64,000 nucleotides of DNA from Solidesulfovibrio magneticus RS-1. Its GTDB lineage: Bacteria > Desulfobacterota > Desulfovibrionia > Desulfovibrionales > Desulfovibrionaceae. Every line of letters starts with the position of its first letter. Position 1 is the stretch's first letter. The stretch is taken from the NCBI RefSeq assembly GCF_000010665.1, contig NC_012796.1:3873501-3937500 (forward strand), written 5' to 3'. A program made the position numbers and the translations under genes. The notes under the pieces were generated by a model. The model saw only the letters and a list, made by a program, of their open reading frames with translations, was not told the origin of the DNA and did no database searches. Below are positions 1-64,000 of this stretch, piece by piece.

Positions 1-2807
1 CGGCCGTCCTTGGCCCGCTTGCGCAGTTCCCCGGTCCAGCGGCCTTTTTGCAGCAACTCCTCCATGATGACCGGGACCGGCTGGGGAAACTCGGTGGACA
101 GCAGCTCCCAGGAGACCTGACCCAGGGCTTCTTGCGGGGCGTAGCCGAAAAGCTCCTGGGCGCCGGTGTTCCAATAGGTGATCCGGCCGTCGAGGTCACG
201 CACCATGACCGGGGCGAGATCCAGGAGCCGGGCCTTTTCGCGCAGTTCCTCGGTGCGCCGGGCCACCAGCGCTTCCAGTTCGGCCTGGCCCCGGCGCAGC
301 ACCGCCTCGGCCTCCTTGAGCGCCGTCACCTCGCCAAAGGTCAGCACCACGCCGTCCACCGCACCCTCGGGCGACCGGAAGGGATAGACCCGCAGGACAA
401 ACCAGCGGCCGTCCTCGCAGCGCACCTCGCGTTCGATGATCCCGGCTCCGGCCAGGACCTGCCGGCAGTCATCGAGCAGGCGCGAGGCCTCGAACGTGGT
501 CTTGATATTGACTATGGGCCGGCCGAGGTCGGTTGGCGCGAAATGAAACAGGCAGGTCGTCGCCGGAGTGAAGCGCGCCACGGCCAGCGAGGCGTCCAGG
601 ACCAGGGTCGGGACGTTGGTGGCGGCCAGGAGGTTTTCCACAAAGCCCCGGGCCTTGGCCAGTTCATCGACTTTGTGCTGGAGCTCGGCGTTGACGAAAT
701 TGAGTTCCTCGTTGAGCGACTGGAGTTCCTCGCGCGAGGCGTCCATCTCTTCGTTAGAGGATTGCAGCTCCTCGTTGGCCCCGACCAGCTCCTCGTTGGC
801 GGCGCGCAGCTCCTCGGTCAGGGTTTCGTAGCGCGACACGGCCCGGCCCAGGTCGTCGCCCAGACGCTCCAAAGCCGTCTCGTAGCGCACGACCAGCTCG
901 ACCTGCTCGGGCGGCGGCGAAGCGGTCGGCGCGGCGGCCGGCCCCGCGGGCTGGGGTTCGAAGACGAGCAACGTATAGGCCTGCCCGCCCCAGGCGTCGG
1001 TCACGGGCAGGCCGCGCACCAGCACGCCGCCGGCAACGCCAGGCAGGGCGGCCGGCCCAGCCGCTTGCTCGCCGCCGTCCCGGGCCACGGCGGCCAGCAC
1101 CTCGCGCACGGCCGGACGCAGGGTTTTTTTCACGAGTTTGCCCAGGGACAGGCTCGGCTCGCCCGGAGCCAGCTCCAAAAACGCATTGAGATCGCCCACA
1201 AAGCGCACGATCTGTTCCTGGGGTGTCACCAGCACGGCCGGCGGAGCATAGCGGGCCAGAAGCGAGGCCTCGGCCAGCCCTTCATGGTTGGGAGCGACGG
1301 TCCGAAGCGGCGCGTTGTCGGGCTGGGCCAACGCCGGCGGGGGCACGAACCGCGTGGGCGACGGCACGGCGGCCGTGGCCGGCATGCGCCGAAACAGTCG
1401 CCAGGACTTGTCCACGGTGGCGAAAAAAGCCTGGGCCGAACCGATGGCCTCGGCCGGCCCCAGGAGCAGATAGCCGCCGGGACGCAGGGCATGGGCAAAA
1501 AGCGACAGCACCTTGGCCTGGGCTTCGGGATTCAAGTAAATCAGAAAATTGCGGCAGACGATCAGATCCATGCCCAGAAAGGGCGGGTCGCGCAACAAGT
1601 TGTGCACGGCAAAGACCATGGATTCGCGCAGCTGCCGGGCCATCTGGCAGGCGTTGCCGCTTGGGCGGCAAAAGGCCTCGCGCCGGCCCGGGGACAGGGC
1701 GGCGGCATGGCGGGCGTGGTAGACGCCCCGCCGGGCCGTTTCCAGGGCCTTGGCGTCGATGTCGGTGGCGAAAAGCTTGATCGCCCGCTGGCCCTCCCGG
1801 ACCTCGGGACGCTCGGCCAGAAGCATGGCCAGGCTGTAGGCTTCCTCGCCGGTGGAACAGGCCGCCGCCCAGACCCGCATGACTTCCCCGGGTTCCAGCC
1901 GGCCCAGAATGTCGGGCAGGGCCATGTTCTCGATCAGGGCAAAGGCTTCGGGATCGCGGAAAAACGCGGTGACGCCGATGAGCATGTCGTCAAAAAGCCG
2001 GGCCAGTTCCTCGGGATCGTCGGCCAGGCGGTCGGCGTAGTCGGCCAGGCTCGGGCTTGCCGCCAACATCATGCGTTTCTTGCAGCGGCGCATGAGCGTG
2101 CCGCTCTTGTAGTCCTGGGCGTCGTGGTTGGCCAAGGCGGCCAGCAGTTCCCGCACCCGCCCCAGTGCCGCATGGTCCGACTCCGTCTGGCGCGGGTCCG
2201 TCTGGACGGCCGGCCGGCCGCCTGGAACGCCACAACCCAGGTCGGACCAATAAGCGGCCAGGGCCGCCCCCATGGCGGCCGGCGGCAGGACCGCGTCAGG
2301 CACCGCGCCGCTCCACGGCCCGGCAAACGCGCCCGGAAGCTCCTGCGCGTCACCGGCGGCCAACACCAGTCCCCCGGCGGCCCGCACGGCCCGCACGCCG
2401 GCCGTCGCGCCGCCGTCCAGCAGGACCGCAGCCGCGCACGGCCCGCACTCCCGGGCCAGGGAGGCGAAAAACAGATCAGCGGGGTCATCGGCCAGCCCCG
2501 GCGAATGTTGCCGCAACTGGTCGCCGGCCACGGTCCAGCCGTCGCCGGCCAAGCCCAGGTACACCACTCCCGGCGAAAGCCTCGCTCCGCTTTCTGCCGC
2601 AACCACGGACGGCCGGCCCGGCCCAGCCAGGGCGGTCAGGTCCCAAGGCCCCGGCCCGGTCGCCAGCACCACCACGGCTGCGGGGCAGTCAGCGGGCAGG
2701 GCAGCCAAAAAAAACCCGAGGCGCCCGCCATCCCCGACCACGACCCCGGCTACGGGGAAACCCGTGCCGCGTCCTTCCTCCCCATCGACCGACAAGGCAA
2801 CGACCAT
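1..2807 (-). CDS. CheB-like/CheR/PAS multidomain sensor methyltransferase (3' end outside window)
   Basis: The reading frame opens at an ATG preceded by AGAGGGGA and stays open to the window edge (about 935 codons). Domains in order: a CheB methylesterase-like region (about residues 1-190), a CheR methyltransferase (about 215-480) with TAFFRDPEAF, an SAM-site loop AACSTGEEAYSLAM and VCRNFLIYLNP, then a long Glu-rich coiled coil (about 655-725, repeated EEL units) and at least two PAS domains. CheR uses S-adenosylmethionine to methylate receptor glutamates; such fusions usually act in cytoplasmic sensory relays. The CheB part lacks the usual GxSxGG serine loop (the segment reads VVVGDGGRL), the histidine and the GSDG aspartate, so it is probably not a working esterase. 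The C-terminus, perhaps a kinase, is unseen. Confidence 0.9.
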   Translation of the reverse strand, partial: MVVALSVDGEEGRGTGFPVAGVVVGDGGRLGFFLAALPADCPAAVVVLATGPGPWDLTALAGPGRPSVVAAESGARLSPGVVYLGLAGDGWTVAGDQLRQHSPGLADDPADLFFASLARECGPCAAAVLLDGGATAGVRAVRAAGGLVLAAGDAQELPGAFAGPWSGAVPDAVLPPAAMGAALAAYWSDLGCGVPGGRPAVQTDPRQTESDHAALGRVRELLAALANHDAQDYKSGTLMRRCKKRMMLAASPSLADYADRLADDPEELARLFDDMLIGVTAFFRDPEAFALIENMALPDILGRLEPGEVMRVWAAACSTGEEAYSLAMLLAERPEVREGQRAIKLFATDIDAKALETARRGVYHARHAAALSPGRREAFCRPSGNACQMARQLRESMVFAVHNLLRDPPFLGMDLIVCRNFLIYLNPEAQAKVLSLFAHALRPGGYLLLGPAEAIGSAQAFFATVDKSWRLFRRMPATAAVPSPTRFVPPPALAQPDNAPLRTVAPNHEGLAEASLLARYAPPAVLVTPQEQIVRFVGDLNAFLELAPGEPSLSLGKLVKKTLRPAVREVLAAVARDGGEQAAGPAALPGVAGGVLVRGLPVTDAWGGQAYTLLVFEPQPAGPAAAPTASPPPEQVELVVRYETALERLGDDLGRAVSRYETLTEELRAANEELVGANEELQSSNEEMDASREELQSLNEELNFVNAELQHKVDELAKARGFVENLLAATNVPTLVLDASLAVARFTPATTCLFHFAPTDLGRPIVNIKTTFEASRLLDDCRQVLAGAGIIEREVRCEDGRWFVLRVYPFRSPEGAVDGVVLTFGEVTALKEAEAVLRRGQAELEALVARRTEELREKARLLDLAPVMVRDLDGRITYWNTGAQELFGYAPQEALGQVSWELLSTEFPQPVPVIMEELLQKGRWTGELRKRAKDG

Positions 2808-3110
2808 GGAAATCCCCTCTGCCCGCTCACGCACGCCCCAAAGGCTCCGAACCGGTGACGGAGCAACCATCTTCCGTCATGGTTCTTACAGCCATTATTA
2901 GCACCACGAGGACATGTGGGCAACACCCTCCGCTCCGGGCAACACTCCCCAAGCGAGCGCAACAACGCCCCGCAACGCCAGCCTGCCGTCCTCGGCGAAA
3001 TACCCGGGCAAAGTCCCTGCGCCAGCACTGCGGTGGTCCAGACGTTCGCGCCCTCCCGGGCGGGACGGACAATGCAGTAAACGGCCAAATCCCGCGAACC
3101 CAATATCCAC

Positions 3111-3138
3111 TTTACGGAATCCCAAAAGCGTGTACAAT
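3111..3138 (+). promoter_or_regulatory. candidate sigma70 promoter of the MucR-like gene
   Basis: TTTACG, a 16-base spacer and TACAAT lie 70 bases before the start codon of the MucR-like regulator. The -10 matches consensus at five of six bases. The leader that follows is AT-rich, unlike its surroundings, and could hold an operator, since MucR-type proteins commonly autoregulate. Confidence 0.45.
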
Positions 3139-3207
3139 GGGACTTGATTCCTACCAGAACACTCTGTATACCGCCGACTCCAATTTGAATTCATTGAGAG
3201 GAAATCC

Positions 3208-3609
3208 ATGGAAGAGTATCTGCAAAGCGCCCTGGAGATCGTCAAAGCCCAGGCCGGCTCGCGTCCCATGACCGAGGAAGAAATTTTGAGCATGGTCAAA
3301 TCCGTGGCCAGCGGCATTGCCGCCTTGACCACGGGCCAGCCTGTCCTCGGACAGGAAGAAGCGGCCGCTCCCGGCATGGACCCCAAGAAGTCCATTAAGG
3401 AAGCCTCCATTGCCTGTTTGGAGTGCGGCAAATCCTTCAAGGTCATCACCCGCAAGCACCTGGCCTCCCACGGCCTGACTCCCGAGGAGTACCGGGCCAA
3501 GTACGGCTTTAAAAAGACCCAGGCCCTGGCCTGCAAGTCCCTGGCCCGGGAACGCCGGGCCAAGATGAAGGACATGAAGCTCTGGGAACGCCGCCAGAAG
3601 CCGGAATAG
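3208..3609 (+). CDS. MucR/Ros family zinc-finger transcriptional regulator
   Basis: A 133-residue protein starting at an ATG after GAGAGGAAA. Near residues 72-95 it carries the prokaryotic Cys2His2-type finger of the Ros/MucR family, CLECGKSFKVITRKHLASH, followed by the family signature GLTPEEYRAKYG. The basic C-terminal tail (residues about 110-133) probably adds DNA contacts. Family members bind AT-rich DNA and repress exopolysaccharide, motility or virulence genes. It is monocistronic, with its own promoter and a strong terminator. The N-terminal half, which mediates oligomerization in the family, is also recognizable. Family assignment is firm; the target genes are unknown. Confidence 0.93.
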   Translation: MEEYLQSALEIVKAQAGSRPMTEEEILSMVKSVASGIAALTTGQPVLGQEEAAAPGMDPKKSIKEASIACLECGKSFKVITRKHLASHGLTPEEYRAKYGFKKTQALACKSLARERRAKMKDMKLWERRQKPE

Positions 3610-3648
3610 CCCGCCCCTGCCCGGGCGCGGCCCTCTCGCCGGCACAAG

Positions 3649-3685
3649 GACCGGCCGTCCCCCAGGGACGGCCGGTCTTTTTTTT
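3649..3685 (+). terminator. rho-independent terminator after the MucR-like gene
   Basis: A perfect 13-bp stem (3649-3661 with 3665-3677), a 3-base loop and eight T residues, 40 bases after the stop codon. Confidence 0.9.
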
Positions 3686-3998
3686 GTGGTCCCGCCCGGC
3701 CGGCAATCCTCGCGGCCCTTGCCCTGGCGCGGCCCTCTCGCCTATCCTGGGCCAGTCTCGCCCTACGCCCGCGACACCGGGCTGGCGACGACGCGGGGCA
3801 GCGCCCGACTCGTGCCGCGTCCACGAAAAGCGTATAGGGCATTTCGTAGGCAACATCTAAAAACCATACGTTTTTCTTAAAAAATACCCTCGTATTTTTT
3901 TCGGGACGCTCCATGAGGCTGTCGTCCCCCGGCCAAGCGTCGGATTTGTCAGAAAACGCCCCTGCCCCGGCTTTGCCGCCACACCGGGAGGAACCGCC

Positions 3999-4721
3999 GT
4001 GCCCCACTGGTTTTCCTGCCGCCTGCGCCAGGCGGAAGAGCTCCTTTCCCGCGTCCACGAACCCGAGGCCGTGCTGGAGCTTCTGGCCATCATCGAAGCG
4101 CCGCCCCTGGAATATGACACCGTCAGCCGCATCTCCCTCTACGCCGAAACCCTGCCCAAGGCCGAGGAGCATCCCTTCACCCCAGGCGAGCGCCACATGC
4201 ATTTCCTGTGGGACGCCTTCGACAAGCTGCCCCTGTCGCTTATCGTACCCTTTGCCATCCCCTTTCGGCGGCTGCTGGCCCGGCGGCTGTTCGGGGCCTG
4301 CGGGGCGGCCTTTACCGCCGAGGAAAACGTGCGCTTCAACTTCGCCCGGCTGCTGCGGGTGGGCGAAGGCGTGTTTTTAAACCGCAACGTCTATCTCGAC
4401 GCCAAGGGCGGCGTGACCCTGGGCGACGGCGTGGCCCTGGCCGAGGACGTGCGGGTTTTCACCCACAGCCACGGCGAAGCCTCGCACATCGAGCGCATTT
4501 ACCGGCCGGTGGCCGTTGGCGACTACGCCAAGGTCTACGCCGGAGCGATCCTGCTGCCGGGCGTGACCGTGGGCCGGCAGGCCATCGTGGCCGCCGGCTC
4601 CCTGGTCGTCCACGACGTGCCCGACGGCATGGTGGCGGCCGGACGGCCGGCCAAGGTCATCCGGGAGCGGCGCACCGAAGGCCGCGACGGGGCCGACCTC
4701 GAACACATCTGGCTCTTCTGA
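3999..4721 (+). CDS. left-handed beta-helix (hexapeptide-repeat) acyltransferase
   Basis: A 240-residue protein with a GTG start chosen because GGGAGGAA sits six bases upstream. The C-terminal half (about residues 125-225) has hexapeptide repeats of the maltose/galactoside O-acetyltransferase type: a VTLGDGVALAEDV stretch, the loop with the catalytic-type histidine in FTHSHGE, and the closing AAGSLVVHDVPDGMVAAGRP. Such enzymes move an acetyl group from acetyl-CoA to sugars. The N-terminal ~110 residues, with a hydrophobic patch near 75-95 (SLIVPFAIPF), are not the usual short Mac domain. Acceptor unknown. Followed 36 bases later by a small gene, probably co-transcribed. Confidence 0.85.
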   Translation: MPHWFSCRLRQAEELLSRVHEPEAVLELLAIIEAPPLEYDTVSRISLYAETLPKAEEHPFTPGERHMHFLWDAFDKLPLSLIVPFAIPFRRLLARRLFGACGAAFTAEENVRFNFARLLRVGEGVFLNRNVYLDAKGGVTLGDGVALAEDVRVFTHSHGEASHIERIYRPVAVGDYAKVYAGAILLPGVTVGRQAIVAAGSLVVHDVPDGMVAAGRPAKVIRERRTEGRDGADLEHIWLF

Positions 4722-4757
4722 CCCGCGCCCCAACCCCCATCCAACAGGAGTCCGCCG

Positions 4758-5018
4758 ATGCACATGCAGGATCTGCACAAGCTCATGCAAAGCCTCGCCG
4801 AGGTCAACGCCAAGGATGTCTGCGAGATCTGGCAGGCCATCGAGGCCAACAAGTCTGGTAAACACGTCAAGCACGACGTCGGCGGCTGGCACTCCGTGGA
4901 CGGCCAGACCTTTTCCATCGAGATCGGGATATTAAACAGCGGCGGCCGGATGCTGCGCCTGCACATCGGCCCGGACGGCAAGTTCGACGGCGCGGTGCTT
5001 TTGCCCGACATGGACTGA
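4758..5018 (+). CDS. small conserved-looking hypothetical protein
   Basis: 86 residues, ATG preceded by CAACAGGAG. Soluble, no signal peptide or cysteine cluster; an N-terminal amphipathic helix (residues 1-30) and a C-terminal part rich in short beta-like segments (GGWHSVDGQTFSIEIG, GRMLRLHIGPDGKF). It lies 36 bases after the acyltransferase and ends directly on a bidirectional terminator, so the two genes are likely one transcript. No family recognized. Confidence 0.7.
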   Translation: MHMQDLHKLMQSLAEVNAKDVCEIWQAIEANKSGKHVKHDVGGWHSVDGQTFSIEIGILNSGGRMLRLHIGPDGKFDGAVLLPDMD

Positions 5019-5059
5019 GCGTCCCTTCAAAAAAAACGATAGTATTTTTGAAGGGACGC
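5019..5059. terminator. bidirectional terminator between convergent genes
   Basis: A perfect 15-bp inverted repeat (5019-5033 with 5045-5059) ending in A5/T5 on the loop side. It begins at the base after one stop codon and ends four bases before the stop of the convergent gene, so it can stop transcription from both sides. Confidence 0.85.
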
Positions 5060-5063
5060 GACA

Positions 5064-5981
5064 CTACTGCAAAAGGATGCGCGACTGCCCCGGAGGCGGG
5101 GCCGCATTCCAGAAGGCGGCGTCCAGGGTCAGGCTTGCCTCGGCTTGGCCCGCGCCCAACGGGTCGATGACCCGGATGATGACCTTTGGCGCGCCGCCGG
5201 CCGGCGGCAGCCAGGCGGCCAGCAAGCCCACGGTGCGGGCCTTGCCCGGGGCCGAGCCGGTGCGCAGGATCGACCGGTCCGGCCCGTCGGCCTGATCCTG
5301 GGCCAGGGCGGCCACGGCGGCCAGATCGGCCGGTTTTTTGAGCGCCGCCCACAGTTCCCGGATGCGGTTTAACCGCACAACACTCCCGGGCGCGTCCGGC
5401 TCCTGGCGCATGTCCGGGGTATCGACCAAAAGCGGATGGTTGGTGTGGGCCGTGAACGCCTCGCGCGCCATGACCTCGATCTTCCAGGCCTGGCCCGAGG
5501 ATTCCAGCACGGCCACCTCATGGGCGTCGGCCACGATGGCGAAAATGGGGCGCACGCCGGCCAGCAGGTCCTTGGCGGCCACCACCTCGCGCACCGTGGC
5601 GAACCGCTCCAGCATGGGCCGCACCGGATAGACCAGGCCGCCGGCTTGGGTGCGCCTTTTGCGCTCGGCGCGCGGGATGGAACCCACCGCCGCCGTGATC
5701 ACGGCCAGCCCCTTTTCGTTGACGCCGCCGACCATGGTCGGCTGGCCCGTGCCCGTGGACAGCATGGCCATGACCTTGTGGCCGTACTTGGGCGTCACCA
5801 GGGCAAACGAGGTCGGATGGCCCGGCGGATAGTCGCGGTTTTTGACCAGCAGGGAACCGCCGCCGGCCACGTCAGAACCGTTTACCGCCCACAGGGTGCA
5901 AGCCCGTACAGCTTGGGGCAGGGCCAGGACGGCCAACACCAACAGACAGGCGACGACCAGGAAACGGAAGCCTTGAACCAT
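5064..5981 (-). CDS. exported Ntn-type amidohydrolase (peptidase C45/C69-like)
   Basis: 305 residues with a signal peptide (about residues 1-27) whose cleavage after VRA would expose Cys28 as the new N-terminus in ACTLWAVNGSDVAGG. An N-terminal nucleophile cysteine is typical of this hydrolase superfamily (choloylglycine hydrolase, acyl-CoA:6-APA acyltransferase, dipeptidase C69). Also visible are the early KNRDYPPGH motif and an N-terminal-half Asn/Gly segment GGVNEKGLAV. Likely a periplasmic amide-bond hydrolase; the substrate cannot be told. It follows another exported protein by 58 bases on the same strand, probably as one operon. Confidence 0.8.
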   Translation of the reverse strand: MVQGFRFLVVACLLVLAVLALPQAVRACTLWAVNGSDVAGGGSLLVKNRDYPPGHPTSFALVTPKYGHKVMAMLSTGTGQPTMVGGVNEKGLAVITAAVGSIPRAERKRRTQAGGLVYPVRPMLERFATVREVVAAKDLLAGVRPIFAIVADAHEVAVLESSGQAWKIEVMAREAFTAHTNHPLLVDTPDMRQEPDAPGSVVRLNRIRELWAALKKPADLAAVAALAQDQADGPDRSILRTGSAPGKARTVGLLAAWLPPAGGAPKVIIRVIDPLGAGQAEASLTLDAAFWNAAPPPGQSRILLQ

Positions 5982-6039
5982 GAAACCCTCGCAACGACGT
6001 TGGGGTTTGGCTGGCCGGGGTGCCGTGCTTTGGCCGTAG

Positions 6040-6501
6040 TCATCGCCCCTTGGCGAGATCGTTGAGGTAGCGCAGGCGCTCCTGGGTGTTTTGCAGGATG
6101 TAGGCGCACATGTGGGCGCGCTCCAGGATGTAGGCGTTGGCCGAGGCGTCGTTTAACCGCTCGGGCGTCAAAAGCGGCAGCGCCATGGATTTGTACCGGG
6201 CGTCGACATACTGCGGCGACATGTAGGTCTTGGCCGCCGTCAGGAACTCCCGGCTTCTGGCCACGGCCTTGCGCTGGGTCTCCTGGTCGTTGGAGCCAAG
6301 GGCCATGGCCCCGGTAATGCGGGCCGCCACGGCGCACTGGCACAGTTCATCGACCAATTGGCTGCGGGCCGCCGCCGTGTACCGCGCCCCGGGCGGCGGC
6401 GCGACCCGGCCATCGGCTTTCTGGGCCAAGGCCCCTCCCGGAACGGCCAACCCGCCCATGACCGCCAGCAGCAACCACGCCGCCATTGCCCTGATCTTCA
6501 T
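6040..6501 (-). CDS. exported hypothetical protein
   Basis: 153 residues with a clear signal peptide (about 1-26, cleavage after GALA). The mature part is mostly helical, with a cysteine pair in ELCQCAVAARI and a third cysteine in HMCAYIL; no known domain recognized. First gene of a probable two-gene operon with the Ntn-type hydrolase downstream. Divergent from the radical SAM gene, with about 170 bases between. Confidence 0.7.
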   Translation of the reverse strand: MKIRAMAAWLLLAVMGGLAVPGGALAQKADGRVAPPPGARYTAAARSQLVDELCQCAVAARITGAMALGSNDQETQRKAVARSREFLTAAKTYMSPQYVDARYKSMALPLLTPERLNDASANAYILERAHMCAYILQNTQERLRYLNDLAKGR

Positions 6502-6672
6502 GCTCCGCCCCTTTTGCCGACTGATGCCGTCGGCCTAGCAATGCCGCGTCGGCTTGTCAAAAGGGGCGGCCGTCTCCCTCCCCCTCCCCGTAAGAACGCA
6601 GAGGCCGGAAAAAGAAAAAAACGGAAATGATGCATGGAGGGCGCGCTGCGGATGTGGTAGTCGGGGTGCACC

Positions 6673-8295
6673 ATGCAAAATGTCCTCATGCTGCACCCGC
6701 CGTTGCCGTTGTCGTTTTGGAGCTTTCGCGAGACCCTGGCCATGACCGGAAAAAAGGCCCTGCTGCCGCCCCTGGGCCTGCTGACCGTGGCTGCCCTTTT
6801 GCCCAGGGATTGGAACATCCGACTGGTCGATCTCAATGTCCGGCCGCTGACCGAGGCAGACTGGGACGACATAGATTTGCTGTTCGTTTCTGGCATGTTG
6901 GTGCAGCGCGAGAGCCTGTTGCGGCTGTTGCGGGAGGCCAAGGCCCGGGGCATCCTCACGGCGGCCGGCGGGGCCTACCCCACCACCGCGCCCGAGGAAG
7001 TGCTGGGGGCCGGTTGCGATTTTCTCATCCAGGGCGAGGGGGAAACCACCATCCCGGAGTTGGTGGCCGCAATCACGGCCGGCCAGACAAGCGGCCGGTT
7101 CGTCTGCACGGACAAGCCCGCCCTGGCCGACTCGCCCCCGCCCCGCTACGACCTCATCGCCCCGGGCGATTATGAATCCCTGTCCCTGCAAACCTCCCGG
7201 GGCTGTCCTTTTGCCTGCGAATTCTGCGACATCGTCAGCCTGTTCGGCCGGGTCCCACGCCACAAGACGCCGACTCAGGTCATCGCCGAGCTGGAGGCCA
7301 TCCGCCAGCTCGGCTTCCGGGGCACGGTGTTCGTGGCCGACGACAACTTCATCGGCAACCGTCCCCGGGCCGTGGCCGTGCTCGAGAGCATCATCGAATG
7401 GCAGGCACGGCACGGCGAACCCTTTGATTTCATCACCCAGGCCTCCATCAACCTGGGCCAGGACGCCCCGCTGATCGACTTGCTGACCGCCGCCAATTTC
7501 TCCTATGTTTTCGTGGGTATCGAATCCCCGGACAACGATGTTTTGACCGCCGCGCGCAAGCACCAAAACGTGCGCAACCCGCTATTGGACTCCCTGCGGG
7601 CCATCAACGCCAATGGCCTGAGCGTCATCGGCAGTTTCATCCTGGGCATGGACGGCGAAAAGGCCGGGGCCGGCCAGCGGATGCGGGCCTTTGCCGAGGC
7701 GGCGGATTTGCCCTGGGTCATGGTCAACGTGCTGCGCGCCCTGCCGCTCACCGCCCTGTGGGACCGGCTCAAGGCCGAAGGCCGACTCCATGACGGCATC
7801 GAGGAAAGCGGTTGGGACGCCCTGACCAATTTCACGCCCCAGCGCCCCATCGAGGCGATCTTCGCCGAACAGCTCGCGGCCCTAAGCGCCCTGTACGCCC
7901 CAGGGGCCTACCTGGGACGGGCGTTTCGGGCCACGCTGGCCATGCGGCCGACCCGTTCTTCCAGACCAGGGGCCGCGCCCAAGAAGAAAGCCGACCCCGA
8001 CCTGGCCGTGCCCCAGAAAAACCCCAGCCCGGACGTCATGCCGCTTATGCGCCTGATCTGGCGGCAGGGCCTGGTCGGGGAGGCGCGCTGGCAGTTCTGG
8101 CGCCAGCTGGCCCTCGTCGCCTGGTGCAATCCCAGCCGGTTGCGGCGCTATATCGTCCTTTGCGGCATGGGGGAAAACCTCTATTCCTTCGTGCGCCACC
8201 TGCGCGCCCAGGCCGAACGCAGACGGTGCGCCCCGCCCAGTTCCCAGCCCCAGGGTAAGGCCCCTGCCGGGCCCGTGTCCTCGCCGACGGCCTAG
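6673..8295 (+). CDS. B12-binding-type radical SAM protein (DUF4070/HpnP-like)
   Basis: 540 residues. The N-terminal ~140 residues have the Rossmann-like layout of cobalamin-binding domains (IRLVDLNVRPL, FLIQGEGETT). The radical SAM cysteines are in SRGCPFACEFCDIVSLFGR (near residues 175-185), followed by FVADDNFIGN and GIESPDND, as in the DUF4070 group that includes hopanoid 2-methylase HpnP. A low-complexity basic linker near residue 425-450 separates a C-terminal extension. The reaction is probably a radical methylation or rearrangement of a lipid-like substrate, but no pathway genes stand next to it. The canonical B12 motif DxHxxG is not evident. Confidence 0.85.
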   Translation: MQNVLMLHPPLPLSFWSFRETLAMTGKKALLPPLGLLTVAALLPRDWNIRLVDLNVRPLTEADWDDIDLLFVSGMLVQRESLLRLLREAKARGILTAAGGAYPTTAPEEVLGAGCDFLIQGEGETTIPELVAAITAGQTSGRFVCTDKPALADSPPPRYDLIAPGDYESLSLQTSRGCPFACEFCDIVSLFGRVPRHKTPTQVIAELEAIRQLGFRGTVFVADDNFIGNRPRAVAVLESIIEWQARHGEPFDFITQASINLGQDAPLIDLLTAANFSYVFVGIESPDNDVLTAARKHQNVRNPLLDSLRAINANGLSVIGSFILGMDGEKAGAGQRMRAFAEAADLPWVMVNVLRALPLTALWDRLKAEGRLHDGIEESGWDALTNFTPQRPIEAIFAEQLAALSALYAPGAYLGRAFRATLAMRPTRSSRPGAAPKKKADPDLAVPQKNPSPDVMPLMRLIWRQGLVGEARWQFWRQLALVAWCNPSRLRRYIVLCGMGENLYSFVRHLRAQAERRRCAPPSSQPQGKAPAGPVSSPTA

Positions 8296-8410
8296 GGACG
8301 TTGCCGTTGCCTTTGCTGCCCAGGCCTTGGCCGCCATGGGCAGGGCTTGCGCCGCGCCAGGAAAGAGCGAGGCCGCCTCGTGCAACCCCATCGTTTCGAC
8401 ATGTTGTCGT

Positions 8411-8761
8411 TCAGGCTATTTCGTCAGACCGAAAAACCATTCCCATCCGCCAAAACAGCGCGCTCACCAACTTGTCGAGCAACAAGGCAAGGATAAACAG
8501 CACCCAGAGCAGCACAACAAGCGGCATCTTGACGCAATGGATGAAAACGGTATTGAGAACAACATACCGATCCGGCAAGAGATACTCGTACACACGCACA
8601 TAAAGGCTGGCCAGACTGGCCTCGGGCAAGCCGCCATGCCGTGCCGCCCAATAGATTGCATAGAGCATGGCAATCGTTGCCCCGAGTCCCAGTCCACCGA
8701 GGACGCAGAATCTCACGATCACGGCCGTTGACCCGAGGATAGTGCAGGCGATCCGAAGCAT
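8411..8761 (-). CDS. small membrane protein of unknown function
   Basis: About 116 residues from the ATG at 8761; the frame is open further upstream to 8947, but that part looks like non-coding sequence. Hydrophobic segments near residues 5-38 and 75-105 suggest two or three membrane helices; the C-terminus is charged. The region is distinctly AT-richer than the flanking chromosome and abuts the left junction of the integrative element, so it may be left over from an earlier insertion. The start is uncertain: AAGGA sits too close to this ATG. Confidence 0.5.
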   Translation of the reverse strand: MLRIACTILGSTAVIVRFCVLGGLGLGATIAMLYAIYWAARHGGLPEASLASLYVRVYEYLLPDRYVVLNTVFIHCVKMPLVVLLWVLFILALLLDKLVSALFWRMGMVFRSDEIA

Positions 8762-8933
8762 GTCCTTGTTTACGCTATGCTGTCGAGACTGAACAGGGGG
8801 TATCACGAGGCGGGGTGCAGCCATGGCTGCACCAAAATGAAGCCGATCCCCCTCGGCCGCTTCCCATCCCTGCGGGCCTGGGCTATTTCGACTCACCCCG
8901 TTTCGTTTCAAACCGGGGTCATACGGGGGGCAA

Positions 8934-9040
8934 CATGGCGCAGACAAAAGAAAAAGGGGCCAGCTTTTCAGCTAACCCCTTGATTTCTTATGGTGCCGAG
9001 GGAGAGAATTGAACTCCCGACACGGGGATTTTCAGTCCCC
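8934..9040. repeat. left attachment repeat (tRNA-Phe 3' fragment plus terminator)
   Basis: Nearly identical to 26468-26575 (two substitutions and one T-run length difference, all in the outer part). Bases 8991-9040 equal the last 50 nucleotides of tRNA-Phe including CCA, on the minus strand; 8945-8979 repeats the tRNA terminator hairpin. The sequence then diverges abruptly at 9041. This marks one junction of the integrative element. The fragment lacks the tRNA 5' half and is not a functional tRNA. Confidence 0.93.
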
Positions 9041-9130
9041 GATATATAGCTTCACTCCAGTTCACAAGAAGTCATGAAACCCTTGACTTACGACGGCTTA
9101 AGTCCCATCCTCTCTTCACTGGCATTCACT

Positions 9131-9198
9131 TGTCCATCCCTCGTTTCACTGCAAAAGGATGGATAGGGGATGGACAACTTTTCGGGGGATGGACATGG
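9131..9198. repeat. integrase arm-type repeats, left end
   Basis: Four copies of a GGATGGAC-like word lie between the left junction and the integrase start: one inverted (9131-9140) and three direct (9157-9165, 9166-9177, 9184-9195). The same double motif recurs at 26442-26468 near the right end. Spaced short repeats at both ends of an element are the usual form of integrase arm sites. The last copy overlaps the integrase ribosome site, so integrase binding could repress its own gene. Confidence 0.6.
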
Positions 9199-10421
9199 CG
9201 ACGAAATGGCTTGGAACAAATTTCCCTGGTGTCCGGTTCCGCGAACATCCGACCCGCAAGCATGGTGTCCAGAAAGATAAGTATTTTGCCATCTATTATA
9301 AGGTGGACGGAAAGCGCCGGGAAGAATCGCTGGGATGGGCAAGCCAGGGCATGAGCGCCGCCAAGGCGTCCCAGGTGTTAGCCAAACTCAAGGAAGCCGC
9401 CAGGACCGGCGAGGGGGCTACCAGCCTTGCCGAAAAGCGCAAGTTGGCTGAAGCCAAGCGCGAGGAAGAGCGCCAGCAGGAAGAAGCCCGCGCCCGGGAA
9501 AACATCACCTTCGCGGACTACTGTGCCAACGACTACCTCCCTCTGGCCCGCGTCACGAAAAAGCCCGAGTCCATCCGCAAGACCGAAGAGCACGTCAAGA
9601 ACTGGCTCGGCCCCGTAGTCGGTCGCCTGCCGCTCAAAAACATCCGCCAGATGCACATGCAGAAGGTGCTTTTGGCGATGGCAAACGCCGGCCGGTCACC
9701 CCGCTCCATCCAATACGTTTTCGCCACGTTCCGGGCCATCTGGAACCACGCCCGCAACAACGGCTTCGTCCAGGTTCAAAGCCCGACCAAAGGCGTGGCC
9801 CTGCCCAAGGTGAACAATGAGCGCAAGCGGTATCTGAGCCGGCCCGAGGCAGACGCCCTGCTGGCCGAACTCGCTACCCGCAGCCCGCAGACACATGACC
9901 TCGCCTTGCTGTCCCTGGACACTGGTATGCGCTTCTCTGAGGTCACGGGCCTGACCTGGGGGTGCGTGGACCTGGACAAGGGACGAATCGACATCCTCAA
10001 CGCCAAGGGCGAAAAGGACCGCGCCATCCCCATGACCGCCAGGGTCAAGGAGCTTTTCGAGTCCATGACGCCGGGCGCGTCCAACGAACTGATTTTCAAG
10101 AGTCGCGTGGGCGGGCAGATAGGCAAAATCTCCAAGTCCTTCGACCTTGCCGTGGAAAAGCTTGGCCTGAACAAAGACGTGGACGATCCCAAGCAGATTT
10201 TCAGCTTCCATTGCCTGCGCCATACCTGTGCAAGCTGGCTCATCGAGGCCGGGACCGACCTCTATGTGGTGCAAAAGACCCTAGGGCACTCCACGCCCGT
10301 GGTCACGCAGCGCTACAGCCACGTTGCCGACGCCTCCATAGCCAACGCCTTTCGGGCCATGGAAGCCGACACGGCCAAGGCCCAGCCCGGCAAGAAGGTG
10401 ATAAGCTTGGGTGATCGGTGA
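9195..10421 (+). CDS. tyrosine recombinase/integrase of the tRNA-Phe element
   Basis: 408 residues from the ATG at 9195, chosen because GGGGG lies six bases upstream; in-frame ATGs at 9159 and 9189 are possible. N-terminal arm-binding region (about 1-90), core-binding SAM-like domain (about 100-190, FADYCANDYLPLAR), and a catalytic domain with Arg near 244 (TGMRFSEVTGL), HxxR near 338 (HCLRHTCASWL), His near 364 (TLGHSTPVVTQ) and the nucleophile Tyr near 373 (QRYSHV). All catalytic residues are present. It cuts and rejoins DNA at the tRNA-Phe att sites. First gene inside the element, transcribed away from the junction. Confidence 0.95.
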   Translation: MATKWLGTNFPGVRFREHPTRKHGVQKDKYFAIYYKVDGKRREESLGWASQGMSAAKASQVLAKLKEAARTGEGATSLAEKRKLAEAKREEERQQEEARARENITFADYCANDYLPLARVTKKPESIRKTEEHVKNWLGPVVGRLPLKNIRQMHMQKVLLAMANAGRSPRSIQYVFATFRAIWNHARNNGFVQVQSPTKGVALPKVNNERKRYLSRPEADALLAELATRSPQTHDLALLSLDTGMRFSEVTGLTWGCVDLDKGRIDILNAKGEKDRAIPMTARVKELFESMTPGASNELIFKSRVGGQIGKISKSFDLAVEKLGLNKDVDDPKQIFSFHCLRHTCASWLIEAGTDLYVVQKTLGHSTPVVTQRYSHVADASIANAFRAMEADTAKAQPGKKVISLGDR

Positions 10422-10494
10422 CGCTGCCGCCTACCGCCAGAAATTGACTTTTCGCATTTACGGGCGGTAAACCTCTCCTGGGGAGAACAGCACT

Positions 10495-11517
10495 ATGGCG
10501 CTAGTCATCAAGGGCATACTCGGGGAGAGCCGGGAGTATTACCGCAACCTCAAGCGGCAAAACGTCGGACGCCTCCTCATAAATCCAAGAGGCTCTCTAT
10601 ACCGCAAGAAGGAAGGGGAAAGCACCTTTGTCTATCTTCGGCGTCTAGAGAATGGAGCCACGCGGCATATCTACATCGGGCGGGAAGATTCACCCCATGC
10701 CGCCGTCACGACCCATGGCGTTGCCATGCACAGCAAGGCCGTAAGTGCTCTCCGTGAGGCCAAGGCCGGCATGAAGGAACTTGGGATGTCCAGCCAAGAA
10801 ATCAAGACCGAAGATTATTTCCCCGTCGTCCAGGAGCTATTCCAAACCATGGCCGACGCCGGCTTGTGGGACGAAGGCATGACGCTGGTCGGCTCCTGGT
10901 GCTTCAAGGTCTATCAGAACTACTGCGGCGTGGAGTTCTTCCCGGAGCGAACCCTTGACGTGGATTTTGCTATGCGCCTCCCCTACCGAGGTAAGAAGGT
11001 CAACCTGGGCGACATGCTCAAGAGTCTTGGCTTCGAGGAGGTCATAAACCATGCGGATGGGACGGTTTTTTACCGTAGCGGCGAACTGTCCGTGGAGTTC
11101 CTCAAGGACCGGGTAGGCGACGGACGGGCACGCGGCGGCGTGTACGAAGCCGACATTGGCATTGCCCCGGTTGCCGTGCCCTACATGCGTGTCCTGCTGA
11201 CCAACCCCATGGAGATCAAGGCCCGCGACCTCGGCCGGGTGGTGGTGCCGTCCATGGCCGCTTTCTTTCTCCACAAGCTGCTGGTGGCCTCGGAACGCCG
11301 GAAGGAAGACAAACGCGTCAAGGACTACCGACAAGTGGAAGCCATCGCCAAGGCCATCCTGGCCGATCCTGCCATGGTCGAAGACGTGCAGCGCATCGCG
11401 GGTGGCCTGCACAAGAAGTGGGTGAAGAAGCTTGTGACCTCGGCCATGAAGGGCGAAGCGATACTTGACGCCACAGGCGCGGTCTTGCGTCGGGCGGGAA
11501 TCGTCGAGACGGCATAG
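10495..11517 (+). CDS. nucleotidyltransferase-fold protein (possible defence or toxin enzyme)
   Basis: 340 residues, ATG after GGGGAGAAC. Residues about 128-157 carry the nucleotidyltransferase signature: LVGSWCFKVY, then TLDVDFAM with the paired acidic residues, and a third acidic strand LSVEFLKDR near 197. This layout matches GSxx-type nucleotidyltransferases with an N-terminal helical region and a C-terminal helical bundle (residues 240-340). Members include AbiEii/MNT-like toxins and uncharacterized proteins on mobile elements. The gene lies next to the integrase with a 46-residue membrane protein 18 bases downstream. Enzymatic target unknown; a phage-defence role is inference from location only. 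Confidence 0.7.
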   Translation: MALVIKGILGESREYYRNLKRQNVGRLLINPRGSLYRKKEGESTFVYLRRLENGATRHIYIGREDSPHAAVTTHGVAMHSKAVSALREAKAGMKELGMSSQEIKTEDYFPVVQELFQTMADAGLWDEGMTLVGSWCFKVYQNYCGVEFFPERTLDVDFAMRLPYRGKKVNLGDMLKSLGFEEVINHADGTVFYRSGELSVEFLKDRVGDGRARGGVYEADIGIAPVAVPYMRVLLTNPMEIKARDLGRVVVPSMAAFFLHKLLVASERRKEDKRVKDYRQVEAIAKAILADPAMVEDVQRIAGGLHKKWVKKLVTSAMKGEAILDATGAVLRRAGIVETA

Positions 11518-11535
11518 CCCGGCAGGACCAAAACC

Positions 11536-11676
11536 ATGGACCAATCCGACCTCCTGCAAGTCATCTATCTGGTGCTGCTCCTGGCGGTCATCGTCGCCAT
11601 GCGATGGTGGCCGGGGCTGAATCATCGGAAGTTCGATTGGCGGCTGTTCAAGGGCGAAGATAAGCGAGATAAATAA
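11536..11676 (+). CDS. 46-residue membrane microprotein
   Basis: Short frame with AGGA eight bases before its ATG, 18 bases after the nucleotidyltransferase. One strong hydrophobic segment (residues about 7-24, LLQVIYLVLLLAVIVAM), then a Trp pair and a basic-acidic tail ending KGEDKRDK. Likely a single-pass inner-membrane protein co-expressed with the enzyme before it. No family recognized. Confidence 0.55.
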   Translation: MDQSDLLQVIYLVLLLAVIVAMRWWPGLNHRKFDWRLFKGEDKRDK

Positions 11677-11933
11677 GCAATTTCGCCATGCTGGGCAGAC
11701 AGAAAGAGCAGCATGGCCGTATTGCCCGCAGGGCGGCGGCTGGCGCGTTTTTGTCCACAGGGTGCCCCGAACTATGGACCGAGGCCCAAAAGCCCTCCAG
11801 TGGGCAGCATGGAGCGTTGATTTTGAAGAAAAGGCCGTCGAATGGCGGCGGCCAGGAAATAAAGCGGCCCTGGCTTGGAGCAGCGCACACCTTGCCAGGG
11901 CCTGACCATCAACCGCACTATTGAGATGCGATC
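11677..11933. other. intergenic stretch, no supported gene
   Basis: Short open frames exist on both strands but none has a convincing ribosome site or codon bias. No clear terminator seen. Confidence 0.5.
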
Positions 11934-12197
11934 ATGGCTGACCCGCGTTTACCGTTTAATCCTGCCGACGACAACCGAACCCTTCTCGCCGCCCTCAACC
12001 AGTTGGAGCGGGACATTGACGCCTTGCACAATCTCGGCGGCTTCCTGCTTTCCGCCGAGCGAGTCCGCACCAACGGCGCGGACTACGAAGAGCTTGGCAG
12101 CGTCGTGCGCGGCCTTGCCAGCGCGGCGGCAAACAGCTTCCAACGTGTTTGGGGCCTGACGGTTCCGCCAGTGCCCGTGAAGCCCGCCAGGGCGTAG
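11934..12197 (+). CDS. small hypothetical protein of the element
   Basis: 87 residues, ATG at 11934. Soluble and predicted helical (LLAALNQLERDIDALHNLG; DYEELGSVVRGLASAAANSF), ending in a Pro-rich tail. Typical of small accessory proteins of phages and islands. No function can be assigned. Ribosome site weak. Confidence 0.55.
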   Translation: MADPRLPFNPADDNRTLLAALNQLERDIDALHNLGGFLLSAERVRTNGADYEELGSVVRGLASAAANSFQRVWGLTVPPVPVKPARA

Positions 12198-12310
12198 GCT
12201 TTCGCATCTTCCCCGGCCAGCCCCCGCGCTGATCACGCGAGGGAAGCGGGCGGCAGTCCTCCCGCCGCCCCTGGCCGGGATCTTCCAGGGAGGCACCAGG
12301 GAGGAAAGAT

Positions 12311-13207
12311 ATGAACATTGAAGAACTGGAATCGCGCTTGGCCAAGGCCGATTATACTGACCTGGAAAGGTTCTTTGAGGAGACAAAACAACTCGGCTAT
12401 GATGGGGTCTACGACCAAGAGAGGCTGCAACTTTTCAGCCGAATGGAAAATCTCTTTGTTGATCGCGCTAAAGCCCTTACTACCGACGCTGGTGTAGACG
12501 ACGAAACGAAGAGCCGCCTTCGCCATTTGATTATATTAATCCGGGTTTGGGTAGAGCAGAATCGCGGCTTTGAACCTGTTTCGCGATTGTCTCCAGAGGA
12601 GGGTACACATTTTTCGACCGCGTGGGATGAGGCTGTCCTGCCTTCCATTAAAAAGAAATTGGCTGTTCTCGAAGCATATGAACCGAAGAATGATCTGCAA
12701 GCCCTTGAGCGCCGAGCTGACGAAATCGAGATATGGAAAGGTCAGCTAGAGGATATATTAACACGCCGTGGCGAGGTTGTGGCTTGTCCTGAGCAAAATA
12801 CAGGTAGCCAGAACGCCTCCGCAAGCGTGCCTGACAGTTCAACTGGCAATAGTGTTATTGCGGCTAAGGCCGCAGCATGGGAAGAAATCAGCATCATTTT
12901 CGTCAATGACCTTGCTATTGAAATTCACTGCGGAGGGAAAATAACAAACAAGACTTTTGATGAAATCGGGTTCTCCGACGGAAGGCGGAAAGATGAGCCG
13001 AATATGTCATGGCTCTTGCTCAAACAATTTGCCAACAAACGCGGCGAACTTCTTCCGGTCAAGGACATCAGCAAGAATGTTTCAGTCCTCCGTAAGGCGA
13101 TAAAGTCTATTTTTCCCCACCTCCCGGGCGATCCTATTGAGTACAACCAAGGACGCCGAGCGTACATCGCCGCTTTCGCCGCAAGCAGCCGCATTGCCCC
13201 CGAGTAG
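12311..13207 (+). CDS. hypothetical protein with predicted C-terminal winged-helix-like region
   Basis: 298 residues, ATG after GGGAGGAAAG. Clearly AT-richer than its neighbours, so a separate acquisition. Residues 1-145 are charged and helical; 155-175 is a polar linker (SASVPDSSTGNS); the last ~110 residues (FDEIGFSDGRRKDEPNMSWL, then VSVLRKAIKSIFP and a YNQGRRAYIAAF strand) resemble a winged helix of the response-regulator output type. No catalytic motif is visible. It might sense and regulate, or act as a defence sensor; this is inference only. Confidence 0.6.
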   Translation: MNIEELESRLAKADYTDLERFFEETKQLGYDGVYDQERLQLFSRMENLFVDRAKALTTDAGVDDETKSRLRHLIILIRVWVEQNRGFEPVSRLSPEEGTHFSTAWDEAVLPSIKKKLAVLEAYEPKNDLQALERRADEIEIWKGQLEDILTRRGEVVACPEQNTGSQNASASVPDSSTGNSVIAAKAAAWEEISIIFVNDLAIEIHCGGKITNKTFDEIGFSDGRRKDEPNMSWLLLKQFANKRGELLPVKDISKNVSVLRKAIKSIFPHLPGDPIEYNQGRRAYIAAFAASSRIAPE

Positions 13208-13354
13208 GCCGCCGAATTTTCGGCCGAAAGTTCGGTTTCTTCAAAAACAGTTTTCTCCAGCATTGGCGGGTTCTTGCTTCGCCATATTTTCTGTTTTCCG
13301 CGATTCCCGCTGAATTTTCACCGGTAAGGGCATCAACCTTTTTGAAGGAGTCTG

Positions 13355-13630
13355 ATGCCCATGGAAAACACCGTCCTCTCAATCAACTGGGGTGAAATCC
13401 TCCCCCGAGAAACCGGCCTCTTCTTTCGGCATCGCTGGCCCGAGTATGCCACCCGGTACGGCCTGCCCTTTTCGCGGGGGACTCTTCAGAACCTCGACAG
13501 CGAAGGCCGCGGCCCCGAAGCTGTCGTGGTCGCCGGCAAGGTCGCCTACCATCGCGAATCGCTGGTGGAGTTTCTGAACGCGCTGCCGGTCACCCGCCCG
13601 TCCAAGAAACGCGTGGGGGCGGCTGCGTGA
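13355..13630 (+). CDS. AlpA/excisionase-like DNA-binding protein
   Basis: 91 residues, ATG with AAGGAG four bases upstream. It has the MerR-like winged-helix pattern of excisionases and AlpA regulators: RGTLQNLDSEGRGPEAVVV, then KVAYHRESLVEFLNAL, a placement where the wing contacts DNA. In P4-like satellites such proteins activate integrase or direct excision. It heads a chain of overlapping small genes that leads into the replication protein. Its TGA overlaps the next GTG. Confidence 0.75.
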   Translation: MPMENTVLSINWGEILPRETGLFFRHRWPEYATRYGLPFSRGTLQNLDSEGRGPEAVVVAGKVAYHRESLVEFLNALPVTRPSKKRVGAAA

Positions 13631-13806
13631 AATTGCAAAAGCAGAGCGCCGCTGGCCCGGGTAAGGTCACGGCGGCGCTCAAGAACAGCATCGGCAACTT
13701 CGTCAGCTATGTCGAAATGAGCATAGCTATCTGCCTGCCCATCGTCAACGTCACTCCCTGGGCGATTCTGACCGTGGCCCTGGTGGCCCAGGAGGTGGCG
13801 CGATGA
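13627..13806 (+). CDS. 59-residue small protein in the overlapping regulatory chain
   Basis: GTG start embedded in the preceding stop (GTGA), stop embedded in the next ATG (ATGA). The N-terminus is basic (KLQKQSAAGPGKVTAALK); residues about 25-55 are hydrophobic (MSIAICLPIVNVTPWAILTV), possibly one membrane helix. The double overlap, not the composition, is the main argument that it is translated. Function unknown. Confidence 0.55.
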   Translation: MKLQKQSAAGPGKVTAALKNSIGNFVSYVEMSIAICLPIVNVTPWAILTVALVAQEVAR

Positions 13807-14027
13807 ACCACCTCGCAAACGCACGGGCCGCCGCAGTCCTGGACCTGATCATCGCCGCCGGCGGGCTGACCCTCGACGGCTACGGCATGGGCCGCCTGCG
13901 CTTCGACGCCGGCGCTACCTCCCGCCAAGTGGAAGACATCATCGAGCGCTTGGCTGCTGACGGCCTGATCGTGGTCGAGGCCAAGGCCGGCCGCGTCACG
14001 GTGGAGCCGGCTGGAGGTGCGCGATGA
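13803..14027 (+). CDS. small winged-helix-like protein
   Basis: 74 residues, overlapping both neighbours by ATGA junctions. The segment ATSRQVEDIIERLAADGLIV followed by a short beta hairpin (GRVTVEP) is the pattern of a winged-helix recognition helix plus wing. Likely a DNA-binding copy-number or developmental regulator of the element. Translation is coupled to the genes on either side. Confidence 0.6.
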   Translation: MNHLANARAAAVLDLIIAAGGLTLDGYGMGRLRFDAGATSRQVEDIIERLAADGLIVVEAKAGRVTVEPAGGAR

Positions 14028-14308
14028 GCCAAGAAGTCTACCTCGCCAACCCCATCGCGCCGGGAGCCGAGCAAACGCTAGAAACGCTGTTTTTACTCGA
14101 AACCTTCGGGGCCTTGACCACAGCGGAACTGCAAAAGTTCGGAATCGCCGCCCCGCAAGCCCGTGTCCATGACCTGCGCCACAAACACGGCTTCTTGGAG
14201 CGCATCAAGACCGAGATGGTCATGGTGCCGCACCATGACGGAAAGATTCACAGGCTAGGCCGCTATGTCCTCGTGGCGGCTACGGATGGCCTTGGAGGTG
14301 CGGCATGA
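14024..14308 (+). CDS. helix-turn-helix protein (HTH_39-like)
   Basis: 94 residues. The middle reads LETFGALTTAELQKFGIAAP and RVHDLRHKHGF, the arrangement of the phage HTH_39 family, in which the second helix-turn-helix repeat ends in DLR..G. It overlaps the PrimPol-helicase start by four bases (ATGA), so the two are made together. Such proteins often sit just before replication genes in phages and islands and may guide the replication protein to its origin. Confidence 0.7.
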   Translation: MSQEVYLANPIAPGAEQTLETLFLLETFGALTTAELQKFGIAAPQARVHDLRHKHGFLERIKTEMVMVPHHDGKIHRLGRYVLVAATDGLGGAA

Positions 14309-17046
14309 TCGTTAAAACCCACACTGCGGTCTTCCGCTCCACCGTTCCCGGCCGCCTGTCCAAACGGTTCGACAAATCACCGGACGGGGGGCTTGAGAAA
14401 CAGCCCGGTGGGCAACTGGTCCAGGGAACCTACCAACCCATCGCCGTCGAGGGGCCTGCTGCCATGGTAGACTTGCTCGGCAAGCTGCAAGGAAGCGATG
14501 CCATGTGCTTCGGGACAGCCGGCGGCGGCAAGCGGCCCATCTACAGCCGGGACGCCGCGCCTGACGCCGATGCCCTGACGCGGACTAAGGACCGCTTCGA
14601 CTGGCCCGAAGGCCCGGGCGTCATGCTTCTGGACAACGACATCGACCCGCGCCCCGGGGCGCTCCAGTTCGACATGGACGGCTTCCGCGCCGCCTTGCTG
14701 CGAGCCTGCCCGGGGCTTGGCGAAGCGCCTGCGGTCTTTGCGCATAGCGCGTCGAGCTTCATCTACGACACCGACACGGATCGCTGCTTAAAGGGCGAAG
14801 GCGGCCACCACGCCTACGTGTTCGTGAAGGACGCCAGGGACATCCCCCGCGCAGGGAAAGTCTTGGCGGATCGCATCTGGCTCGCTGGCCTTGGCTACTG
14901 CATCGTCGGCAAGGACGGCAAAATCCTCGACCGCTGCTTGATCGACACGTCGGTATGGCAGCCGTCGCGGCTGTGCTTCAGCGCCGGTGCGTCTTGCGGG
15001 GGCGGGCTTGAGCAGCGCCGCCCCCAGCCGGCGGTCATCAACCCCGACGCCACGCCGCTGGACACGAAAGCCCGGCTGCCCGAATTGAGCGCTGAGGAGA
15101 AGACCGAGGTGGCCCGACTCAAGGCCGAGGCCCGCAAGGAGGTCGAGGCGGAGGCGGCCGAGGTCAGAAGGCTGTATGTCGCGTCCCGGATCGCCGAGTA
15201 CCGGGCGCGTCCAGGAGCGGCGTCAGAAGAGGACGTGCCCGACGCGGTGCTCGAACGGCAATTCCGCCGGGCGGTCGAAGATAACGAGCTGTTCTCGGAC
15301 TTCCTCCTCCACTGCCAGGGCGGCGACACCATAACCGTGGGGGAGGTTCTTCGGGACCGGGAGAAGTGGGATGGTGCCCGCTTCTGCCATCCGACCGAGC
15401 CGACTTACGGCAATGACGACCGCATCGCCTGGGCGGACCTGCGCCCTGGGCGTCCGCCGACCATACACAGCTTCGCCCATGGCGGGTGCGTTTTCCGGCT
15501 CTTCCCGTACCAAGAGATTGCCCGGCTTCAGGACGGGGGACTGCCGGCTGTCGTCGAGCAAGCTGAACGGGTGCTCGCCAGGGATGGCGAAACCTTCCAG
15601 CGTGCCGGATTGTTGGTGCGCGTTGTCGGCGGCATGGCGGTTCAGCTCAAACCCTCTGTTCTCCGGAACAGCCTCGAGAAGCTGCTCCGGTTCGAAAAAT
15701 GGAGCGGCACACACAAGAGGTACGTGGCCAAGGACTGCCCCGACGAGGTTTCCCGCCGGTTAATAGAAGGGCATGGCACATGGCGATACGTCCAGGAGCT
15801 TCATGGCGTCGTGCGCGGACCTATCCTGCGGCCGGACGGCACGGCCTTGGCGAGCGCCGGGCATGATGAAGCGACTGGATTGTTGATCACCGGGGATGAC
15901 CAGGAGTGGCCGACCATTCCGGCGAAGCCGACGCGGGACCAAGTGCGGACTGCACTGGCGGAACTGCTCGAGCCTTTTGGGCTTTACAAATTCGCCAGCC
16001 CGTTGGACGCGGCGGCGTGCCTGTGCCTGCTGTTGACCGCCGTGCAACGCCCGATCCTGCCGACCGCGCCGGGCTTTATCGTCGAGGCTTCCACCCCAGG
16101 GACCGGCAAAACCAAGCTGGCCCAAGCCGTTGGCTGGCTTGGAGGCGCGGCAGTCCCGGCGTCCCCGTGGGCTGACAATGCCGAAGAGCAGCGAAAAAAC
16201 CTCGTCGCGGCGCTGCGCGGGGCCCCCCATACGCTGCTCTTTGACAACATAGACCGGCCCCTCGGAGGGGCGGCTCTCGCCGCCGTCTTGACCGGCAGCA
16301 CTTTCGAGGACCGGCTGCTCGGCGCGTCGGACAGGGTGACCGTACCGACGAACACCGTCCTCATCTTCAGCGCGAATAATCCGGAAGTCTTGGACGACGT
16401 GAACCGCAGGCTACTGCGTATCAGGATTGAGCCCGGCTGCGAGAACCCGCATGAGCGACCTTTTCCGTTCGATCCTGTGGCGCGAGTGCGTGAAAGGTGG
16501 CTTGCGCTGCGTGTTGCCGCGTTGACGGTCATGCGGGGCTTTTACGCAGCCGGAGCCCCGCGACAGGAGGGCAAGGCAGTCGGCTCTTACGAAGAATGGG
16601 ACAACATGATCAGGCAATGCGTCTGCTGGATCAATAACGATGGGCTTTGTGAATGGGGCCTCGACGACCCGGCCAAGTGCATCGAAGCAAATTGGGCGGC
16701 CGATGCGGGAACCCGGCGGCTCGGGACTGTTTTGAAGGCCTGCCGCGTCCTCTTTGGCGACGCCTCGTTCAAGGCGAGCGACATCATTAGTCCCACGGGC
16801 TCGTTCGATAGCGACGAAGCGGCGGAGACCGGAGAGACAACTGCAGACGAGGAAGCCGTAGAAGCAAAAAAGGCGCTTCATGCAGTCCTTCCCGAAATCG
16901 CTGCGGACATAAAGGGTGGGATCAACACGAAGCGTCTGGGGAAATGGCTGGGACGGAGCAGGGGGCGCATCGTCGAGGGCCTACGCTTTGAGTCTAGCGG
17001 GGTTTTGGACGGTTCGCAGGTCTGGGCGGTCAGACGCGCCGCGTGA
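14305..17046 (+). CDS. PrimPol-helicase replication protein
   Basis: 913 residues. The N-terminal region has archaeo-eukaryotic primase-like motifs: GVMLLDNDID (Asp pair near 112-115), GEGGHHAYVFVKD (His near 168) and LIDTSVWQPSRLCF (near 212). A charged helical linker covers about 255-330. The C-terminal motor has Walker A STPGTGKTKLA (near 595), Walker B LLFDNID (near 645), sensor LIFSANN (near 689) and an arginine-finger-like NRRLLRIRI (near 702), followed by a helical tail. Such fusions make primers and unwind DNA for autonomous replication of satellites and plasmids. Translationally coupled to the gene before it; a candidate origin follows its stop. The primase part is less certain than the ATPase. 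Confidence 0.85.
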   Translation: MIVKTHTAVFRSTVPGRLSKRFDKSPDGGLEKQPGGQLVQGTYQPIAVEGPAAMVDLLGKLQGSDAMCFGTAGGGKRPIYSRDAAPDADALTRTKDRFDWPEGPGVMLLDNDIDPRPGALQFDMDGFRAALLRACPGLGEAPAVFAHSASSFIYDTDTDRCLKGEGGHHAYVFVKDARDIPRAGKVLADRIWLAGLGYCIVGKDGKILDRCLIDTSVWQPSRLCFSAGASCGGGLEQRRPQPAVINPDATPLDTKARLPELSAEEKTEVARLKAEARKEVEAEAAEVRRLYVASRIAEYRARPGAASEEDVPDAVLERQFRRAVEDNELFSDFLLHCQGGDTITVGEVLRDREKWDGARFCHPTEPTYGNDDRIAWADLRPGRPPTIHSFAHGGCVFRLFPYQEIARLQDGGLPAVVEQAERVLARDGETFQRAGLLVRVVGGMAVQLKPSVLRNSLEKLLRFEKWSGTHKRYVAKDCPDEVSRRLIEGHGTWRYVQELHGVVRGPILRPDGTALASAGHDEATGLLITGDDQEWPTIPAKPTRDQVRTALAELLEPFGLYKFASPLDAAACLCLLLTAVQRPILPTAPGFIVEASTPGTGKTKLAQAVGWLGGAAVPASPWADNAEEQRKNLVAALRGAPHTLLFDNIDRPLGGAALAAVLTGSTFEDRLLGASDRVTVPTNTVLIFSANNPEVLDDVNRRLLRIRIEPGCENPHERPFPFDPVARVRERWLALRVAALTVMRGFYAAGAPRQEGKAVGSYEEWDNMIRQCVCWINNDGLCEWGLDDPAKCIEANWAADAGTRRLGTVLKACRVLFGDASFKASDIISPTGSFDSDEAAETGETTADEEAVEAKKALHAVLPEIAADIKGGINTKRLGKWLGRSRGRIVEGLRFESSGVLDGSQVWAVRRAA

Positions 17047-17054
17047 TCGCGAGA

Positions 17055-17167
17055 GGGGTTTAAGGGGTTTAAGGGGTTTGGTCCCTACGAGAAAAAGTAA
17101 AAACAAAATATGGTTTATGAAAAGAGGGAGGAAACTAACCCCTGAAATCCCTGAAACCCCTTGGCCC
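17055..17167. other. candidate replication origin of the element
   Basis: Starting nine bases after the replication gene are three tandem 9-mers (GGGGTTTAA twice, then GGGGTTTGG, 17055-17081). About 55 bases of A-rich DNA follow (17090-17136), then an inverted, imperfect version of the same word (CCCTGAAA/CCCTGAAACCCC, 17139-17160). Iterons flanking an easily melted stretch next to a PrimPol-helicase gene are the layout of satellite and plasmid origins. No functional proof. Confidence 0.5.
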
Positions 17168-17233
17168 CACCATATGCTTCCAACGCCATGCCGCCGCCTC
17201 AATTGGCGCGGCCAGATAGGAGAAAAAATCTAA

Positions 17234-17632
17234 ATGTGCAGCACGATAGCCGAAGCCAACCGCATTGAGCGCGACCATGCCCCTACCGGCTTCCGCGTTT
17301 TCTCGATGGCTGACCTCTTCGCCAACAAGCCCAAGGGCGACGGCCTGCCGCCCTGGAACGGCGGCGCGGTTGCCTGGGACGAACTCGTGACCATGGAGCC
17401 GCAGCTGAAAGCCATGTGGGACGCGATCCGGCTGCTCCGCAGCCCGAAGCGCCCAGCGTCTTTTTGCGCGAATCGTATCTGGTACGACGTGTTCAAGCCC
17501 CGCTTGACACAACTGGTTGGCTGGTCCTGTCCCCGTAAGAACCCGGCTTTGCGGTCGTCCAAGGCCTGGGACACGGCCTACCGCAAACTTTACGACGCGC
17601 TGCCCGACTGCCCGGACTGCGGCTGCTTTTAA
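17234..17632 (+). CDS. hypothetical protein of the element
   Basis: 132 residues, ATG at 17234 after AGGAGAAAAA. It ends in a cysteine-rich tail (CPDCPDCGCF preceded by YDALPD) that could bind a metal. The middle has a basic segment (RSPKRPASFCANRIWYDVFK). No family recognized. It lies between the candidate origin and the DUF5681 gene. Confidence 0.6.
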   Translation: MCSTIAEANRIERDHAPTGFRVFSMADLFANKPKGDGLPPWNGGAVAWDELVTMEPQLKAMWDAIRLLRSPKRPASFCANRIWYDVFKPRLTQLVGWSCPRKNPALRSSKAWDTAYRKLYDALPDCPDCGCF

Positions 17633-17645
17633 GGAGGTATCTAAA

Positions 17646-18107
17646 ATGCCTGACAAAACACCGACCACAAACAAGCGCAAGCCGCCCGCTAACGCATGGG
17701 AGCCCGGCCAGAGCGGCAACCCCAAAGGCCGCCCGCTGGGCAGCCGCAACAAGGCCACCATCCTGGCCCAGGAGATGATCGACGGGCGCGGCAAGGAGTT
17801 GGTCGAAACGGCCTTAAACCTCGCCCTGAGCGGCGACACGAGCCTTATGCGCTGTCTGCTGGCCCGACTGGTCCCCGAGCGCAAGGACGCGCCGATCCGG
17901 GTAGACCTGCCCACGGTGGAGAGCGTGGCGGACCTGCCCAAGATCACGGCGGCGCTGTTGGCCGGCGTCGGCACTGGCACCGTGACGCCGAGCGAGGCCA
18001 CGGCCATCGCCAACTTGGTCGAGGCCCACCGCCGGGCGTCCGAGCTTGGCGATGTCGAGCAGCGTCTTGCGGCTATCGAGGAACGCCTGTTGGGAGGGAA
18101 GAAATGA
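17646..18107 (+). CDS. DUF5681-type phage-associated protein
   Basis: 153 residues from the ATG at 17646, which has a strong AAGGAGG site; the frame is open further upstream but lacks such a site. The N-terminal motif GQSGNPKGRPLGSRNKAT (residues about 20-37) is the signature of DUF5681, common in phages and islands and often near terminase genes. A helical body and a C-terminal coiled segment (VEQRLAAIEERLL) follow. No terminase is seen here, so its role is open. Its stop overlaps the next start (ATGA). Confidence 0.75.
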   Translation: MPDKTPTTNKRKPPANAWEPGQSGNPKGRPLGSRNKATILAQEMIDGRGKELVETALNLALSGDTSLMRCLLARLVPERKDAPIRVDLPTVESVADLPKITAALLAGVGTGTVTPSEATAIANLVEAHRRASELGDVEQRLAAIEERLLGGKK

Positions 18108-18403
18108 GCGCCACCATCATGCGCCGACTTGCCGCCGTTGAGGCCGCCGCCAACCCCAAGGCCGAGCGCCTGGGCAACGGCCTTGTGGTCGATATGCAGG
18201 ACGGGCGCTGGTTCGGCGGCCAGGGCTTCCACGACAGCGAGGAAGCGGCCTGCCGCGCGGCCGACTCTTCGGTCGTCATCATCGTCACGCCGCCTCTCTC
18301 GCGCACCGGGGTCTTGTCTGCGCTGTTCAACGCCGATTCGGGCGTGAGCCCGGAAGTCCAGGCAGAGCTTTTCGGGGAAGCCGAGGGCGCAGCCCCACAT
18401 TAA
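18104..18403 (+). CDS. small protein, first of a paralogous pair
   Basis: 99 residues, start overlapping the DUF5681 stop. Pattern: RRLAAVEAAANPKAERL, DGRWFGGQGFHDSEEAA, then GVSPEVQAELF. The same three blocks occur in the next gene, so the two arose by tandem duplication. The N-terminal helix resembles the coiled end of the DUF5681 protein (QRLAAIEERL), which hints at interaction. Function unknown. Confidence 0.65.
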   Translation: MSATIMRRLAAVEAAANPKAERLGNGLVVDMQDGRWFGGQGFHDSEEAACRAADSSVVIIVTPPLSRTGVLSALFNADSGVSPEVQAELFGEAEGAAPH

Positions 18404-18447
18404 CCGCCCGCTGCCCAAGCTGGGAGAAAACCGCCTTGGAGGTAACC

Positions 18448-18723
18448 ATGGCTACACGTCTGGAACAACGATTGACCGCAATTGAGGCCGCCTCCAAGCC
18501 CCGCACCGACCGCTGGGGCGTAGACTGTCTCTTTGGTACGAAGGACGGCCGTTGGTACGCCGCCGGGGCGTTGCATGATTCAAGGGAAGCCGCCCTTGCC
18601 GCCGTGAGGGCAGACGTGCTGCTCATGCTCAACGGACCGATCAGCCCGGAAGGCTTCATCGCCGCGCTCATCAAGTGCAACGACGTGCGCCCCGAAGTCC
18701 TGGACCAGCTTTTTGCGGATTGA
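18448..18723 (+). CDS. small protein, second of a paralogous pair
   Basis: 91 residues from the ATG at 18448, six bases after GGAGG; an upstream TTG at 18436 overlaps that site and is unlikely. It shares with the preceding gene the blocks QRLTAIEAASKP, DGRWYAAGALHDSREAA and DVRPEVLDQLF. The pair is likely part of the same transcript, which ends in the terminator at 18824-18863. Confidence 0.65.
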   Translation: MATRLEQRLTAIEAASKPRTDRWGVDCLFGTKDGRWYAAGALHDSREAALAAVRADVLLMLNGPISPEGFIAALIKCNDVRPEVLDQLFAD

Positions 18724-18823
18724 AACTGCGCCCGCCCGCGCCGAGGCCCCGTCCGCGCCGCACTGGCCGGGCGTCGGCCAAAGCAGAGATCGGAGATGAC
18801 CCGCACAGGCACACAGCGAGCAA

Positions 18824-18863
18824 AAGAAAGGGGTGCCCACGAAAATGGACGCCCCTTTCTTTA
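18824..18863. terminator. bidirectional terminator between convergent element genes
   Basis: AAAGAAAGGGG pairs with CCCCTTTCTTT, with further pairs inside (GCCCA with TGG-C). The hairpin has A-rich and T-rich ends, so it works for the plus-strand module and the minus-strand gene at 18889. Confidence 0.75.
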
Positions 18864-18888
18864 ACTATTCACGGACTGATTATTGCTG

Positions 18889-19314
18889 CTACTTCGTTGT
18901 CTTGCCAGTTGATATGCTCAATAAATTCCCTTCTATATCCAGATTGTACCTCACCGTCTTAAAACAATATCTCGGAGAATTGTCGCTGTACGAACGGTAA
19001 ATGGTCCCTCCGCAAGCGTGTACAAAATCTGATCGGTCGTCGTCGGAGAATGTTACAAGAGCTATATTTGTTCCCGAGCATTTCAAGCAACTTGGTTTAG
19101 ACTTTCTCTTCTCTTTAAATTCATTGCCAAACGCATCATCGCCAAAGTCTTCGATTTTAGTGAGACTATTGCAATCAAAGCACCAGCCAAGGGCTGGGTA
19201 CGATTCGATCGTCGCGCCGTCTCCCAGTTGATAAACCAGCGAGAACGGCATGGGCAGCGTTATTCCTCTGTAGTCGCAGCCGTCGCACTGATAGCGGGGG
19301 AGTGGCCAAGACAT
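18889..19314 (-). CDS. Cys-rich zinc-ribbon-like hypothetical protein
   Basis: About 141 residues from the ATG at 19314, preceded by GGAGG six bases upstream. Paired cysteines at CDGC (near residue 10), CFDC (near 46) and CLKC (near 75) suggest one or two zinc-binding ribbons; the C-terminal half is polar with short beta-like segments. AT-richer than the replication module, so probably separate cargo. It faces the plus-strand module across a shared terminator. No enzymatic motif seen. Confidence 0.6.
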   Translation of the reverse strand: MSWPLPRYQCDGCDYRGITLPMPFSLVYQLGDGATIESYPALGWCFDCNSLTKIEDFGDDAFGNEFKEKRKSKPSCLKCSGTNIALVTFSDDDRSDFVHACGGTIYRSYSDNSPRYCFKTVRYNLDIEGNLLSISTGKTTK

Positions 19315-20159
19315 TACGGGCCTCCATGGCAAATGGGGTTGGCAGCGCCAGGGTGAACACGGTCGCCTTCTTGATACCAAGCCCGGGGCGACCGTCAAGG
19401 ACGCGCTCCGTGCTCCCCCGGTCCAGACAACAGCCCGCCAGGGGTGTCGGCGCTACCTACCCCCTTCGCGACCTGTTTTACCCGGCCCCCGGTGGCCTGA
19501 TCCTCTACCCGCCCGACCCCTTCTTTTCCAAAACCTCCGATTCCGGAGGTTTGGCCAACGTCGCGCCCCAGCCGCACGCTCCAGATTGCCCCAGGCTGGG
19601 TTTTTCGCCCGCGCCCCATAGTTTGCATCGCCTCGACGGCGAAAACGCAACCTCGGGCCATTTTGACGCCATATCGACCATTCGTGGCACTTGTGGCGTC
19701 TCAAAACCCTTTTCATGCTCCGGAACCGGGCACGAAATAGCGTCGGCGATGCCGACGGTAATCCTACAGCCCGGAATCGTTGCTGGGCAAAGTTCAAGAT
19801 TCTGAACATTGGAGGGTGTCCATGGACATGGGCGCCCTCACACCCTAAGCTCGACCTTGCCGGGCGCTTGTGCGGCCCGGCTGGGCTTGGCCAAGGGGCC
19901 GGGCATTGGCCAGACCCCTGGCTGGTGTCGGAGATGCCGACGCCAGCGCCGGCCCTTTCGCAGACGCAGGTCAGCGCGACCGGGCCAGTTATGGGTTCAG
20001 AAACGTGAACTCAAAAAGGTCTGAAACAGGACCGTAATCCGCGCCACAGCCGGCAAGGCTACTGGGCCACGTCCAGACAGTGGGTAACTTCTGAAAACGG
20101 GGAAATCTATTCCGGCTACTACATCGATCATCCCTAAGGTGTTAACTTCCTGGAAATCG
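19315..20159. other. gene-poor stretch with relics
   Basis: Open frames on both strands lack ribosome sites. The stretch contains a CCTCCG/CGGAGG hairpin (19531-19552) repeated at 25938-25961, and at 20054-20079 a piece matching the 3' end of the small gene at 21239-21451. It reads as decayed element sequence. Confidence 0.5.
20054..20079. repeat. short direct repeat left of the EVE-HNH gene (partner 21252-21277)
   Basis: The word CAAGGCT-CTGGGCCACGT-CCAGA recurs with two mismatches at 21252-21277, where it is the 3' end of a small gene. The two copies bracket the AT-rich segment holding the EVE-HNH gene, as if that segment had been inserted into an array of small genes. Confidence 0.6.
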
Positions 20160-21113
20160 CTATAGGAAGACGTTGGCACGATGGTAAGCAAGGTAGTCTG
20201 CCTGTTTCTTGGAGAACCGCCCGACATTGAGAAGTTGCCCAGAGTCAATGCCAAGCCTCATTAGTTGATCTGCTGCGATGCGAGCAGAGACCAGTAGGTC
20301 GCCGTTGTCATTGAATCCGATCAGTCCTCTGTCAAAGAGGTGGTCAATGGTAGGGGTCAAAAGTAACCCGTTGTAGCCATCTAGACGCTCCTCATTAGAT
20401 GCACAGGAACGCCATGGTTTAATGTGGCTCGCTTTAAGCAGTTTACTATCTGTGACACCAGTTATCCTACACCCAGGCTCGATAGACTCCAAGTTTTTCC
20501 TGAATCTTCCTTGCCCCTTGCGAGCCTTTACCAGGGCCTCCTTCTCGGTACTGTCGATTGAAGTGCTGATACGGATAATCTTCTCAATTGCATCATCTAC
20601 ACGTTGAATAGGGCCATCATCTTCAACTTGCCCTGCTGCAGCTTCTTTAACCTGCGGAGCTAAGTCGCCTATTTGCCGCATGAGAACATCGGCCATGCTA
20701 TCTGGCACAAGGGTAAGGTAGACCCCCTGCAGGCCATCTCCCGTATCTTTTTGGATGGGTGAGTACCGACCTGGTAAGTGTGGACGAAGTTCGTTGATGA
20801 GTTCCTTTGGCCGAAAAGGATTTGGTATCTTTGTCCATTTAACAGGGACGATCCACCCGTCTATATTCCAGGACTCTCCAGTAGAACCAAACTCATCTGG
20901 CTTTGGGCAAGACGCAGCAACTGCGGTGGCGATACCTAGATGTTGAATACGTGTGCTATAGTAGGAAAAGACGATGTCGCCAACCTGGATTTGCCGCATG
21001 GTATTGTAGAAGTAATTATTTCTACCGTCCTTTTTATACTTTGGAGACCAAAGATATCCACCTAATATCTCATGCTCGGCAGTTTGATTTTGGTTAACCC
21101 ACCAGTATGTCAT
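20160..21113 (-). CDS. EVE-HNH endonuclease, likely modification-dependent restriction enzyme
   Basis: 317 residues. Residues about 1-120 form an EVE (PUA-like) domain (YWWVNQNQTAEHEILGGYLW; QVGDIVFSYYS; HLGIATAV), which in related proteins flips out and reads modified cytosines. Residues about 205-290 are an HNH nuclease of the HNH_2 type: a Cys in CRITGV, the metal-site motif SHIKPW near 233, NGLLLTPTIDHLFD near 255-268. Two-domain EVE-HNH proteins such as VcaM4I cut DNA with modified bases, so this is probably a type IV-like anti-phage enzyme. Strongly AT-rich compared with its surroundings and bracketed by short direct repeats. No methyltransferase is adjacent, as expected for a type IV system. 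Confidence 0.85.
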   Translation of the reverse strand: MTYWWVNQNQTAEHEILGGYLWSPKYKKDGRNNYFYNTMRQIQVGDIVFSYYSTRIQHLGIATAVAASCPKPDEFGSTGESWNIDGWIVPVKWTKIPNPFRPKELINELRPHLPGRYSPIQKDTGDGLQGVYLTLVPDSMADVLMRQIGDLAPQVKEAAAGQVEDDGPIQRVDDAIEKIIRISTSIDSTEKEALVKARKGQGRFRKNLESIEPGCRITGVTDSKLLKASHIKPWRSCASNEERLDGYNGLLLTPTIDHLFDRGLIGFNDNGDLLVSARIAADQLMRLGIDSGQLLNVGRFSKKQADYLAYHRANVFL

Positions 21114-21238
21114 AGCCCCCCCTGCTTGGCCGACTCTATTTATCTTACTTCATGGATCTTAAGGCTTCAACCGAGTCCAAGTAAACAGTTAAGTAATCTA
21201 GTCGATTCACTCAGAACTGCTGTTAAAAACCAAGGGCT

Positions 21239-21451
21239 TCACAACCAACGACAAGGCTCCTGGGCCACGTCCAGATATTCGCCGACCAGCGCCAGCATGT
21301 CGTGCCAGGACGGCGCGTCCATGCCGCGCTGCCGCAGTTCCCGGGCGTGGTCCTCAAGGCCGGCTTTCCGCAGGGCGACGACGGCGGCAAGGTGCAGGTC
21401 GTACATGCTGGCGAACTGGCCGGGGCGCATGGGGAAGGTGGGCTTGGTCAT
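21239..21451 (-). CDS. small helical protein, paralogue of 22656-22862
   Basis: 70 residues from the ATG at 21451 (MTKP). Shared pattern with its paralogue: hydrophobic AAVVALRKAGL, ARELRQRG, a Trp, and LALVGEYLDV. Its ATG overlaps the stop of the 29-codon frame before it (ATGA). Probably a small soluble helical protein; no family recognized. Confidence 0.6.
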   Translation of the reverse strand: MTKPTFPMRPGQFASMYDLHLAAVVALRKAGLEDHARELRQRGMDAPSWHDMLALVGEYLDVAQEPCRWL

Positions 21452-21537
21452 GGTCGGGACCACCGCTTGCGGGCCATGACGGCCAAGCCGATCAGCATGA
21501 CGATGCCCTGGCAGAGGCAGGCAAATGCCCGGCGCAT
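21448..21537 (-). CDS. 29-residue membrane mini-protein
   Basis: A 29-codon frame whose ATG shares a base with the previous stop (TGATG) and whose TGA overlaps the next ATG. The sequence has one hydrophobic run (GIVMLIGLAVMA) with basic ends, fitting a single membrane helix. The exact coupling on both sides is the main evidence for translation. Function unknown. Confidence 0.45.
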   Translation of the reverse strand: MRRAFACLCQGIVMLIGLAVMARKRWSRP

Positions 21538-21710
21538 CAATGCCATTGTGTCCGGTCGAGCAGGCCACGCCGACTGAGCTCACCTGCCTTGTGCCGGTCA
21601 AAGCGGAAGTCGCCGTGGACGCTACCTGGCTGGTGCTTGGCCTTCAAGACGAAGATCGGCACCAGGGCCATGACGGCCACGGCCAGGGCGGCGGTGATGA
21701 TCCATTCCAT
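21537..21710 (-). CDS. 57-residue membrane protein, paralogue of 22469-22651
   Basis: N-terminal membrane helix (MEWIITAALAVAVMALVPIF) followed by a polar tail ending GELSRRGLLDRTQWH. The paralogue at 22469-22651 ends GELDKRGLIDRTKWH. The conserved charged C-terminus after a single-pass helix suggests a shared cytoplasmic interaction site. First gene of a coupled three-gene set. Ribosome site weak. Confidence 0.55.
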   Translation of the reverse strand: MEWIITAALAVAVMALVPIFVLKAKHQPGSVHGDFRFDRHKAGELSRRGLLDRTQWH

Positions 21711-21762
21711 GGAGGTGGCTGGTAGCAGGCAGGGACCGGGCTTGTCATCCTGCCAGGGTATG

Positions 21763-21814
21763 AAAACCCCGACCGACGCGGAGGGCAGCCACGCCGGCCG
21801 GGGGCACTTCTTAC
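21763..21814. repeat. 52-bp perfect direct repeat, copy 1 (copy 2 at 22910-22961)
   Basis: Identical over 52 bases to 22910-22961; looser similarity spans about 21722-21868 and 22871-23011. Each copy sits just upstream, on the minus strand, of one microprotein cassette. On that strand it contains a GC-rich imperfect hairpin followed by TTTT, so it may act as a leader terminator or shared control region. Confidence 0.85.
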
Positions 21815-21897
21815 GACAACGACGAGGGGCGAAATAGCACGAGCTTGCGGATCGCGTCCATGGGGTTGGCGCGGACTCTCAGCCTTCGCCCCACAGA

Positions 21898-22173
21898 TCA
21901 ATAAACCGGCGGGCGCGGCGGTGGCGGCGGCCCCATGGGCACGCACTCCCCAAAGCGCCAAGCCATGTACGGCGGGCAAAGCGGCGGCACACGAGGGTCA
22001 TTCGGCCAGCACCCACGTGGGCCCTCCCAGTGGTAGCCCATCGGGCAAGGCGGTGGACCACCCGGCCCAGGACCATAGCCAGGACCAGGAAAAGGTTGTG
22101 CAAGCCCCAAGCTTGCTGAGGAGCACACGATTGCAACCGACGCCAGGATCATCATGAAGACGCTGCGCGGCAT
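21898..22173 (-). CDS. exported Pro/Gly-rich small protein
   Basis: 91 residues, signal peptide about 1-25 (cleavage after GLAQ region). The mature part has GPGYGPGPGGPPPCPMGYHW, then CWPNDPRVPPLCPPYM, CVPMG and a Pro-rich tail PPPPPRPPVY: four cysteines probably in two disulphides. Likely periplasmic or surface-exposed. Placed between the two duplicated microprotein cassettes. Confidence 0.6.
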   Translation of the reverse strand: MPRSVFMMILASVAIVCSSASLGLAQPFPGPGYGPGPGGPPPCPMGYHWEGPRGCWPNDPRVPPLCPPYMAWRFGECVPMGPPPPPRPPVY

Positions 22174-22206
22174 GAGCGAACCCCCTTGCTGGTTGAGATG
22201 GTGACG

Positions 22207-22398
22207 CTACCCTATGAGCACTTCCACAAAAGTCATGATGTGCCGCACAGAGTCCTCGTCTGTTGTGGCGGACATCAACCTCGAATTTAACTCCATAGCG
22301 TTCGAATAATCGCCAGAGGCAAGTAATGCGTCCAGGGCATCGGACGCCAGCTGGTTCACATTTGATCCGTCAGCGACGCGCACAACGGTTTTTTCCAT
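22207..22398 (-). CDS. small hypothetical protein
   Basis: 63 residues, acidic and helical, with no cysteines (LASDALDALLASGDYSNAME; VRHIMTFVEVL). No ribosome site clearly visible. It lies between the Pro-rich exported protein and the second microprotein cassette. Function unknown. Confidence 0.45.
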   Translation of the reverse strand: MEKTVVRVADGSNVNQLASDALDALLASGDYSNAMELNSRLMSATTDEDSVRHIMTFVEVLIG

Positions 22399-22468
22399 GC
22401 TTGCGACGGTATCATATTGTCGAGGAGTCGCAAGGATGAGTTTGGATTTTGCCTGGACCTCGGCCCTA

Positions 22469-22651
22469 TCAATGCCACTTGGTCCGGTCGATCAAGCCGC
22501 GCTTGTCCAACTCCCCTTCCTTGTAGCCGTCAAAGTCGAAACGCCCGGCCACCGGTGGCGACCTCCTGCGCTTGGCTCGAAGGATCGTGACGGTCACAGC
22601 CGCGCCGAGGACGATTCCGGCGATGATGACGCCCATGCTGAAGAGGTCCAT
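22469..22651 (-). CDS. 60-residue membrane protein, paralogue of 21537-21710
   Basis: Start taken at the ATG at 22651, just after the preceding gene's stop. Membrane helix near residues 5-24 (MGVIIAGIVLGAAVTVTIL), then a basic stretch AKRRR and the conserved tail GELDKRGLIDRTKWH. In this copy the order is helical protein first, membrane protein second, the reverse of the other cassette. Confidence 0.55.
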   Translation of the reverse strand: MDLFSMGVIIAGIVLGAAVTVTILRAKRRRSPPVAGRFDFDGYKEGELDKRGLIDRTKWH

Positions 22652-22655
22652 GCAG

Positions 22656-22862
22656 CTATCCTCGAATGACGATGTCCAGGTCAACGTACTCGGCCACCAG
22701 CAGGAGCAAGGACCGCCAGCACGTCACGCCATGGCCACGGCGCAGCAGTTCCCGCGCCTGGGCGTTTTGCCCAGCCCGGCGAAGGACGGCAGCAGCCGCA
22801 AGGAGAAAACGCCGTTCGCGTTGGTCAGCATGAAGGCGGATCGCCAGAACTGGTTTGGTCAT
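22656..22862 (-). CDS. small helical protein, paralogue of 21239-21451
   Basis: 68 residues starting MTKP. Shares with its paralogue the order AAAAVLRRAGQ, ARELLRRG, a Trp and LLLVAEYVDL. First gene of the second microprotein cassette and directly downstream of the second copy of the 52-bp repeat. Function unknown. Confidence 0.6.
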   Translation of the reverse strand: MTKPVLAIRLHADQRERRFLLAAAAVLRRAGQNAQARELLRRGHGVTCWRSLLLLVAEYVDLDIVIRG

Positions 22863-22909
22863 GCTCCACGGTAGCAGGGCCGCGCTGTCATCGCCACCGT
22901 TGGGGAATA

Positions 22910-22961
22910 AAAACCCCGACCGACGCGGAGGGCAGCCACGCCGGCCGGGGGCACTTCTTAC
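22910..22961. repeat. 52-bp perfect direct repeat, copy 2
   Basis: See copy 1 at 21763-21814; it lies about 50 bases upstream of the gene at 22656-22862 on the minus strand. Confidence 0.85.
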
Positions 22962-23154
22962 AACAACGACGTGACCAGGATAGCATGGGCCTGCGGATCG
23001 CGTCCATGGGCCGTGCCACCTTGGTTCAGCGTACGTGCGTCCTCATCCTGGAGAAGCCTTCCGGGCAGATGGCGAAATGAATTTTTCGTAACTGGATTGG
23101 CAGAACGCTGCAATGTATTAAGCTGAGAAAATCTTACGTCAATCCGAGTGCTCT

Positions 23155-23589
23155 ATGCCAGTAATTAAACACGAGACATGTTCACATTGTAACAAACCAG
23201 CTTGGCATGAACAAGCCTGCTTTCATGACTTAGGTGACACATGTTGGATTTGTCGGGCTTGCGGAAATAGGCGAGAAGGTAAGCGCATATCTTTAGGCGA
23301 GAGACACGCAAGACCCCTCGGAAAAATACAAACTCGCAACGCATCATGTCCAGTTGAAATCATCAATATACACAATGAAGGCGCTAAACTGGAGATAGTA
23401 GAAGGCGGAAGCCTTCCTGTGCTGCCTTATGAACTAGTTTTGTTCAATGCAAAGCTACAGCCTTCAGGGCCACTTGGTGAATTTCGAAAAGCGAATGTTC
23501 GATGGATTGAAGGAGATACCATGGGAATATCCTTCAACACGCCTCTTTTTGAGTCTCCTGAAGAACTTGTTTGCGTCATCAAGCATTGA
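23155..23589 (+). CDS. zinc-ribbon/PilZ-like protein
   Basis: 144 residues. The N-terminal region has two cysteine pairs, CSHC (near residue 9) and CWICRAC (near 30), plus His and Cys in HEQACFH, suggesting a zinc ribbon. Residues about 60-144 resemble a PilZ domain: RNASCPVEIINIHNEGAKL, then a short insert and ANVRWIEGDTMGISF. PilZ domains bind cyclic di-GMP through an N-terminal RxxxR motif; that motif is not clear, so ligand binding is uncertain. AT-rich and the only plus-strand gene in the right half of the element. Confidence 0.6.
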   Translation: MPVIKHETCSHCNKPAWHEQACFHDLGDTCWICRACGNRREGKRISLGERHARPLGKIQTRNASCPVEIINIHNEGAKLEIVEGGSLPVLPYELVLFNAKLQPSGPLGEFRKANVRWIEGDTMGISFNTPLFESPEELVCVIKH

Positions 23590-23682
23590 AAGTGTCTATC
23601 CAAAGCCGGCGGGCGAGAAGAGCCAAGGCGACTGCGGTCGTTGAACAAAAAATTGAGCTGAGGTCCGTGGCTGGCGACGTTT

Positions 23683-24201
23683 TCAATACCCCTCCGAATG
23701 GCCTTGGTGGCGCTCCCAATTCTCCATATAGAGCCGCGCCAGTCCCTTATCCTTGATGACGAGAAGATTTTCCGCGTTCTTCTCCTCGGCGGCCTTCGTA
23801 AAGTTGAAACTCCCCGTCACCACCGTCTGGCCGTCAATCACCATCACCTTGTTGTGGGCGATCGCATGGGTTGCGTCGATATAGACCGGGATGCCCTCGT
23901 TTCTCAGGAACGTGGCCCCCGTGTACGTAGCCTTTCGCTGGCTCTTGTCCAGGATCGCTTCAACCTTCACCCCGCGCTTGGCCGCGTCCACCAGGGCTTT
24001 GGCAATCGGGGCGCTCGTGAAGCTGTAGGCCTGGACGTAGACGCTCTCCTTGGCCTGTCCGAGGGCGTCAACGATAGCCTGTTGACCGCCGCCCTTGGGG
24101 GAGAAGTAGACGCTGACGGGCGTGTCCTTCAGTGACAGGTCGTAGGCATAAGCCTCTGAACAGGCAAGAAGCAGACAGAACGTGATTAAAAGCCTTTTCA
24201 C
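23683..24201 (-). CDS. exported phospholipase D-family endonuclease (Nuc-like)
   Basis: 172 residues, signal peptide about 1-19. The single HKD motif of the family is present near residues 115-135 (AHNKVMVIDGQTVVTGSFNF), preceded by the strands VYVQAYSFTSAPIAKAL and GVKVEAILD. The length matches one-HKD Nuc enzymes, which dimerize to form the active site and cut DNA and RNA without metal. Relatives occur on IncN plasmid pKM101. Probably periplasmic. Last gene of a five-gene minus-strand operon of exported proteins. Confidence 0.88.
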   Translation of the reverse strand: MKRLLITFCLLLACSEAYAYDLSLKDTPVSVYFSPKGGGQQAIVDALGQAKESVYVQAYSFTSAPIAKALVDAAKRGVKVEAILDKSQRKATYTGATFLRNEGIPVYIDATHAIAHNKVMVIDGQTVVTGSFNFTKAAEEKNAENLLVIKDKGLARLYMENWERHQGHSEGY

Positions 24202-24210
24202 AGTACCCGC

Positions 24211-24489
24211 CTAAAATTTATATGTGCCAGCGTTCGGCATCAGGCCCCCGCCGACACCATCCTTGTTGTTGCCAAGGGTTTGGTCCAGCATAGGCTTGAG
24301 ATTGCTAAGTCCGCTGTCGTCTTTATCGGGTTTGTTGCTGCCGTAGCTAAGTCGTGGGGATGATTTATACCCCGACTTGTTTGAAGGCTGCGTGCTTTCC
24401 TTGGGGGCCTTGGAATCTGGTGCGTCCCCGGCAAAAGAAACACCTGAAAGCAGCAAAAGACCTACGGCTAATAGCATGGCGTTCTTCAC
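24211..24489 (-). CDS. exported low-complexity small protein
   Basis: 92 residues. The GTG start at 24489 is chosen because GGAGG lies five bases upstream. Signal peptide about 1-20 (LLAVGLLLLSGVSFAG). The mature part is polar and Ser/Lys/Asp/Gly-rich with no cysteines. It ends nine bases before the nuclease gene. No family recognized; perhaps a partner or inhibitor of the exported nucleases, which is inference. Confidence 0.6.
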   Translation of the reverse strand: MKNAMLLAVGLLLLSGVSFAGDAPDSKAPKESTQPSNKSGYKSSPRLSYGSNKPDKDDSGLSNLKPMLDQTLGNNKDGVGGGLMPNAGTYKF

Positions 24490-24548
24490 AAAAACCTCCG
24501 TCGGGATCACTTAGGGGTTAGCACGCGCCAACCCCTGGCCATGAAGTG

Positions 24549-24869
24549 CTACTTCTGCTTGGCGATGATCATATCCTTAATCTTGTCGTAGGTCGCGCCA
24601 GGGATGATCTTCTTGGACACAAGCTGATCTTTCTTGGCGTAGGGGCGGCCTTCGATGATCTTCTTGGAGTAGGCGTCGCCAATTCCGGGCAGGGTTTTCA
24701 ATTCCTCTTCGGTTGCCGAGTTAAGGTCAATCAGCGCGGCCTTGGCGGCAGGAGTTTCGACCTTTGCCGGGGCCGACGTGGCAGTGGTCGTCTTTTGCCC
24801 AGCAACAACAGGTTGCGCGAACAGACAAAGTGCCAGCAGTACGAGAGCGAGCAAGGAAATCCGTTTCAT
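24549..24869 (-). CDS. exported helix-hairpin-helix protein (ComEA-like)
   Basis: 106 residues from the ATG at 24869, preceded by CAGGAGG. Signal peptide about 1-24, then a Thr/Ala-rich linker and a helix-hairpin-helix domain: IDLNSATEEELKTLPGIGDA, with the GIG hairpin and following KKIIEGRPYAKKDQL. This is the DNA-binding domain of ComEA, which holds incoming DNA in the periplasm during transformation; free HhH proteins of this kind also occur alone. Here it sits between nuclease-type genes. Confidence 0.85.
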   Translation of the reverse strand: MKRISLLALVLLALCLFAQPVVAGQKTTTATSAPAKVETPAAKAALIDLNSATEEELKTLPGIGDAYSKKIIEGRPYAKKDQLVSKKIIPGATYDKIKDMIIAKQK

Positions 24870-24903
24870 GGATGCCTCCTGGTTGGGGTTCATGTCATTC
24901 CCT

Positions 24904-25176
24904 CTACTTCAAATTGTGCTGCGCCCGATAGGTCTTGACCATCTGGTCGGTTACGTCCTTGGGGAAGCAAAGCGGGGAGCGACCACCGGGCCGACCGTAG
25001 GCACTTCGGCCACCGCAGCTTCGGCCATTCTTCATGGTGTTGTACGGGCACGGGCAGTTGCCGGGGTAAGACTGGATCGACTCCTTGATGATGAGGTCGC
25101 GGACCTCGGCGTCAGTCGCGGCAAAGGAGAAGGCGGGGATGATTACCAAGGCGAGGATCAGAAGCATTCTCTTCAT
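24904..25176 (-). CDS. exported Cys-rich protein with conserved CPCPYN motif
   Basis: 90 residues from the ATG at 25176. Signal peptide about 1-19 (MLLILALVIIPAFSFA). Mature core: NCPCPYNTMKNGRSCGGRSA, then YGRPGGRSPLCF and DVTDQMVKTYR. From memory, related small proteins are found beside or fused to exported nucleases on mobile DNA. Four cysteines may form two disulphides. No catalytic assignment possible. Confidence 0.65.
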   Translation of the reverse strand: MKRMLLILALVIIPAFSFAATDAEVRDLIIKESIQSYPGNCPCPYNTMKNGRSCGGRSAYGRPGGRSPLCFPKDVTDQMVKTYRAQHNLK

Positions 25177-25201
25177 ATCTGCGCGCCGATGGTTATTGGC
25201 C

Positions 25202-25681
25202 CTATGGTGCCCACAATCCCTTCTTTTCATCTCGACATTGAAGTTCCCAGGCCTGCCAGCCGACGCATTCAGGCGTCCAACGATCCCGACAAAGGCGCAT
25301 TTTCACCGTGGCGAGGCAGGCCCGCGTGAGCACGTCGGCGATGTCCTCCTGACCGACAATTACCCGGGCGACCGGTTCCCCATCCTTACCGAGCCCCATG
25401 GGGAGCACCTCGGCCACGTCTCCCCACTGATGACACCATGAGGTCGTCCGCTTCATGGCATCGTCCCCTCCGGGTTGACCAGGGGCGGGCACGCGGATGG
25501 CGTAGAGCTTCACGCGCTCGACCTGGCCGTCAGGCCTGGCAATGTCGAGGGTTGCGCCATCCACCACTTGCACCACCTTACCCTGCCAGGAGTCGGTGGC
25601 AGTGGCTCTCCCAGGGGAGAACAGGACCACGAAGACCGCCAGGGCAACAAGAACCCCACCGTCACAGAATCGCATACCCAT
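25202..25681 (-). CDS. exported staphylococcal-nuclease-like protein
   Basis: About 159 residues from the ATG at 25681 (25675 equally possible); signal peptide to about residue 29. The OB-fold start WQGKVVQVVDGATLDIARPD and the ending EKKGLWAP are typical of thermonucleases. Where active enzymes have R-x-x-G-I-D-A-P-E, this protein has VKLYAIRVPAPG, so the acidic metal ligand and catalytic Glu look altered. It may be an inactive or specialized version. Several cysteines in the C-terminal half (CVGWQAWELQCRDE) suggest disulphides. First gene of the exported operon. Confidence 0.7.
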   Translation of the reverse strand: MGMRFCDGGVLVALAVFVVLFSPGRATATDSWQGKVVQVVDGATLDIARPDGQVERVKLYAIRVPAPGQPGGDDAMKRTTSWCHQWGDVAEVLPMGLGKDGEPVARVIVGQEDIADVLTRACLATVKMRLCRDRWTPECVGWQAWELQCRDEKKGLWAP

Positions 25682-25937
25682 CTCGCCTACCCATCGCTTG
25701 AGTGCAAAGACTATGTGGCCGTTTATGCCCAGCCCAGGGCGGCATGGCAACGGCTTATTGGCCCTGGAAAGCCGAGGGCCGTAGCGCCTCCCTTTGCAAA
25801 AAAGGCGCGGCGAAAACGGAGAAACGTCAACTATAAGAAATGAGGGTGGCGGGGCCACATTTGACCGGGATGGTTCAATGTTGCGTTTTCGTAAGATTGA
25901 GAATGAGCAGGATCATGCCCTTATGCCGGGGTACACC

Positions 25938-25961
25938 AAAACCTCCGATTTCGGAGGGTTT
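25938..25961. repeat. dispersed hairpin (partner 19530-19552)
   Basis: AAAACCTCCG, a 4-base loop and CGGAGGGTTT; nearly the same hairpin with the same CCA flank occurs at 19530-19552. Confidence 0.6.
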
Positions 25962-26104
25962 GCCGCCACCAAGATAAAAAGTGGGATTTCCCACCTTTTT
26001 TGCGACTGCCAGGATAATGCAGCCCGGGACTGCATTTCGGTGCCCGCAATCTTGCGGAGGCTGACCCGGCAGAACGAAAACACACATACCTGTGCTCTCC
26101 ACAA

Positions 26105-26122
26105 TTGACGATATATCGTCAA
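26105..26122. promoter_or_regulatory. 18-bp perfect palindrome, candidate operator
   Basis: TTGACGATATATCGTCAA reads the same on both strands. It stands alone in non-coding DNA; too short in loop to be a terminator, it has the form of a dimeric regulator's binding site. No adjacent promoter could be fixed. Confidence 0.5.
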
Positions 26123-26441
26123 ACATCTCTTGTGGCCTCTAGTTCCTGCTGGCTGGCTTTTTGTGGCAAATGTGACCATTGGCCCACTTGCAGGAATAAA
26201 GTCGCCCGGTGAGCCACCAGAAACGCCGGCCTAAACCAGTCCAAGGAACAAAGAGACCACCTCGTGGCTGGGGGAGGGCTGGCGGTCGTGGTCGGGACTG
26301 AGCACAATTTTATGCCGAGTGGGCCGTGGGTAAGCACGGCTGGGCGAGGGGAGGAGTGAATTGTCGGTCAACCCGCGATGGGGCGCTTCCCATCCCCGTG
26401 GGCCTGGGCTATTTTCACCTCACTTCATTCCCTTGCATAAT

Positions 26442-26468
26442 AAAAGGATGGACAGGAGATGGACAACC
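26442..26468. repeat. integrase arm-type repeats, right end
   Basis: Two direct copies of the GGATGGACA/GAGATGGACAA word, matching the pair at 9154-9178 in 24 of about 26 bases. Together with the left set they bracket the element. Confidence 0.6.
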
Positions 26469-26575
26469 ATGACGCACACAAAAGAAAAAGGGGCCAGCTT
26501 TTTCAGCTAACCCCTTGATTTCTTATGGTGCCGAGGGAGAGAATTGAACTCCCGACACGGGGATTTTCAGTCCCC
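26468..26575. repeat. right attachment repeat (inside the intact tRNA-Phe)
   Basis: Right copy of the junction repeat, matching 8934-9040. Its inner part contains the tRNA terminator and its outer 50 bases are the 3' half of the intact tRNA, so integration rebuilt the tRNA with element-borne sequence. Confidence 0.93.
26479..26514 (-). terminator. terminator of tRNA-Phe
   Basis: On the minus strand GGGGTTAGCT pairs with AGCTGGCCCC around a GAAAA loop, followed by TTTTTCTTTT. An equal hairpin is left behind at 8945-8979. Confidence 0.85.
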
Positions 26576-26601
26576 TGCTCTACCGACTGAGCTACCTCGG
26601 C
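26526..26601 (-). tRNA. tRNA-Phe (anticodon GAA)
   Basis: 76 nucleotides folding into a standard cloverleaf: acceptor GCCGAGG/CCTCGGC, D stem GCTC/GAGC, anticodon stem GGGGA/TCCCC with loop CTGAAAA (anticodon GAA), T loop TTCAATT, discriminator A and encoded CCA. It is the integration target of the element; the 3' 50 nucleotides are duplicated at 8991-9040. A promoter lies at 26617-26645 on the chromosomal side. Confidence 0.97.
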
Positions 26602-26616
26602 AGCGGCGAGAAGGGA

Positions 26617-26645
26617 TATCTAGCCAAACCCGCCGGGCTTGGCAA
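26617..26645 (-). promoter_or_regulatory. candidate promoter of tRNA-Phe
   Basis: On the minus strand TTGCCA, a 17-base spacer and TAGATA, ending 16 bases before the tRNA 5' end. It lies outside the element. Confidence 0.5.
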
Positions 26646-26664
26646 CAACTTTTTTGAGGTTCCC

Positions 26665-26736
26665 ATGAAAACCAATGATTTTATTTTCTCACTGATCGGG
26701 CTATCTACCTACCTGCTCGTGCTGTTCTACCTCTAG
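26665..26736 (+). CDS. 23-residue membrane microprotein (tentative)
   Basis: A 23-codon frame, ATG with GAGG seven bases upstream, encoding one hydrophobic run (FIFSLIGLSTYLLVLFYL). Its stop lies 10 bases before the ATG at 26747 and overlaps that gene's ribosome site region, suggesting coupling. Too short for firm support. Confidence 0.4.
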   Translation: MKTNDFIFSLIGLSTYLLVLFYL

Positions 26737-26746
26737 GAGAAACGAC

Positions 26747-27181
26747 ATGTCCGAACTTGCCGCCTTCATCGACTCGTGGACCGACGATCCAAACGGCGTC
26801 AAAAAGGCTTTTGTGCGCCTCAAGACCGTGCTCGAAAGCCTCCAGGGCGCCACCGTCAACTTCGTCCCCCGCCCGCCCGCGAGCTACAGCCTGCGCGCCG
26901 AACCCCATCGCGGCCGCCCGGTCATCACCATGGTCGACGTGGCCACCCTTGACGGCGAACGGTTCCTGTCGGTGTGCTTCTACGCCGACACCATCACCGA
27001 CCCCGAGGAGCGCGGCGACCTCATCCCCGGGGGCCTGCTCTCCCAGGACGGCTACTGCTTCGACCTCGACTCCGGCGAAGCCGACGACGTGGCCTACATC
27101 GAAGCCCGCATCATCGAAGCCGCCAACGCCTTCTCCCTGCCCGAGGACAGCCCCTGCGGCGAGGTCGACGAGGAAGACTAG
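26747..27181 (+). CDS. hypothetical soluble protein
   Basis: 144 residues, ATG after AGGAGAAACGAC. Acidic, especially at the C-terminus (CGEVDEED), with an alpha/beta pattern (VITMVDVATLDGERFLSVCF; YIEARIIEAANAF). No domain recognized. Chromosomal high-GC codon use, so it is outside the element. It faces the yraN gene. Confidence 0.7.
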   Translation: MSELAAFIDSWTDDPNGVKKAFVRLKTVLESLQGATVNFVPRPPASYSLRAEPHRGRPVITMVDVATLDGERFLSVCFYADTITDPEERGDLIPGGLLSQDGYCFDLDSGEADDVAYIEARIIEAANAFSLPEDSPCGEVDEED

Positions 27182-27282
27182 CGCCGTCTCCCGCCTTTGG
27201 CCGACGCCGGCCGCACAATACGGATCACCGGGGACCGCGTCCCGAACATGCGCAAGCGCTTGCGCAAGGGACGCGGCCCCTG

Positions 27283-27684
27283 TCACCAGGGCTGAAACAA
27301 GCCGCCGGCCGGGCCGGCGTCCTCAAGACTGAAGGCGTCGGCCACATGACTGGCCGTCAGGTGGCCGCTTCGGCTCTCCACGGCCACCACGTCAAACCGG
27401 CACGGCCGGTCCCACCAGTCGCGCTCGGACAAAAACTGCGCCGCCGCCCGCACAATGCGCCGCCGCTTGGCCGGGGTGACGGCCTCCTCGGGCCGACCGC
27501 GCATCCCCTCCCCGCGCGCCTTGACCTCCACGAAGACCACGGTGTCGCCGTCGCGGCACACCAGATCCACTTCGCCCCCGCGCGCCCGGTAATTGCGTGT
27601 CACAACGGCAAAGCCCTTGGCGATGAGATGCGCCTCGGCGGCGGCTTCGCCTTCGCGGCCGAATTCGAGATGCTTGGCGGTCAT
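27283..27684 (-). CDS. yraN: YraN/UPF0102 family endonuclease-like protein
   Basis: 133 residues from the ATG at 27684 (GGAG upstream); the longer open frame is not typical. Opening EFGREGEAAAEAHL, then the restriction-endonuclease-fold motif EVDLVCRD and FVEVKAR, conserved in the family. Function in cells is uncertain; it is usually beside rnhB, as here, at the end of the rplS operon. Confidence 0.92.
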   Translation of the reverse strand: MTAKHLEFGREGEAAAEAHLIAKGFAVVTRNYRARGGEVDLVCRDGDTVVFVEVKARGEGMRGRPEEAVTPAKRRRIVRAAAQFLSERDWWDRPCRFDVVAVESRSGHLTASHVADAFSLEDAGPAGGLFQPW

Positions 27685-27794
27685 GGATGGCGCTCCGGGA
27701 GGGTCCGTGCCCTGACCGCCCCGCCGTAGTCGGGTAAGAAAGCAGCGCCAAACCCATCCCGTGAGAAAAAACGCGGGCGGGCGGCCATGGCGGC

Positions 27795-28427
27795 CTACAG
27801 CCCCGGCAGGCCGAGCTGGCGCGGCGTCTTGTCCGGCAGCACGCCCCGGAAGGTCAGGCGGTGGATGGAGCAAGGCCCCAGGCGGCGCAGGGCGTCCAGA
27901 TGGACGGCCACGCCGTAGCCCTTGTGGGCGGCGAAACCGTAACCGGGATGGCGGCGGTCGTAGAGGTCAAGAAGCCGGTCGCGGGCGGTCTTGGCCAGGA
28001 TGGAGGCGGCGGATATGGCCGGGACGCTGGCATCCCCGCCGATGACGCATTCCTGGCGCAGGCGGCCGGCCAGAAGGCCCAGGTACGCCTCGGGAATAAT
28101 CTTGTTGCCGTCGATGCAGGCCAGCCCGGGAAACAGGCGCAAATGGGCCAGGGCCTTGGCCATGGCCGCGAAGGTGGCTTGCAGGATGTTGATGCGGTCG
28201 ATTTCGCCCGGCCAGACAAAGGCCACAGCCCAGGCCAGGGCTTGGGCCTTGATGGCCGGGGCCAGGGCCTCGCGTTTGGCAGGGGTGAGCTTCTTGGAAT
28301 CGGTCAGGCCCGGCAGCTCGTAGATCTCGGGCAGGATGACCGCGCCGGCGGCCACCGGTCCGGCCAGACAACCGCGCCCGGCCTCGTCCACGCCGGCCAC
28401 GAGCCGGCCTTGCGCGGTTTCAGTCAT
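27795..28427 (-). CDS. rnhB: ribonuclease HII
   Basis: 210 residues from the ATG at 28427; an in-frame TTG lies 15 bases upstream. Catalytic motifs are present: [14 protein letters not shown] with the Asp-Glu pair, DSKKL, and [14 protein letters not shown] near residue 140. It cuts the RNA strand of RNA-DNA hybrids and removes misincorporated ribonucleotides. Follows rplS by about 105 bases in the conserved cluster. Confidence 0.95.
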
Positions 28428-28532
28428 GGCCGCAAGCGCCAAAAGCCGCGCCTGCCCGCGTCCCCAAGGACGCCGGGCAGGCCGCGGCCGAGAGATGGAA
28501 CCCCAAGGGGACCACGGCGGATCGCCGCAAGC

Positions 28533-28883
28533 TTAATCCCAAGCGGTGCGGGTCTTGATGCGGGCAGCCTTGCCGCGCAGGGCGCGCAGGTAGTACAGGC
28601 GGCTGCGGCGGACCTTGCCCTGGGCAACCACTTCGATGCGCTCGATAAACGGCGAGTGCATGGGGAACACGCGCTCCACGCCCACGCCGTCGGAAACCTT
28701 GCGCACGGTGAAGGTGGAGTCCACCCCGCCCTTGCGCAGGCGCAGCACCGCGCCCTGGAAGACCTGGATGCGCTCTTTTTCACCCTCGATGATGCGCAGG
28801 TGCACCTTGATGGTGTCGCCGGGACGGAAGGCCGGGATGTCCATACGCATTTGTTCGCGTTCAAGCTGGTCAATCACGTTCAT
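28533..28883 (-). CDS. rplS: 50S ribosomal protein L19
   Basis: 116 residues of normal family length. Characteristic blocks: [33 protein letters not shown] and [11 protein letters not shown]. Located at the 30S-50S interface. ATG at 28883 with GAGGAGAAAG upstream. Downstream of trmD in the standard ribosomal/tRNA modification operon. Confidence 0.97.
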
Positions 28884-29061
28884 AACGCTTTCTCCTCGGA
28901 TAAAGCCGCAAGCGCCCCGCGCCGTCCGGCCTTGGAATGTCGTTGTCTCGCCGCCGCGACGCCCTTGGCGCCGCGCCCTCGAAGCCCGGCCTCCGGACTT
29001 CGACGCTTACTCCCAAAATTTTTCCTTAACAATACTGGCGTATGATTAAGGGAACGCCCCA

Positions 29062-30339
29062 CTACAGGGCATCGCCGATCAGCCTATCAATCAAGATGCC
29101 GGCCGCGGCCCGCACCGACAGGTGGTTGTAGTCCGAAAACGGCCGGATCGCCGGCAACACCCCGTCGGCTCGGTCCAGCACGTCCTCGGCCAGGCCATGG
29201 CCCGTGCCCAGGACAACCAGCATGGGACGCGCCGCCATCAACTCCCGCGCCGCCGCAAAGGACAGTGTGGCCGGCCCCCGGGCGCTGGTGGCGACCAGGG
29301 CCGCCGGCCGGCCATGCTCGGCCGACACCGCCGCCAGGGCCGCGTCCAGGGTCTCGTGCAGCCGCACCAGGGACAGGGCCTCGGCCCGGTCCGGATTGGA
29401 GCGCGCGCCAGGGCCGGCCCGCCAATGCTCCACGATGCGCCCGGCCAGGGCGAGCTGGTCGCGAAGCGGGGTCACCACCTCGAACCCGCCCAGACCGTAG
29501 GTACGGGAAACGCGCGCTATATCGTGGACGTCGAGATTTGTCAAAGACACTGTGCCGACGGAGCCGTCCTTGAGGAGCACCGGGCCGTGGACGAGGCCGA
29601 TATGGCAGTTGCGGCCGGACCGGCGGCGCGGCCTGCCCTTTAAAAAATCGGCGTCTTCGGGGGACAGCGGCGTGACGTCAAAAAGATCCGGCCGGTGGGC
29701 CAGGGTGGTTTCCAACGAGCGCTGCCGACGCCAGGCCGCGATGGCGGCATGGTTGCCGGTGAGCAGTTCCGGAGGCACGGGCAGCCCTTCGAAGACCTCG
29801 GGCCGGGTGTAGTGCGGATATTCCAGCAGGCCGGTGGAAAAGCTCTCCTCGTCGGCCGAGGCGTCCTTGCCCATGAAGCCCGGCACCAGCCGCGACACGG
29901 CCTCCATGAGGCAGGCGGCGGCGGATTCGCCGCCCGAGAGCACGAAATCGCCCACGGACACGGGGGTCACGTCGAAAAGATCGAAAATGCGGGCGTCGAT
30001 GCCTTCGTAGCGGCCGCACAGCAGCGTCAGGCTTGGCTCCTGGGCCAGATCGGCGGCCATGGCCTGGGTGAGCGGCTGGCCGGCCGGCGAGAGCATGAGG
30101 ATTTTCCCCGGCGCGGGCAGGGCGCGCAGGGCCGCGACCATGGTCGGCAGGCCCATGACCATGCCCGGGCCGCCGCCGTAGGGCCGGTCGTCCACGGTGT
30201 GGTGGCGGTCGACGGCATAGTCGCGGGGGTTGACGCGCGCCACGGCAACGACGCCCGCCTCCACCGCCTTGGCCATGAGCCCGCAGGAGAGGAAGGAATC
30301 GAAAAATTCCGGGAAGATCGTCAACACGTTAAACTGCAT
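29062..30339 (-). CDS. trmD: TrmD fused to a second SPOUT-type RNA methyltransferase
   Basis: 425 residues, far longer than ordinary TrmD (about 240). Residues 1-235 are TrmD: YGGGPGMVM, LLCGRYEGIDAR and SVGDFVLSGGE form the deep-knot SAM site for m1G37 of tRNA. Residues about 245-425 match the Methyltrn_RNA_4/TM1570-like SPOUT family: IGLVHGPVLLKDGSVGTVSL, then a GFEVVTP segment and GTGHGLAEDVLDRADGVLP. The target of the second domain is not known from sequence. ATG at 30339, operon position between rimM and rplS. Confidence 0.93.
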   Translation of the reverse strand: MQFNVLTIFPEFFDSFLSCGLMAKAVEAGVVAVARVNPRDYAVDRHHTVDDRPYGGGPGMVMGLPTMVAALRALPAPGKILMLSPAGQPLTQAMAADLAQEPSLTLLCGRYEGIDARIFDLFDVTPVSVGDFVLSGGESAAACLMEAVSRLVPGFMGKDASADEESFSTGLLEYPHYTRPEVFEGLPVPPELLTGNHAAIAAWRRQRSLETTLAHRPDLFDVTPLSPEDADFLKGRPRRRSGRNCHIGLVHGPVLLKDGSVGTVSLTNLDVHDIARVSRTYGLGGFEVVTPLRDQLALAGRIVEHWRAGPGARSNPDRAEALSLVRLHETLDAALAAVSAEHGRPAALVATSARGPATLSFAAARELMAARPMLVVLGTGHGLAEDVLDRADGVLPAIRPFSDYNHLSVRAAAGILIDRLIGDAL

Positions 30340-30391
30340 TTTCTCTCATCCGAGCGCGTTGCCCAGACCGCGCCCATTCTACCGCCCCCAA

Positions 30392-30489
30392 TCGGGGGGT
30401 CCGGGGGGATCATCCCCCCGGCGGGTCCAGGGCAGCGCCCTGGCCGGGTCTGGGGCGGCGCCCCAGCGGGGTCCGGGGCAGCGCCCCGG
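30392..30489. repeat. four tandem hairpins after rimM
   Basis: Palindromes at 30401-30421, 30427-30443, 30450-30466 and 30473-30489, the last three exactly 23 bases apart, each 17 bp and separated by a GGGTC-type spacer. The last palindrome touches the rimM stop codon. REP-like; may shape rimM-trmD transcript levels. Confidence 0.85.
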
Positions 30490-31044
30490 CTACTCGTCCA
30501 CGAGGTAGATGTCGAGCAGCCCCGGGGGCGGGTCGATGGTGACGACGCCAGCGTCGAGGTCGACGTCCGGCACGAAGTCGTCGGTGGCGGGAAAGAGGAT
30601 CTCGCGGCCCTTGGCGTCGCGGATGACCCAGATTTCCGGTCCGCCGTAATCGCGGACGTCCTCGATGACGCCGAGGTCGGGATCGGTTGGCGCGGCGTCG
30701 GCCAAGCGCACCCGCAGGCCGGGCAGGTCGTGAAGAAACACCTCGTCCTCGGCGGCCGCGACGAGCCTGTCGGCCGGCACGCAGATGGCCAGCCCACGCA
30801 GGGCATCGGCGGCGGTGCGGTCCGGGACGTTGTCCAGGGTGATGAGGATGCGGTCCTGGTGGGGCCGGGCGGCGCGCACCACATAGTCCCTGCCGCGCCC
30901 GGGGTCCGACGGCGGCGACAAGCGCAGGGTCGAACCTCGGGCGAAGTAGGTTGGGGAATCGGCGTGGCTGTCCACGACGAGTTCTCCCCGGACGCCGTGG
31001 GGGCGGGCGACCACCCCCACGATGATGTATTTGCTTGCGGCCAT
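30490..31044 (-). CDS. rimM: 16S rRNA processing protein RimM
   Basis: 184 residues from the ATG at 31044. N-terminal RimM barrel with IVGVVARPHGVRGELVVDS, C-terminal PRC-barrel with EIWVIRDAKGREILFPATDD and VDLDAGVVTIDPPPGLLD. Helps mature the 30S head by binding S19. Position between khpA and trmD is the conserved order. Confidence 0.95.
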   Translation of the reverse strand: MAASKYIIVGVVARPHGVRGELVVDSHADSPTYFARGSTLRLSPPSDPGRGRDYVVRAARPHQDRILITLDNVPDRTAADALRGLAICVPADRLVAAAEDEVFLHDLPGLRVRLADAAPTDPDLGVIEDVRDYGGPEIWVIRDAKGREILFPATDDFVPDVDLDAGVVTIDPPPGLLDIYLVDE

Positions 31045-31090
31045 GGACCGTCTGCCTTGGTTGCGGCGCGGGCCGTGCGCGCCGGCCGGG

Positions 31091-31324
31091 TTATTCGAGG
31101 ATTTCCAGGACGGAGCGCTTGCGGGCCTTGGTGGAGGCCGCGCCGAGGATGGTGCGCATGGCCCGGGCCGTGCGGCCCTGCTTGCCGATGACCTTGCCGA
31201 GATCTTCCTTGGCCACCTTGAGTTCGATGACCGAGGTCTGCTCGCCTTCAATCTCCGACACGTGCACCTGGTCCGGATTATCCACCAACGATTTCGCCAC
31301 GTATTCGATCAAGTCCTTCAACAT
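31091..31324 (-). CDS. khpA: KH-domain RNA-binding protein KhpA
   Basis: 77 residues from the ATG at 31324, which follows AGGAGG. Single KH domain with the [15 protein letters not shown] loop (GxxG). KhpA-type proteins bind many RNAs and often pair with KhpB. Classic place between rpsP and rimM. Confidence 0.94.
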
Positions 31325-31465
31325 ACGCACCTCCTGAGGGTAACCGTCAGAGCAAGCGAAGGACTTCCGCTTCCGAGTCCGCACATCTCCCGGCTATCGG
31401 GAGGGGAGCGGCGGCGTCGCGGCTTGCCGGCCGGACCGGCCCGGCGGTCACCCGCCGGCTTGCGC

Positions 31466-31705
31466 CTAGACGCCCGCCTTCTGGAGCAGGGCGCGCACGG
31501 TATCCGTGGGCTCGGCGCCGCGCGCCAGCCAGGCCCGTACTTTATCACCATCCACTTTTATCTCGGCCGGGTCAACCATGGGGTTGTAATAGCCCAGGTA
31601 TTCCAGGGCGCGGCCGTCGCGGCGGGTTTCGGAATTCATGGCGACAATGCGGTAGAACGGGCGCTTCTTGCAACCCATGCGGGTCAGGCGCAGTTTCATG
31701 GCCAT
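31466..31705 (-). CDS. rpsP: 30S ribosomal protein S16
   Basis: 79 residues, normal length. [20 protein letters not shown] is the family start, followed by [13 protein letters not shown]. Assembles early into the 30S body. 61 bases downstream of ffh. Confidence 0.97.
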
Positions 31706-31766
31706 AACGTGTCTCCCCTTTATGTGGTGGACGATTTGCTGTTGTGGAAGCCCGCGAACCTTGCGG

Positions 31767-33284
31767 TCAGCGTTTTTTCCGTTTTTTCCGTTGTTCTTTC
31801 TTCTTCTTGGCGGCGGCCCGGGCGCTTTCGATGGCGGCTCGGCTCGGCGCGGGCGCGCCGCCCATGCCCGGCGGCATTCCGGGCATTGAACCCATGCCGC
31901 CCATGCCGGGCATTCCCGGCATCCCGCCCGGGGGCATTCCGGGCATCTTCATCCCAGGCGGCATCTTGGGCATGGAGGGCATCCCCTTGCCGCCCATCAT
32001 GCGCTGCATCATCTTCTGCATCTGGGTGAAATTTTTCAGCAACTGGCTGACTTCCAGGACCGTCACGCCCGAACCCTTGGCAATGCGTTCCCGGCGGCTG
32101 GTGTTGATCAGCTTGGGATTGTCGCGTTCGGCCTTGGTCATGGAGTTGATGATGGCCTCGACCCGGGCCATCTCCTTTTCCGGCATCTGCACGTCGCCAA
32201 GCTGCTTGCGGACCTGGGACATGCCGGGGATGAGCTTTAATAGCCCTTCCAGGGATCCAAGCTTTTTGATGCGGCGCATCTGGGTGCGGAAGTCTTCCAG
32301 GGTGAACTGGGCCTTGCGCAGCTTGCGCTCCATCTCGGCCGCTTCCTCGGCGTCGACGTCGGTCTGGGCCTTCTCGATGAGCGTGAGGATGTCGCCCATG
32401 CCCAGGATGCGCGAGGCGGCCCGGTCGGGATAGAACAGCTCCAGGTCGGAGACTTTCTCGCCCGTGCCCACGAGCTTGATGGGCTTGCCCGTGACCTGGC
32501 GCACGGACAGGGCCGCGCCGCCCCGGGCGTCGCCGTCCATCTTGGTCAGGACCACGCCGGTGATGTCCAGGCGCTCGTTGAAGGCGGCGGCCACGGTGAC
32601 GGCGTCCTGGCCGGTCATGGCGTCGGCCACGAACAGGATTTCCCCGGGGGCGCAGCCGGCCTTGATGGCGGCCAGCTCGTCCATGAGGGCTTCGTCGATG
32701 TGCAGGCGGCCGGCGGTGTCCAGCAGCACCACGTCGTGGCCGGTGCGCTTGGCCTCGGCCAGGGCGGCGGCGCAGATGTCCACCGGGTTCTGGTCCGGGG
32801 TGGACGGATAGGCCTCGATGTCGAGCTGGGAAGCGAGCTTATGGAGCTGGTCGATGGCCGCCGGACGGTAGACGTCGGCCGGGACCAGATAGGGCTTGCG
32901 CTTGAATTCGCGGCGCAGTTTCAGGGCCAGCTTGGCGCAGGTGGTGGTCTTGCCCGAGCCTTGCAGGCCCACGACCATGATGACGGCCGGCGAACCGGAC
33001 AGGTCGAGGTCGGTGGCCTGTCCGCCGAGAATCTCGATGAGTTCCTCGTGGACGATTTTCACGACCTGCTGGCCGGGATTGAGGCTCTTGAGCACGTCCT
33101 GGCCGACGGCCCGCTCCCGGACGCGTTCAACGAAGTCCTTGACGACCTTGAAATTGACGTCGGCCTCGAGCAAAGCCAAACGCACTTCGCGCAACGCGGT
33201 CTGGACGTTCTCCTCGGTCAGCCGGGCCTGGCCCCTGATCTTGCGGAAAACGTCTTCGAGTCTGTCTGTAAGGCTGTCGAACAT
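31767..33284 (-). CDS. ffh: signal recognition particle protein Ffh
   Basis: 505 residues. N domain, GTPase G domain with [40 protein letters not shown] and [10 protein letters not shown], and an M domain ending in an unusually long Met/Gly/Pro-rich tail (about residues 425-490) before a Lys-rich end. It binds 4.5S RNA and signal sequences to target proteins to the membrane. First gene of the ribosomal cluster. Confidence 0.97.
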
Positions 33285-33378
33285 GGTCCTGGCGCACCTC
33301 GGTAAAGGGCAAAGTTTGACTTGATAACGGCAAGCGGTCCAGACGTCAAGAGGCCGCCGGGACCGGCCCGGCGGCTGG

Positions 33379-33412
33379 AAAAAAAAGCCCCGTCCGGCGA
33401 GCGGACGGGGCC
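33379..33412 (-). terminator. terminator of the RRM protein gene
   Basis: On the minus strand GCCCCGTCCG pairs with CGGACGGGGC around a short loop, followed by eight T residues; 36 bases after the stop. Confidence 0.88.
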
Positions 33413-33447
33413 ATGGCGTCTTTTAGTCGATGCCGGGCGTCCGAGGA

Positions 33448-33741
33448 CTACCAGCTGTTGCGACGAGGACGGTCGTTGTAGCCGCCGGCGCGGGGCTGGC
33501 GCTCTTCGGCCTCGTTGACCCGCAGGTCGCGGCCGCCAAAAGCCTTGCCGTTGAGGCCCTGCATGGCGGCGTCGGCGCCGTCGTCACCCATTTCCACAAA
33601 ACCGAAGCCGCGCAGACGGCCGGTTTCACGGTCCACGATCAGCTTGACCGAGGACACATCGCCGTAGGCGGCGAACAGGTCGCGGATTTCGTCTTCGTTG
33701 GTGGAAAAGGGCAGATTGCCGACATAGAGTTTCTTGGACAT
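33448..33741 (-). CDS. single-RRM RNA-binding protein
   Basis: 97 residues. RNP2 KLYVGNLPFS at the N-terminus and RNP1 RGFGFVEM near residues 46-53 give a complete RRM fold; the C-terminal 20 residues are Gly/Arg-rich (GGYNDRPRRN). Such small proteins resemble cyanobacterial and deltaproteobacterial cold-responsive RNA-binding proteins. Own terminator, so a single-gene unit. Confidence 0.93.
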   Translation of the reverse strand: MSKKLYVGNLPFSTNEDEIRDLFAAYGDVSSVKLIVDRETGRLRGFGFVEMGDDGADAAMQGLNGKAFGGRDLRVNEAEERQPRAGGYNDRPRRNSW

Positions 33742-33879
33742 CGCGTTGCGCTCCAGAGATTTCGGGCTAACTCTTCAAAGGTCGTCGGGAGCTTGCAAAC
33801 ACGCAGGTCCTCGGAGACTGGGAAAAAGACTTAGCCAACAATGTAAGATGGCGACACCTACGCATGGGGCGCACCGCTG

Positions 33880-34476
33880 TCAATGATTATTTCCGCAAAG
33901 CGCCGCGCCAAGCCCCTGCCAGTCGAGCTGCTGCAACAACCGGGTGTCGCGCAGCACCAATCGGTTTTGCAGCGCCGCCTCCCTGGCGTCGCTGTCCGTG
34001 ACCCCGTAAAAGGGCAACAGCACAGTAAAAGCCTGCAATTGGGCGATGCGCGGCAGCGGCAAAACGTCCTGAGGCCGCGTCACATCGGGACGCTCCCCCG
34101 CCAGACAGGGCGAGCCAAAAACAATGTATTCCCGGCAAGCCAGAGGCCGCAGCGGATACACCGCGCAGACGCCATCCACAAGAAACGGACAAGGCTCCTG
34201 GCGTTGCGCTAAAAGCGCCCGCCCCACCGCCAACGCCATGTCGCCGCGCAGATGGCTCAGGGCAAACCACCGCAGCCCCAGGATTTCAATGGTGGAGATC
34301 GGAATGAGCTGGCTGCAGCAGGCATGGCATCCGGCATGGCAACTCGGCGTGCGCCCAGAGGCCGCAACTCCCCGGGCAACTCCCCGGTCGAGAATGGAGC
34401 AGGCCTCGATCAGCGCCGTAAGCCAGGGCAGGCGCGGAGCGGCTTCACGCACCCGCCGAAACGACAGCACAGGCAT
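33880..34476 (-). CDS. YkgJ-family cysteine-cluster protein
   Basis: 198 residues. Cysteine motif CHAGCHACC near residues 46-54, followed by CPFLVDGVCAVYPLRPLACR, the CxxCxxCC layout of the family (possible Fe or Zn site). Function in cells unclear; some members are linked to protein modification. ATG at 34476, weak ribosome site. Promoter not identified. Confidence 0.8.
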   Translation of the reverse strand: MPVLSFRRVREAAPRLPWLTALIEACSILDRGVARGVAASGRTPSCHAGCHACCSQLIPISTIEILGLRWFALSHLRGDMALAVGRALLAQRQEPCPFLVDGVCAVYPLRPLACREYIVFGSPCLAGERPDVTRPQDVLPLPRIAQLQAFTVLLPFYGVTDSDAREAALQNRLVLRDTRLLQQLDWQGLGAALCGNNH

Positions 34477-34867
34477 AGTGCAACCACCCTACGTCACCAC
34501 ACAACAAAGTCAATGCCGCAGTTCGACAACACTTCACATGAAAAGGAGTGTTACACTGCAACAAAACGACAACGTATCGGCGGCATGAGAAAAGTACACT
34601 TTACGAACAGTCTGCTACACCGGGACGGAATCGTAAGCTGGCGACAAATACACAGCGCTGCACCCCGCAAAACCAGGCCCCATACCGACAAGCCTATGAA
34701 AACCTGTTTCACGCGCACGTAAAAAATCGGTGCGCATCTGCCGGCAGCCGACAAGCCCGCAGTTCACCGCGGCGGCGACACGGTGTGTCGGCGCTTTCCT
34801 TGCGTCTGTCCCTACAAAGAAGACTGAAAAATTTCTCGATATGCGGCTGACGACAGGCGATGGACAC
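34477..34867. other. intergenic stretch, no supported gene
   Basis: AT-richer than its neighbours. Short frames on both strands lack ribosome sites. It probably carries the promoter of the minus-strand cysteine-cluster gene. Confidence 0.5.
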
Positions 34868-34890
34868 AAAAAAGGGGCTTTCGCCCCTTT
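34868..34890 (-). terminator. terminator of the aminotransferase gene
   Basis: AAAGGGGC pairs with GCCCCTTT around a 4-base loop; the minus strand continues with TTTTTTG. Confidence 0.8.
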
Positions 34891-34909
34891 GTCAATCAGC
34901 TTGCGCCGG

Positions 34910-36091
34910 TCAGCCCCGAATGGCCCGGGCAAACCCCGCTTCTGAACGGTTGATGACCGCTTCGTCCACGCAAAAGGCCAGCCGGAAATAGCCCGGCATC
35001 CCAAAACCACGTCCCGGCACGGCCAGGACGCGTTCCTTGGCCAGACGATCCAGAAAAACCAGTTCGTCGGCGTCGGGCGACTTGGGGAAGAAGTAAAACG
35101 CACCGCGCGGCATGATGAACTCGTAGCCGGCCCGGGTCAGCACCCCGGCCATGGCCGCCCGGCGGCGCTCGTAGATGCCCCGGTCCACTTCCTGGCCCAA
35201 CGCCCGCAAGAGCAAGGCCTGGCCCACTGCCGGAGCGTTGACGAACCCCAGAATGCGGTTGGCGAAGACCAGCCCGGCCACGAGCTGCGCCCGGCCTTCC
35301 ATGAGCGGCGACACGACGACATAGCCCACCCGCTCGCCGGGCAGGGACAGGTTTTTAGAAAACGATCCGATGACCAGGGAATAGGGATACAACGGCAGCA
35401 CCGAGGGGACCTCCGCGCCGTCGTAGGCCAAGAACCGGTAGGGTTCGTCGGCCAACAGATAAATGGGGCGCTCGCGGCCGGCCGAGGCCCGGGTCAGCAT
35501 GGCGGCCAGTTCGGTGAGCGTCTCCTTGCTGTAGACCATGCCGGTGGGATTGTTGGGCGAATTGATCAGCACAACCCGGGTGCGCGGGGTGATGGCCGCC
35601 TCCATGGCCGCGATGTCCAGGTCGAAATCGGGTTTGGTGGGCACGGGTTTGAGAATCCCGCCGGAGTTGCCGGCATAGAAGCCGTACTCCACGAAATAGG
35701 GGTTCGGGCAGATGACCTCGTCGCCCGGGGTGAGGACGGCCCGGAAAAAGCAGTTGATGCCGCCGGCCGCGCCGCAGGTGAGGAGCAGATCCTCGGCGGC
35801 AATGGCGATGCCCTGCTCCTTGGAGAGGTGTTCGGCCAGGGCGGCCCGCACGGCCGGATAGCCGGGATTGGGCATGTAGCCGAAGGCAAAGGGCTTGTCC
35901 GCCTGTTCGGCCAGCTCGGCCAGGCACTCGCCGACCACGGCCGGCGGCGGCAGGTCGGGGTTGCCCAGCGAAAAGTCGCACACGGCGTCTTCGCCGTATT
36001 GTTTCTTGAGCTCCAGCCCGTGTTCGAAAATCTTGCGTATCCAGGCTCCGCCGGACAGGAATTGTTCCATTTGCTCGGTGACCAGTTTCAC
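34910..36091 (-). CDS. PLP-dependent class I/II aminotransferase
   Basis: 393 residues, GTG start at 36091 chosen because GGAGGG lies six bases upstream. Fold-type I motifs: GNPDLPPP, a Tyr/Asn-rich PNPYFVEYGFY, SPNNPTGMVYS, ADEPYRFLAYD, and the PLP lysine in SFSKNLSLPGERVGY; C-terminal Arg in GYFRLAF. Probably transfers amino groups to keto acids such as pyruvate; substrate not evident. Divergent from the U32 gene. Confidence 0.93.
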   Translation of the reverse strand: MKLVTEQMEQFLSGGAWIRKIFEHGLELKKQYGEDAVCDFSLGNPDLPPPAVVGECLAELAEQADKPFAFGYMPNPGYPAVRAALAEHLSKEQGIAIAAEDLLLTCGAAGGINCFFRAVLTPGDEVICPNPYFVEYGFYAGNSGGILKPVPTKPDFDLDIAAMEAAITPRTRVVLINSPNNPTGMVYSKETLTELAAMLTRASAGRERPIYLLADEPYRFLAYDGAEVPSVLPLYPYSLVIGSFSKNLSLPGERVGYVVVSPLMEGRAQLVAGLVFANRILGFVNAPAVGQALLLRALGQEVDRGIYERRRAAMAGVLTRAGYEFIMPRGAFYFFPKSPDADELVFLDRLAKERVLAVPGRGFGMPGYFRLAFCVDEAVINRSEAGFARAIRG

Positions 36092-36277
36092 GGCCGACCC
36101 TCCAAAAAAAGTGTCCGGCGAGCATGGCGCAAAAACTGAAGTGACGCAATATGGTAACGAGATCGGCGGCGTTTCGCGGGAGACTAGAAAAAAATAATTC
36201 CCTCCCGGGAACGTTTGGTTTACAGTTCTCGCCTCACGGCGTTCCCTGCCGCTAATCCCTATCTTCGCGAGACTCCC

Positions 36278-38260
36278 ATGACCGAGGCGAAAAAGCCTGA
36301 AATCCTTGCCCCAGCGGGCGATCCCTATTCGTTTCTGGCGGCCGTCGCCGCCGGAGCCGACGCCGTCTACTGCGGCCTCAAACATTTCTCCGCCCGCATG
36401 CTGGCCCGCAACTTCTCCACCTCCGAGCTGGCCGCCCTGGCCGAAATGGCCCGGGGCCGCAACGTGCGCACCTACGTCGCCATCAACACCCTGCTCAAGC
36501 CCGACGAGGCCGACAAGGCCGGACGCCTGATCTCGCGCCTGGCCGCCGACGTCGGACCCGACGCGCTCATCGTCCAGGACCTGGGCGTGGCCGCCGTGGC
36601 CCGGCAGGCCGGCTACAAGGGCGAACTGCACCTGTCCACCCTGGCCAACGTCAGCAGCCCGTCGGGCCTGGCCACCCTGCCCGCCTACTCCTTTTCCCGG
36701 GTGGTGCTGCCGCGCGAACTGACCGTTGACGAGATGCGCGAGATGGCCGAGGCCGCGCCCCAGGGCCTTTCCCTGGAAGCCTTTGTCCACGGCGCACTGT
36801 GCTACAATGTTTCGGGGCGCTGCTACTGGAGCAGCTACCTCGGCGGCAAGTCGGGCCTGCGCGGCCGCTGCGTCCAGCCCTGCCGACGCATCTACGACCA
36901 CCGGGGCCAAAAGGGCCGCTATTTCTCCTGCCAGGATTTGAGCCTCGATGTGCTCACCAAGGCCCTGCTCACCATCCCCGAGATCACGGCCTGGAAGATC
37001 GAGGGCCGCAAGAAAGGCCCGCACTACGTCTACCATACCGTGGCCGCCTACAAACTTTTGCGCGACGCCGCCGACGACACCTCGGCCAAGAAGATGGCCG
37101 CCAGCTTCCTGGAACAGGCCCTCGGCCGGCCCGGCACCAACTACAACTTCCTGCCCCAGCGGCCGAAAAACCCCATCGACACCAAGGAGCGCACCGGCTC
37201 GGGCATGCCCGCCGGCAAGCTCACCCGGGGCATCAAGAGCGGCCAGTGGAACCTGTCCACCCGGGTGGGCCTCATGCCCGGCGACCTGCTGCGGGTGGGC
37301 TTCGAGGACGAACCCGGCCACCGCGTGGTCAAGGTGACCCGCACCGTGCCCAAGGGCGGCCGGCTCACGCTCACCTTTGACGGCCCGGACAACAAGCCCG
37401 AGTCCGGCATCCCGGTCTTTCTGATCGACCGCCGCGACCCGGCCCTGGCCGCCAAGATCGCGCCCCTGGAAGCCGCCCTGGACAAGATCACCCCGCGCGA
37501 GGCCAAGCCGTCGGAATTCGTGGCCAAAATGCCCAAGCCGGCCAAGCCGTTTCGCAGCGAGCCGCTGTCGCTTAGCGTGTGGCGGCATCCCGACATGCGC
37601 AAGGAAAAGAGCCCCTTTGGCGTGTGGATCTCCACCCATCGGGCCCAGAACCTGCCCCTTGGCCGGGCGGCCATGGTCTGGTGGTGGCTGCCGCCGGTCA
37701 TCTGGCCCGACGAGGAAAGCGAATTTAAAAGCCTCATCGCCGCCATCGTCAGCCGGGGCGGCAAGCGCTTTGTCTTAAACGCCCCCTGGCAGACCGGCCT
37801 GTTCCCGGCCGGGGCCAAGGGCCTGGACTTCTGGGCCGGCCCGTTTTGCAACGTGGCCAACCCCCTGGCCCTGGGCGAACTGGCCCGCAACGGCTTTTAC
37901 GGCGCGTTCGTCTCGCCGGAGCTGTCGGGCGAAGACCTGCTCGGCCTGCCCAAAACCTCGCCGATCCCCCTGGGCATCGTGGCCAAGGGCGCCTGGCCCC
38001 TTGGGCTGTCGCGGGTGCTCTCGGGCGAGGTCAAAACCTGCCTGCCCGTCATCAGCCCCAAGGAAGAGGGCCTTTGGGCCGTCAAGTACGACCGCACCTA
38101 TTGGCTGTATGCCAACTGGGAAGTGGACCTCTACCGCCACCGCGAGGCCCTGGTGCAGGCCGGCTACTGCGTGTTCGTGGACCTGCGCGAGCCTCTGCCC
38201 AAGGAAGTGAACCGGCGCGACCGCACCAGCCACTTCAACTGGGAAATCGGGTTGTTGTAA
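36278..38260 (+). CDS. U32 family peptidase-like protein (RlhA/YdcP-like)
   Basis: 660 residues from the ATG at 36278 (MTEAKKPEILAPAGDPYSF). The U32 signature is complete: FVHGALCYNVSGRCYWSSY, then LRGRCVQPCRRIY with conserved cysteines. Some U32 proteins, such as RlhA, hydroxylate 23S rRNA rather than cleave peptides, so the true role is open. Its TAA overlaps the ATG of the next gene (TAATG), so the two are co-translated. Confidence 0.88.
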   Translation: MTEAKKPEILAPAGDPYSFLAAVAAGADAVYCGLKHFSARMLARNFSTSELAALAEMARGRNVRTYVAINTLLKPDEADKAGRLISRLAADVGPDALIVQDLGVAAVARQAGYKGELHLSTLANVSSPSGLATLPAYSFSRVVLPRELTVDEMREMAEAAPQGLSLEAFVHGALCYNVSGRCYWSSYLGGKSGLRGRCVQPCRRIYDHRGQKGRYFSCQDLSLDVLTKALLTIPEITAWKIEGRKKGPHYVYHTVAAYKLLRDAADDTSAKKMAASFLEQALGRPGTNYNFLPQRPKNPIDTKERTGSGMPAGKLTRGIKSGQWNLSTRVGLMPGDLLRVGFEDEPGHRVVKVTRTVPKGGRLTLTFDGPDNKPESGIPVFLIDRRDPALAAKIAPLEAALDKITPREAKPSEFVAKMPKPAKPFRSEPLSLSVWRHPDMRKEKSPFGVWISTHRAQNLPLGRAAMVWWWLPPVIWPDEESEFKSLIAAIVSRGGKRFVLNAPWQTGLFPAGAKGLDFWAGPFCNVANPLALGELARNGFYGAFVSPELSGEDLLGLPKTSPIPLGIVAKGAWPLGLSRVLSGEVKTCLPVISPKEEGLWAVKYDRTYWLYANWEVDLYRHREALVQAGYCVFVDLREPLPKEVNRRDRTSHFNWEIGLL

Positions 38261-39477
38261 TGGCGCGGCCGGCCAAGCTCTGCATCGCCATGGTGGGGCT
38301 GCCGGCCATGGGCAAGTCCACTGTCGCGGCCAAGATCAAGGAAAACCTCGAAAAAGACGACATCAAGGTCGGCATCTTCAACAACGGCGACGTGCGCCGG
38401 CGCATGGTCGCCGGCAACACCTCCCATGCCGGCTTCTACAACCCGGACAATACCGACGCGGCGGCGCTTCGCGAACGCATCGCCGCCGTCAGCATCGCCG
38501 AGGCCAAGGCCTACCTGACGGCCGAAGGCCAGATCGCCATCCTCGACGCCACCAACGTCTCCCGCAAACGGCGGGAGACGTTGCGGCAGCACCTGGCTCC
38601 CCATCCCATCCTGTTTATTGAGTGCATCAACGACGATCCTGAACTGCTGGCCCTGTCCGTGGCCCGCAAGACCCGGCTGCCGGAATTCGCCCACCTGCCC
38701 CAGGATGAAGCGGCCAAAAGCTTTTTCTCGCGCATCGGCTACTACCGCCACATCTACGCCCCGGCCGACGAGGCCGACAACCTCGTGCGCCTGGACACCC
38801 TCAACAACCGCATCATCGCCGAACGCGTCCATTCCGACGTGCCCCACTACGGCCGCATCCGTGACCTGCTCATGTCGGACTGGATCAAAAACCTCTTTCT
38901 CGTGCGCCACGCCGAAAGCGAGTATAACCTGGAAAACCGCGTCGGCGGCGATTCCGGGCTGACCGAAAAAGGCCGGCGCATGGCCTGGGCTCTGTCTCGC
39001 CACTTCATCGGCACGCCGCTGCCCTACGTCTTTACGAGCACGCTCACGCGCACCCGGGAGATGGCCGAACCCCTGCTGGAAACCCGCAAGGGCACGACCA
39101 TCCACCATGCCTTCAAGGAGTTCGACGAGATCGACGTTGGCGAATGCGATGGGCTAAGCTATACAGAGATGGAGCGTGCACGACCGGAACTCTTTGCCGC
39201 CCGGGCGCGCAACAAATACAACTTCGTCTACCCCGGCGGCGAAGGCTACGCCACCATGGCCGGCCGGGTGTATCGCGGCATCAAGAAAGCCATCTACCTG
39301 AGCGGCAACTCCGAATACATCATGATTATCGGCCATCAGGCCGTCAACCGCATGATCCTCTCGGACTTCCTGTTCCGCCGCGCCGAAGACGTGCCCTATA
39401 TTTTTATCCCCCAGGACAAGTACTTCCACATCGTCTCGACCCAAAGCAAGAAGCTGTTCGAATTGCGCAAGTTTTAG
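38260..39477 (+). CDS. bifunctional 6-phosphofructo-2-kinase/fructose-2,6-bisphosphatase-like enzyme
   Basis: 405 residues. N-terminal kinase half with P-loop VGLPAMGKSTVA, then FNNGDVRRRMV and DATNVSRKRR, as in eukaryotic PFK-2. C-terminal half is a histidine phosphatase: FLVRHAESEYNLENRVGGD, a Glu in EIDVGECDGLSY and IIGHQAVNRM, with the RHG-type His near 217. In eukaryotes these control glycolysis through fructose 2,6-bisphosphate; bacterial examples are uncommon. Translation is coupled to the U32 gene. Confidence 0.88.
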   Translation: MARPAKLCIAMVGLPAMGKSTVAAKIKENLEKDDIKVGIFNNGDVRRRMVAGNTSHAGFYNPDNTDAAALRERIAAVSIAEAKAYLTAEGQIAILDATNVSRKRRETLRQHLAPHPILFIECINDDPELLALSVARKTRLPEFAHLPQDEAAKSFFSRIGYYRHIYAPADEADNLVRLDTLNNRIIAERVHSDVPHYGRIRDLLMSDWIKNLFLVRHAESEYNLENRVGGDSGLTEKGRRMAWALSRHFIGTPLPYVFTSTLTRTREMAEPLLETRKGTTIHHAFKEFDEIDVGECDGLSYTEMERARPELFAARARNKYNFVYPGGEGYATMAGRVYRGIKKAIYLSGNSEYIMIIGHQAVNRMILSDFLFRRAEDVPYIFIPQDKYFHIVSTQSKKLFELRKF

Positions 39478-39516
39478 GGAAACAGGGACAGGAACGAAGG
39501 AGAGGAAGAGGAAGAT

Positions 39517-39568
39517 GCCTCCGGCGGCTGGGGGCCTGAGGCCCCCAGACCCCCCACTTGGAAAAAGG
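39517..39568. repeat. 3' palindromic element, copy A (after the PFK-2-like gene)
   Basis: Core hairpin CTGGGGGCC-TGA-GGCCCCCAG (39528-39548), flanked by GCCTCCGGCGG and ACCCCCC. It begins 40 bases after the stop. Same orientation relative to its gene as copies B-D. Confidence 0.85.
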
Positions 39569-40100
39569 TTTATAAGGGGAGCGCAGGATTGATACGACCT
39601 TGCCTTCTCCGCCGGGGGATGACCGACCCCTTGCAAAGGGGGCAAGGGAGCGACCCTGTCGCCGGACCGTGCACGGCCGGGGACGCCGCCCACCGCAACG
39701 TGCGCCTCTTGCCCCGCTGATCACGCAACGCGGCGCAACGGCGTCCCTTGCCCTCCCGCCTGTTCCCAGCCCGACATCCCCGCGCCCTTCCCGCCGCCCC
39801 CTTCCCCTGTCCAGCCGCTGCGCCTCCCCGGAAACCCTCCCGGAGGCCATCAGGATTTTGGAGAAACGCGATAAGAACACCACCTCGCCATGCCCAAAGC
39901 CACCCTGAACAGCACAGCACTATCTCCACAAAGCATTACCACCGAAAGCAACTCATCCGTAACAATCAAATTTCGAACGAATTAATAAACGGATAAAAAT
40001 ACTGCATCAGTCACGCAACAATAATCATACCTACAGATGTGCACACTTAAATTTACAGCACGACACCAAAAATGCCACGGACGTCACACATACCCCCAGG
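39569..40100. other. AT-rich upstream stretch
   Basis: No supported gene. Composition falls sharply from about 39,900 onward, as in a promoter-rich zone before the Ser-rich protein gene. Confidence 0.5.
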
Positions 40101-40130
40101 TTACACACGAATAAAAATAATTTCTATATA
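40101..40130 (+). promoter_or_regulatory. candidate promoter of the Ser-rich protein
   Basis: TTACAC, an 18-base AT-rich spacer and TATATA, about 70 bases before the ATG at 40198. Confidence 0.4.
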
Positions 40131-40197
40131 AACTTCCCCGCTCGTGGGCCGATAAGGCAGGCAGACGTCAACCTTGCCTTGCAAGAGGAGAATCACC

Positions 40198-40695
40198 ATG
40201 AGCACGGATCTCATCAGCAATTCGTACAGCAGCACGACCACGTCCCTGAGCAGCCTGATCAGCTCGTCGAGCACCAACTCCACCGAATCCTCGGCCACGG
40301 ACAGCCTGGCCTCGGGGCTGTCCATCAAGGGCGACGGCGGCGACTTTTCCAAGGGGGCCAAGGCCATGCAGCAGCTCAAGGACTTGGCCAGCTCCGACCC
40401 GGACAAGTTCAAGGAAGTGACCCAGCAGATTTCCGACAAGCTCTCCGAAGCGGCGGACAGTGCGTCCGATTCCAACACGGCCAAGATGCTGTCCTCCATG
40501 GCGGAGCAATTCGCCTCGGCGTCCTCGTCGGGGTCCATGGATTCCCTGACCCCGCCCTCGCCCCCGTCCGGCGGCAATGGCGCCCAGGGCCAGGCGGCCC
40601 AACAATACGCCAAGCAAAGCGGCGACAATCCCATGGCCACCATGGACAGCATCGTGTCCAGCGCCCTGTCCGGCGTCGGGTCCACCGAGGCCTAG
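40198..40695 (+). CDS. Ser/Thr-rich small protein of unknown function
   Basis: 165 residues from the ATG at 40198 with AGAGGAG upstream. The first ~50 residues are strongly Ser/Thr-rich (SYSSTTTSLSSLISSSSTNS); then a predicted helical middle (AMQQLKDLASSDPDKFKEV; DKLSEAADSASDSNTAKML) and a Pro/Gly-rich segment near 120-135. No signal peptide, membrane helix or cysteine. The unstructured polar N-terminus is like that of some secreted or surface-associated proteins, but no export signal is recognized. Own promoter and terminator. Confidence 0.75.
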   Translation: MSTDLISNSYSSTTTSLSSLISSSSTNSTESSATDSLASGLSIKGDGGDFSKGAKAMQQLKDLASSDPDKFKEVTQQISDKLSEAADSASDSNTAKMLSSMAEQFASASSSGSMDSLTPPSPPSGGNGAQGQAAQQYAKQSGDNPMATMDSIVSSALSGVGSTEA

Positions 40696-40819
40696 CGTCG
40701 CTCCCGCGACGGCGCTAGGTATCACCACGGAAGCAGACGCAATTTTTTGAGGTTGCCGCGAACACGCGACATGACCGCTTCGAGGCTGCGACGCCCAGGC
40801 CCGACGACCGTTCAAGAGA

Positions 40820-40860
40820 AAGCGCCCCGCCTCCCGGCTTGACCGGAAGGCGGGGCGCTT
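40820..40860 (+). terminator. terminator of the Ser-rich protein gene
   Basis: AAGCGCCCCGCC pairs with GGCGGGGCGCTT, further pairs (CCGG/CCGG) inside; ends CGTTGTTT. Confidence 0.75.
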
Positions 40861-40908
40861 CGTTGTTTGGGCCCAAGCGACCAAGGCCCGCCGAAATCCC
40901 TTTACCCC

Positions 40909-40960
40909 CTTTCTTCAGTCGGGGGGGCTGGGGGCCTCAGGCCCCCAGCCGCCGGAGGCA
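40909..40960. repeat. 3' palindromic element, copy B
   Basis: Core hairpin at 40928-40948, identical palindrome to copies A, C and D (in the other orientation to A). It lies 25 bases beyond the stop of the minus-strand gene at 40986, with the conserved CTTTACCCCCTTTC tract on its far side. Confidence 0.85.
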
Positions 40961-40985
40961 TCCCCCCCTTTTCTCTCCACCACCC

Positions 40986-43900
40986 CTACAGCCCCCCCAG
41001 CCGGACGTCTCGTCCCAGCAGCGCGTTCTCCAGGGTCAGCGCCTCGGCAGGCGGGTGGCGGTGGGCGAGTTCCTGGAGATCGTCGAGGTAGCGCCGGGCG
41101 TGGCTCAAATAAAACGACAGGGCCGGGGCGAACTTGCGCCCGACCAGCCCTTCGATGAAAAGCCGGCTGATCTCGCGTTCGCGCAGCAGCACGTACTGGG
41201 ACAGCAGAAACATGCGCCGCTCTTCGGCCGACATGGAGCGCATGGCCCGGGAGAGCACTGTGCGGGCGCGGGGCTGATACATCCAGAAATAGAGAAAATC
41301 CAAGGCGTTGACGATGACGATCTTGTCCAGATCACCCTTCTGGGAGCCGATGGAATTGATGAACTCCTTGGGCGTCTCCAGGAGTTTGGCCACGTCGTCG
41401 CTGGGATAGAGCAGCTCCAGCAACGAATAGGTGTCGTAGAGCTGCTTGAATTTTTCGCGGTAGTCGCGAAGGCGCATGCGCACGTATTTCGAGCGGTCGG
41501 CCAGGCCTTCGATGCCGGCGGCCACGCAGTCCGAGGCGAATTTGGAGACGATGGCGGCAAAGGGCTCAAGCGCCGGCTCGGGATCGGGCAGGCCGCCCTG
41601 GATGAGCAGCCAGGCCAGGCCTTGGTTGAGGCCATAGGCCAGAGGGATGGACAGCACGGACCGGAAGAGGTTGCCCACGGCCGCCGACTTGGGCAGCCCG
41701 CGCAGCAGGTTGTGGCTGGCCAGATACAGGCCGTTGGCCACGGCCATGCAAGCAAAAAGCACAAGCGGCGCGCTGGAGGTGGTGACGCCAAAGCCCTGCC
41801 CCAGGAGCAGCGTGCGCACCACGATATCCAAAAGCGGCACGGAAAAGCCCGTGAACATGAGCGAATCGGCCAAGCGGTCGAAGCTCACGTAGTCTTTCCA
41901 GGTTAAAAGCGGCGAGCGGCGCAGGCCGCCGCAGCCGAGCACCGCCTGGATGACGTTGCGCACGCCCGTGATGCCAAACCAGATGAAAGGCCCCATCCAG
42001 GCCAGGACCCACCAGGAGTTGATGCTGGCAAACGAAGCGGCGGCCACGGCAAAGCCCAGGCCGATTTTCAGCACGTTCTTGATGGTGTTGCTCAGATACC
42101 GCCAGGACAGCCCCAAGGGCCGGCGCAAGGCCTCGGCCCGGGCCAGCCAGCGCTGGCTGGCTTTTTGCTGGATGCCACCCAGGGTGTGGATGTTGGCGGT
42201 TTGCGGCGTGGCCTTGAAATAGCGCTTGCCCACCCACTCCAGCACGTAGCGGTAGCCGGCCAGCCGCAGACCGGGCAGACCTCGCAGGAACCGGAAGAAC
42301 CGGGCCGAGAGGTCGCTTGAGAATTCGTCGGGCAGCGTGCTCACCCGGGGCGAGACAGCCACACCCACGGGGATGGCCCGGCGCAGACTCGTCCCGGGGC
42401 GTTTTTCGCGGCGGGCCAGCCGCTTGCGGGTCCGGGCCGGCAGGGTGTCGGCCACCACCAGCCCCATGCCGTGGCAGCGGGTGGACTGGCCGGTGGAGTC
42501 GGTGCCAATGCGGGCCGAAAGCGGCCGGGCACGGTAGGCGGCGGCGATGGCGGCCACGTCGCGGCGCAAATCGCGCAGGCTGGCGGCGGTTTCGGCGTCG
42601 CCGTCGGCTTCGGCCGTATCGGCGGTGCGGTTTATGAGGCGCTTTAAGGCCACCACGTTGCCGGCGTTGACAATGGAAATAAGGGCCAGGGCGTCGCCGC
42701 CGTCGCCGCCGCCGGTTTCGAAGACGCGCAGATTGAAGGCGTCGCAGCCGGTGATGTCGCCGCGACAGGCGAAAAGGGCCAGCAGCACGTCGGCAAAGGG
42801 CATTTCGGCCGTGCACAGGGCCAGGCTGTTGCCGACATGCAGGGTGTGTATGCGGCGGGCCAGCTCGGCCACGTCCACGGTCAGGCGTTCGGGCAAGGCC
42901 TCGCCGTCTTGGGGGGCCTCGGGCGGGACGATGTCCGGGTTGGCGGCCGGGGACAGGTAGTCGTCCAAGAGCGACTCCACGTCCAGGCTGTCGCGTTCGG
43001 CCAAAAGCGGACAGGCGTTGCCAGCGGCCGCCGCGTCCAGGGTATCGCCGGCCCGAGCGTCAAGCAGCGGGGCCAGGGCGTCGCGGATGAACCGGGCCAG
43101 ATGGAGCAGGCTGGCCTGGCCCGAGCCCACGAAGGCCAGGAACTCTTCGTGATCAAGGGGCGGCAGGTCGAGGCCGTAGCGGTCGCGGATGGTTTGGCGG
43201 TGGCGGGCGTTGAAGGCGGCCAGCACGGCCAGGACATGGCGCTGCTCCCGAAGCGACAGTTCGAAGCCCTCACGCATGAATTCGCGCACCCCGGGCTTTT
43301 TGAGAAACGCGGCGAAATCCTCGGGCCGAGTAAAACCGCGCGGGGACCAGACGAGCTTGACGTGGCCGCCGCGATGGCGGGCCAAGCATTCGATGCCGAT
43401 GTCCACGCGCATATCCATGATGGCGGCGGCTTCCAGCAGCTCGGCGGCGGTCTCCGGGCGCACGAAATGGTAGTGGATGACGGTGAGCCGCCGGATGCCC
43501 TTGATCCAGGCGTCCATGATGAGATGGGTGGGTGATTTGCGGCCCTTGGTGTTGGCGTCGTGGACGTGGTCGTCAAAGGCGATCTGGTTCCACTCCTCGG
43601 GCATTTCCAGGAGATGGTACTCGGCCAGGAGCTTTCGCACCACACGTGGCCGGCCGGACACGGCACTGCGGAAATCGTGGGCCAGCTCCAGCTGGCGGCG
43701 CGGGGTGTCCCGGGAGCGCACCAGCTCCTTCATGATCTGCAGCAGCACCCGGGCAGTGTTTTTCTCCAGCCCTGATTCGGCCGCGGCCATGACCTCGTCA
43801 CGCAGCGACCGCAAGGCGGTCAGCCGGTCGCCGGCCATGCCGGCTTCCAGGGACCCGAGCAGGTGGATGACGGCGTAGGCGATGCGCAGCCCCTTGGGCG

Positions 43901-44132
43901 CGGCCATTTCCTTGATGCCGTGGGGATGCAGATACGGCGCAAGCAGGCGTTTCATGCTTGATGAGCCGCGCCGGGCCAGCACGTCGTTGACGATGCGCAG
44001 CAGTTCGTAATCGCCGGCGTCGAAACACAGGCGCGAGAGCGCCGAGCGCGGCACGCCGTCCAGGGCGTGGGCGCTGGCGTTTGCTTCGGGCAGCGGCGGA
44101 ATCCCCTGATCCGGGGGCATGGTATTCGTCAT
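40986..44132 (-). CDS. large protein with PHP-like segment and membrane helices, uncharacterized
   Basis: 1048 residues, ATG at 44132. Residues about 185-275 read FDDHVHDANTKGRKSPTHLI, LTVIHYHFVRP and MRVDIGIECLARHRGGH, with the His/Asp/Glu spacing of a PHP-type metal site. A long soluble middle follows; then hydrophobic segments near 690-735, 765-800 and 830-850 suggest several membrane helices; the last ~190 residues are soluble. No family recognized for the whole. A membrane-anchored metal-dependent hydrolase or phosphoesterase is a guess. Confidence 0.75.
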   Translation of the reverse strand: MTNTMPPDQGIPPLPEANASAHALDGVPRSALSRLCFDAGDYELLRIVNDVLARRGSSSMKRLLAPYLHPHGIKEMAAPKGLRIAYAVIHLLGSLEAGMAGDRLTALRSLRDEVMAAAESGLEKNTARVLLQIMKELVRSRDTPRRQLELAHDFRSAVSGRPRVVRKLLAEYHLLEMPEEWNQIAFDDHVHDANTKGRKSPTHLIMDAWIKGIRRLTVIHYHFVRPETAAELLEAAAIMDMRVDIGIECLARHRGGHVKLVWSPRGFTRPEDFAAFLKKPGVREFMREGFELSLREQRHVLAVLAAFNARHRQTIRDRYGLDLPPLDHEEFLAFVGSGQASLLHLARFIRDALAPLLDARAGDTLDAAAAGNACPLLAERDSLDVESLLDDYLSPAANPDIVPPEAPQDGEALPERLTVDVAELARRIHTLHVGNSLALCTAEMPFADVLLALFACRGDITGCDAFNLRVFETGGGDGGDALALISIVNAGNVVALKRLINRTADTAEADGDAETAASLRDLRRDVAAIAAAYRARPLSARIGTDSTGQSTRCHGMGLVVADTLPARTRKRLARREKRPGTSLRRAIPVGVAVSPRVSTLPDEFSSDLSARFFRFLRGLPGLRLAGYRYVLEWVGKRYFKATPQTANIHTLGGIQQKASQRWLARAEALRRPLGLSWRYLSNTIKNVLKIGLGFAVAAASFASINSWWVLAWMGPFIWFGITGVRNVIQAVLGCGGLRRSPLLTWKDYVSFDRLADSLMFTGFSVPLLDIVVRTLLLGQGFGVTTSSAPLVLFACMAVANGLYLASHNLLRGLPKSAAVGNLFRSVLSIPLAYGLNQGLAWLLIQGGLPDPEPALEPFAAIVSKFASDCVAAGIEGLADRSKYVRMRLRDYREKFKQLYDTYSLLELLYPSDDVAKLLETPKEFINSIGSQKGDLDKIVIVNALDFLYFWMYQPRARTVLSRAMRSMSAEERRMFLLSQYVLLREREISRLFIEGLVGRKFAPALSFYLSHARRYLDDLQELAHRHPPAEALTLENALLGRDVRLGGL

Positions 44133-44310
44133 AAACTTGTCTTATTTTTCACAATATGACTACCGTTTCCCCCTGTCCGCGTCAAGGGGCCGGCCGGAAA
44201 AGCAGTGCGTCTTACAAGGGAAGCGATTGCCTTGGCCGGCCGGATTGTACATACTATGTTCACGACGGGAAGTGGTTTGCCCGTCCAAGGCTTTGGAGGA
44301 ACGAGGAACA

Positions 44311-45800
<1,490 letters not shown>

Positions 45801-45818
45801 CGGCCGCCACGCCGCCGG

Positions 45819-46328
45819 CTATTCGATCTTGTTTTGCATGAAGGCGATGGTCTTTTCGGGCAGGGCCTTGGGCTGGGCGCCGTCGCGGGAAAGGTCGGTC
45901 AGATCTTCGGTGACGGCCAGCATGAGGTTCGTGAAACGCGACTGGTTGCGCAGGCGTTCCCGGGCGTCGGGATTGTGCCAGGCGTCTTTGAGAAGCTCGG
46001 CGGCGTGGTGGTGGATCATCAGCGCCATGGGCTTGGGCATGGCGCCGTAGTATTCGAGCATGTTGGCCTTCATATCGTCGATGCTGGCCAAAAATTCCGT
46101 GAAGTTCTCGGTTTGCCGCTCCTCTTCGAGCCTGGCCCGTTTGCACTCCTCCTTGAAGCGTATCTCCATAAGCTCCAGGCGTTGCTTCAGCTCCTGCTCG
46201 GCCACGAGCTTTTCCTCGCGCAGCTTGTCCAGATCGGCCTGATGGGCCATCTGCCAGTCGGCGGACTCGGTCTTCATGGTGTTGATCAGCCGGGCGACGA
46301 ACCGGGCGATGTTTTCCGGCAGGGGCAT
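45819..46328 (-). CDS. hypothetical coiled-coil protein
   Basis: 169 residues. A long coiled coil at about 25-75 (DKLREEKLVAEQELKQRLEL), then a helical C-terminal part with HHHAAELL. No membrane helix. Its ATG lies two bases after the stop of the next minus-strand gene upstream (46331-46771), so both are translated together. Function unknown. Confidence 0.75.
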   Translation of the reverse strand: MPLPENIARFVARLINTMKTESADWQMAHQADLDKLREEKLVAEQELKQRLELMEIRFKEECKRARLEEERQTENFTEFLASIDDMKANMLEYYGAMPKPMALMIHHHAAELLKDAWHNPDARERLRNQSRFTNLMLAVTEDLTDLSRDGAQPKALPEKTIAFMQNKIE

Positions 46329-46330
46329 GG

Positions 46331-46771
46331 TTACCTCGTATGCTCGAAAAAGGTTTCCACAGCCGGGGAAACCTGTTTGGCGTCGTTGCTGTCGAAAATG
46401 ACGTGCAGGGCGTAGAGGCGGTCGAAGTCCACGGTGACCACGGCCCGCTCGATAAAGGCCGAGGTGCGCTGGGCCTGGTAGGGGGTGAGTTCGCGCTCAC
46501 GGGTTTTGAGCTGTCCGTGGACGAGGCGGGCGAGTTCGCGGATGTTGCCGCGCTGGCTGGCCAGGAGCAGGCGCTTGCGCCGGGCCTGGCCGCGCTGGGC
46601 GATGTCGCGCCGGAGGCGGGCGTGTTTTTGCTGACGACGCTCCAGCCGGCTGTGGCGGCGGTAGAGGAAAAAGGCCAGGGCCAACGCGCCGAGCACGGCC
46701 GGGGCATAGAGGGCGAGCACGGAGAACGAGACGTAGATGAGCGAAAGTTCGGAGAAAAGACTTTGCGGCAT
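46331..46771 (-). CDS. hypothetical single-pass membrane protein
   Basis: 146 residues. N-terminal membrane helix near 20-38 (LYAPAVLGALALAFFLYRR), followed by a strongly basic helical stretch (RRQQKHARLRRDIAQRGQAR) and a conserved-looking end VVTVDFDRLYALHVIFDSND. Coupled with the coiled-coil gene downstream; the two could form a membrane-associated complex. Confidence 0.72.
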   Translation of the reverse strand: MPQSLFSELSLIYVSFSVLALYAPAVLGALALAFFLYRRHSRLERRQQKHARLRRDIAQRGQARRKRLLLASQRGNIRELARLVHGQLKTRERELTPYQAQRTSAFIERAVVTVDFDRLYALHVIFDSNDAKQVSPAVETFFEHTR

Positions 46772-47208
46772 ACTGGCTTGCCGGCATCGGCGGCCGGCCT
46801 GGGGCCCGACAGCGCGGGCGCGGTTTACCGGACGCGCGGCGTCCGGACGATGGCTGGCGACGCGGCGGCCTCCGGCTAGGGAGGCCCGACGACTGCCCGA
46901 ACCTGACAGCTAGTCCAAAGCCTGGGCCGCGTCAAGGCAGCCTCGCTTTTTCGCGCTTTAATGAACAATAATTTAAGCACGTTACTCACCCAAACCAACC
47001 CGCTCTAACCGCCCGAATTTCCAGATTGACCGGCTATTTCGCGCGCATCCCCACAAGACAGCCCGGCCCCCTCTCCCCATGCGCAGGGTGTGGCGGGATC
47101 CTCTGCCCGGCTTTCAAAGCCTCGTGTATCCCACCAAACAACCAACGATTTCTTCGCCTCCCAACCAAGGCCCGGCCCCCGCCGCCCTCCCCTTTACACT
47201 TTTCTGCA
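46772..47208. other. intergenic stretch, no supported gene
   Basis: Contains an AT-rich part near 46950-46990, probably the upstream region of the two-gene minus-strand operon. No gene seen. Confidence 0.5.
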
Positions 47209-47251
47209 GTCGGGGGGTCTGGGGGCCTCAGGCCCCCAGCCGCCGGAGGCC
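47209..47251. repeat. 3' palindromic element, copy C (after PBP1A)
   Basis: Core hairpin 47219-47239, identical to copies A, B and D; begins 15 bases beyond the PBP1A stop, with the same orientation relative to that gene. Confidence 0.85.
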
Positions 47252-47265
47252 TCTTCCTGTCTCCC

Positions 47266-49674
47266 CTAAAACATCTGCTTCAACAAATCCTCGCCCTTGC
47301 CGAGCGGCGCGTTGGGGTCGGTGAAGAAGGCTTTTTCCTGTTCTTCGTCCATGATGCTGGCCACGCCCTTTTCGGTGCCTTCCTTGAAGGCCATGGGCAC
47401 GCCGTCCACGGTGCCCATGATGACGCCGGGCGGACGCGAGAAGTCTTCGGGCGGGTAGTCGTCTTCCACGGCCTTGCGGTAGGAGAGCCAGATGGGCAGC
47501 GAGGCCCGGCCGCCGGTTTCGCCCTTGCCCATGGATTTGGGCTGGTCGAAGCCGATGTAGCAGCCGGTGAGCAGATAGGGCGAAAAGCCCATGAACCAGG
47601 CGTCCTGGAAATCGTTGGTGGTGCCGGTCTTTCCGGCCAGGGGACGGCCCAGGACCTTGGCCGCCGTGGCCGTGCCGGCCCGCACGACTTCCTTGAGCAG
47701 GCAGTCCATGACGTAGGCGGTCTGGGGCGACATGACCTGTTTGACCTCGGGCTTGTTGACCCAGACTTCCTCGCCCCAGGGGCTTTTGACGTCGAGGATG
47801 AAGCGCGGGGTGATGGTGGAGCCGTCCCGGGCAAAAGCCGAGTAGGCCTTGACCATGTCCAGGAGATTGACGGCCACGGCCCCGAGGCTGACCGGCAAAA
47901 ACGGGCCGAAATCGCCGCGAAGCCCCAGTTCCTGGGCGCGCTCCACGATCTTTTTCATGCCTACCTGCTGGGCCACCCGTACGGTGACGAGGTTTTTGGA
48001 CTTGGCCAGGGCCGAACGGATGGTCATGGGGCCGCCGTAGTCGCCTTCGTAGTTTCCCGGGCTCCAGGTCTGCTTGCTCCAGGGATCGACGTAGGTGAAG
48101 GGGCCGTCCATGACCACGGTGGCCGGGGTCATGCCGTTGTCCATGGCCACGGAGTAGACGATGGGCTTAAACGACGAACCGGGCTGGCGGAAGGACTGGG
48201 TGGCCCGGTTGAACTGGCTTTTTTCGAAGGAAAAGCCGCCCACGCAAGCCACGACATCGCCGGTGCGTGGCTCCATGGACACGATGGCCCCTTCGATGCG
48301 CGGCTCCAGTTGCATGGCCAGCTTCCACATGGGGCGTGCGGCCTTGGCCGGCGCGGCCGGGGGCGGGTTTTCGCCGGGCTTGGGCTTTTTGGCGGCGGCC
48401 TCGGCCGGTTTGGCCTCGCCGGGCTTGGCCGGGGCCGGCTTGGCGGCCGGGGCGGCCTTGTCCGGGCCGGCCTTGTCGGGCAGGGCCGTGACCGAGGCCC
48501 AGACCAGATCGCCCGGCTCCACCTTGCCCTTGGCCCAGCTCATGTCCTCGGCGGGGATGAGGCCGTACTTGTCGCCAAAGCGCACCACAGCACCAGCCGG
48601 CACCACTTCCTGCACCAGGGCCTTGAGCCAGCGCCCCGGTTGCAGCAGGGCTTCGGGCACGCCCGAGCGCTCGTAGAATTCCTCGTATTTGTCCTTGTCG
48701 AGCTTTTCCAGGCTGGGCTTGAAGCCGCGCCGTTTTTCCGAAGCGACAAGGCCTTCGCGCAGGGCCCGCTCGGCCGCTTCCTGGTGTTTGAGGTCCACGG
48801 CGGTATGGACGTGCAAGCCGCCGTTATAGACTTGGTCTTCGCCGAAGCGATCGATGAGTTCCCGGCGCACCTCTTCGAGGTAGAACGGGGCCACCTCCCA
48901 GGACGGGTCGGGCATGCTTTTAAAGACCAGCGGCTCGGCCACGGCGGCGTCGTGCTGGGCCTGGCTGATCCAGTTCTGGGCAAGCATCCGGCCAAGGACG
49001 TATTTCTGGCGGGCCTTGGCCGATTCGAAGTCACGAAACGGAGAATAGCGGCTGGGGGCCTGGGGCAGGCCGGCCAGGAGCGCGGCCTGGGCGATGGTCA
49101 GATCGGCCACGTGGACGCCGAAATAGGTCCTTGCCGCCGCTTCCACGCCATACGCCCGGGAGCCCAGGTAGATCTGGTTTAAATAGATGGTGAGGATTTC
49201 GTCCTTGGTCAGGTATTTTTCCAAGCGGTAGGCCAGGATGGCTTCCTTGACCTTGCGCTGGTAGCTTTTTTCCGAGGACAAAAGCAGACGCTTGATGATC
49301 TGCTGGGTGATGGTGGAGCCGCCCTGCTTGCGGCCGCCCTGCTGGAGGTTTTTGACCATGGCCCGCAGGATGGCCGTGGGATCGACGCCTTCGTGCTGGT
49401 AGAAGGTGGCGTCCTCGGCGGCCAGGAAGGCCTTGGGCAAAAAGTCCGGCATTTCGGAAAGCGTCACCAGGAAGCGCTTCTCGGAATAGAGATAGCCGAG
49501 CACCTTGTTGTCGCGGGTGTAGATGGTGGTGACCAGCGGCGGGCGGTAGTCGGTGATCTTGCGAAAGCTCGGCAGGTCGTTGGACGCCCAGTAGTAGAGG
49601 CCCACGCCGCCGGCAATGCCGAAAACGAGGCCCACGAACACCAGGATCGCCAGAAGGATGAGCAACTTTTTCAC
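47266..49674 (-). CDS. class A penicillin-binding protein (PBP1A type)
   Basis: 802 residues from a GTG at 49674 that overlaps the previous stop (GTGA). N-terminal membrane anchor (LLILLAILVFVGLVFGIAGG), glycosyltransferase domain with AAEDATFYQHEGVD, GGSTITQQIIKRL and an OB-like middle; a Pro/Ala/Lys linker near 390-445; transpeptidase with catalytic serine in QPGSSFKPIVY, SKN and the KTGTT motif. It polymerizes and cross-links peptidoglycan at the inner membrane. Confidence 0.95.
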   Translation of the reverse strand: MKKLLILLAILVFVGLVFGIAGGVGLYYWASNDLPSFRKITDYRPPLVTTIYTRDNKVLGYLYSEKRFLVTLSEMPDFLPKAFLAAEDATFYQHEGVDPTAILRAMVKNLQQGGRKQGGSTITQQIIKRLLLSSEKSYQRKVKEAILAYRLEKYLTKDEILTIYLNQIYLGSRAYGVEAAARTYFGVHVADLTIAQAALLAGLPQAPSRYSPFRDFESAKARQKYVLGRMLAQNWISQAQHDAAVAEPLVFKSMPDPSWEVAPFYLEEVRRELIDRFGEDQVYNGGLHVHTAVDLKHQEAAERALREGLVASEKRRGFKPSLEKLDKDKYEEFYERSGVPEALLQPGRWLKALVQEVVPAGAVVRFGDKYGLIPAEDMSWAKGKVEPGDLVWASVTALPDKAGPDKAAPAAKPAPAKPGEAKPAEAAAKKPKPGENPPPAAPAKAARPMWKLAMQLEPRIEGAIVSMEPRTGDVVACVGGFSFEKSQFNRATQSFRQPGSSFKPIVYSVAMDNGMTPATVVMDGPFTYVDPWSKQTWSPGNYEGDYGGPMTIRSALAKSKNLVTVRVAQQVGMKKIVERAQELGLRGDFGPFLPVSLGAVAVNLLDMVKAYSAFARDGSTITPRFILDVKSPWGEEVWVNKPEVKQVMSPQTAYVMDCLLKEVVRAGTATAAKVLGRPLAGKTGTTNDFQDAWFMGFSPYLLTGCYIGFDQPKSMGKGETGGRASLPIWLSYRKAVEDDYPPEDFSRPPGVIMGTVDGVPMAFKEGTEKGVASIMDEEQEKAFFTDPNAPLGKGEDLLKQMF

Positions 49675-50273
49675 GGACGGTATCTCGCAGGGGAGGGAGT
49701 GACGAAGGGCATGCCTTCCTTGGGCGGCAGCCCCCAGGCCAGACGCAGGCGGCCGTGCAGTTCGCGCACGCCGGCCTCGCCATATTCGAGCAGGGCCAGC
49801 ATCCGGGACACGGTCCGCCCTTGGCGGTGGACCAGACAGCCCGGCGCGGCAAAGGCCGTGACGGCCCCGCCGTTTAGCCAAAACGGAAACAAGCGGCAAT
49901 AATACGGACGCGCATCCCTTGGCAAGCGACATCCATCGGCCCGCAAGAACACGCAATTGCCCTTCGGGTCAACGGCCAGGCGCAGATGGTCGCCGCCGGG
50001 GGGGAAGAGGCGGGGAAGAATCTTGCGGTCGCGGGGAAAAAGCCGCCCCATCTGGGCCAGAAAGGCTTCGGTGTTGGCCTGGTGGACAAAGCCGCCCACG
50101 GCCAAGCCGTCAGCCTCGACAATGCGGGCTCGCTCCATCTCGGACACGGGGAAACACACTTCCTCCAAGCCCGGGGTCAGCGAACAGCAGGTCGGGCCGG
50201 CGGCGGCGCACCGGGCGCAGACAGGCGCGTCCGACGTCGAAGCGTCGGGGAGCAGGGCGGAATCAGCAGACAC
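49671..50273 (-). CDS. cysteine-cluster protein (YkgJ-like)
   Basis: 200 residues from a GTG at 50273 preceded by GGGAGG. Cysteines at CARCAAAGPTCC near residues 18-29 and at CVFLRADGCRL and YYCRLFPFW near 110-135, close to the family layout. Translationally coupled to PBP1A (GTGA overlap). A link to envelope synthesis is suggested only by that coupling. Confidence 0.75.
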   Translation of the reverse strand: MSADSALLPDASTSDAPVCARCAAAGPTCCSLTPGLEEVCFPVSEMERARIVEADGLAVGGFVHQANTEAFLAQMGRLFPRDRKILPRLFPPGGDHLRLAVDPKGNCVFLRADGCRLPRDARPYYCRLFPFWLNGGAVTAFAAPGCLVHRQGRTVSRMLALLEYGEAGVRELHGRLRLAWGLPPKEGMPFVTPSPARYRP

Positions 50274-50582
50274 GGCGACCTCCCGGGCCGCCGCCAGACC
50301 GGGACAACGTCCCCGGCCGTCCGGCTCCCGGAAAGACCATAATGCCGCCCGGGGCGAGCGTAAAGAGCCAAGCCCGGCGCTTGGAACCGATGCCGTACTG
50401 CTTGCCCCTTGTCCGCCCCCAAGCGGACCATAACCTGTCGGGAATGACGGACGGTCTTTCGGCCTTGAACCCAAGCCGAGACCGGAACAACCCGTCGCCG
50501 CCCCCCGGCCCGGGCCACAGGTCCGCTGTGACGCCCGGCGTCCGGCAGTTGCCGACGCCGGGCGCGCGGACCGGGAGCCGGA
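50274..50582. other. intergenic stretch, no supported gene
   Basis: Holds the upstream region of the Cys-cluster/PBP1A operon. No terminator with a T run is clear, although a GGGAATGACGG/CCGT-rich inverted pattern is present. Confidence 0.4.
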
Positions 50583-50837
50583 TCAGCGGCCGAGCTTTTC
50601 GCGGCCGTAGTCCGTGACGGCCAGCCGGCCGTTTTGGTCTTCCAGGAGCCCCAGGTTCACGAGGTCGCGCACCATGGGCAAAACCTGGGAAAAATGGCGC
50701 ACCAGGGCCCGGCTGATGTCCTCCATCGTGGCCGGCGGCTCGCACACCCGCAGAATGTCCTTGGCGGACTGGGTGAGCGTTCCGTCGGGCTTGACCTGGG
50801 GCGTGTCTTCAGCAGCGTCGTACATGTCGGAAATCAT
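50583..50837 (-). CDS. small winged-helix-like protein
   Basis: 84 residues from an ATG overlapping the peroxiredoxin stop (ATGA). Pattern: TLTQSAKDILRVCEPPATME, DISRALVRHFSQVLPMVRDL and NGRLAVTDYGREKLGR fits a winged helix with wing. May regulate the peroxiredoxin operon or respond to redox through its single cysteine; both are inference. Confidence 0.7.
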   Translation of the reverse strand: MISDMYDAAEDTPQVKPDGTLTQSAKDILRVCEPPATMEDISRALVRHFSQVLPMVRDLVNLGLLEDQNGRLAVTDYGREKLGR

Positions 50838-51484
50838 GACAACTCTCTCTTGCAAAAATACCAATCCGGGCAGTTCGGACCGGCGGCTTTGGCCCTCTCC
50901 TGGGCCATGGCCTGGGTTCGCGGCGGGGGAGCCAGCACCCCGTCCCCGGGTTTCCAGCCGGCGGGCGTGGCCACGCCGTGGGCGTCGGTGGCCTGCAGGG
51001 CCGCCACAAGGCGAACGATCTCGGCGACGTTGCGTCCGGTGGTCATGGGGTAGGCCATGTACGCCCGGACACATTGCCGGTCGTCGATGACATAGACCAC
51101 ACGGGCCGGTTCGGTGGGCGACTCGGCCGGCATGGTCATGCCGTAACGCCGGGCCACTTCGCCGGTGGTGTCGGCGACCAAGGGGAAATCGATGGCCGCG
51201 CCGAACTTCTCCTCAAGGGATCGCACCCAGGCGATGTGGGAGAAAATGGAATCCACCGACAGACCGAGCAGTTCGCAGCCCATGTCGCGCAAGGTGGCGC
51301 GCACGCCGGCAAAGGCCATGAGTTCCGAGGCGCACACGGGCGTGAAATCCGCCGGATGCGAAAAGAACACCAGCCAGCTTCCCCGAAAATCTTCCAGGCG
51401 CAGGATGCCGTGGGTGGTTTCGGCCTCGAAGTCCGGGGCCGTTTCGCCGATGCGCGGAACGCATACGGAAGCGTGATCGGTCAT
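50834..51484 (-). CDS. peroxiredoxin (Prx6-like, 1-Cys/archaeal type)
   Basis: 216 residues. Peroxidatic Cys51 in FTPVCASELMAF, with GLSVDSIFSHIAWV; the C-terminal extension holds two more cysteines (GPNCPDWYFCK), as in long peroxiredoxins that resolve disulphides there. Reduces hydrogen peroxide and organic peroxides; useful to an anaerobe under oxygen stress. First gene of a two-gene operon with the winged-helix protein. Confidence 0.93.
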   Translation of the reverse strand: MTDHASVCVPRIGETAPDFEAETTHGILRLEDFRGSWLVFFSHPADFTPVCASELMAFAGVRATLRDMGCELLGLSVDSIFSHIAWVRSLEEKFGAAIDFPLVADTTGEVARRYGMTMPAESPTEPARVVYVIDDRQCVRAYMAYPMTTGRNVAEIVRLVAALQATDAHGVATPAGWKPGDGVLAPPPRTQAMAQERAKAAGPNCPDWYFCKRELS

Positions 51485-51623
51485 GCAGGCTCCTTTCGAC
51501 CCGCGGCAACATGCCGCAGGCAGGCTCTCACAACCCCTCTATCGCCGCTTCAACGCGCCGCGTCAAGGCCGGACGCCGGGCCAACCCCCACGAATGCGGC
51601 CCTATATCGGCTCCAAGCGGCCG

Positions 51624-54278
51624 TTAGCGCAGGGTGCAAGGGTCGTCGGCCAGACGGTGCAACAAGGCCGCCTTGATCTCGGCCAGCTGCTCCGGGTCCT
51701 CCACCCGCCGTCCTGCCGGGCCGCGCACGTAAAAGACGTCGCGCACACGCCCAGCTGGGGTCATGACCTTGGCCAGATGGGTTTCCAGCCCCATCTCGGC
51801 CAGGGTGCGGGCGATGTCGTAGAGAAGTCCCACCCGGTCGTCGCAGGACACGTCGATGACCGTAAAGAGATCGGAAGCCTTGTTGTCGATGGCCACCTCG
51901 GGCGGCGACTTGGGGCCGGCCACGGCCAGGGACAGGGCAAACCCGCCTCGCTTCTGGGCCAGACGGTAGGCCAGGAACAGCTTGCCGCACAGGGCGTAGC
52001 GCACGGCCCGTGACACCCGGGCGAAAACTTCGTCGCTGTAGATGACGTCGGGCGGATTGCCGGTGCGCAGCGACAGGATGACCACGCCGTCTTCCCAGCG
52101 AAACACGTCGGCCTCGTGGATGGACAGATCGTGCAGGGCCAGCACGCCCGTGACGGTGGGAAAAAGCCCACGCACCTGGCGGGCGGCCACGGTGACCGTG
52201 AAACCGTCGCCGCCGGGCAGGGCCGTGTAGGTCAGAGCGGCCACGTCGCGGCCGGCCCGGTCGCCGGGCTTCATGCGCCGGTCCTCGGCCTCGGCGGCGT
52301 CGAGTTCGGCCAGCAGGTCCAGATGACCAAGGATCGTCTCCACGGGCTGGCTGACGAGATAGCGCGGCGGCATGGCCAACAGCAGGGCTTCCAGGGCTTC
52401 GGGGCTGAAGCGGTCCCGGGCGGCCTCGCGCAAGCTGTCCCGGGCGGCCAGCATGATCCGGGCGTCGTCGGCCCCAAAAAGCCGGCCCTGCTCAATGGCG
52501 GCGCGCAGCTTGCCGTAGAGGTCAAACACCAGGGACTCTTTCCAGCCGGTCCAGGCCTGGGGGCCGGTGGCCAGCCCGTCGCAGCGGGCAATGAGCACGA
52601 GCATGTCCAGGGCTTCCACCGTGGCCACCCGGCCGGCCGCCCGGGCCACCACGTCGCGGTCAGACAGGTCGCGGCCGGTGGCGGTTTCGGGCAGCAGCAG
52701 ATGTTCGCGCACGAGGGCGGCGATCATGTGGCGGGCCTCGGGTGGGGCGGACAGGCGCGAGAGCATGTCCTCGGCCAGCTGGGCCCCCTTTTCGGCGTGG
52801 GCCCCGCCCAGGCCCTTGCCCATGTCGTGCAGGAGCAGGCCCCAGTAAGCCAGCTCCGGCCGGGGCAGGCCGTCCAGCAACTCCCTGGCCCGGCAGGCCG
52901 GCCCGACGCGCAGCTCGGCCAAAAGGCGCACGGCCTCCAGGCTGTGCCGGCCCACAGGATGGACATGGTAGACGTCGTAGGAGACGTTGTCCTTGACCCG
53001 GGCGAACTGGGGCAGGATGGCCTCCAGCACGCCGCTGGCGCTCAGCGCGTCCAGGGCCGCGCCGGAGACGTCGGCCGGCATGATGTCGCTTAAGCTGTCA
53101 TAGAGCATCCGGCCGGTGCGCGGCGAAACCTCGGCCAGCCGGCCAAGTTCGGCGGCCAGGCCGCGCAGCCGGCCCATGGTTTCGTGGGACGGGGCCTTGC
53201 CCAGGGCGGCGCACACGGCAAAAAGCGGCATGGCCCGCTCCATGGCCTGGAAATCGGTCAGCCCCGGGGCGAAACGCAGGCCCTCGGGGGCGTCTTGCAA
53301 GCCGTCGCCCACGGACGTGGCCGGGGCGGCCAGATCCAAGGCCCCCAAATGTCCGGCCAAAAGCGGCCAGACCGACTGGCGCAGGGCCTTGATGTCGGCC
53401 ATGCGGCGCAGCAGCAGCGACAGGAAGCGCTCCACGGCCCGGCGGTCGCCCCGGCGGCCAAAGCCCATGGCCTCGGCCAGGCGTTCCTGGAATTCGAAAT
53501 AGAGCTTGTCGTTCTTGCGGCCGCACAGGCGGTGCAGGTGCATCCGGGCGGTCAGGACGAACCGGGCGTCGTCTTCCAGGGCGGCCAGGTCGTCGGCCAG
53601 CAGGCGAGCGTCGGCCTCGCGGCCCGGGTCCAGGCGCATGAGCCAGCGGACTTGCTGCCAGTCGCGCAAACCGCCCAGACCGTTTTTGAGATCAGGTTCG
53701 AGCATCCCGCCGGCATCGCCATAGGTCCGGCCGCGCTCCTTGTTGCCCTTCTCCAGCCACTCGGCGAAGCCAGCGGCATGGGCCGGAAAGCTGCCGGCCT
53801 CCAGGCGGGCCGTCAGGTCCACGACGATGGCGGCCTCCCCGGCCAGAAAGCGCAGGTCAACAAGCGACGCCAGCACCTTGGGGTCGCAGCCGGCCAGCTC
53901 CAGACAGCCGGAAACGGCGCGCACCCCGTGGCCGAGCTCCACACCCCGATCCCAGAGCGGGAAAAAGAGAAACCGGGCCAGTTCCGAGGCCCAGTCCGGC
54001 GGCTCGGACGGGAAGAGCAACAACACGTCGATGTCCGAGGCCGGACACAGTTCGCGCCGGCCATAGCCGCCCACAGCGGCCAGAGCGAAGCCGTCGGCTT
54101 GCGAAGCGTTGACCTCGGCCCACTCTTGCAGGCGCTGGCGAAAATAGCGGTCGTAGACGTCGGACAGGGCGGCGACGTAGGCCACGTCCAACTGGCCGGC
54201 GGCCAGGGCGTCGGCCAGCAGGGTCTTGCCCTCGTCGAGCATGACGGCGCTGACCGGCGCGTCGGGTGCGGACGGCAT
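51624..54278 (-). CDS. glnD: PII uridylyltransferase/uridylyl-removing enzyme
   Basis: 884 residues of standard length. Nucleotidyltransferase motif GGYGRRELCPASDIDVLL near 72-90, HD domain with LLHDMGKGLGGAHAEKG near 480, and two ACT domains at the C-terminus (from about 695 and 800). It attaches or removes UMP on the PII T-loop in response to glutamine. Its likely substrate, glnK, lies directly upstream, separated by a terminator. Confidence 0.95.
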   Translation of the reverse strand: MPSAPDAPVSAVMLDEGKTLLADALAAGQLDVAYVAALSDVYDRYFRQRLQEWAEVNASQADGFALAAVGGYGRRELCPASDIDVLLLFPSEPPDWASELARFLFFPLWDRGVELGHGVRAVSGCLELAGCDPKVLASLVDLRFLAGEAAIVVDLTARLEAGSFPAHAAGFAEWLEKGNKERGRTYGDAGGMLEPDLKNGLGGLRDWQQVRWLMRLDPGREADARLLADDLAALEDDARFVLTARMHLHRLCGRKNDKLYFEFQERLAEAMGFGRRGDRRAVERFLSLLLRRMADIKALRQSVWPLLAGHLGALDLAAPATSVGDGLQDAPEGLRFAPGLTDFQAMERAMPLFAVCAALGKAPSHETMGRLRGLAAELGRLAEVSPRTGRMLYDSLSDIMPADVSGAALDALSASGVLEAILPQFARVKDNVSYDVYHVHPVGRHSLEAVRLLAELRVGPACRARELLDGLPRPELAYWGLLLHDMGKGLGGAHAEKGAQLAEDMLSRLSAPPEARHMIAALVREHLLLPETATGRDLSDRDVVARAAGRVATVEALDMLVLIARCDGLATGPQAWTGWKESLVFDLYGKLRAAIEQGRLFGADDARIMLAARDSLREAARDRFSPEALEALLLAMPPRYLVSQPVETILGHLDLLAELDAAEAEDRRMKPGDRAGRDVAALTYTALPGGDGFTVTVAARQVRGLFPTVTGVLALHDLSIHEADVFRWEDGVVILSLRTGNPPDVIYSDEVFARVSRAVRYALCGKLFLAYRLAQKRGGFALSLAVAGPKSPPEVAIDNKASDLFTVIDVSCDDRVGLLYDIARTLAEMGLETHLAKVMTPAGRVRDVFYVRGPAGRRVEDPEQLAEIKAALLHRLADDPCTLR

Positions 54279-54296
54279 GGCAGGCTCCCCATCAAT

Positions 54297-54334
54297 AAAA
54301 CGACCGGGAAGGAGGCGTTCCCCCTTCCCGGTCG
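54297..54334 (-). terminator. terminator after glnK
   Basis: GACCGGGAAGG pairs with CCTTCCCGGTC (54302-54312 with 54323-54333); the minus strand continues GTTTTATT. It separates amtB-glnK from glnD. Confidence 0.85.
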
Positions 54335-54375
54335 GCTATTTTGTCATTTTCCCCGAAGGGTTGCCAGCAAACTGC

Positions 54376-55952
<1,577 letters not shown>

Positions 55953-56216
55953 GGTTCCCCCTCTGATGACGTTTTTGTCGAAGATTCCCTTGCCGTCGTC
56001 GTCGCGTCCGTTGCCTCAAACGGCCCCGCGCGGCCCTCTCCAAGGCCAAGCCGGCCGCTTTCCGCCGCATCGACAACTCCTGACTAGCCCAGCGTTGACA
56101 TTTTTGCAACACCAAAATCGACCCCGTTGCAAACCCGTAACAAAAGCCTGCCGACTGGCGTCTTTCCTGGAAAAGCGCTAGGCTTGGGCCAGCCCGAAAT
56201 TCCGGGGAGGCCTGCC

Positions 56217-57758
56217 ATGTCCGACAAAATCGCCAAAATCCTGGTGGTGGAAGACGACGAGAACGTGCGCCGCCCGGTGTGCGCCTGGCTCGAAATCTCC
56301 GGCTACGCCGTCACCGAGGCCGGTGACGGGGACGAAGCCTTGCGCCGCATCGCGGACATCGGGCCCGACGCCGTGCTGCTGGATCTGCGCCTACCCCGGC
56401 GCGACGGCTTCGGCGTGCTGGAAGCCCTGTCCCGGGAACACGACGCGCCGCCGGTTATCGTCATCTCCGGCCAGGACGGCATCGACGGCGTCATCCGCGC
56501 CTTTCGCCTGGGCGCCACCGATTACCTGCAAAAACCCATCGTCAGCTTCGATCTGCTGGCCCACGCCCTGGAGGCGGCCCTGGAGCGCCGGGAACTGGCC
56601 CGGGCCGTCAAACAGGCCGAAAACCGCTATTTCACCCTGGTCCAGAGCCTGCCGCTGTTGGTCTTCATTTTGGACAAGCACCTGGAATTGACGTTCATCA
56701 ATAAGTTCTGCCGGCCGCTGCTCGGATTTTCCCGGGCCGAAGCCCTGGCCGCGCCGGGCTTTTTTCCGGCCCGGCTCCATCCCGAGGACCGGGACCGGGT
56801 CACGGCCTGGCTGGGCGAGAGCCTGGGGCCGGGCAAGGCGTCCCACACCGAGGAATGCCGGTTCCTGCACAAAAACGGCGCGACCATCCACGCCCTGCTG
56901 CGGGCCATCCCCTCGGCCCGGGATAAAAACGGCGGCGATGATCGCCAGATCGAGGGCATCGTGGTCGACATCACCGACCGGGTGGAACTGGAGCGGTTCG
57001 TGGTCCAGGAAGAAAAACTCAAGACTCTCGGAGCCATATCCGCTGAAGTCGCCCACGAGATCCGCAATCCCCTGTTTTCCATCGCCGGTTTTGCCCATCG
57101 CCTGCAAGCCCGGCTGCCGGACTCCCGGGAGGCCGGCATCATCCTGTCCGAGGCCCGGCGGCTGGAGGACATTCTCGACAAGATCCGCAATTACCTGCAT
57201 CCCGTGGACCTGCGGCCGCGCCTGTGTTCGCTTAGGGCCATCGCCATGGCCGCCCTGGATTTCCTGGCCCCGGAATTCGCCGCCCGGGGGATCGTGGCGG
57301 CGGCGGACCTGGCCGGGGGCCTGCCCGACCTGCGCCTGGACCCGGACCTGCTCACCCAGGTGGTGACGAGCCTGACCCGCTTCGCCGTCAGCCGCAGCCC
57401 GGCCGGCCAGACCGTCCAACTGGCCACCTCGCGCCACGCCCGCTACGCCCACCTGGACGTGACCTTCCGCCCCTCGCGCCCGGTGGTCGATCCCGAGGTG
57501 CTGTTTCTGCCCTTCGAGGAAGGCGACGAACGCCTGGGGTTGCCGCTGGCCTACAGAATCGTCAAAAACATGGGCGGCTCCCTGACCTTTGCCCAACACG
57601 CGACCGAGGCCGGCTTCACGTTGCAGTTGCCCATCGATCCCCTGGCCGAGGACCCGGACGGGCCAGACCCCGACGCCCTGGAGACCGCCATGGGCACGGC
57701 CGACGACGATGACGACGCGCCCGGGCTCCACGCGCCGGCGAGACCGGGCCGGGCATGA
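56217..57758 (+). CDS. response regulator-PAS-histidine kinase-like protein
   Basis: 513 residues from the ATG at 56217 (GGGGAGG upstream). REC domain with phospho-acceptor Asp in AVLLDLRLPRRDGFG and Lys in YLQKPI; PAS domain near 145-270; HisKA with AEVAHEIRNPLFSIAG; then a short ATPase region. The N-box asparagines and DxGxG are missing (SLTRFAVSRS; FRPSRPVVDPEV), so phosphoryl transfer from ATP is doubtful. The C-terminus is a Pro/Asp-rich tail with a run of five Asp. Overlaps the FkbM gene by four bases. Confidence 0.85.
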   Translation: MSDKIAKILVVEDDENVRRPVCAWLEISGYAVTEAGDGDEALRRIADIGPDAVLLDLRLPRRDGFGVLEALSREHDAPPVIVISGQDGIDGVIRAFRLGATDYLQKPIVSFDLLAHALEAALERRELARAVKQAENRYFTLVQSLPLLVFILDKHLELTFINKFCRPLLGFSRAEALAAPGFFPARLHPEDRDRVTAWLGESLGPGKASHTEECRFLHKNGATIHALLRAIPSARDKNGGDDRQIEGIVVDITDRVELERFVVQEEKLKTLGAISAEVAHEIRNPLFSIAGFAHRLQARLPDSREAGIILSEARRLEDILDKIRNYLHPVDLRPRLCSLRAIAMAALDFLAPEFAARGIVAAADLAGGLPDLRLDPDLLTQVVTSLTRFAVSRSPAGQTVQLATSRHARYAHLDVTFRPSRPVVDPEVLFLPFEEGDERLGLPLAYRIVKNMGGSLTFAQHATEAGFTLQLPIDPLAEDPDGPDPDALETAMGTADDDDDAPGLHAPARPGRA

Positions 57759-58390
57759 GCGTCGAAGCTTTTTTCGGCCGACTGGCCGGGCTGGCCCTGC
57801 CGGACGCGCCGGTGGTGGTGGACGGCGGGGCCAACAAGGGGCGGGTGGCGGCGCGTTTTCTGGCCGCCCTGCCCGGCTGCCGGGTGGCGGCCTTCGAGCC
57901 TCAGCCAATACTTGCCCGCAAGCTGGCCAAGCGGTTCGCCGACGAGCCGCGTCTGACGGTCCATGCCGTGGCCCTGGGCGAGACAGCGGCGGTCTTGCCC
58001 TTGACGGTGATGTCGCGCCCCACGCTCTCCTCGCTGTTTGCGCCCACGGGCATTCACGAAAAGTACGCGGACCAGGAATTGACGGAGACGGCGGTGGTGG
58101 ACGTGCCGGTGGTCCGGCTGGACGCGGTGCTTGGGCGGGCCGACGTCATCAAGCTGGATTTGCAGGGCTACGAATTGCCGGCCTTGCGGGGGGCGGCCGG
58201 GCTTTTGGGCGGAGTCTCGGCGGTGGTGGCCGAGGCGGCGCTCTATCCGCTCTACGACGGGCAGGCGCTTCTGGACGAGCTGACGGCCTATTTGCAGGGT
58301 TTCGGACTGATGCTCGACGGGGTCTACGATTTCCACCGCGACCCGGCCGGCCGCATCGCCTCGGGCGACGCCGTTTATCTGCGCCCCTGA
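57755..58390 (+). CDS. FkbM-family methyltransferase
   Basis: 211 residues, ATG overlapping the previous stop. SAM-binding VVVDGGANKGRVAARF, acidic AAFEPQP, then VIKLDLQGYELPALRG typical of FkbM. Methylates an oxygen on a sugar or small molecule; target unknown. Coupling to the kinase-like gene suggests co-expression. Ends at copy D of the palindromic element. Confidence 0.85.
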   Translation: MSVEAFFGRLAGLALPDAPVVVDGGANKGRVAARFLAALPGCRVAAFEPQPILARKLAKRFADEPRLTVHAVALGETAAVLPLTVMSRPTLSSLFAPTGIHEKYADQELTETAVVDVPVVRLDAVLGRADVIKLDLQGYELPALRGAAGLLGGVSAVVAEAALYPLYDGQALLDELTAYLQGFGLMLDGVYDFHRDPAGRIASGDAVYLRP

Positions 58391-58427
58391 CGCCGCTCCC
58401 CGCTGAACCCCCTTTACCCTTTCCCCA

Positions 58428-58471
58428 TTCGGGGGGTCTGGGGGCCTCAGGCCCCCAGCCGCCGGAGGCCT
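58428..58471. repeat. 3' palindromic element, copy D
   Basis: Core hairpin 58438-58458, identical to the others; begins 16 bases beyond the stop of the minus-strand glycosyltransferase, with the CCCTTTACCC tract on the far side. Confidence 0.85.
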
Positions 58472-58486
58472 CTTCCCTCTTCTCTC

Positions 58487-59632
58487 TTACCGTATTTCCA
58501 CTATAAACCGCGCCGCCTTGGCCGCGCCGTCGAGGTCAATGCGCCCGGGCTGGGGCGACGGGGCGGCAAGGGCGGCGGCCAGGCGGGGGGCGAGCAGGGA
58601 CGCAGAGAGCTGCGACGGTTCGAGGAGGCCGAGCAGCCCCAGGGCGGCTAGGCGCTCGGCGCGCAGGCGCTGTTCGCGGTTCTGGTCAAAGGGCATGACC
58701 AACGCTCGGCAGCGGGCGGCGAGCAGTGCCATGACGGTGTTGTAGCCGGCCAGGCTCACGGACAGGTCGCACCCGGCCAGCACGGCCGGGAAATCCGGGG
58801 TGAAGCGGGCCACCCGGGCGTCGGGCAGGTCGGCCGCGGCCCGGACCAGGGCGGCCAAGGCGTCTTCGTCGCAAAAGGGGCCGGAAAACACGCGAAGGGC
58901 CGCATCGGCCAGTTGGCCGTGGTCCCGGCAGGCGTCCAGCACGGCGGCGGGCAGCTCGGAACCGACCTTGCCGCCGCCGGCCGAGACGACCACGAGGGGC
59001 TTGCCTTCGGCCACGCCCAAGGCGGCCCGGGCGGCGGCGGCGGCCTGGGGCGTGGCCCGGGCCGGGGCCACGTAACCGGTATGGGCCACGGGCAGGGTGA
59101 TGTCGCCGGCCCGGGCAAAGGTGGCGGACAGGGGGAAAAGCGCCGGATCGCCGTGGACGCACACGGCGTCGAAGTGGCGATTGAGCCGGTCCAGCACCCG
59201 GGTCTCGTAGGCGGCCTGGTCCTTTTTTTCGACCAGGATATCGCGCACGCCGCAAACGACCTTGCCGCCCCGCTCCCGCACGGCGCGGATGGCCGGCAGC
59301 AGCTCGAACTCGAAGGCCTTGCGGCCGAAGGGATAGAGCTCGACGAAAAAGACGTCGGGCGCGAAATCGGCCAGGGCGTCGAGCAGCAGGGCCTTGCGGG
59401 CGGCCTTGGCCGCCTCCAGGGCCGGGCCTTCCAGGGTCAGGGCGCGGAAATCGGCGTCCATGGCCAGGGGCGGCAGACGAAGCAGGCGCACGCCTTCCGG
59501 CACGGCCGCCGGCACGTCCGGGCCGCCGACAACGAGCAGGCGCTCGTGGCCGTCCAGGGCGGCGACGATTTCCAGCGTGCGAAACAGATGCCCCATGCCC
59601 AGCACATGCTGGCAGTAGACGGCGATTTTCAC
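58487..59632 (-). CDS. glycosyltransferase (GT28/MurG-like)
   Basis: 381 residues. N-terminal GMGHLFRTLEIVAALDG (glycine loop), VVVSAGGGKVGSEL in the C-terminal half, and DLSVSLAGYNTVMALLA, VMPFDQNREQRLRAERL close to the donor-site pattern of GT-B enzymes. Sugar donor unknown. Its start overlaps the phosphatase gene stop (ATGA), so they are one operon. Confidence 0.8.
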   Translation of the reverse strand: MKIAVYCQHVLGMGHLFRTLEIVAALDGHERLLVVGGPDVPAAVPEGVRLLRLPPLAMDADFRALTLEGPALEAAKAARKALLLDALADFAPDVFFVELYPFGRKAFEFELLPAIRAVRERGGKVVCGVRDILVEKKDQAAYETRVLDRLNRHFDAVCVHGDPALFPLSATFARAGDITLPVAHTGYVAPARATPQAAAAARAALGVAEGKPLVVVSAGGGKVGSELPAAVLDACRDHGQLADAALRVFSGPFCDEDALAALVRAAADLPDARVARFTPDFPAVLAGCDLSVSLAGYNTVMALLAARCRALVMPFDQNREQRLRAERLAALGLLGLLEPSQLSASLLAPRLAAALAAPSPQPGRIDLDGAAKAARFIVEIR

Positions 59633-60231
59633 GGCTGGGGCAGCTCCAGGTCCAAGCGGCCCAGGGTGAGCTGCCCGCCCTGGCAGACCACCTCCTGGAC
59701 CCGGTTCGGGTCAAAGGCCGGTGGTTCGCTGGGCAGGTAGGCCCGGCCTAGGAGATGGTAAAGCACGGCTTTGATCACGCCCTGGTGGGTGACCACCAGC
59801 ACGTTGCGGCCGCCGTTGGCTTTGGCCGCGTCAATGAGCGCGTGTTCGGCCCGCTGGCGCACGTCGGCGCGCGATTCGCCGCCGGTGGGGTGAAAACTCC
59901 AGCCGGCGGCCTCGGCGGCGGCGATGGCTTCGGGCGGGATGTCGCGCCAATGCTTGCCGGTCCAGTCGCCGTAGTGCTGCTCGCGCAGGCGTTTTTCCAG
60001 GGTCACGGGCAGACGCAGGCTGCGGTTTAAGATGCCGGCGGTGGATTTGGCCCGGCCGAGGTCGCTGCACAGGATGCGGGCCAGGGCCAGCCCGGCCAGC
60101 TGTGGGGCCAGGGCCTCGCACTGGGCCGTGGCGACCGGAGCCAGTTCGCTGTCCCACTGGCCCTGGATGCGCTTGTCCAGGTTCCACAGGGTCGGGGCAT
60201 GGCGCAGGAGATAAAACACGCAGCGCGACAT
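59629..60231 (-). CDS. histidine phosphatase family protein
   Basis: 200 residues. Catalytic His in LLRHAPTLWNLDKRIQG, acid/base near REQHYGDWTGK and second His in VVTHQGVIKAVLYH. Dephosphorylates phosphosugars or similar (alpha-ribazole phosphatase and phosphoglycerate mutase relatives). Coupled with the glycosyltransferase. Confidence 0.9.
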   Translation of the reverse strand: MSRCVFYLLRHAPTLWNLDKRIQGQWDSELAPVATAQCEALAPQLAGLALARILCSDLGRAKSTAGILNRSLRLPVTLEKRLREQHYGDWTGKHWRDIPPEAIAAAEAAGWSFHPTGGESRADVRQRAEHALIDAAKANGGRNVLVVTHQGVIKAVLYHLLGRAYLPSEPPAFDPNRVQEVVCQGGQLTLGRLDLELPQP

Positions 60232-60268
60232 GGCGTTTGTCCTTTGCTCGGCCCGTTGCGGCGAGCCG

Positions 60269-63200
60269 TCAGTTTCCGATGCGGCACAAATAGTCGTCCA
60301 GGCCGCAGACCGCCTCCCGGCAGGCCTGATCCAGGGTCGGGGACAGCTCGGCCAGCCGGGCCACGTCGCCGGCCGCCGCCGCCTGCTCGGCCTCGGCGGC
60401 CAGGCCGCGCATGGCCGCCGCCCCGAACATGGCCGCGTTGCCTTTAAGGGTATGGGCCACCCGCTCGCACACGGCCAGATCGCCCTGGTCCATGGCCTCG
60501 CGCAGACACGTCAGCTGATCCGGCACCGAGGACACGAACTCGCGCCCCACCCGGGTGAGCAGCCCGGCCTTGCCCCGGTACTGGGCGGCCAGAGCCTGGA
60601 CGTCGATGGGCGACGGGAGCGTCTGCCTGCCCGCCTCCCGCGCCCCCGCCGGCGTACGGCCGCGACGGGCCAACACCCGGGCCACCACGGCGAAAAACGT
60701 TTCCACGTCAATGGGCTTGGTGATGTAGTCGTCGAAACCGGCGGCCAGAAAACGCTCGCGCTCCTGATCCATGGCGTAGGCCGATAGCCCGACCACGGGC
60801 AGGCCCGGGTCGATGTCCAGATGGCCGGCCCGGATGGCCCGGGTGGCGGCCAGACCGTCCATGACCGGCATCTGGATGTCCATGAGCACCACGTCCACGG
60901 CGTGGGACACGAGATATTCCAGGGCCACCCGGCCGTTCTCCGCCAGGATGACCTCATGGCCTCGGCTCTCCAGGAGATCGGTGGCAAAGACACGGTTGAC
61001 CCGGTTGTCTTCCACCAGCAGCACCCGCAGGCTTGGCGGCGGCTCCCGGCGCGACGACGGGCTAAAGTCCCGCCGAGTCAGCCCGCCCAGGCCGGCGGCG
61101 GCCTCGAAGGGGCATTCGAGCCAGAACACGCTGCCCTTGCCGGCTACGCTGTCCACGAACACCTCGCCGCTCATGAGTCCGGCCAGCCGGCGGCAGATGG
61201 CCAGGCCCAAGCCCGTGCCGGCCTGGCGTTTGGTCAGGCCGCCGTCCACCTGGGTGAAGCTGTCGAAGATGGCGGGCAGCTGGTCGGCCGGGATGCCCAC
61301 ACCGGTGTCGATGACGGCAAAGCGCAAGGTGACGCGTTCGCCGCTCCCGGTGGGGCACGGCGAACGGTCAAGCAACGAGGCGCGCAGGGTCACGCTGCCG
61401 TGCTCGGTGTATTTGACGGCGTTGTTGACGAGGTTGCGCAGGATCTGGCGCAGGCGCAAGCCGTCGCCGCGCACGCTCCCGGGCAACCCCGGGTCGAGTT
61501 GCAGGTCCAGGGTCAGCCCCTTTTCCCGGGCCAGCACCTCCTGCTCCTTGACCACGGCGGCCAGGCATTGGGCCAGATCAAAGGACTCGGCCTTGATCTC
61601 CAGCCGGCCGGCCTCGATCTTGGAATAGTCAAGGATGTCGTTGATAATGGACAACAGCGTGGCGGCGGACTCTTCCACCACGGCCAGGCGCTGGCGCTGG
61701 GCCGGCTCCAGGCGGTCGCGCAGCATGAGCTGGACGTAGCCCAGGACGGCATTAAGTGGCGTGCGGATTTCGTGGCTCATGTTGGCCAGGAACGCGCCCT
61801 TGGCCTGGCTGGCCGCCTCGGCCCGCTCCAGGGCGGCGGCCAGTTCGGCTTCGAGCTTCTTGCCGGCCGTAACGTCGCGCACGATTTCCACCACGGCGGC
61901 CACCGAGCCGGCGGCGTCGAGCATGGGATAGCAGAAAAGCTCCACCCAACCGGCGGAATCGCCCGGATCGTCCTTGGGCACCACGCTGATGGCCAGCTTG
62001 CGGGTGGCCATGGCCCGCAGGGACGGGCAATCCTGGCAGGGGGCGGACAGGCCGTGATAGACCTCGTGGCAGCGCTGGCCGACGATCTCGCCGCGCGAGG
62101 CGTACATGCCGCGTAGCGACCGGTTGACGGCCAGGACTTCCATTTCCGGCGACAGCAGGCACACGCCGTCCTGGACGCCGGCAAGCACGGCGTCGAGGAA
62201 AAACGTCTTTTCGCGCAGGGCATCGGCCAGCCGCCGGCCATCGGCCAGGGCCGCGCCGAGACGGTCGGCCAAGGCGGCGGCTTCGGCGTTTTTCTCTTCG
62301 GCCAGGACGTGCAACTCCTCGGCCCGGCGCTTGAGGGACTGTTCGGCCAGTTTGCGCGGGGTGATGTCGCGGCCCACGGCTTGGTATTCGACCAGTTCGC
62401 CGGCGGCGTCGAAGATGGCCCGGCGAGTCCAGCGCTGATAGCGGGCGCGGCCATCGGGCCGCAGCACCCGCACCTCATAGCCGGTGGTGGGCCGGTGGGG
62501 ACACAGCGAAGCCACGCGCCGGGCCACCATGGCCGCGTCGTCGGGATGCAAGGCGGGCTGGAAATTCTCGGCCAGGCAGACTTCGGGGGTCTTGCCCCAG
62601 TAGCGGGCATAGGCGGCGTTGACGAAAATGAGCCGGCCGGCGGGATCGAAGCGGCAGATGAGTTCGGTCTGGTGTTCGATCAGGGACCGGTAGCCGGCGT
62701 CATCGGACGGCCCGCCGGGCACAGCGGCCTGGGGGACGTCGGCACAGGCGCCCTCAAAGCCCGTGGGCTGATCGTAGGCGTCGCGCACGGCCCGCACGGA
62801 ACAGGCCAGCCGGCGATAGCCGCCCTCACGCCGCGGTCCTCTCGCCTCGAAAGTCACGGGGTCGGCCTGGGACAGGGCGCGGGGCATAAGCTCGCGCCGG
62901 CTTGGTCCGTCCAGGCGCAGGGGATGGGCAGGCTGGCGCGACTGGCGCAGGCAGTCGGCCACGTCGCGGTAGCCGAGCATCCGGGACAAGGCGGCGTTGA
63001 CGGCCACGGGCCGCCCTTGGTGGTCGAGGCGGAAAAGGCCCGTCGCGGCGTTGTCGTAGAGGTCGCGGTAGCGGTCGGCCTGGTCGCGCAACCGGGCCGT
63101 TTCGGCGTCGGACACGATGCCCGACAACACGGCGGCCACGTCGGTCCAGGTCAAAAGGCCGATAAGAAAACCGTCCGGATCGGCGACCACCAGCCGCCCG

Positions 63201-63892
63201 GCCCCGGCCCCGTCCATGCCGGCCAGCCCTTCGGCCAGGGGCAGTTGCGGGGCCACCGTGGCCACCGGCGCGCTCATGGCCGCGTCCACCGCCATGTCGC
63301 GAATGTCCGCGCCGCCGGCCAAAAGGCGCACGGCGTCGCGGGCGGTGAAAACGCCGCAAGGCACGTCGTCCCTGGCCACCACCACCCCGCCGACGCCAAG
63401 GCGCGTCATACGGGCCAACACCATGGGCAGGGCTTCGCCAGCCCGGGCCGTGACCACGGTGCGGGTCATGGCGCTGGCCACGGTGCGCTCGGCCAGCTCG
63501 TCCAGGGCCACGCCCAGGCGGGCCACATGAAAGGGCGCGAGCATGCCCACGGCCCGGCCGGCGGCGTCCACCACGGCCAGCCGGCGCGACGGCGCGGCCA
63601 GCAGATGGCGCAAGGCCCCGGGCAGATAGTCGCTTTCCGGCGACACGGCCACCGGGTCCATGACGTCGCGCACGGCCAGATGGGCGGCCTGGACGATGTT
63701 GTGGGTCAGCACCTTGGACAGGCCGCTGGTGGTGACGACGCCAAGGGGGCGGCCGCCGTCAAGGACCAGCGCCTCGCCGGCCCCGGCCCCGAGCAGGGTG
63801 CGGGCGGCCTGGGCGGCGGTGGTCCACAGCCCCAAGGTAATGGGCGCGGCGGGCGGCAGATCGCGCAGCGGCGTCTCGTGCAATTTGGCCAT
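60269..63892 (-). CDS. large hybrid histidine kinase with four CBS and three PAS domains
   Basis: 1207 residues from the ATG at 63892 (GGAG upstream). Order: four CBS motifs (about 5-275), three PAS domains (about 275-720; the third has cysteines in [10 protein letters not shown]), His[18 protein letters not shown], HATPase with [14 protein letters not shown] and [13 protein letters not shown] with [12 protein letters not shown] and TKPIDVE, and Hpt with [13 protein letters not shown] near 1140. All phosphorelay residues are present. CBS domains often bind adenine nucleotides, so energy state may be sensed. No cognate output gene is adjacent. Confidence 0.93.
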
Positions 63893-64000
63893 CACGGCTC
63901 CATCGCCCGCTCGCCGCCACGCCGCGCGAGCGGAAGGCTGACTGACGTTATCCTCCTGCCAAGCCCGCACCAAACGCCACCCACAGCCACAGGGCTTGCC

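Follow-up and report, generated by a model that had tools for sequence, protein, structure and literature searches.

The PLD nucleases with a single HKD motif, Nuc of pKM101 and NucT of H. pylori, are the nearest known relatives of the nuclease treated here; they share with it the signature HxK(x)4D(x)6GSxN, given for Nuc-type enzymes in the available excerpt of PMC5714352, and Nuc (1byr) is its nearest solved structure. SNIPE, a membrane-bound nuclease, cuts phage DNA while it is being injected, and there self and foreign DNA are told apart by place, at the envelope, according to the available part of PMC13190303. In Campylobacter, the secreted DNases dns, dns2 and dns3 are encoded on integrated elements and linked to transformation loss (PMC10893306, in excerpt), while the hotspots of P2-like prophages and P4-like satellites hold swappable defence cargo, once between the cI repressor and the integrase (PMC9122126, in excerpt). 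A further likeness at the level of the PLD family is found in DrmC of DISARM.

The operon described here lies in the window, by which we mean the whole stretch of 64,000 nucleotides of Solidesulfovibrio magneticus RS-1 that was analysed. It is formed by five ORFs on the minus strand (23683-25681), in the order SNase-like, CPCPYN, ComEA-like, small protein and PLD:

25202..25681 (alternative start 25675), minus strand: SNase-like protein, predicted catalytically dead, first gene; Pfam match below cut-off, motif loss
24904..25176, minus strand: CPCPYN, small Cys-rich protein; phrog_27544, 5e-25
24549..24893 (alternative start 24869), minus strand: ComEA-like helix-hairpin-helix protein; HHH_3, 2.2e-11
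24211..24510 (alternative start 24489), minus strand: small low-complexity protein; homologues in L026, L028, L032 and L035
23683..24201, minus strand: PLD-family endonuclease of Nuc type, predicted active, last gene; 1byr, 2.7e-31, signature intact

The intergenic gaps were, in gene order, about 25, 10-34, 38-59 and 9 bp, the ranges being set by the choice of start, and Sec-type signal peptides were judged by eye to be present on all five proteins, so the arrangement given by the sequence-only reading, five ORFs in one direction with short gaps and signal peptides, was confirmed. Between 23400 and 26100 no promoter-like sites were detected, nor any terminator-like sites within the operon; the absence of internal sites of both kinds would be compatible with a single transcription unit for the five genes, without proving it.

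By comparison with Nuc and NucT, the PLD gene ends here an operon with a pseudo-SNase and, optionally, CPCP, helix-hairpin-helix (HHH) and small proteins, and it is found in defence and viral settings. SNIPE differs in being a single TM protein that combines DUF4041 with a cytoplasmic GIY-YIG domain, as the excerpt of PMC13190303 describes it; neither DUF4041 nor GIY-YIG was matched in Pfam, up to E = 1, by any operon member. The dns DNases appear in the excerpt of PMC10893306 as single nuclease genes without the partner set of the operon, and for the P2/P4 hotspots the main text of PMC9122126 does not contain the word "periplasm", nor was a comparable exported nuclease set seen in its excerpt. 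Against PADLOC-DB 2.0.0 four of the five operon proteins had no match up to E = 0.1, and the PLD protein matched PLD-type models only, mostly DrmC (best 3.7e-15). It differs from DISARM in that the operon PLD looks exported and the scanned proteins revealed no further DISARM gene: DrmA and DrmB were absent from the individually scanned flank proteins and from the best 25 of 121 pooled families, the window flanks having been scanned in part. PADLOC, Pfam, PHROGs and NCBIfam hold no model for the gene set as a system, and a search of titles and abstract openings of open-licence papers found no matching one. The parts are of known kinds, and their combination and setting appear to be new.

We propose, with about even confidence, that the operon is a mobile, modular, envelope-located nuclease cassette that would destroy foreign DNA outside the cytoplasm, with phage exclusion as the favoured role. 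The exported Nuc-type PLD endonuclease would be the catalyst, and the dead SNase-related, Cys-rich CPCP and helix-hairpin-helix proteins would act beside it in the periplasm as DNA-binding or targeting partners. Foreign DNA would be degraded before the cytoplasm is reached, most likely that of superinfecting phages and perhaps also transforming DNA, and its destruction would protect both the host and the element carrying the operon. What the analysis shows is the gene set with its order, the mobility of the copy in the window, the intact PLD signature and the lost SNase motifs, the purifying selection on three of the genes, and the defence and phage neighbourhoods; that the proteins are exported, form a complex and cut DNA, and which target and benefit they have, we infer.

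The operon PLD matched PLDc_2 of Pfam at 1.6e-29 and, in PHROGs, phrog_12711 at 7e-42, to which no function is assigned there. Its nearest PDB chain was Nuc, and the signature was intact in it and in 13 other aligned sequences, all nine genus copies included. The protein is under purifying selection (dN/dS 0.11-0.19; 7 of 45 pairs passed the dS filter). It is likely the nuclease of the operon, predicted to be active and exported.

The SNase-like protein was rejected as a nuclease on motif loss. Against the Pfam SNase model (PF00565) it reached 18.9 bits, below the cut-off of 21. The motifs DGD, DxPE and GR, which together with the Arg of the VRL motif we take to be the SNase catalytic positions, were absent in 8/8 full-length module copies and present in 21/21 other aligned homologues (of 26 loci tried outside the module copies, 21 yielded a homologue; the loci left out were L118, L122 and L124, with no usable ORF, and L015 and L025, which are broken or partial module relatives). 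Considering that the VRL Arg was retained in five of the eight copies, the loss of activity stays a prediction. The dN/dS was 0.13-0.34 in eight pairs and 0.68 in one (9 of 28 pairs passed the dS filter), the latter coming from the pair of L028 and L032, in which L028 has a differing 5′ end, and the protein appears to be under purifying selection. Since the catalytic motifs are lost and yet the sequence is constrained, it is probably a non-catalytic partner. Its structure model, built on an alignment of only three rows, was poor (pLDDT 52.6) and gave no sensible match in Foldseek (best E-value 0.011); against PDB sequences a single chance match was obtained (E 0.86). The viral contigs gave 27 pattern matches and no confirmed relative, and the plasmids three weak matches. 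From the proposal that the proteins bind and cut DNA in the periplasm, one exported and likely active nuclease, the predicted PLD, was thus retained and the SNase member was not.

The ComEA-like protein contains a helix-hairpin-helix domain (HHH_3 of Pfam, 2.2e-11; 2duy among PDB sequences, 1.2e-9). This similarity to ComEA would point to a DNA-uptake (competence) set in which the protein captures DNA. Three HHH_3 matches were obtained in the genome of the window; the short ones belong to the two module copies, outside which no short ComEA-like protein was found, and the third, in a frame of 729 residues, is presumably Tex. An uptake set is nevertheless extremely unlikely: the score against the NCBIfam comEA model TIGR01259 was far below the cut-off (36.1 against 152.35 bits), the gene is optional, occurring in 3 of the 9 genus copies, com and pilus genes were not recognised nearby, and the nuclease would degrade the captured DNA. 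Uptake as the main role was rejected on the low comEA score and the optional gene. The DNA use or uptake suggested from the sequence alone is weakly supported: the ComEA-like gene is optional and a competence gene was not recognised in the vicinity, while a ComEC-type protein encoded elsewhere in the genome of the window, and the failure to find any further short HHH_3 protein there, speak for uptake.

Beyond that of the window, the genus yielded eight copies in which the PLD gene is intact, all with the SNase-like gene first, the PLD gene last and at most three optional genes between them. SNase-CPCP-small-PLD was seen in L026, L028 and L032, SNase-CPCP-ComEA-PLD in L030, an SNase-like remnant followed by CPCP-ComEA-PLD in L005, and the SNase-PLD pair in L006, L027 and L031. 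L033 holds a pair in a degraded state and L035 combines an SNase fragment with the small gene, for which homologues were thus found at four other genus loci; L029, which is partial, and L034, which is 38% identical and retains the catalytic motifs, are SNase homologues without the other members. The copies were found by searching with the SNase-like protein and by a DNA search of the window's own genome, so that copies lacking the SNase-like gene may be missed; gene calls were made by a simple longest-ORF script. The conserved core is a modular frame from SNase-like to PLD, and the full five-gene set was seen in the window only. Of the five-gene order sought in other genomes, ordered subsets were recovered and the exact set was not, and the recurrence of these subsets shows that the association in relatives is not random. 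Genome G002, with a listed contamination of 8%, contains two copies.

An SNase-like match was present in 7 of 14 genus genomes, counting weak and partial ones; in the class, 35 of 348 genomes had a match at 1e-10, and identities of 60% or more were limited to this genus. This patchy presence bears on the idea that the operon scavenges DNA in the periplasm, breaking down extracellular DNA for nucleotides or phosphate. It would agree with five members that look exported by eye and with NucT, a PLD relative for which the excerpt of PMC5714352 implies a part in the purine salvage and natural transformation of H. pylori. We regard it as quite unlikely, considering the patchiness, the mobile island, defence-gene neighbours and viral contigs described below, and that inspection by eye of the flanks read revealed neither a phosphatase nor a nucleotidase.

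CPCPYN and the small protein had no Pfam match up to E = 1, and the CPCPYN family was not matched by any NCBIfam model either. The PHROGs match of CPCPYN, phrog_27544 (5e-25), is of unassigned function, and a weaker one, phrog_14503 (6e-6), is a membrane associated protein filed among the phage morons. CPCP is under purifying selection (dN/dS 0.07-0.18; 10 of 36 pairs passed the dS filter); its structure model had a pLDDT of 82, with a best PDB match of E = 3.3. Identities of at least 74% to the window CPCP were found in 14 of the 88 records compared, which correspond, once duplicates are removed, to 11 distinct loci, or 12 with the window. At these 12 of 12 loci a predicted nuclease adjoins CPCP or shares its operon, recognised by tblastn or Pfam at ten and by eye at two Azospirillum loci, which resemble each other. 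Among the remaining 74 records, 58 were inspected and an exported nuclease was nearby in four (L087, L046, L171 and L052; family by Pfam, export by eye). The more distant relatives mostly stand alone, and CPCP therefore need not act with a nuclease; the predicted nuclease partnership is a trait of the close clade and not of the whole family. In two Xanthomonas plasmids with CPCP a nuclease partner beside it was not recognised, and the phage collection gave three CPCP matches, short and weak.

CPCP was also present in 17 viral contigs. L166 carries an SNase above the Pfam cut-off, CPCP, a PLD 80% identical to that of the window and a 98-residue protein, on a contig with portal, head protease and tape measure genes. 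L169 has a repressor, CPCP, a small protein, a ComEA-like protein, a PLD (52% identical), the 98-residue protein and an HNH protein that shares 66% identity with that of the window; L170 has a repressor, CPCP, Endonuclease I and the 98-residue protein; and in L167 and L168 CPCP is paired with Endonuclease_NS (Pfam on L167). The phage nature of L169 and L170 is based on the IMG/VR assignment and the repressor, and for L169 also on an integrase; PHROGs were matched by none of the three L169-contig proteins tested and by one of the two from L170, its function not assigned. Each of the two repressors contains an S24 domain and lies on the strand of CPCP, ending some 30-40 bp upstream of it, which makes expression together with the repressor plausible. 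Host Endonuclease I has a role in degrading excluded T4 DNA.

In the window, the operon is cargo of an integrated island of about 17.5 kb at tRNA-Phe, with an integrase:

8934..9040, plus strand: left direct repeat, att-like copy of the tRNA-Phe end
9159..10421, plus strand: tyrosine integrase, just inside the left repeat; Phage_integrase, 9e-31
10495..11517, plus strand: NTP_transf_8 nucleotidyltransferase, island backbone gene
14305..17046, plus strand: AAA-domain island protein; AAA, 7e-5
20160..21113, minus strand: HNH_2 protein, possibly associated; PADLOC HNH, 1.9e-24; 66% identical homologue in the viral contig gene set
26468..26575, plus strand: right direct repeat, overlapping tRNA-Phe
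26526..26601, minus strand: tRNA-Phe, integration site

The repeats (107 bp, 97% identical) contain the end of tRNA-Phe, the GC of the island is mostly below that of its flanks, and the HNH protein sits 2.6 kb downstream of the operon. The site was read in 4 of the 14 genus genomes. In G003 and G006 the left and right flanks join at one repeat copy, and the site is therefore empty. In G007 the right side and the repeat alone were matched, and G013 has at the same tRNA a related integrase and nucleotidyltransferase with different cargo (by eye), the operon giving no blastn match in that island. The operon of the window is encoded on an integrated mobile element.

An exported DNase on a mobile element could also block natural transformation and so keep the element safe from deletion by homologous recombination, any phage defence being incidental. 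The integrated position of the operon and its absence from two relatives would suit this explanation, as would the pairing of viral-contig CPCP with Endonuclease I and Endonuclease_NS and the ComEC-type protein of the genome; a precedent is given by the phage-encoded dns DNases linked to non-transformable C. jejuni in the available text of PMC10893306. Against it, ComEC was found in 10 of 14 control genomes, short ComEA-like proteins were found only as the two module copies in the genome of the window, and the siting of the copies directly beside BREX, CBASS, RT_UG10 and ZorA genes is not predicted. We consider a transformation block unlikely; the defence genes and repressors in the neighbourhood tip the balance towards phage exclusion.

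Known or candidate defence genes were located within 4 kb of 5 of the 8 other copies and of 1 of 15 random segments (Fisher by locus p = 0.009), and PADLOC matches of 1e-15 or better were obtained for at least 12 of 58 flank proteins and for 1 of 70 proteins of the 15 segments (Fisher by protein p = 0.0003); since copies within one genus are related, these p-values are only a guide. The flank count of 12 is a minimum, as it comprises the individually scanned matches, the pooled scan giving the best 25 of 121 families. The control consisted solely of 8 kb segments drawn at random from the genome of the window, a 16th having been dropped for overlapping L005; ORFs cut by segment ends were left out of it and flank ORFs running past 4 kb were kept, which somewhat favours the flanks. 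The copy of the window, with its HNH protein matched in PADLOC, was excluded from the count of five in eight.

The genes brxA-brxB-brxC follow immediately downstream of L006, and an OLD-like gene flanks its other side. L028 comes after patatin effector, cyclase, E1-E2 and JAB genes, a CBASS set which we take to be type II, and the ATG of its SNase-like gene (7901) overlaps by 8 nt the stop of cap3, the last CBASS gene. L030 comes after an RT_UG10 gene, L031 adjoins PDC-S31, a brxA fragment and ZorA, and L027 adjoins PDC-S06. No defence genes were found within 4 kb of L005, L026 and L032, the contig of the last stopping 0.8 kb upstream. BrxA was matched in 3 of 14 genus genomes and was beside the module in two, one of them a fragment.

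Taking into account these defence genes and the phage repressors, the halting of incoming phage DNA, one of the roles raised from the sequence alone, gains evidence from the neighbourhoods. A more specific form of periplasmic immunity may be considered, to which we give somewhat less than an even chance: CPCP would hold or divert the incoming DNA, the pseudo-SNase and the HHH protein would bind it, and its destruction would fall to an exported nuclease that can be exchanged (PLD, Endonuclease I, Endonuclease_NS or SNase). Temperate phages would employ the set for superinfection exclusion, and it would have been captured by defence islands beside CBASS, BREX, RT_UG10 and Zorya genes. Against a defence role it counts, among other things, that defence islands also gather unrelated cargo and that a soluble periplasmic nuclease would have to reach DNA inside the phage tail channel. 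If the envelope-located cassette is true, "cut it before it enters" becomes a testable branch of immunity common to phage genomes, an integrated island and defence islands; the nuclease-associated CPCPYN branch gains a function, and the maintenance of a dead SNase by selection is explained.

The likeness to pKM101 Nuc also suggests an accessory of conjugation, left as a remnant of a conjugative plasmid or ICE. Such an origin is very unlikely, as tra and mob genes were not recognised near the window operon or the other copies (by eye, and by Pfam for six island genes) and the annotations of three plasmid PLD contexts name no partner gene of the operon. Among these three contexts, one is beside traD, one is among tra genes and one is without either, and a PLD homologue was present in at least 5000 plasmid records, 4273 of the best 5000 being typed as conjugative. 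Relatives of the PLD abound on conjugative plasmids and may serve another role there.

Five of the eight other module copies with an intact PLD gene in this genus (L005, L026, L028, L030 and L032) have in common a set of flanking genes, formed by a ROS/MUCR regulator, short proteins and an XRE regulator, and this shared set suggests a larger mobile unit. At L028 the exported nuclease operon shares 8 nt with the last gene of a type II CBASS-like set. A decayed pair was located in another genome of the genus, G001, and an integrase-like ORF was seen by eye near it.

L028:3717-7908, CBASS-like set (patatin effector, cyclase, E1-E2, JAB)
L033:7826-8754, decayed SNase-PLD pair of G001

The tRNA-Phe site occupied by the island of the window (8934-26575) looks like an integration hotspot. 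In another species, L143 carries a related backbone of integrase and nucleotidyltransferase with different cargo.

The following genes lie near the nuclease gene in the window or in viral contigs.

Window 20160-21113, HNH_2 protein
L166:4798-5094, conserved protein of ~98 residues
L169:5735-6031, the same protein
L170:5058-5342, the same protein

The HNH_2 protein gave a very weak match to EVE (E 0.09), and a homologue 66% identical to it is found in a viral contig downstream of the same CPCP-small-ComEA-PLD set. The ~98-residue protein, which comes after the nuclease gene in the three viral contigs and has a hydrophobic stretch at its N-terminus, gave no tblastn hit, either in the window or in the ten Solidesulfovibrio loci that were searched.

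Regarding the wider CPCP family, in Acinetobacter the gene keeps by eye a constant chromosomal place, 3' of a cysN-like gene (L054, L057, L060, L066, L067, L073, L085), and therefore the role of this family may be other than that of the module. Some Alphaproteobacteria (L092, L094, L097, L098) encode longer proteins, of 170-228 residues, that end in the CPCP domain and may also contain an SH3-like part, as judged by eye.
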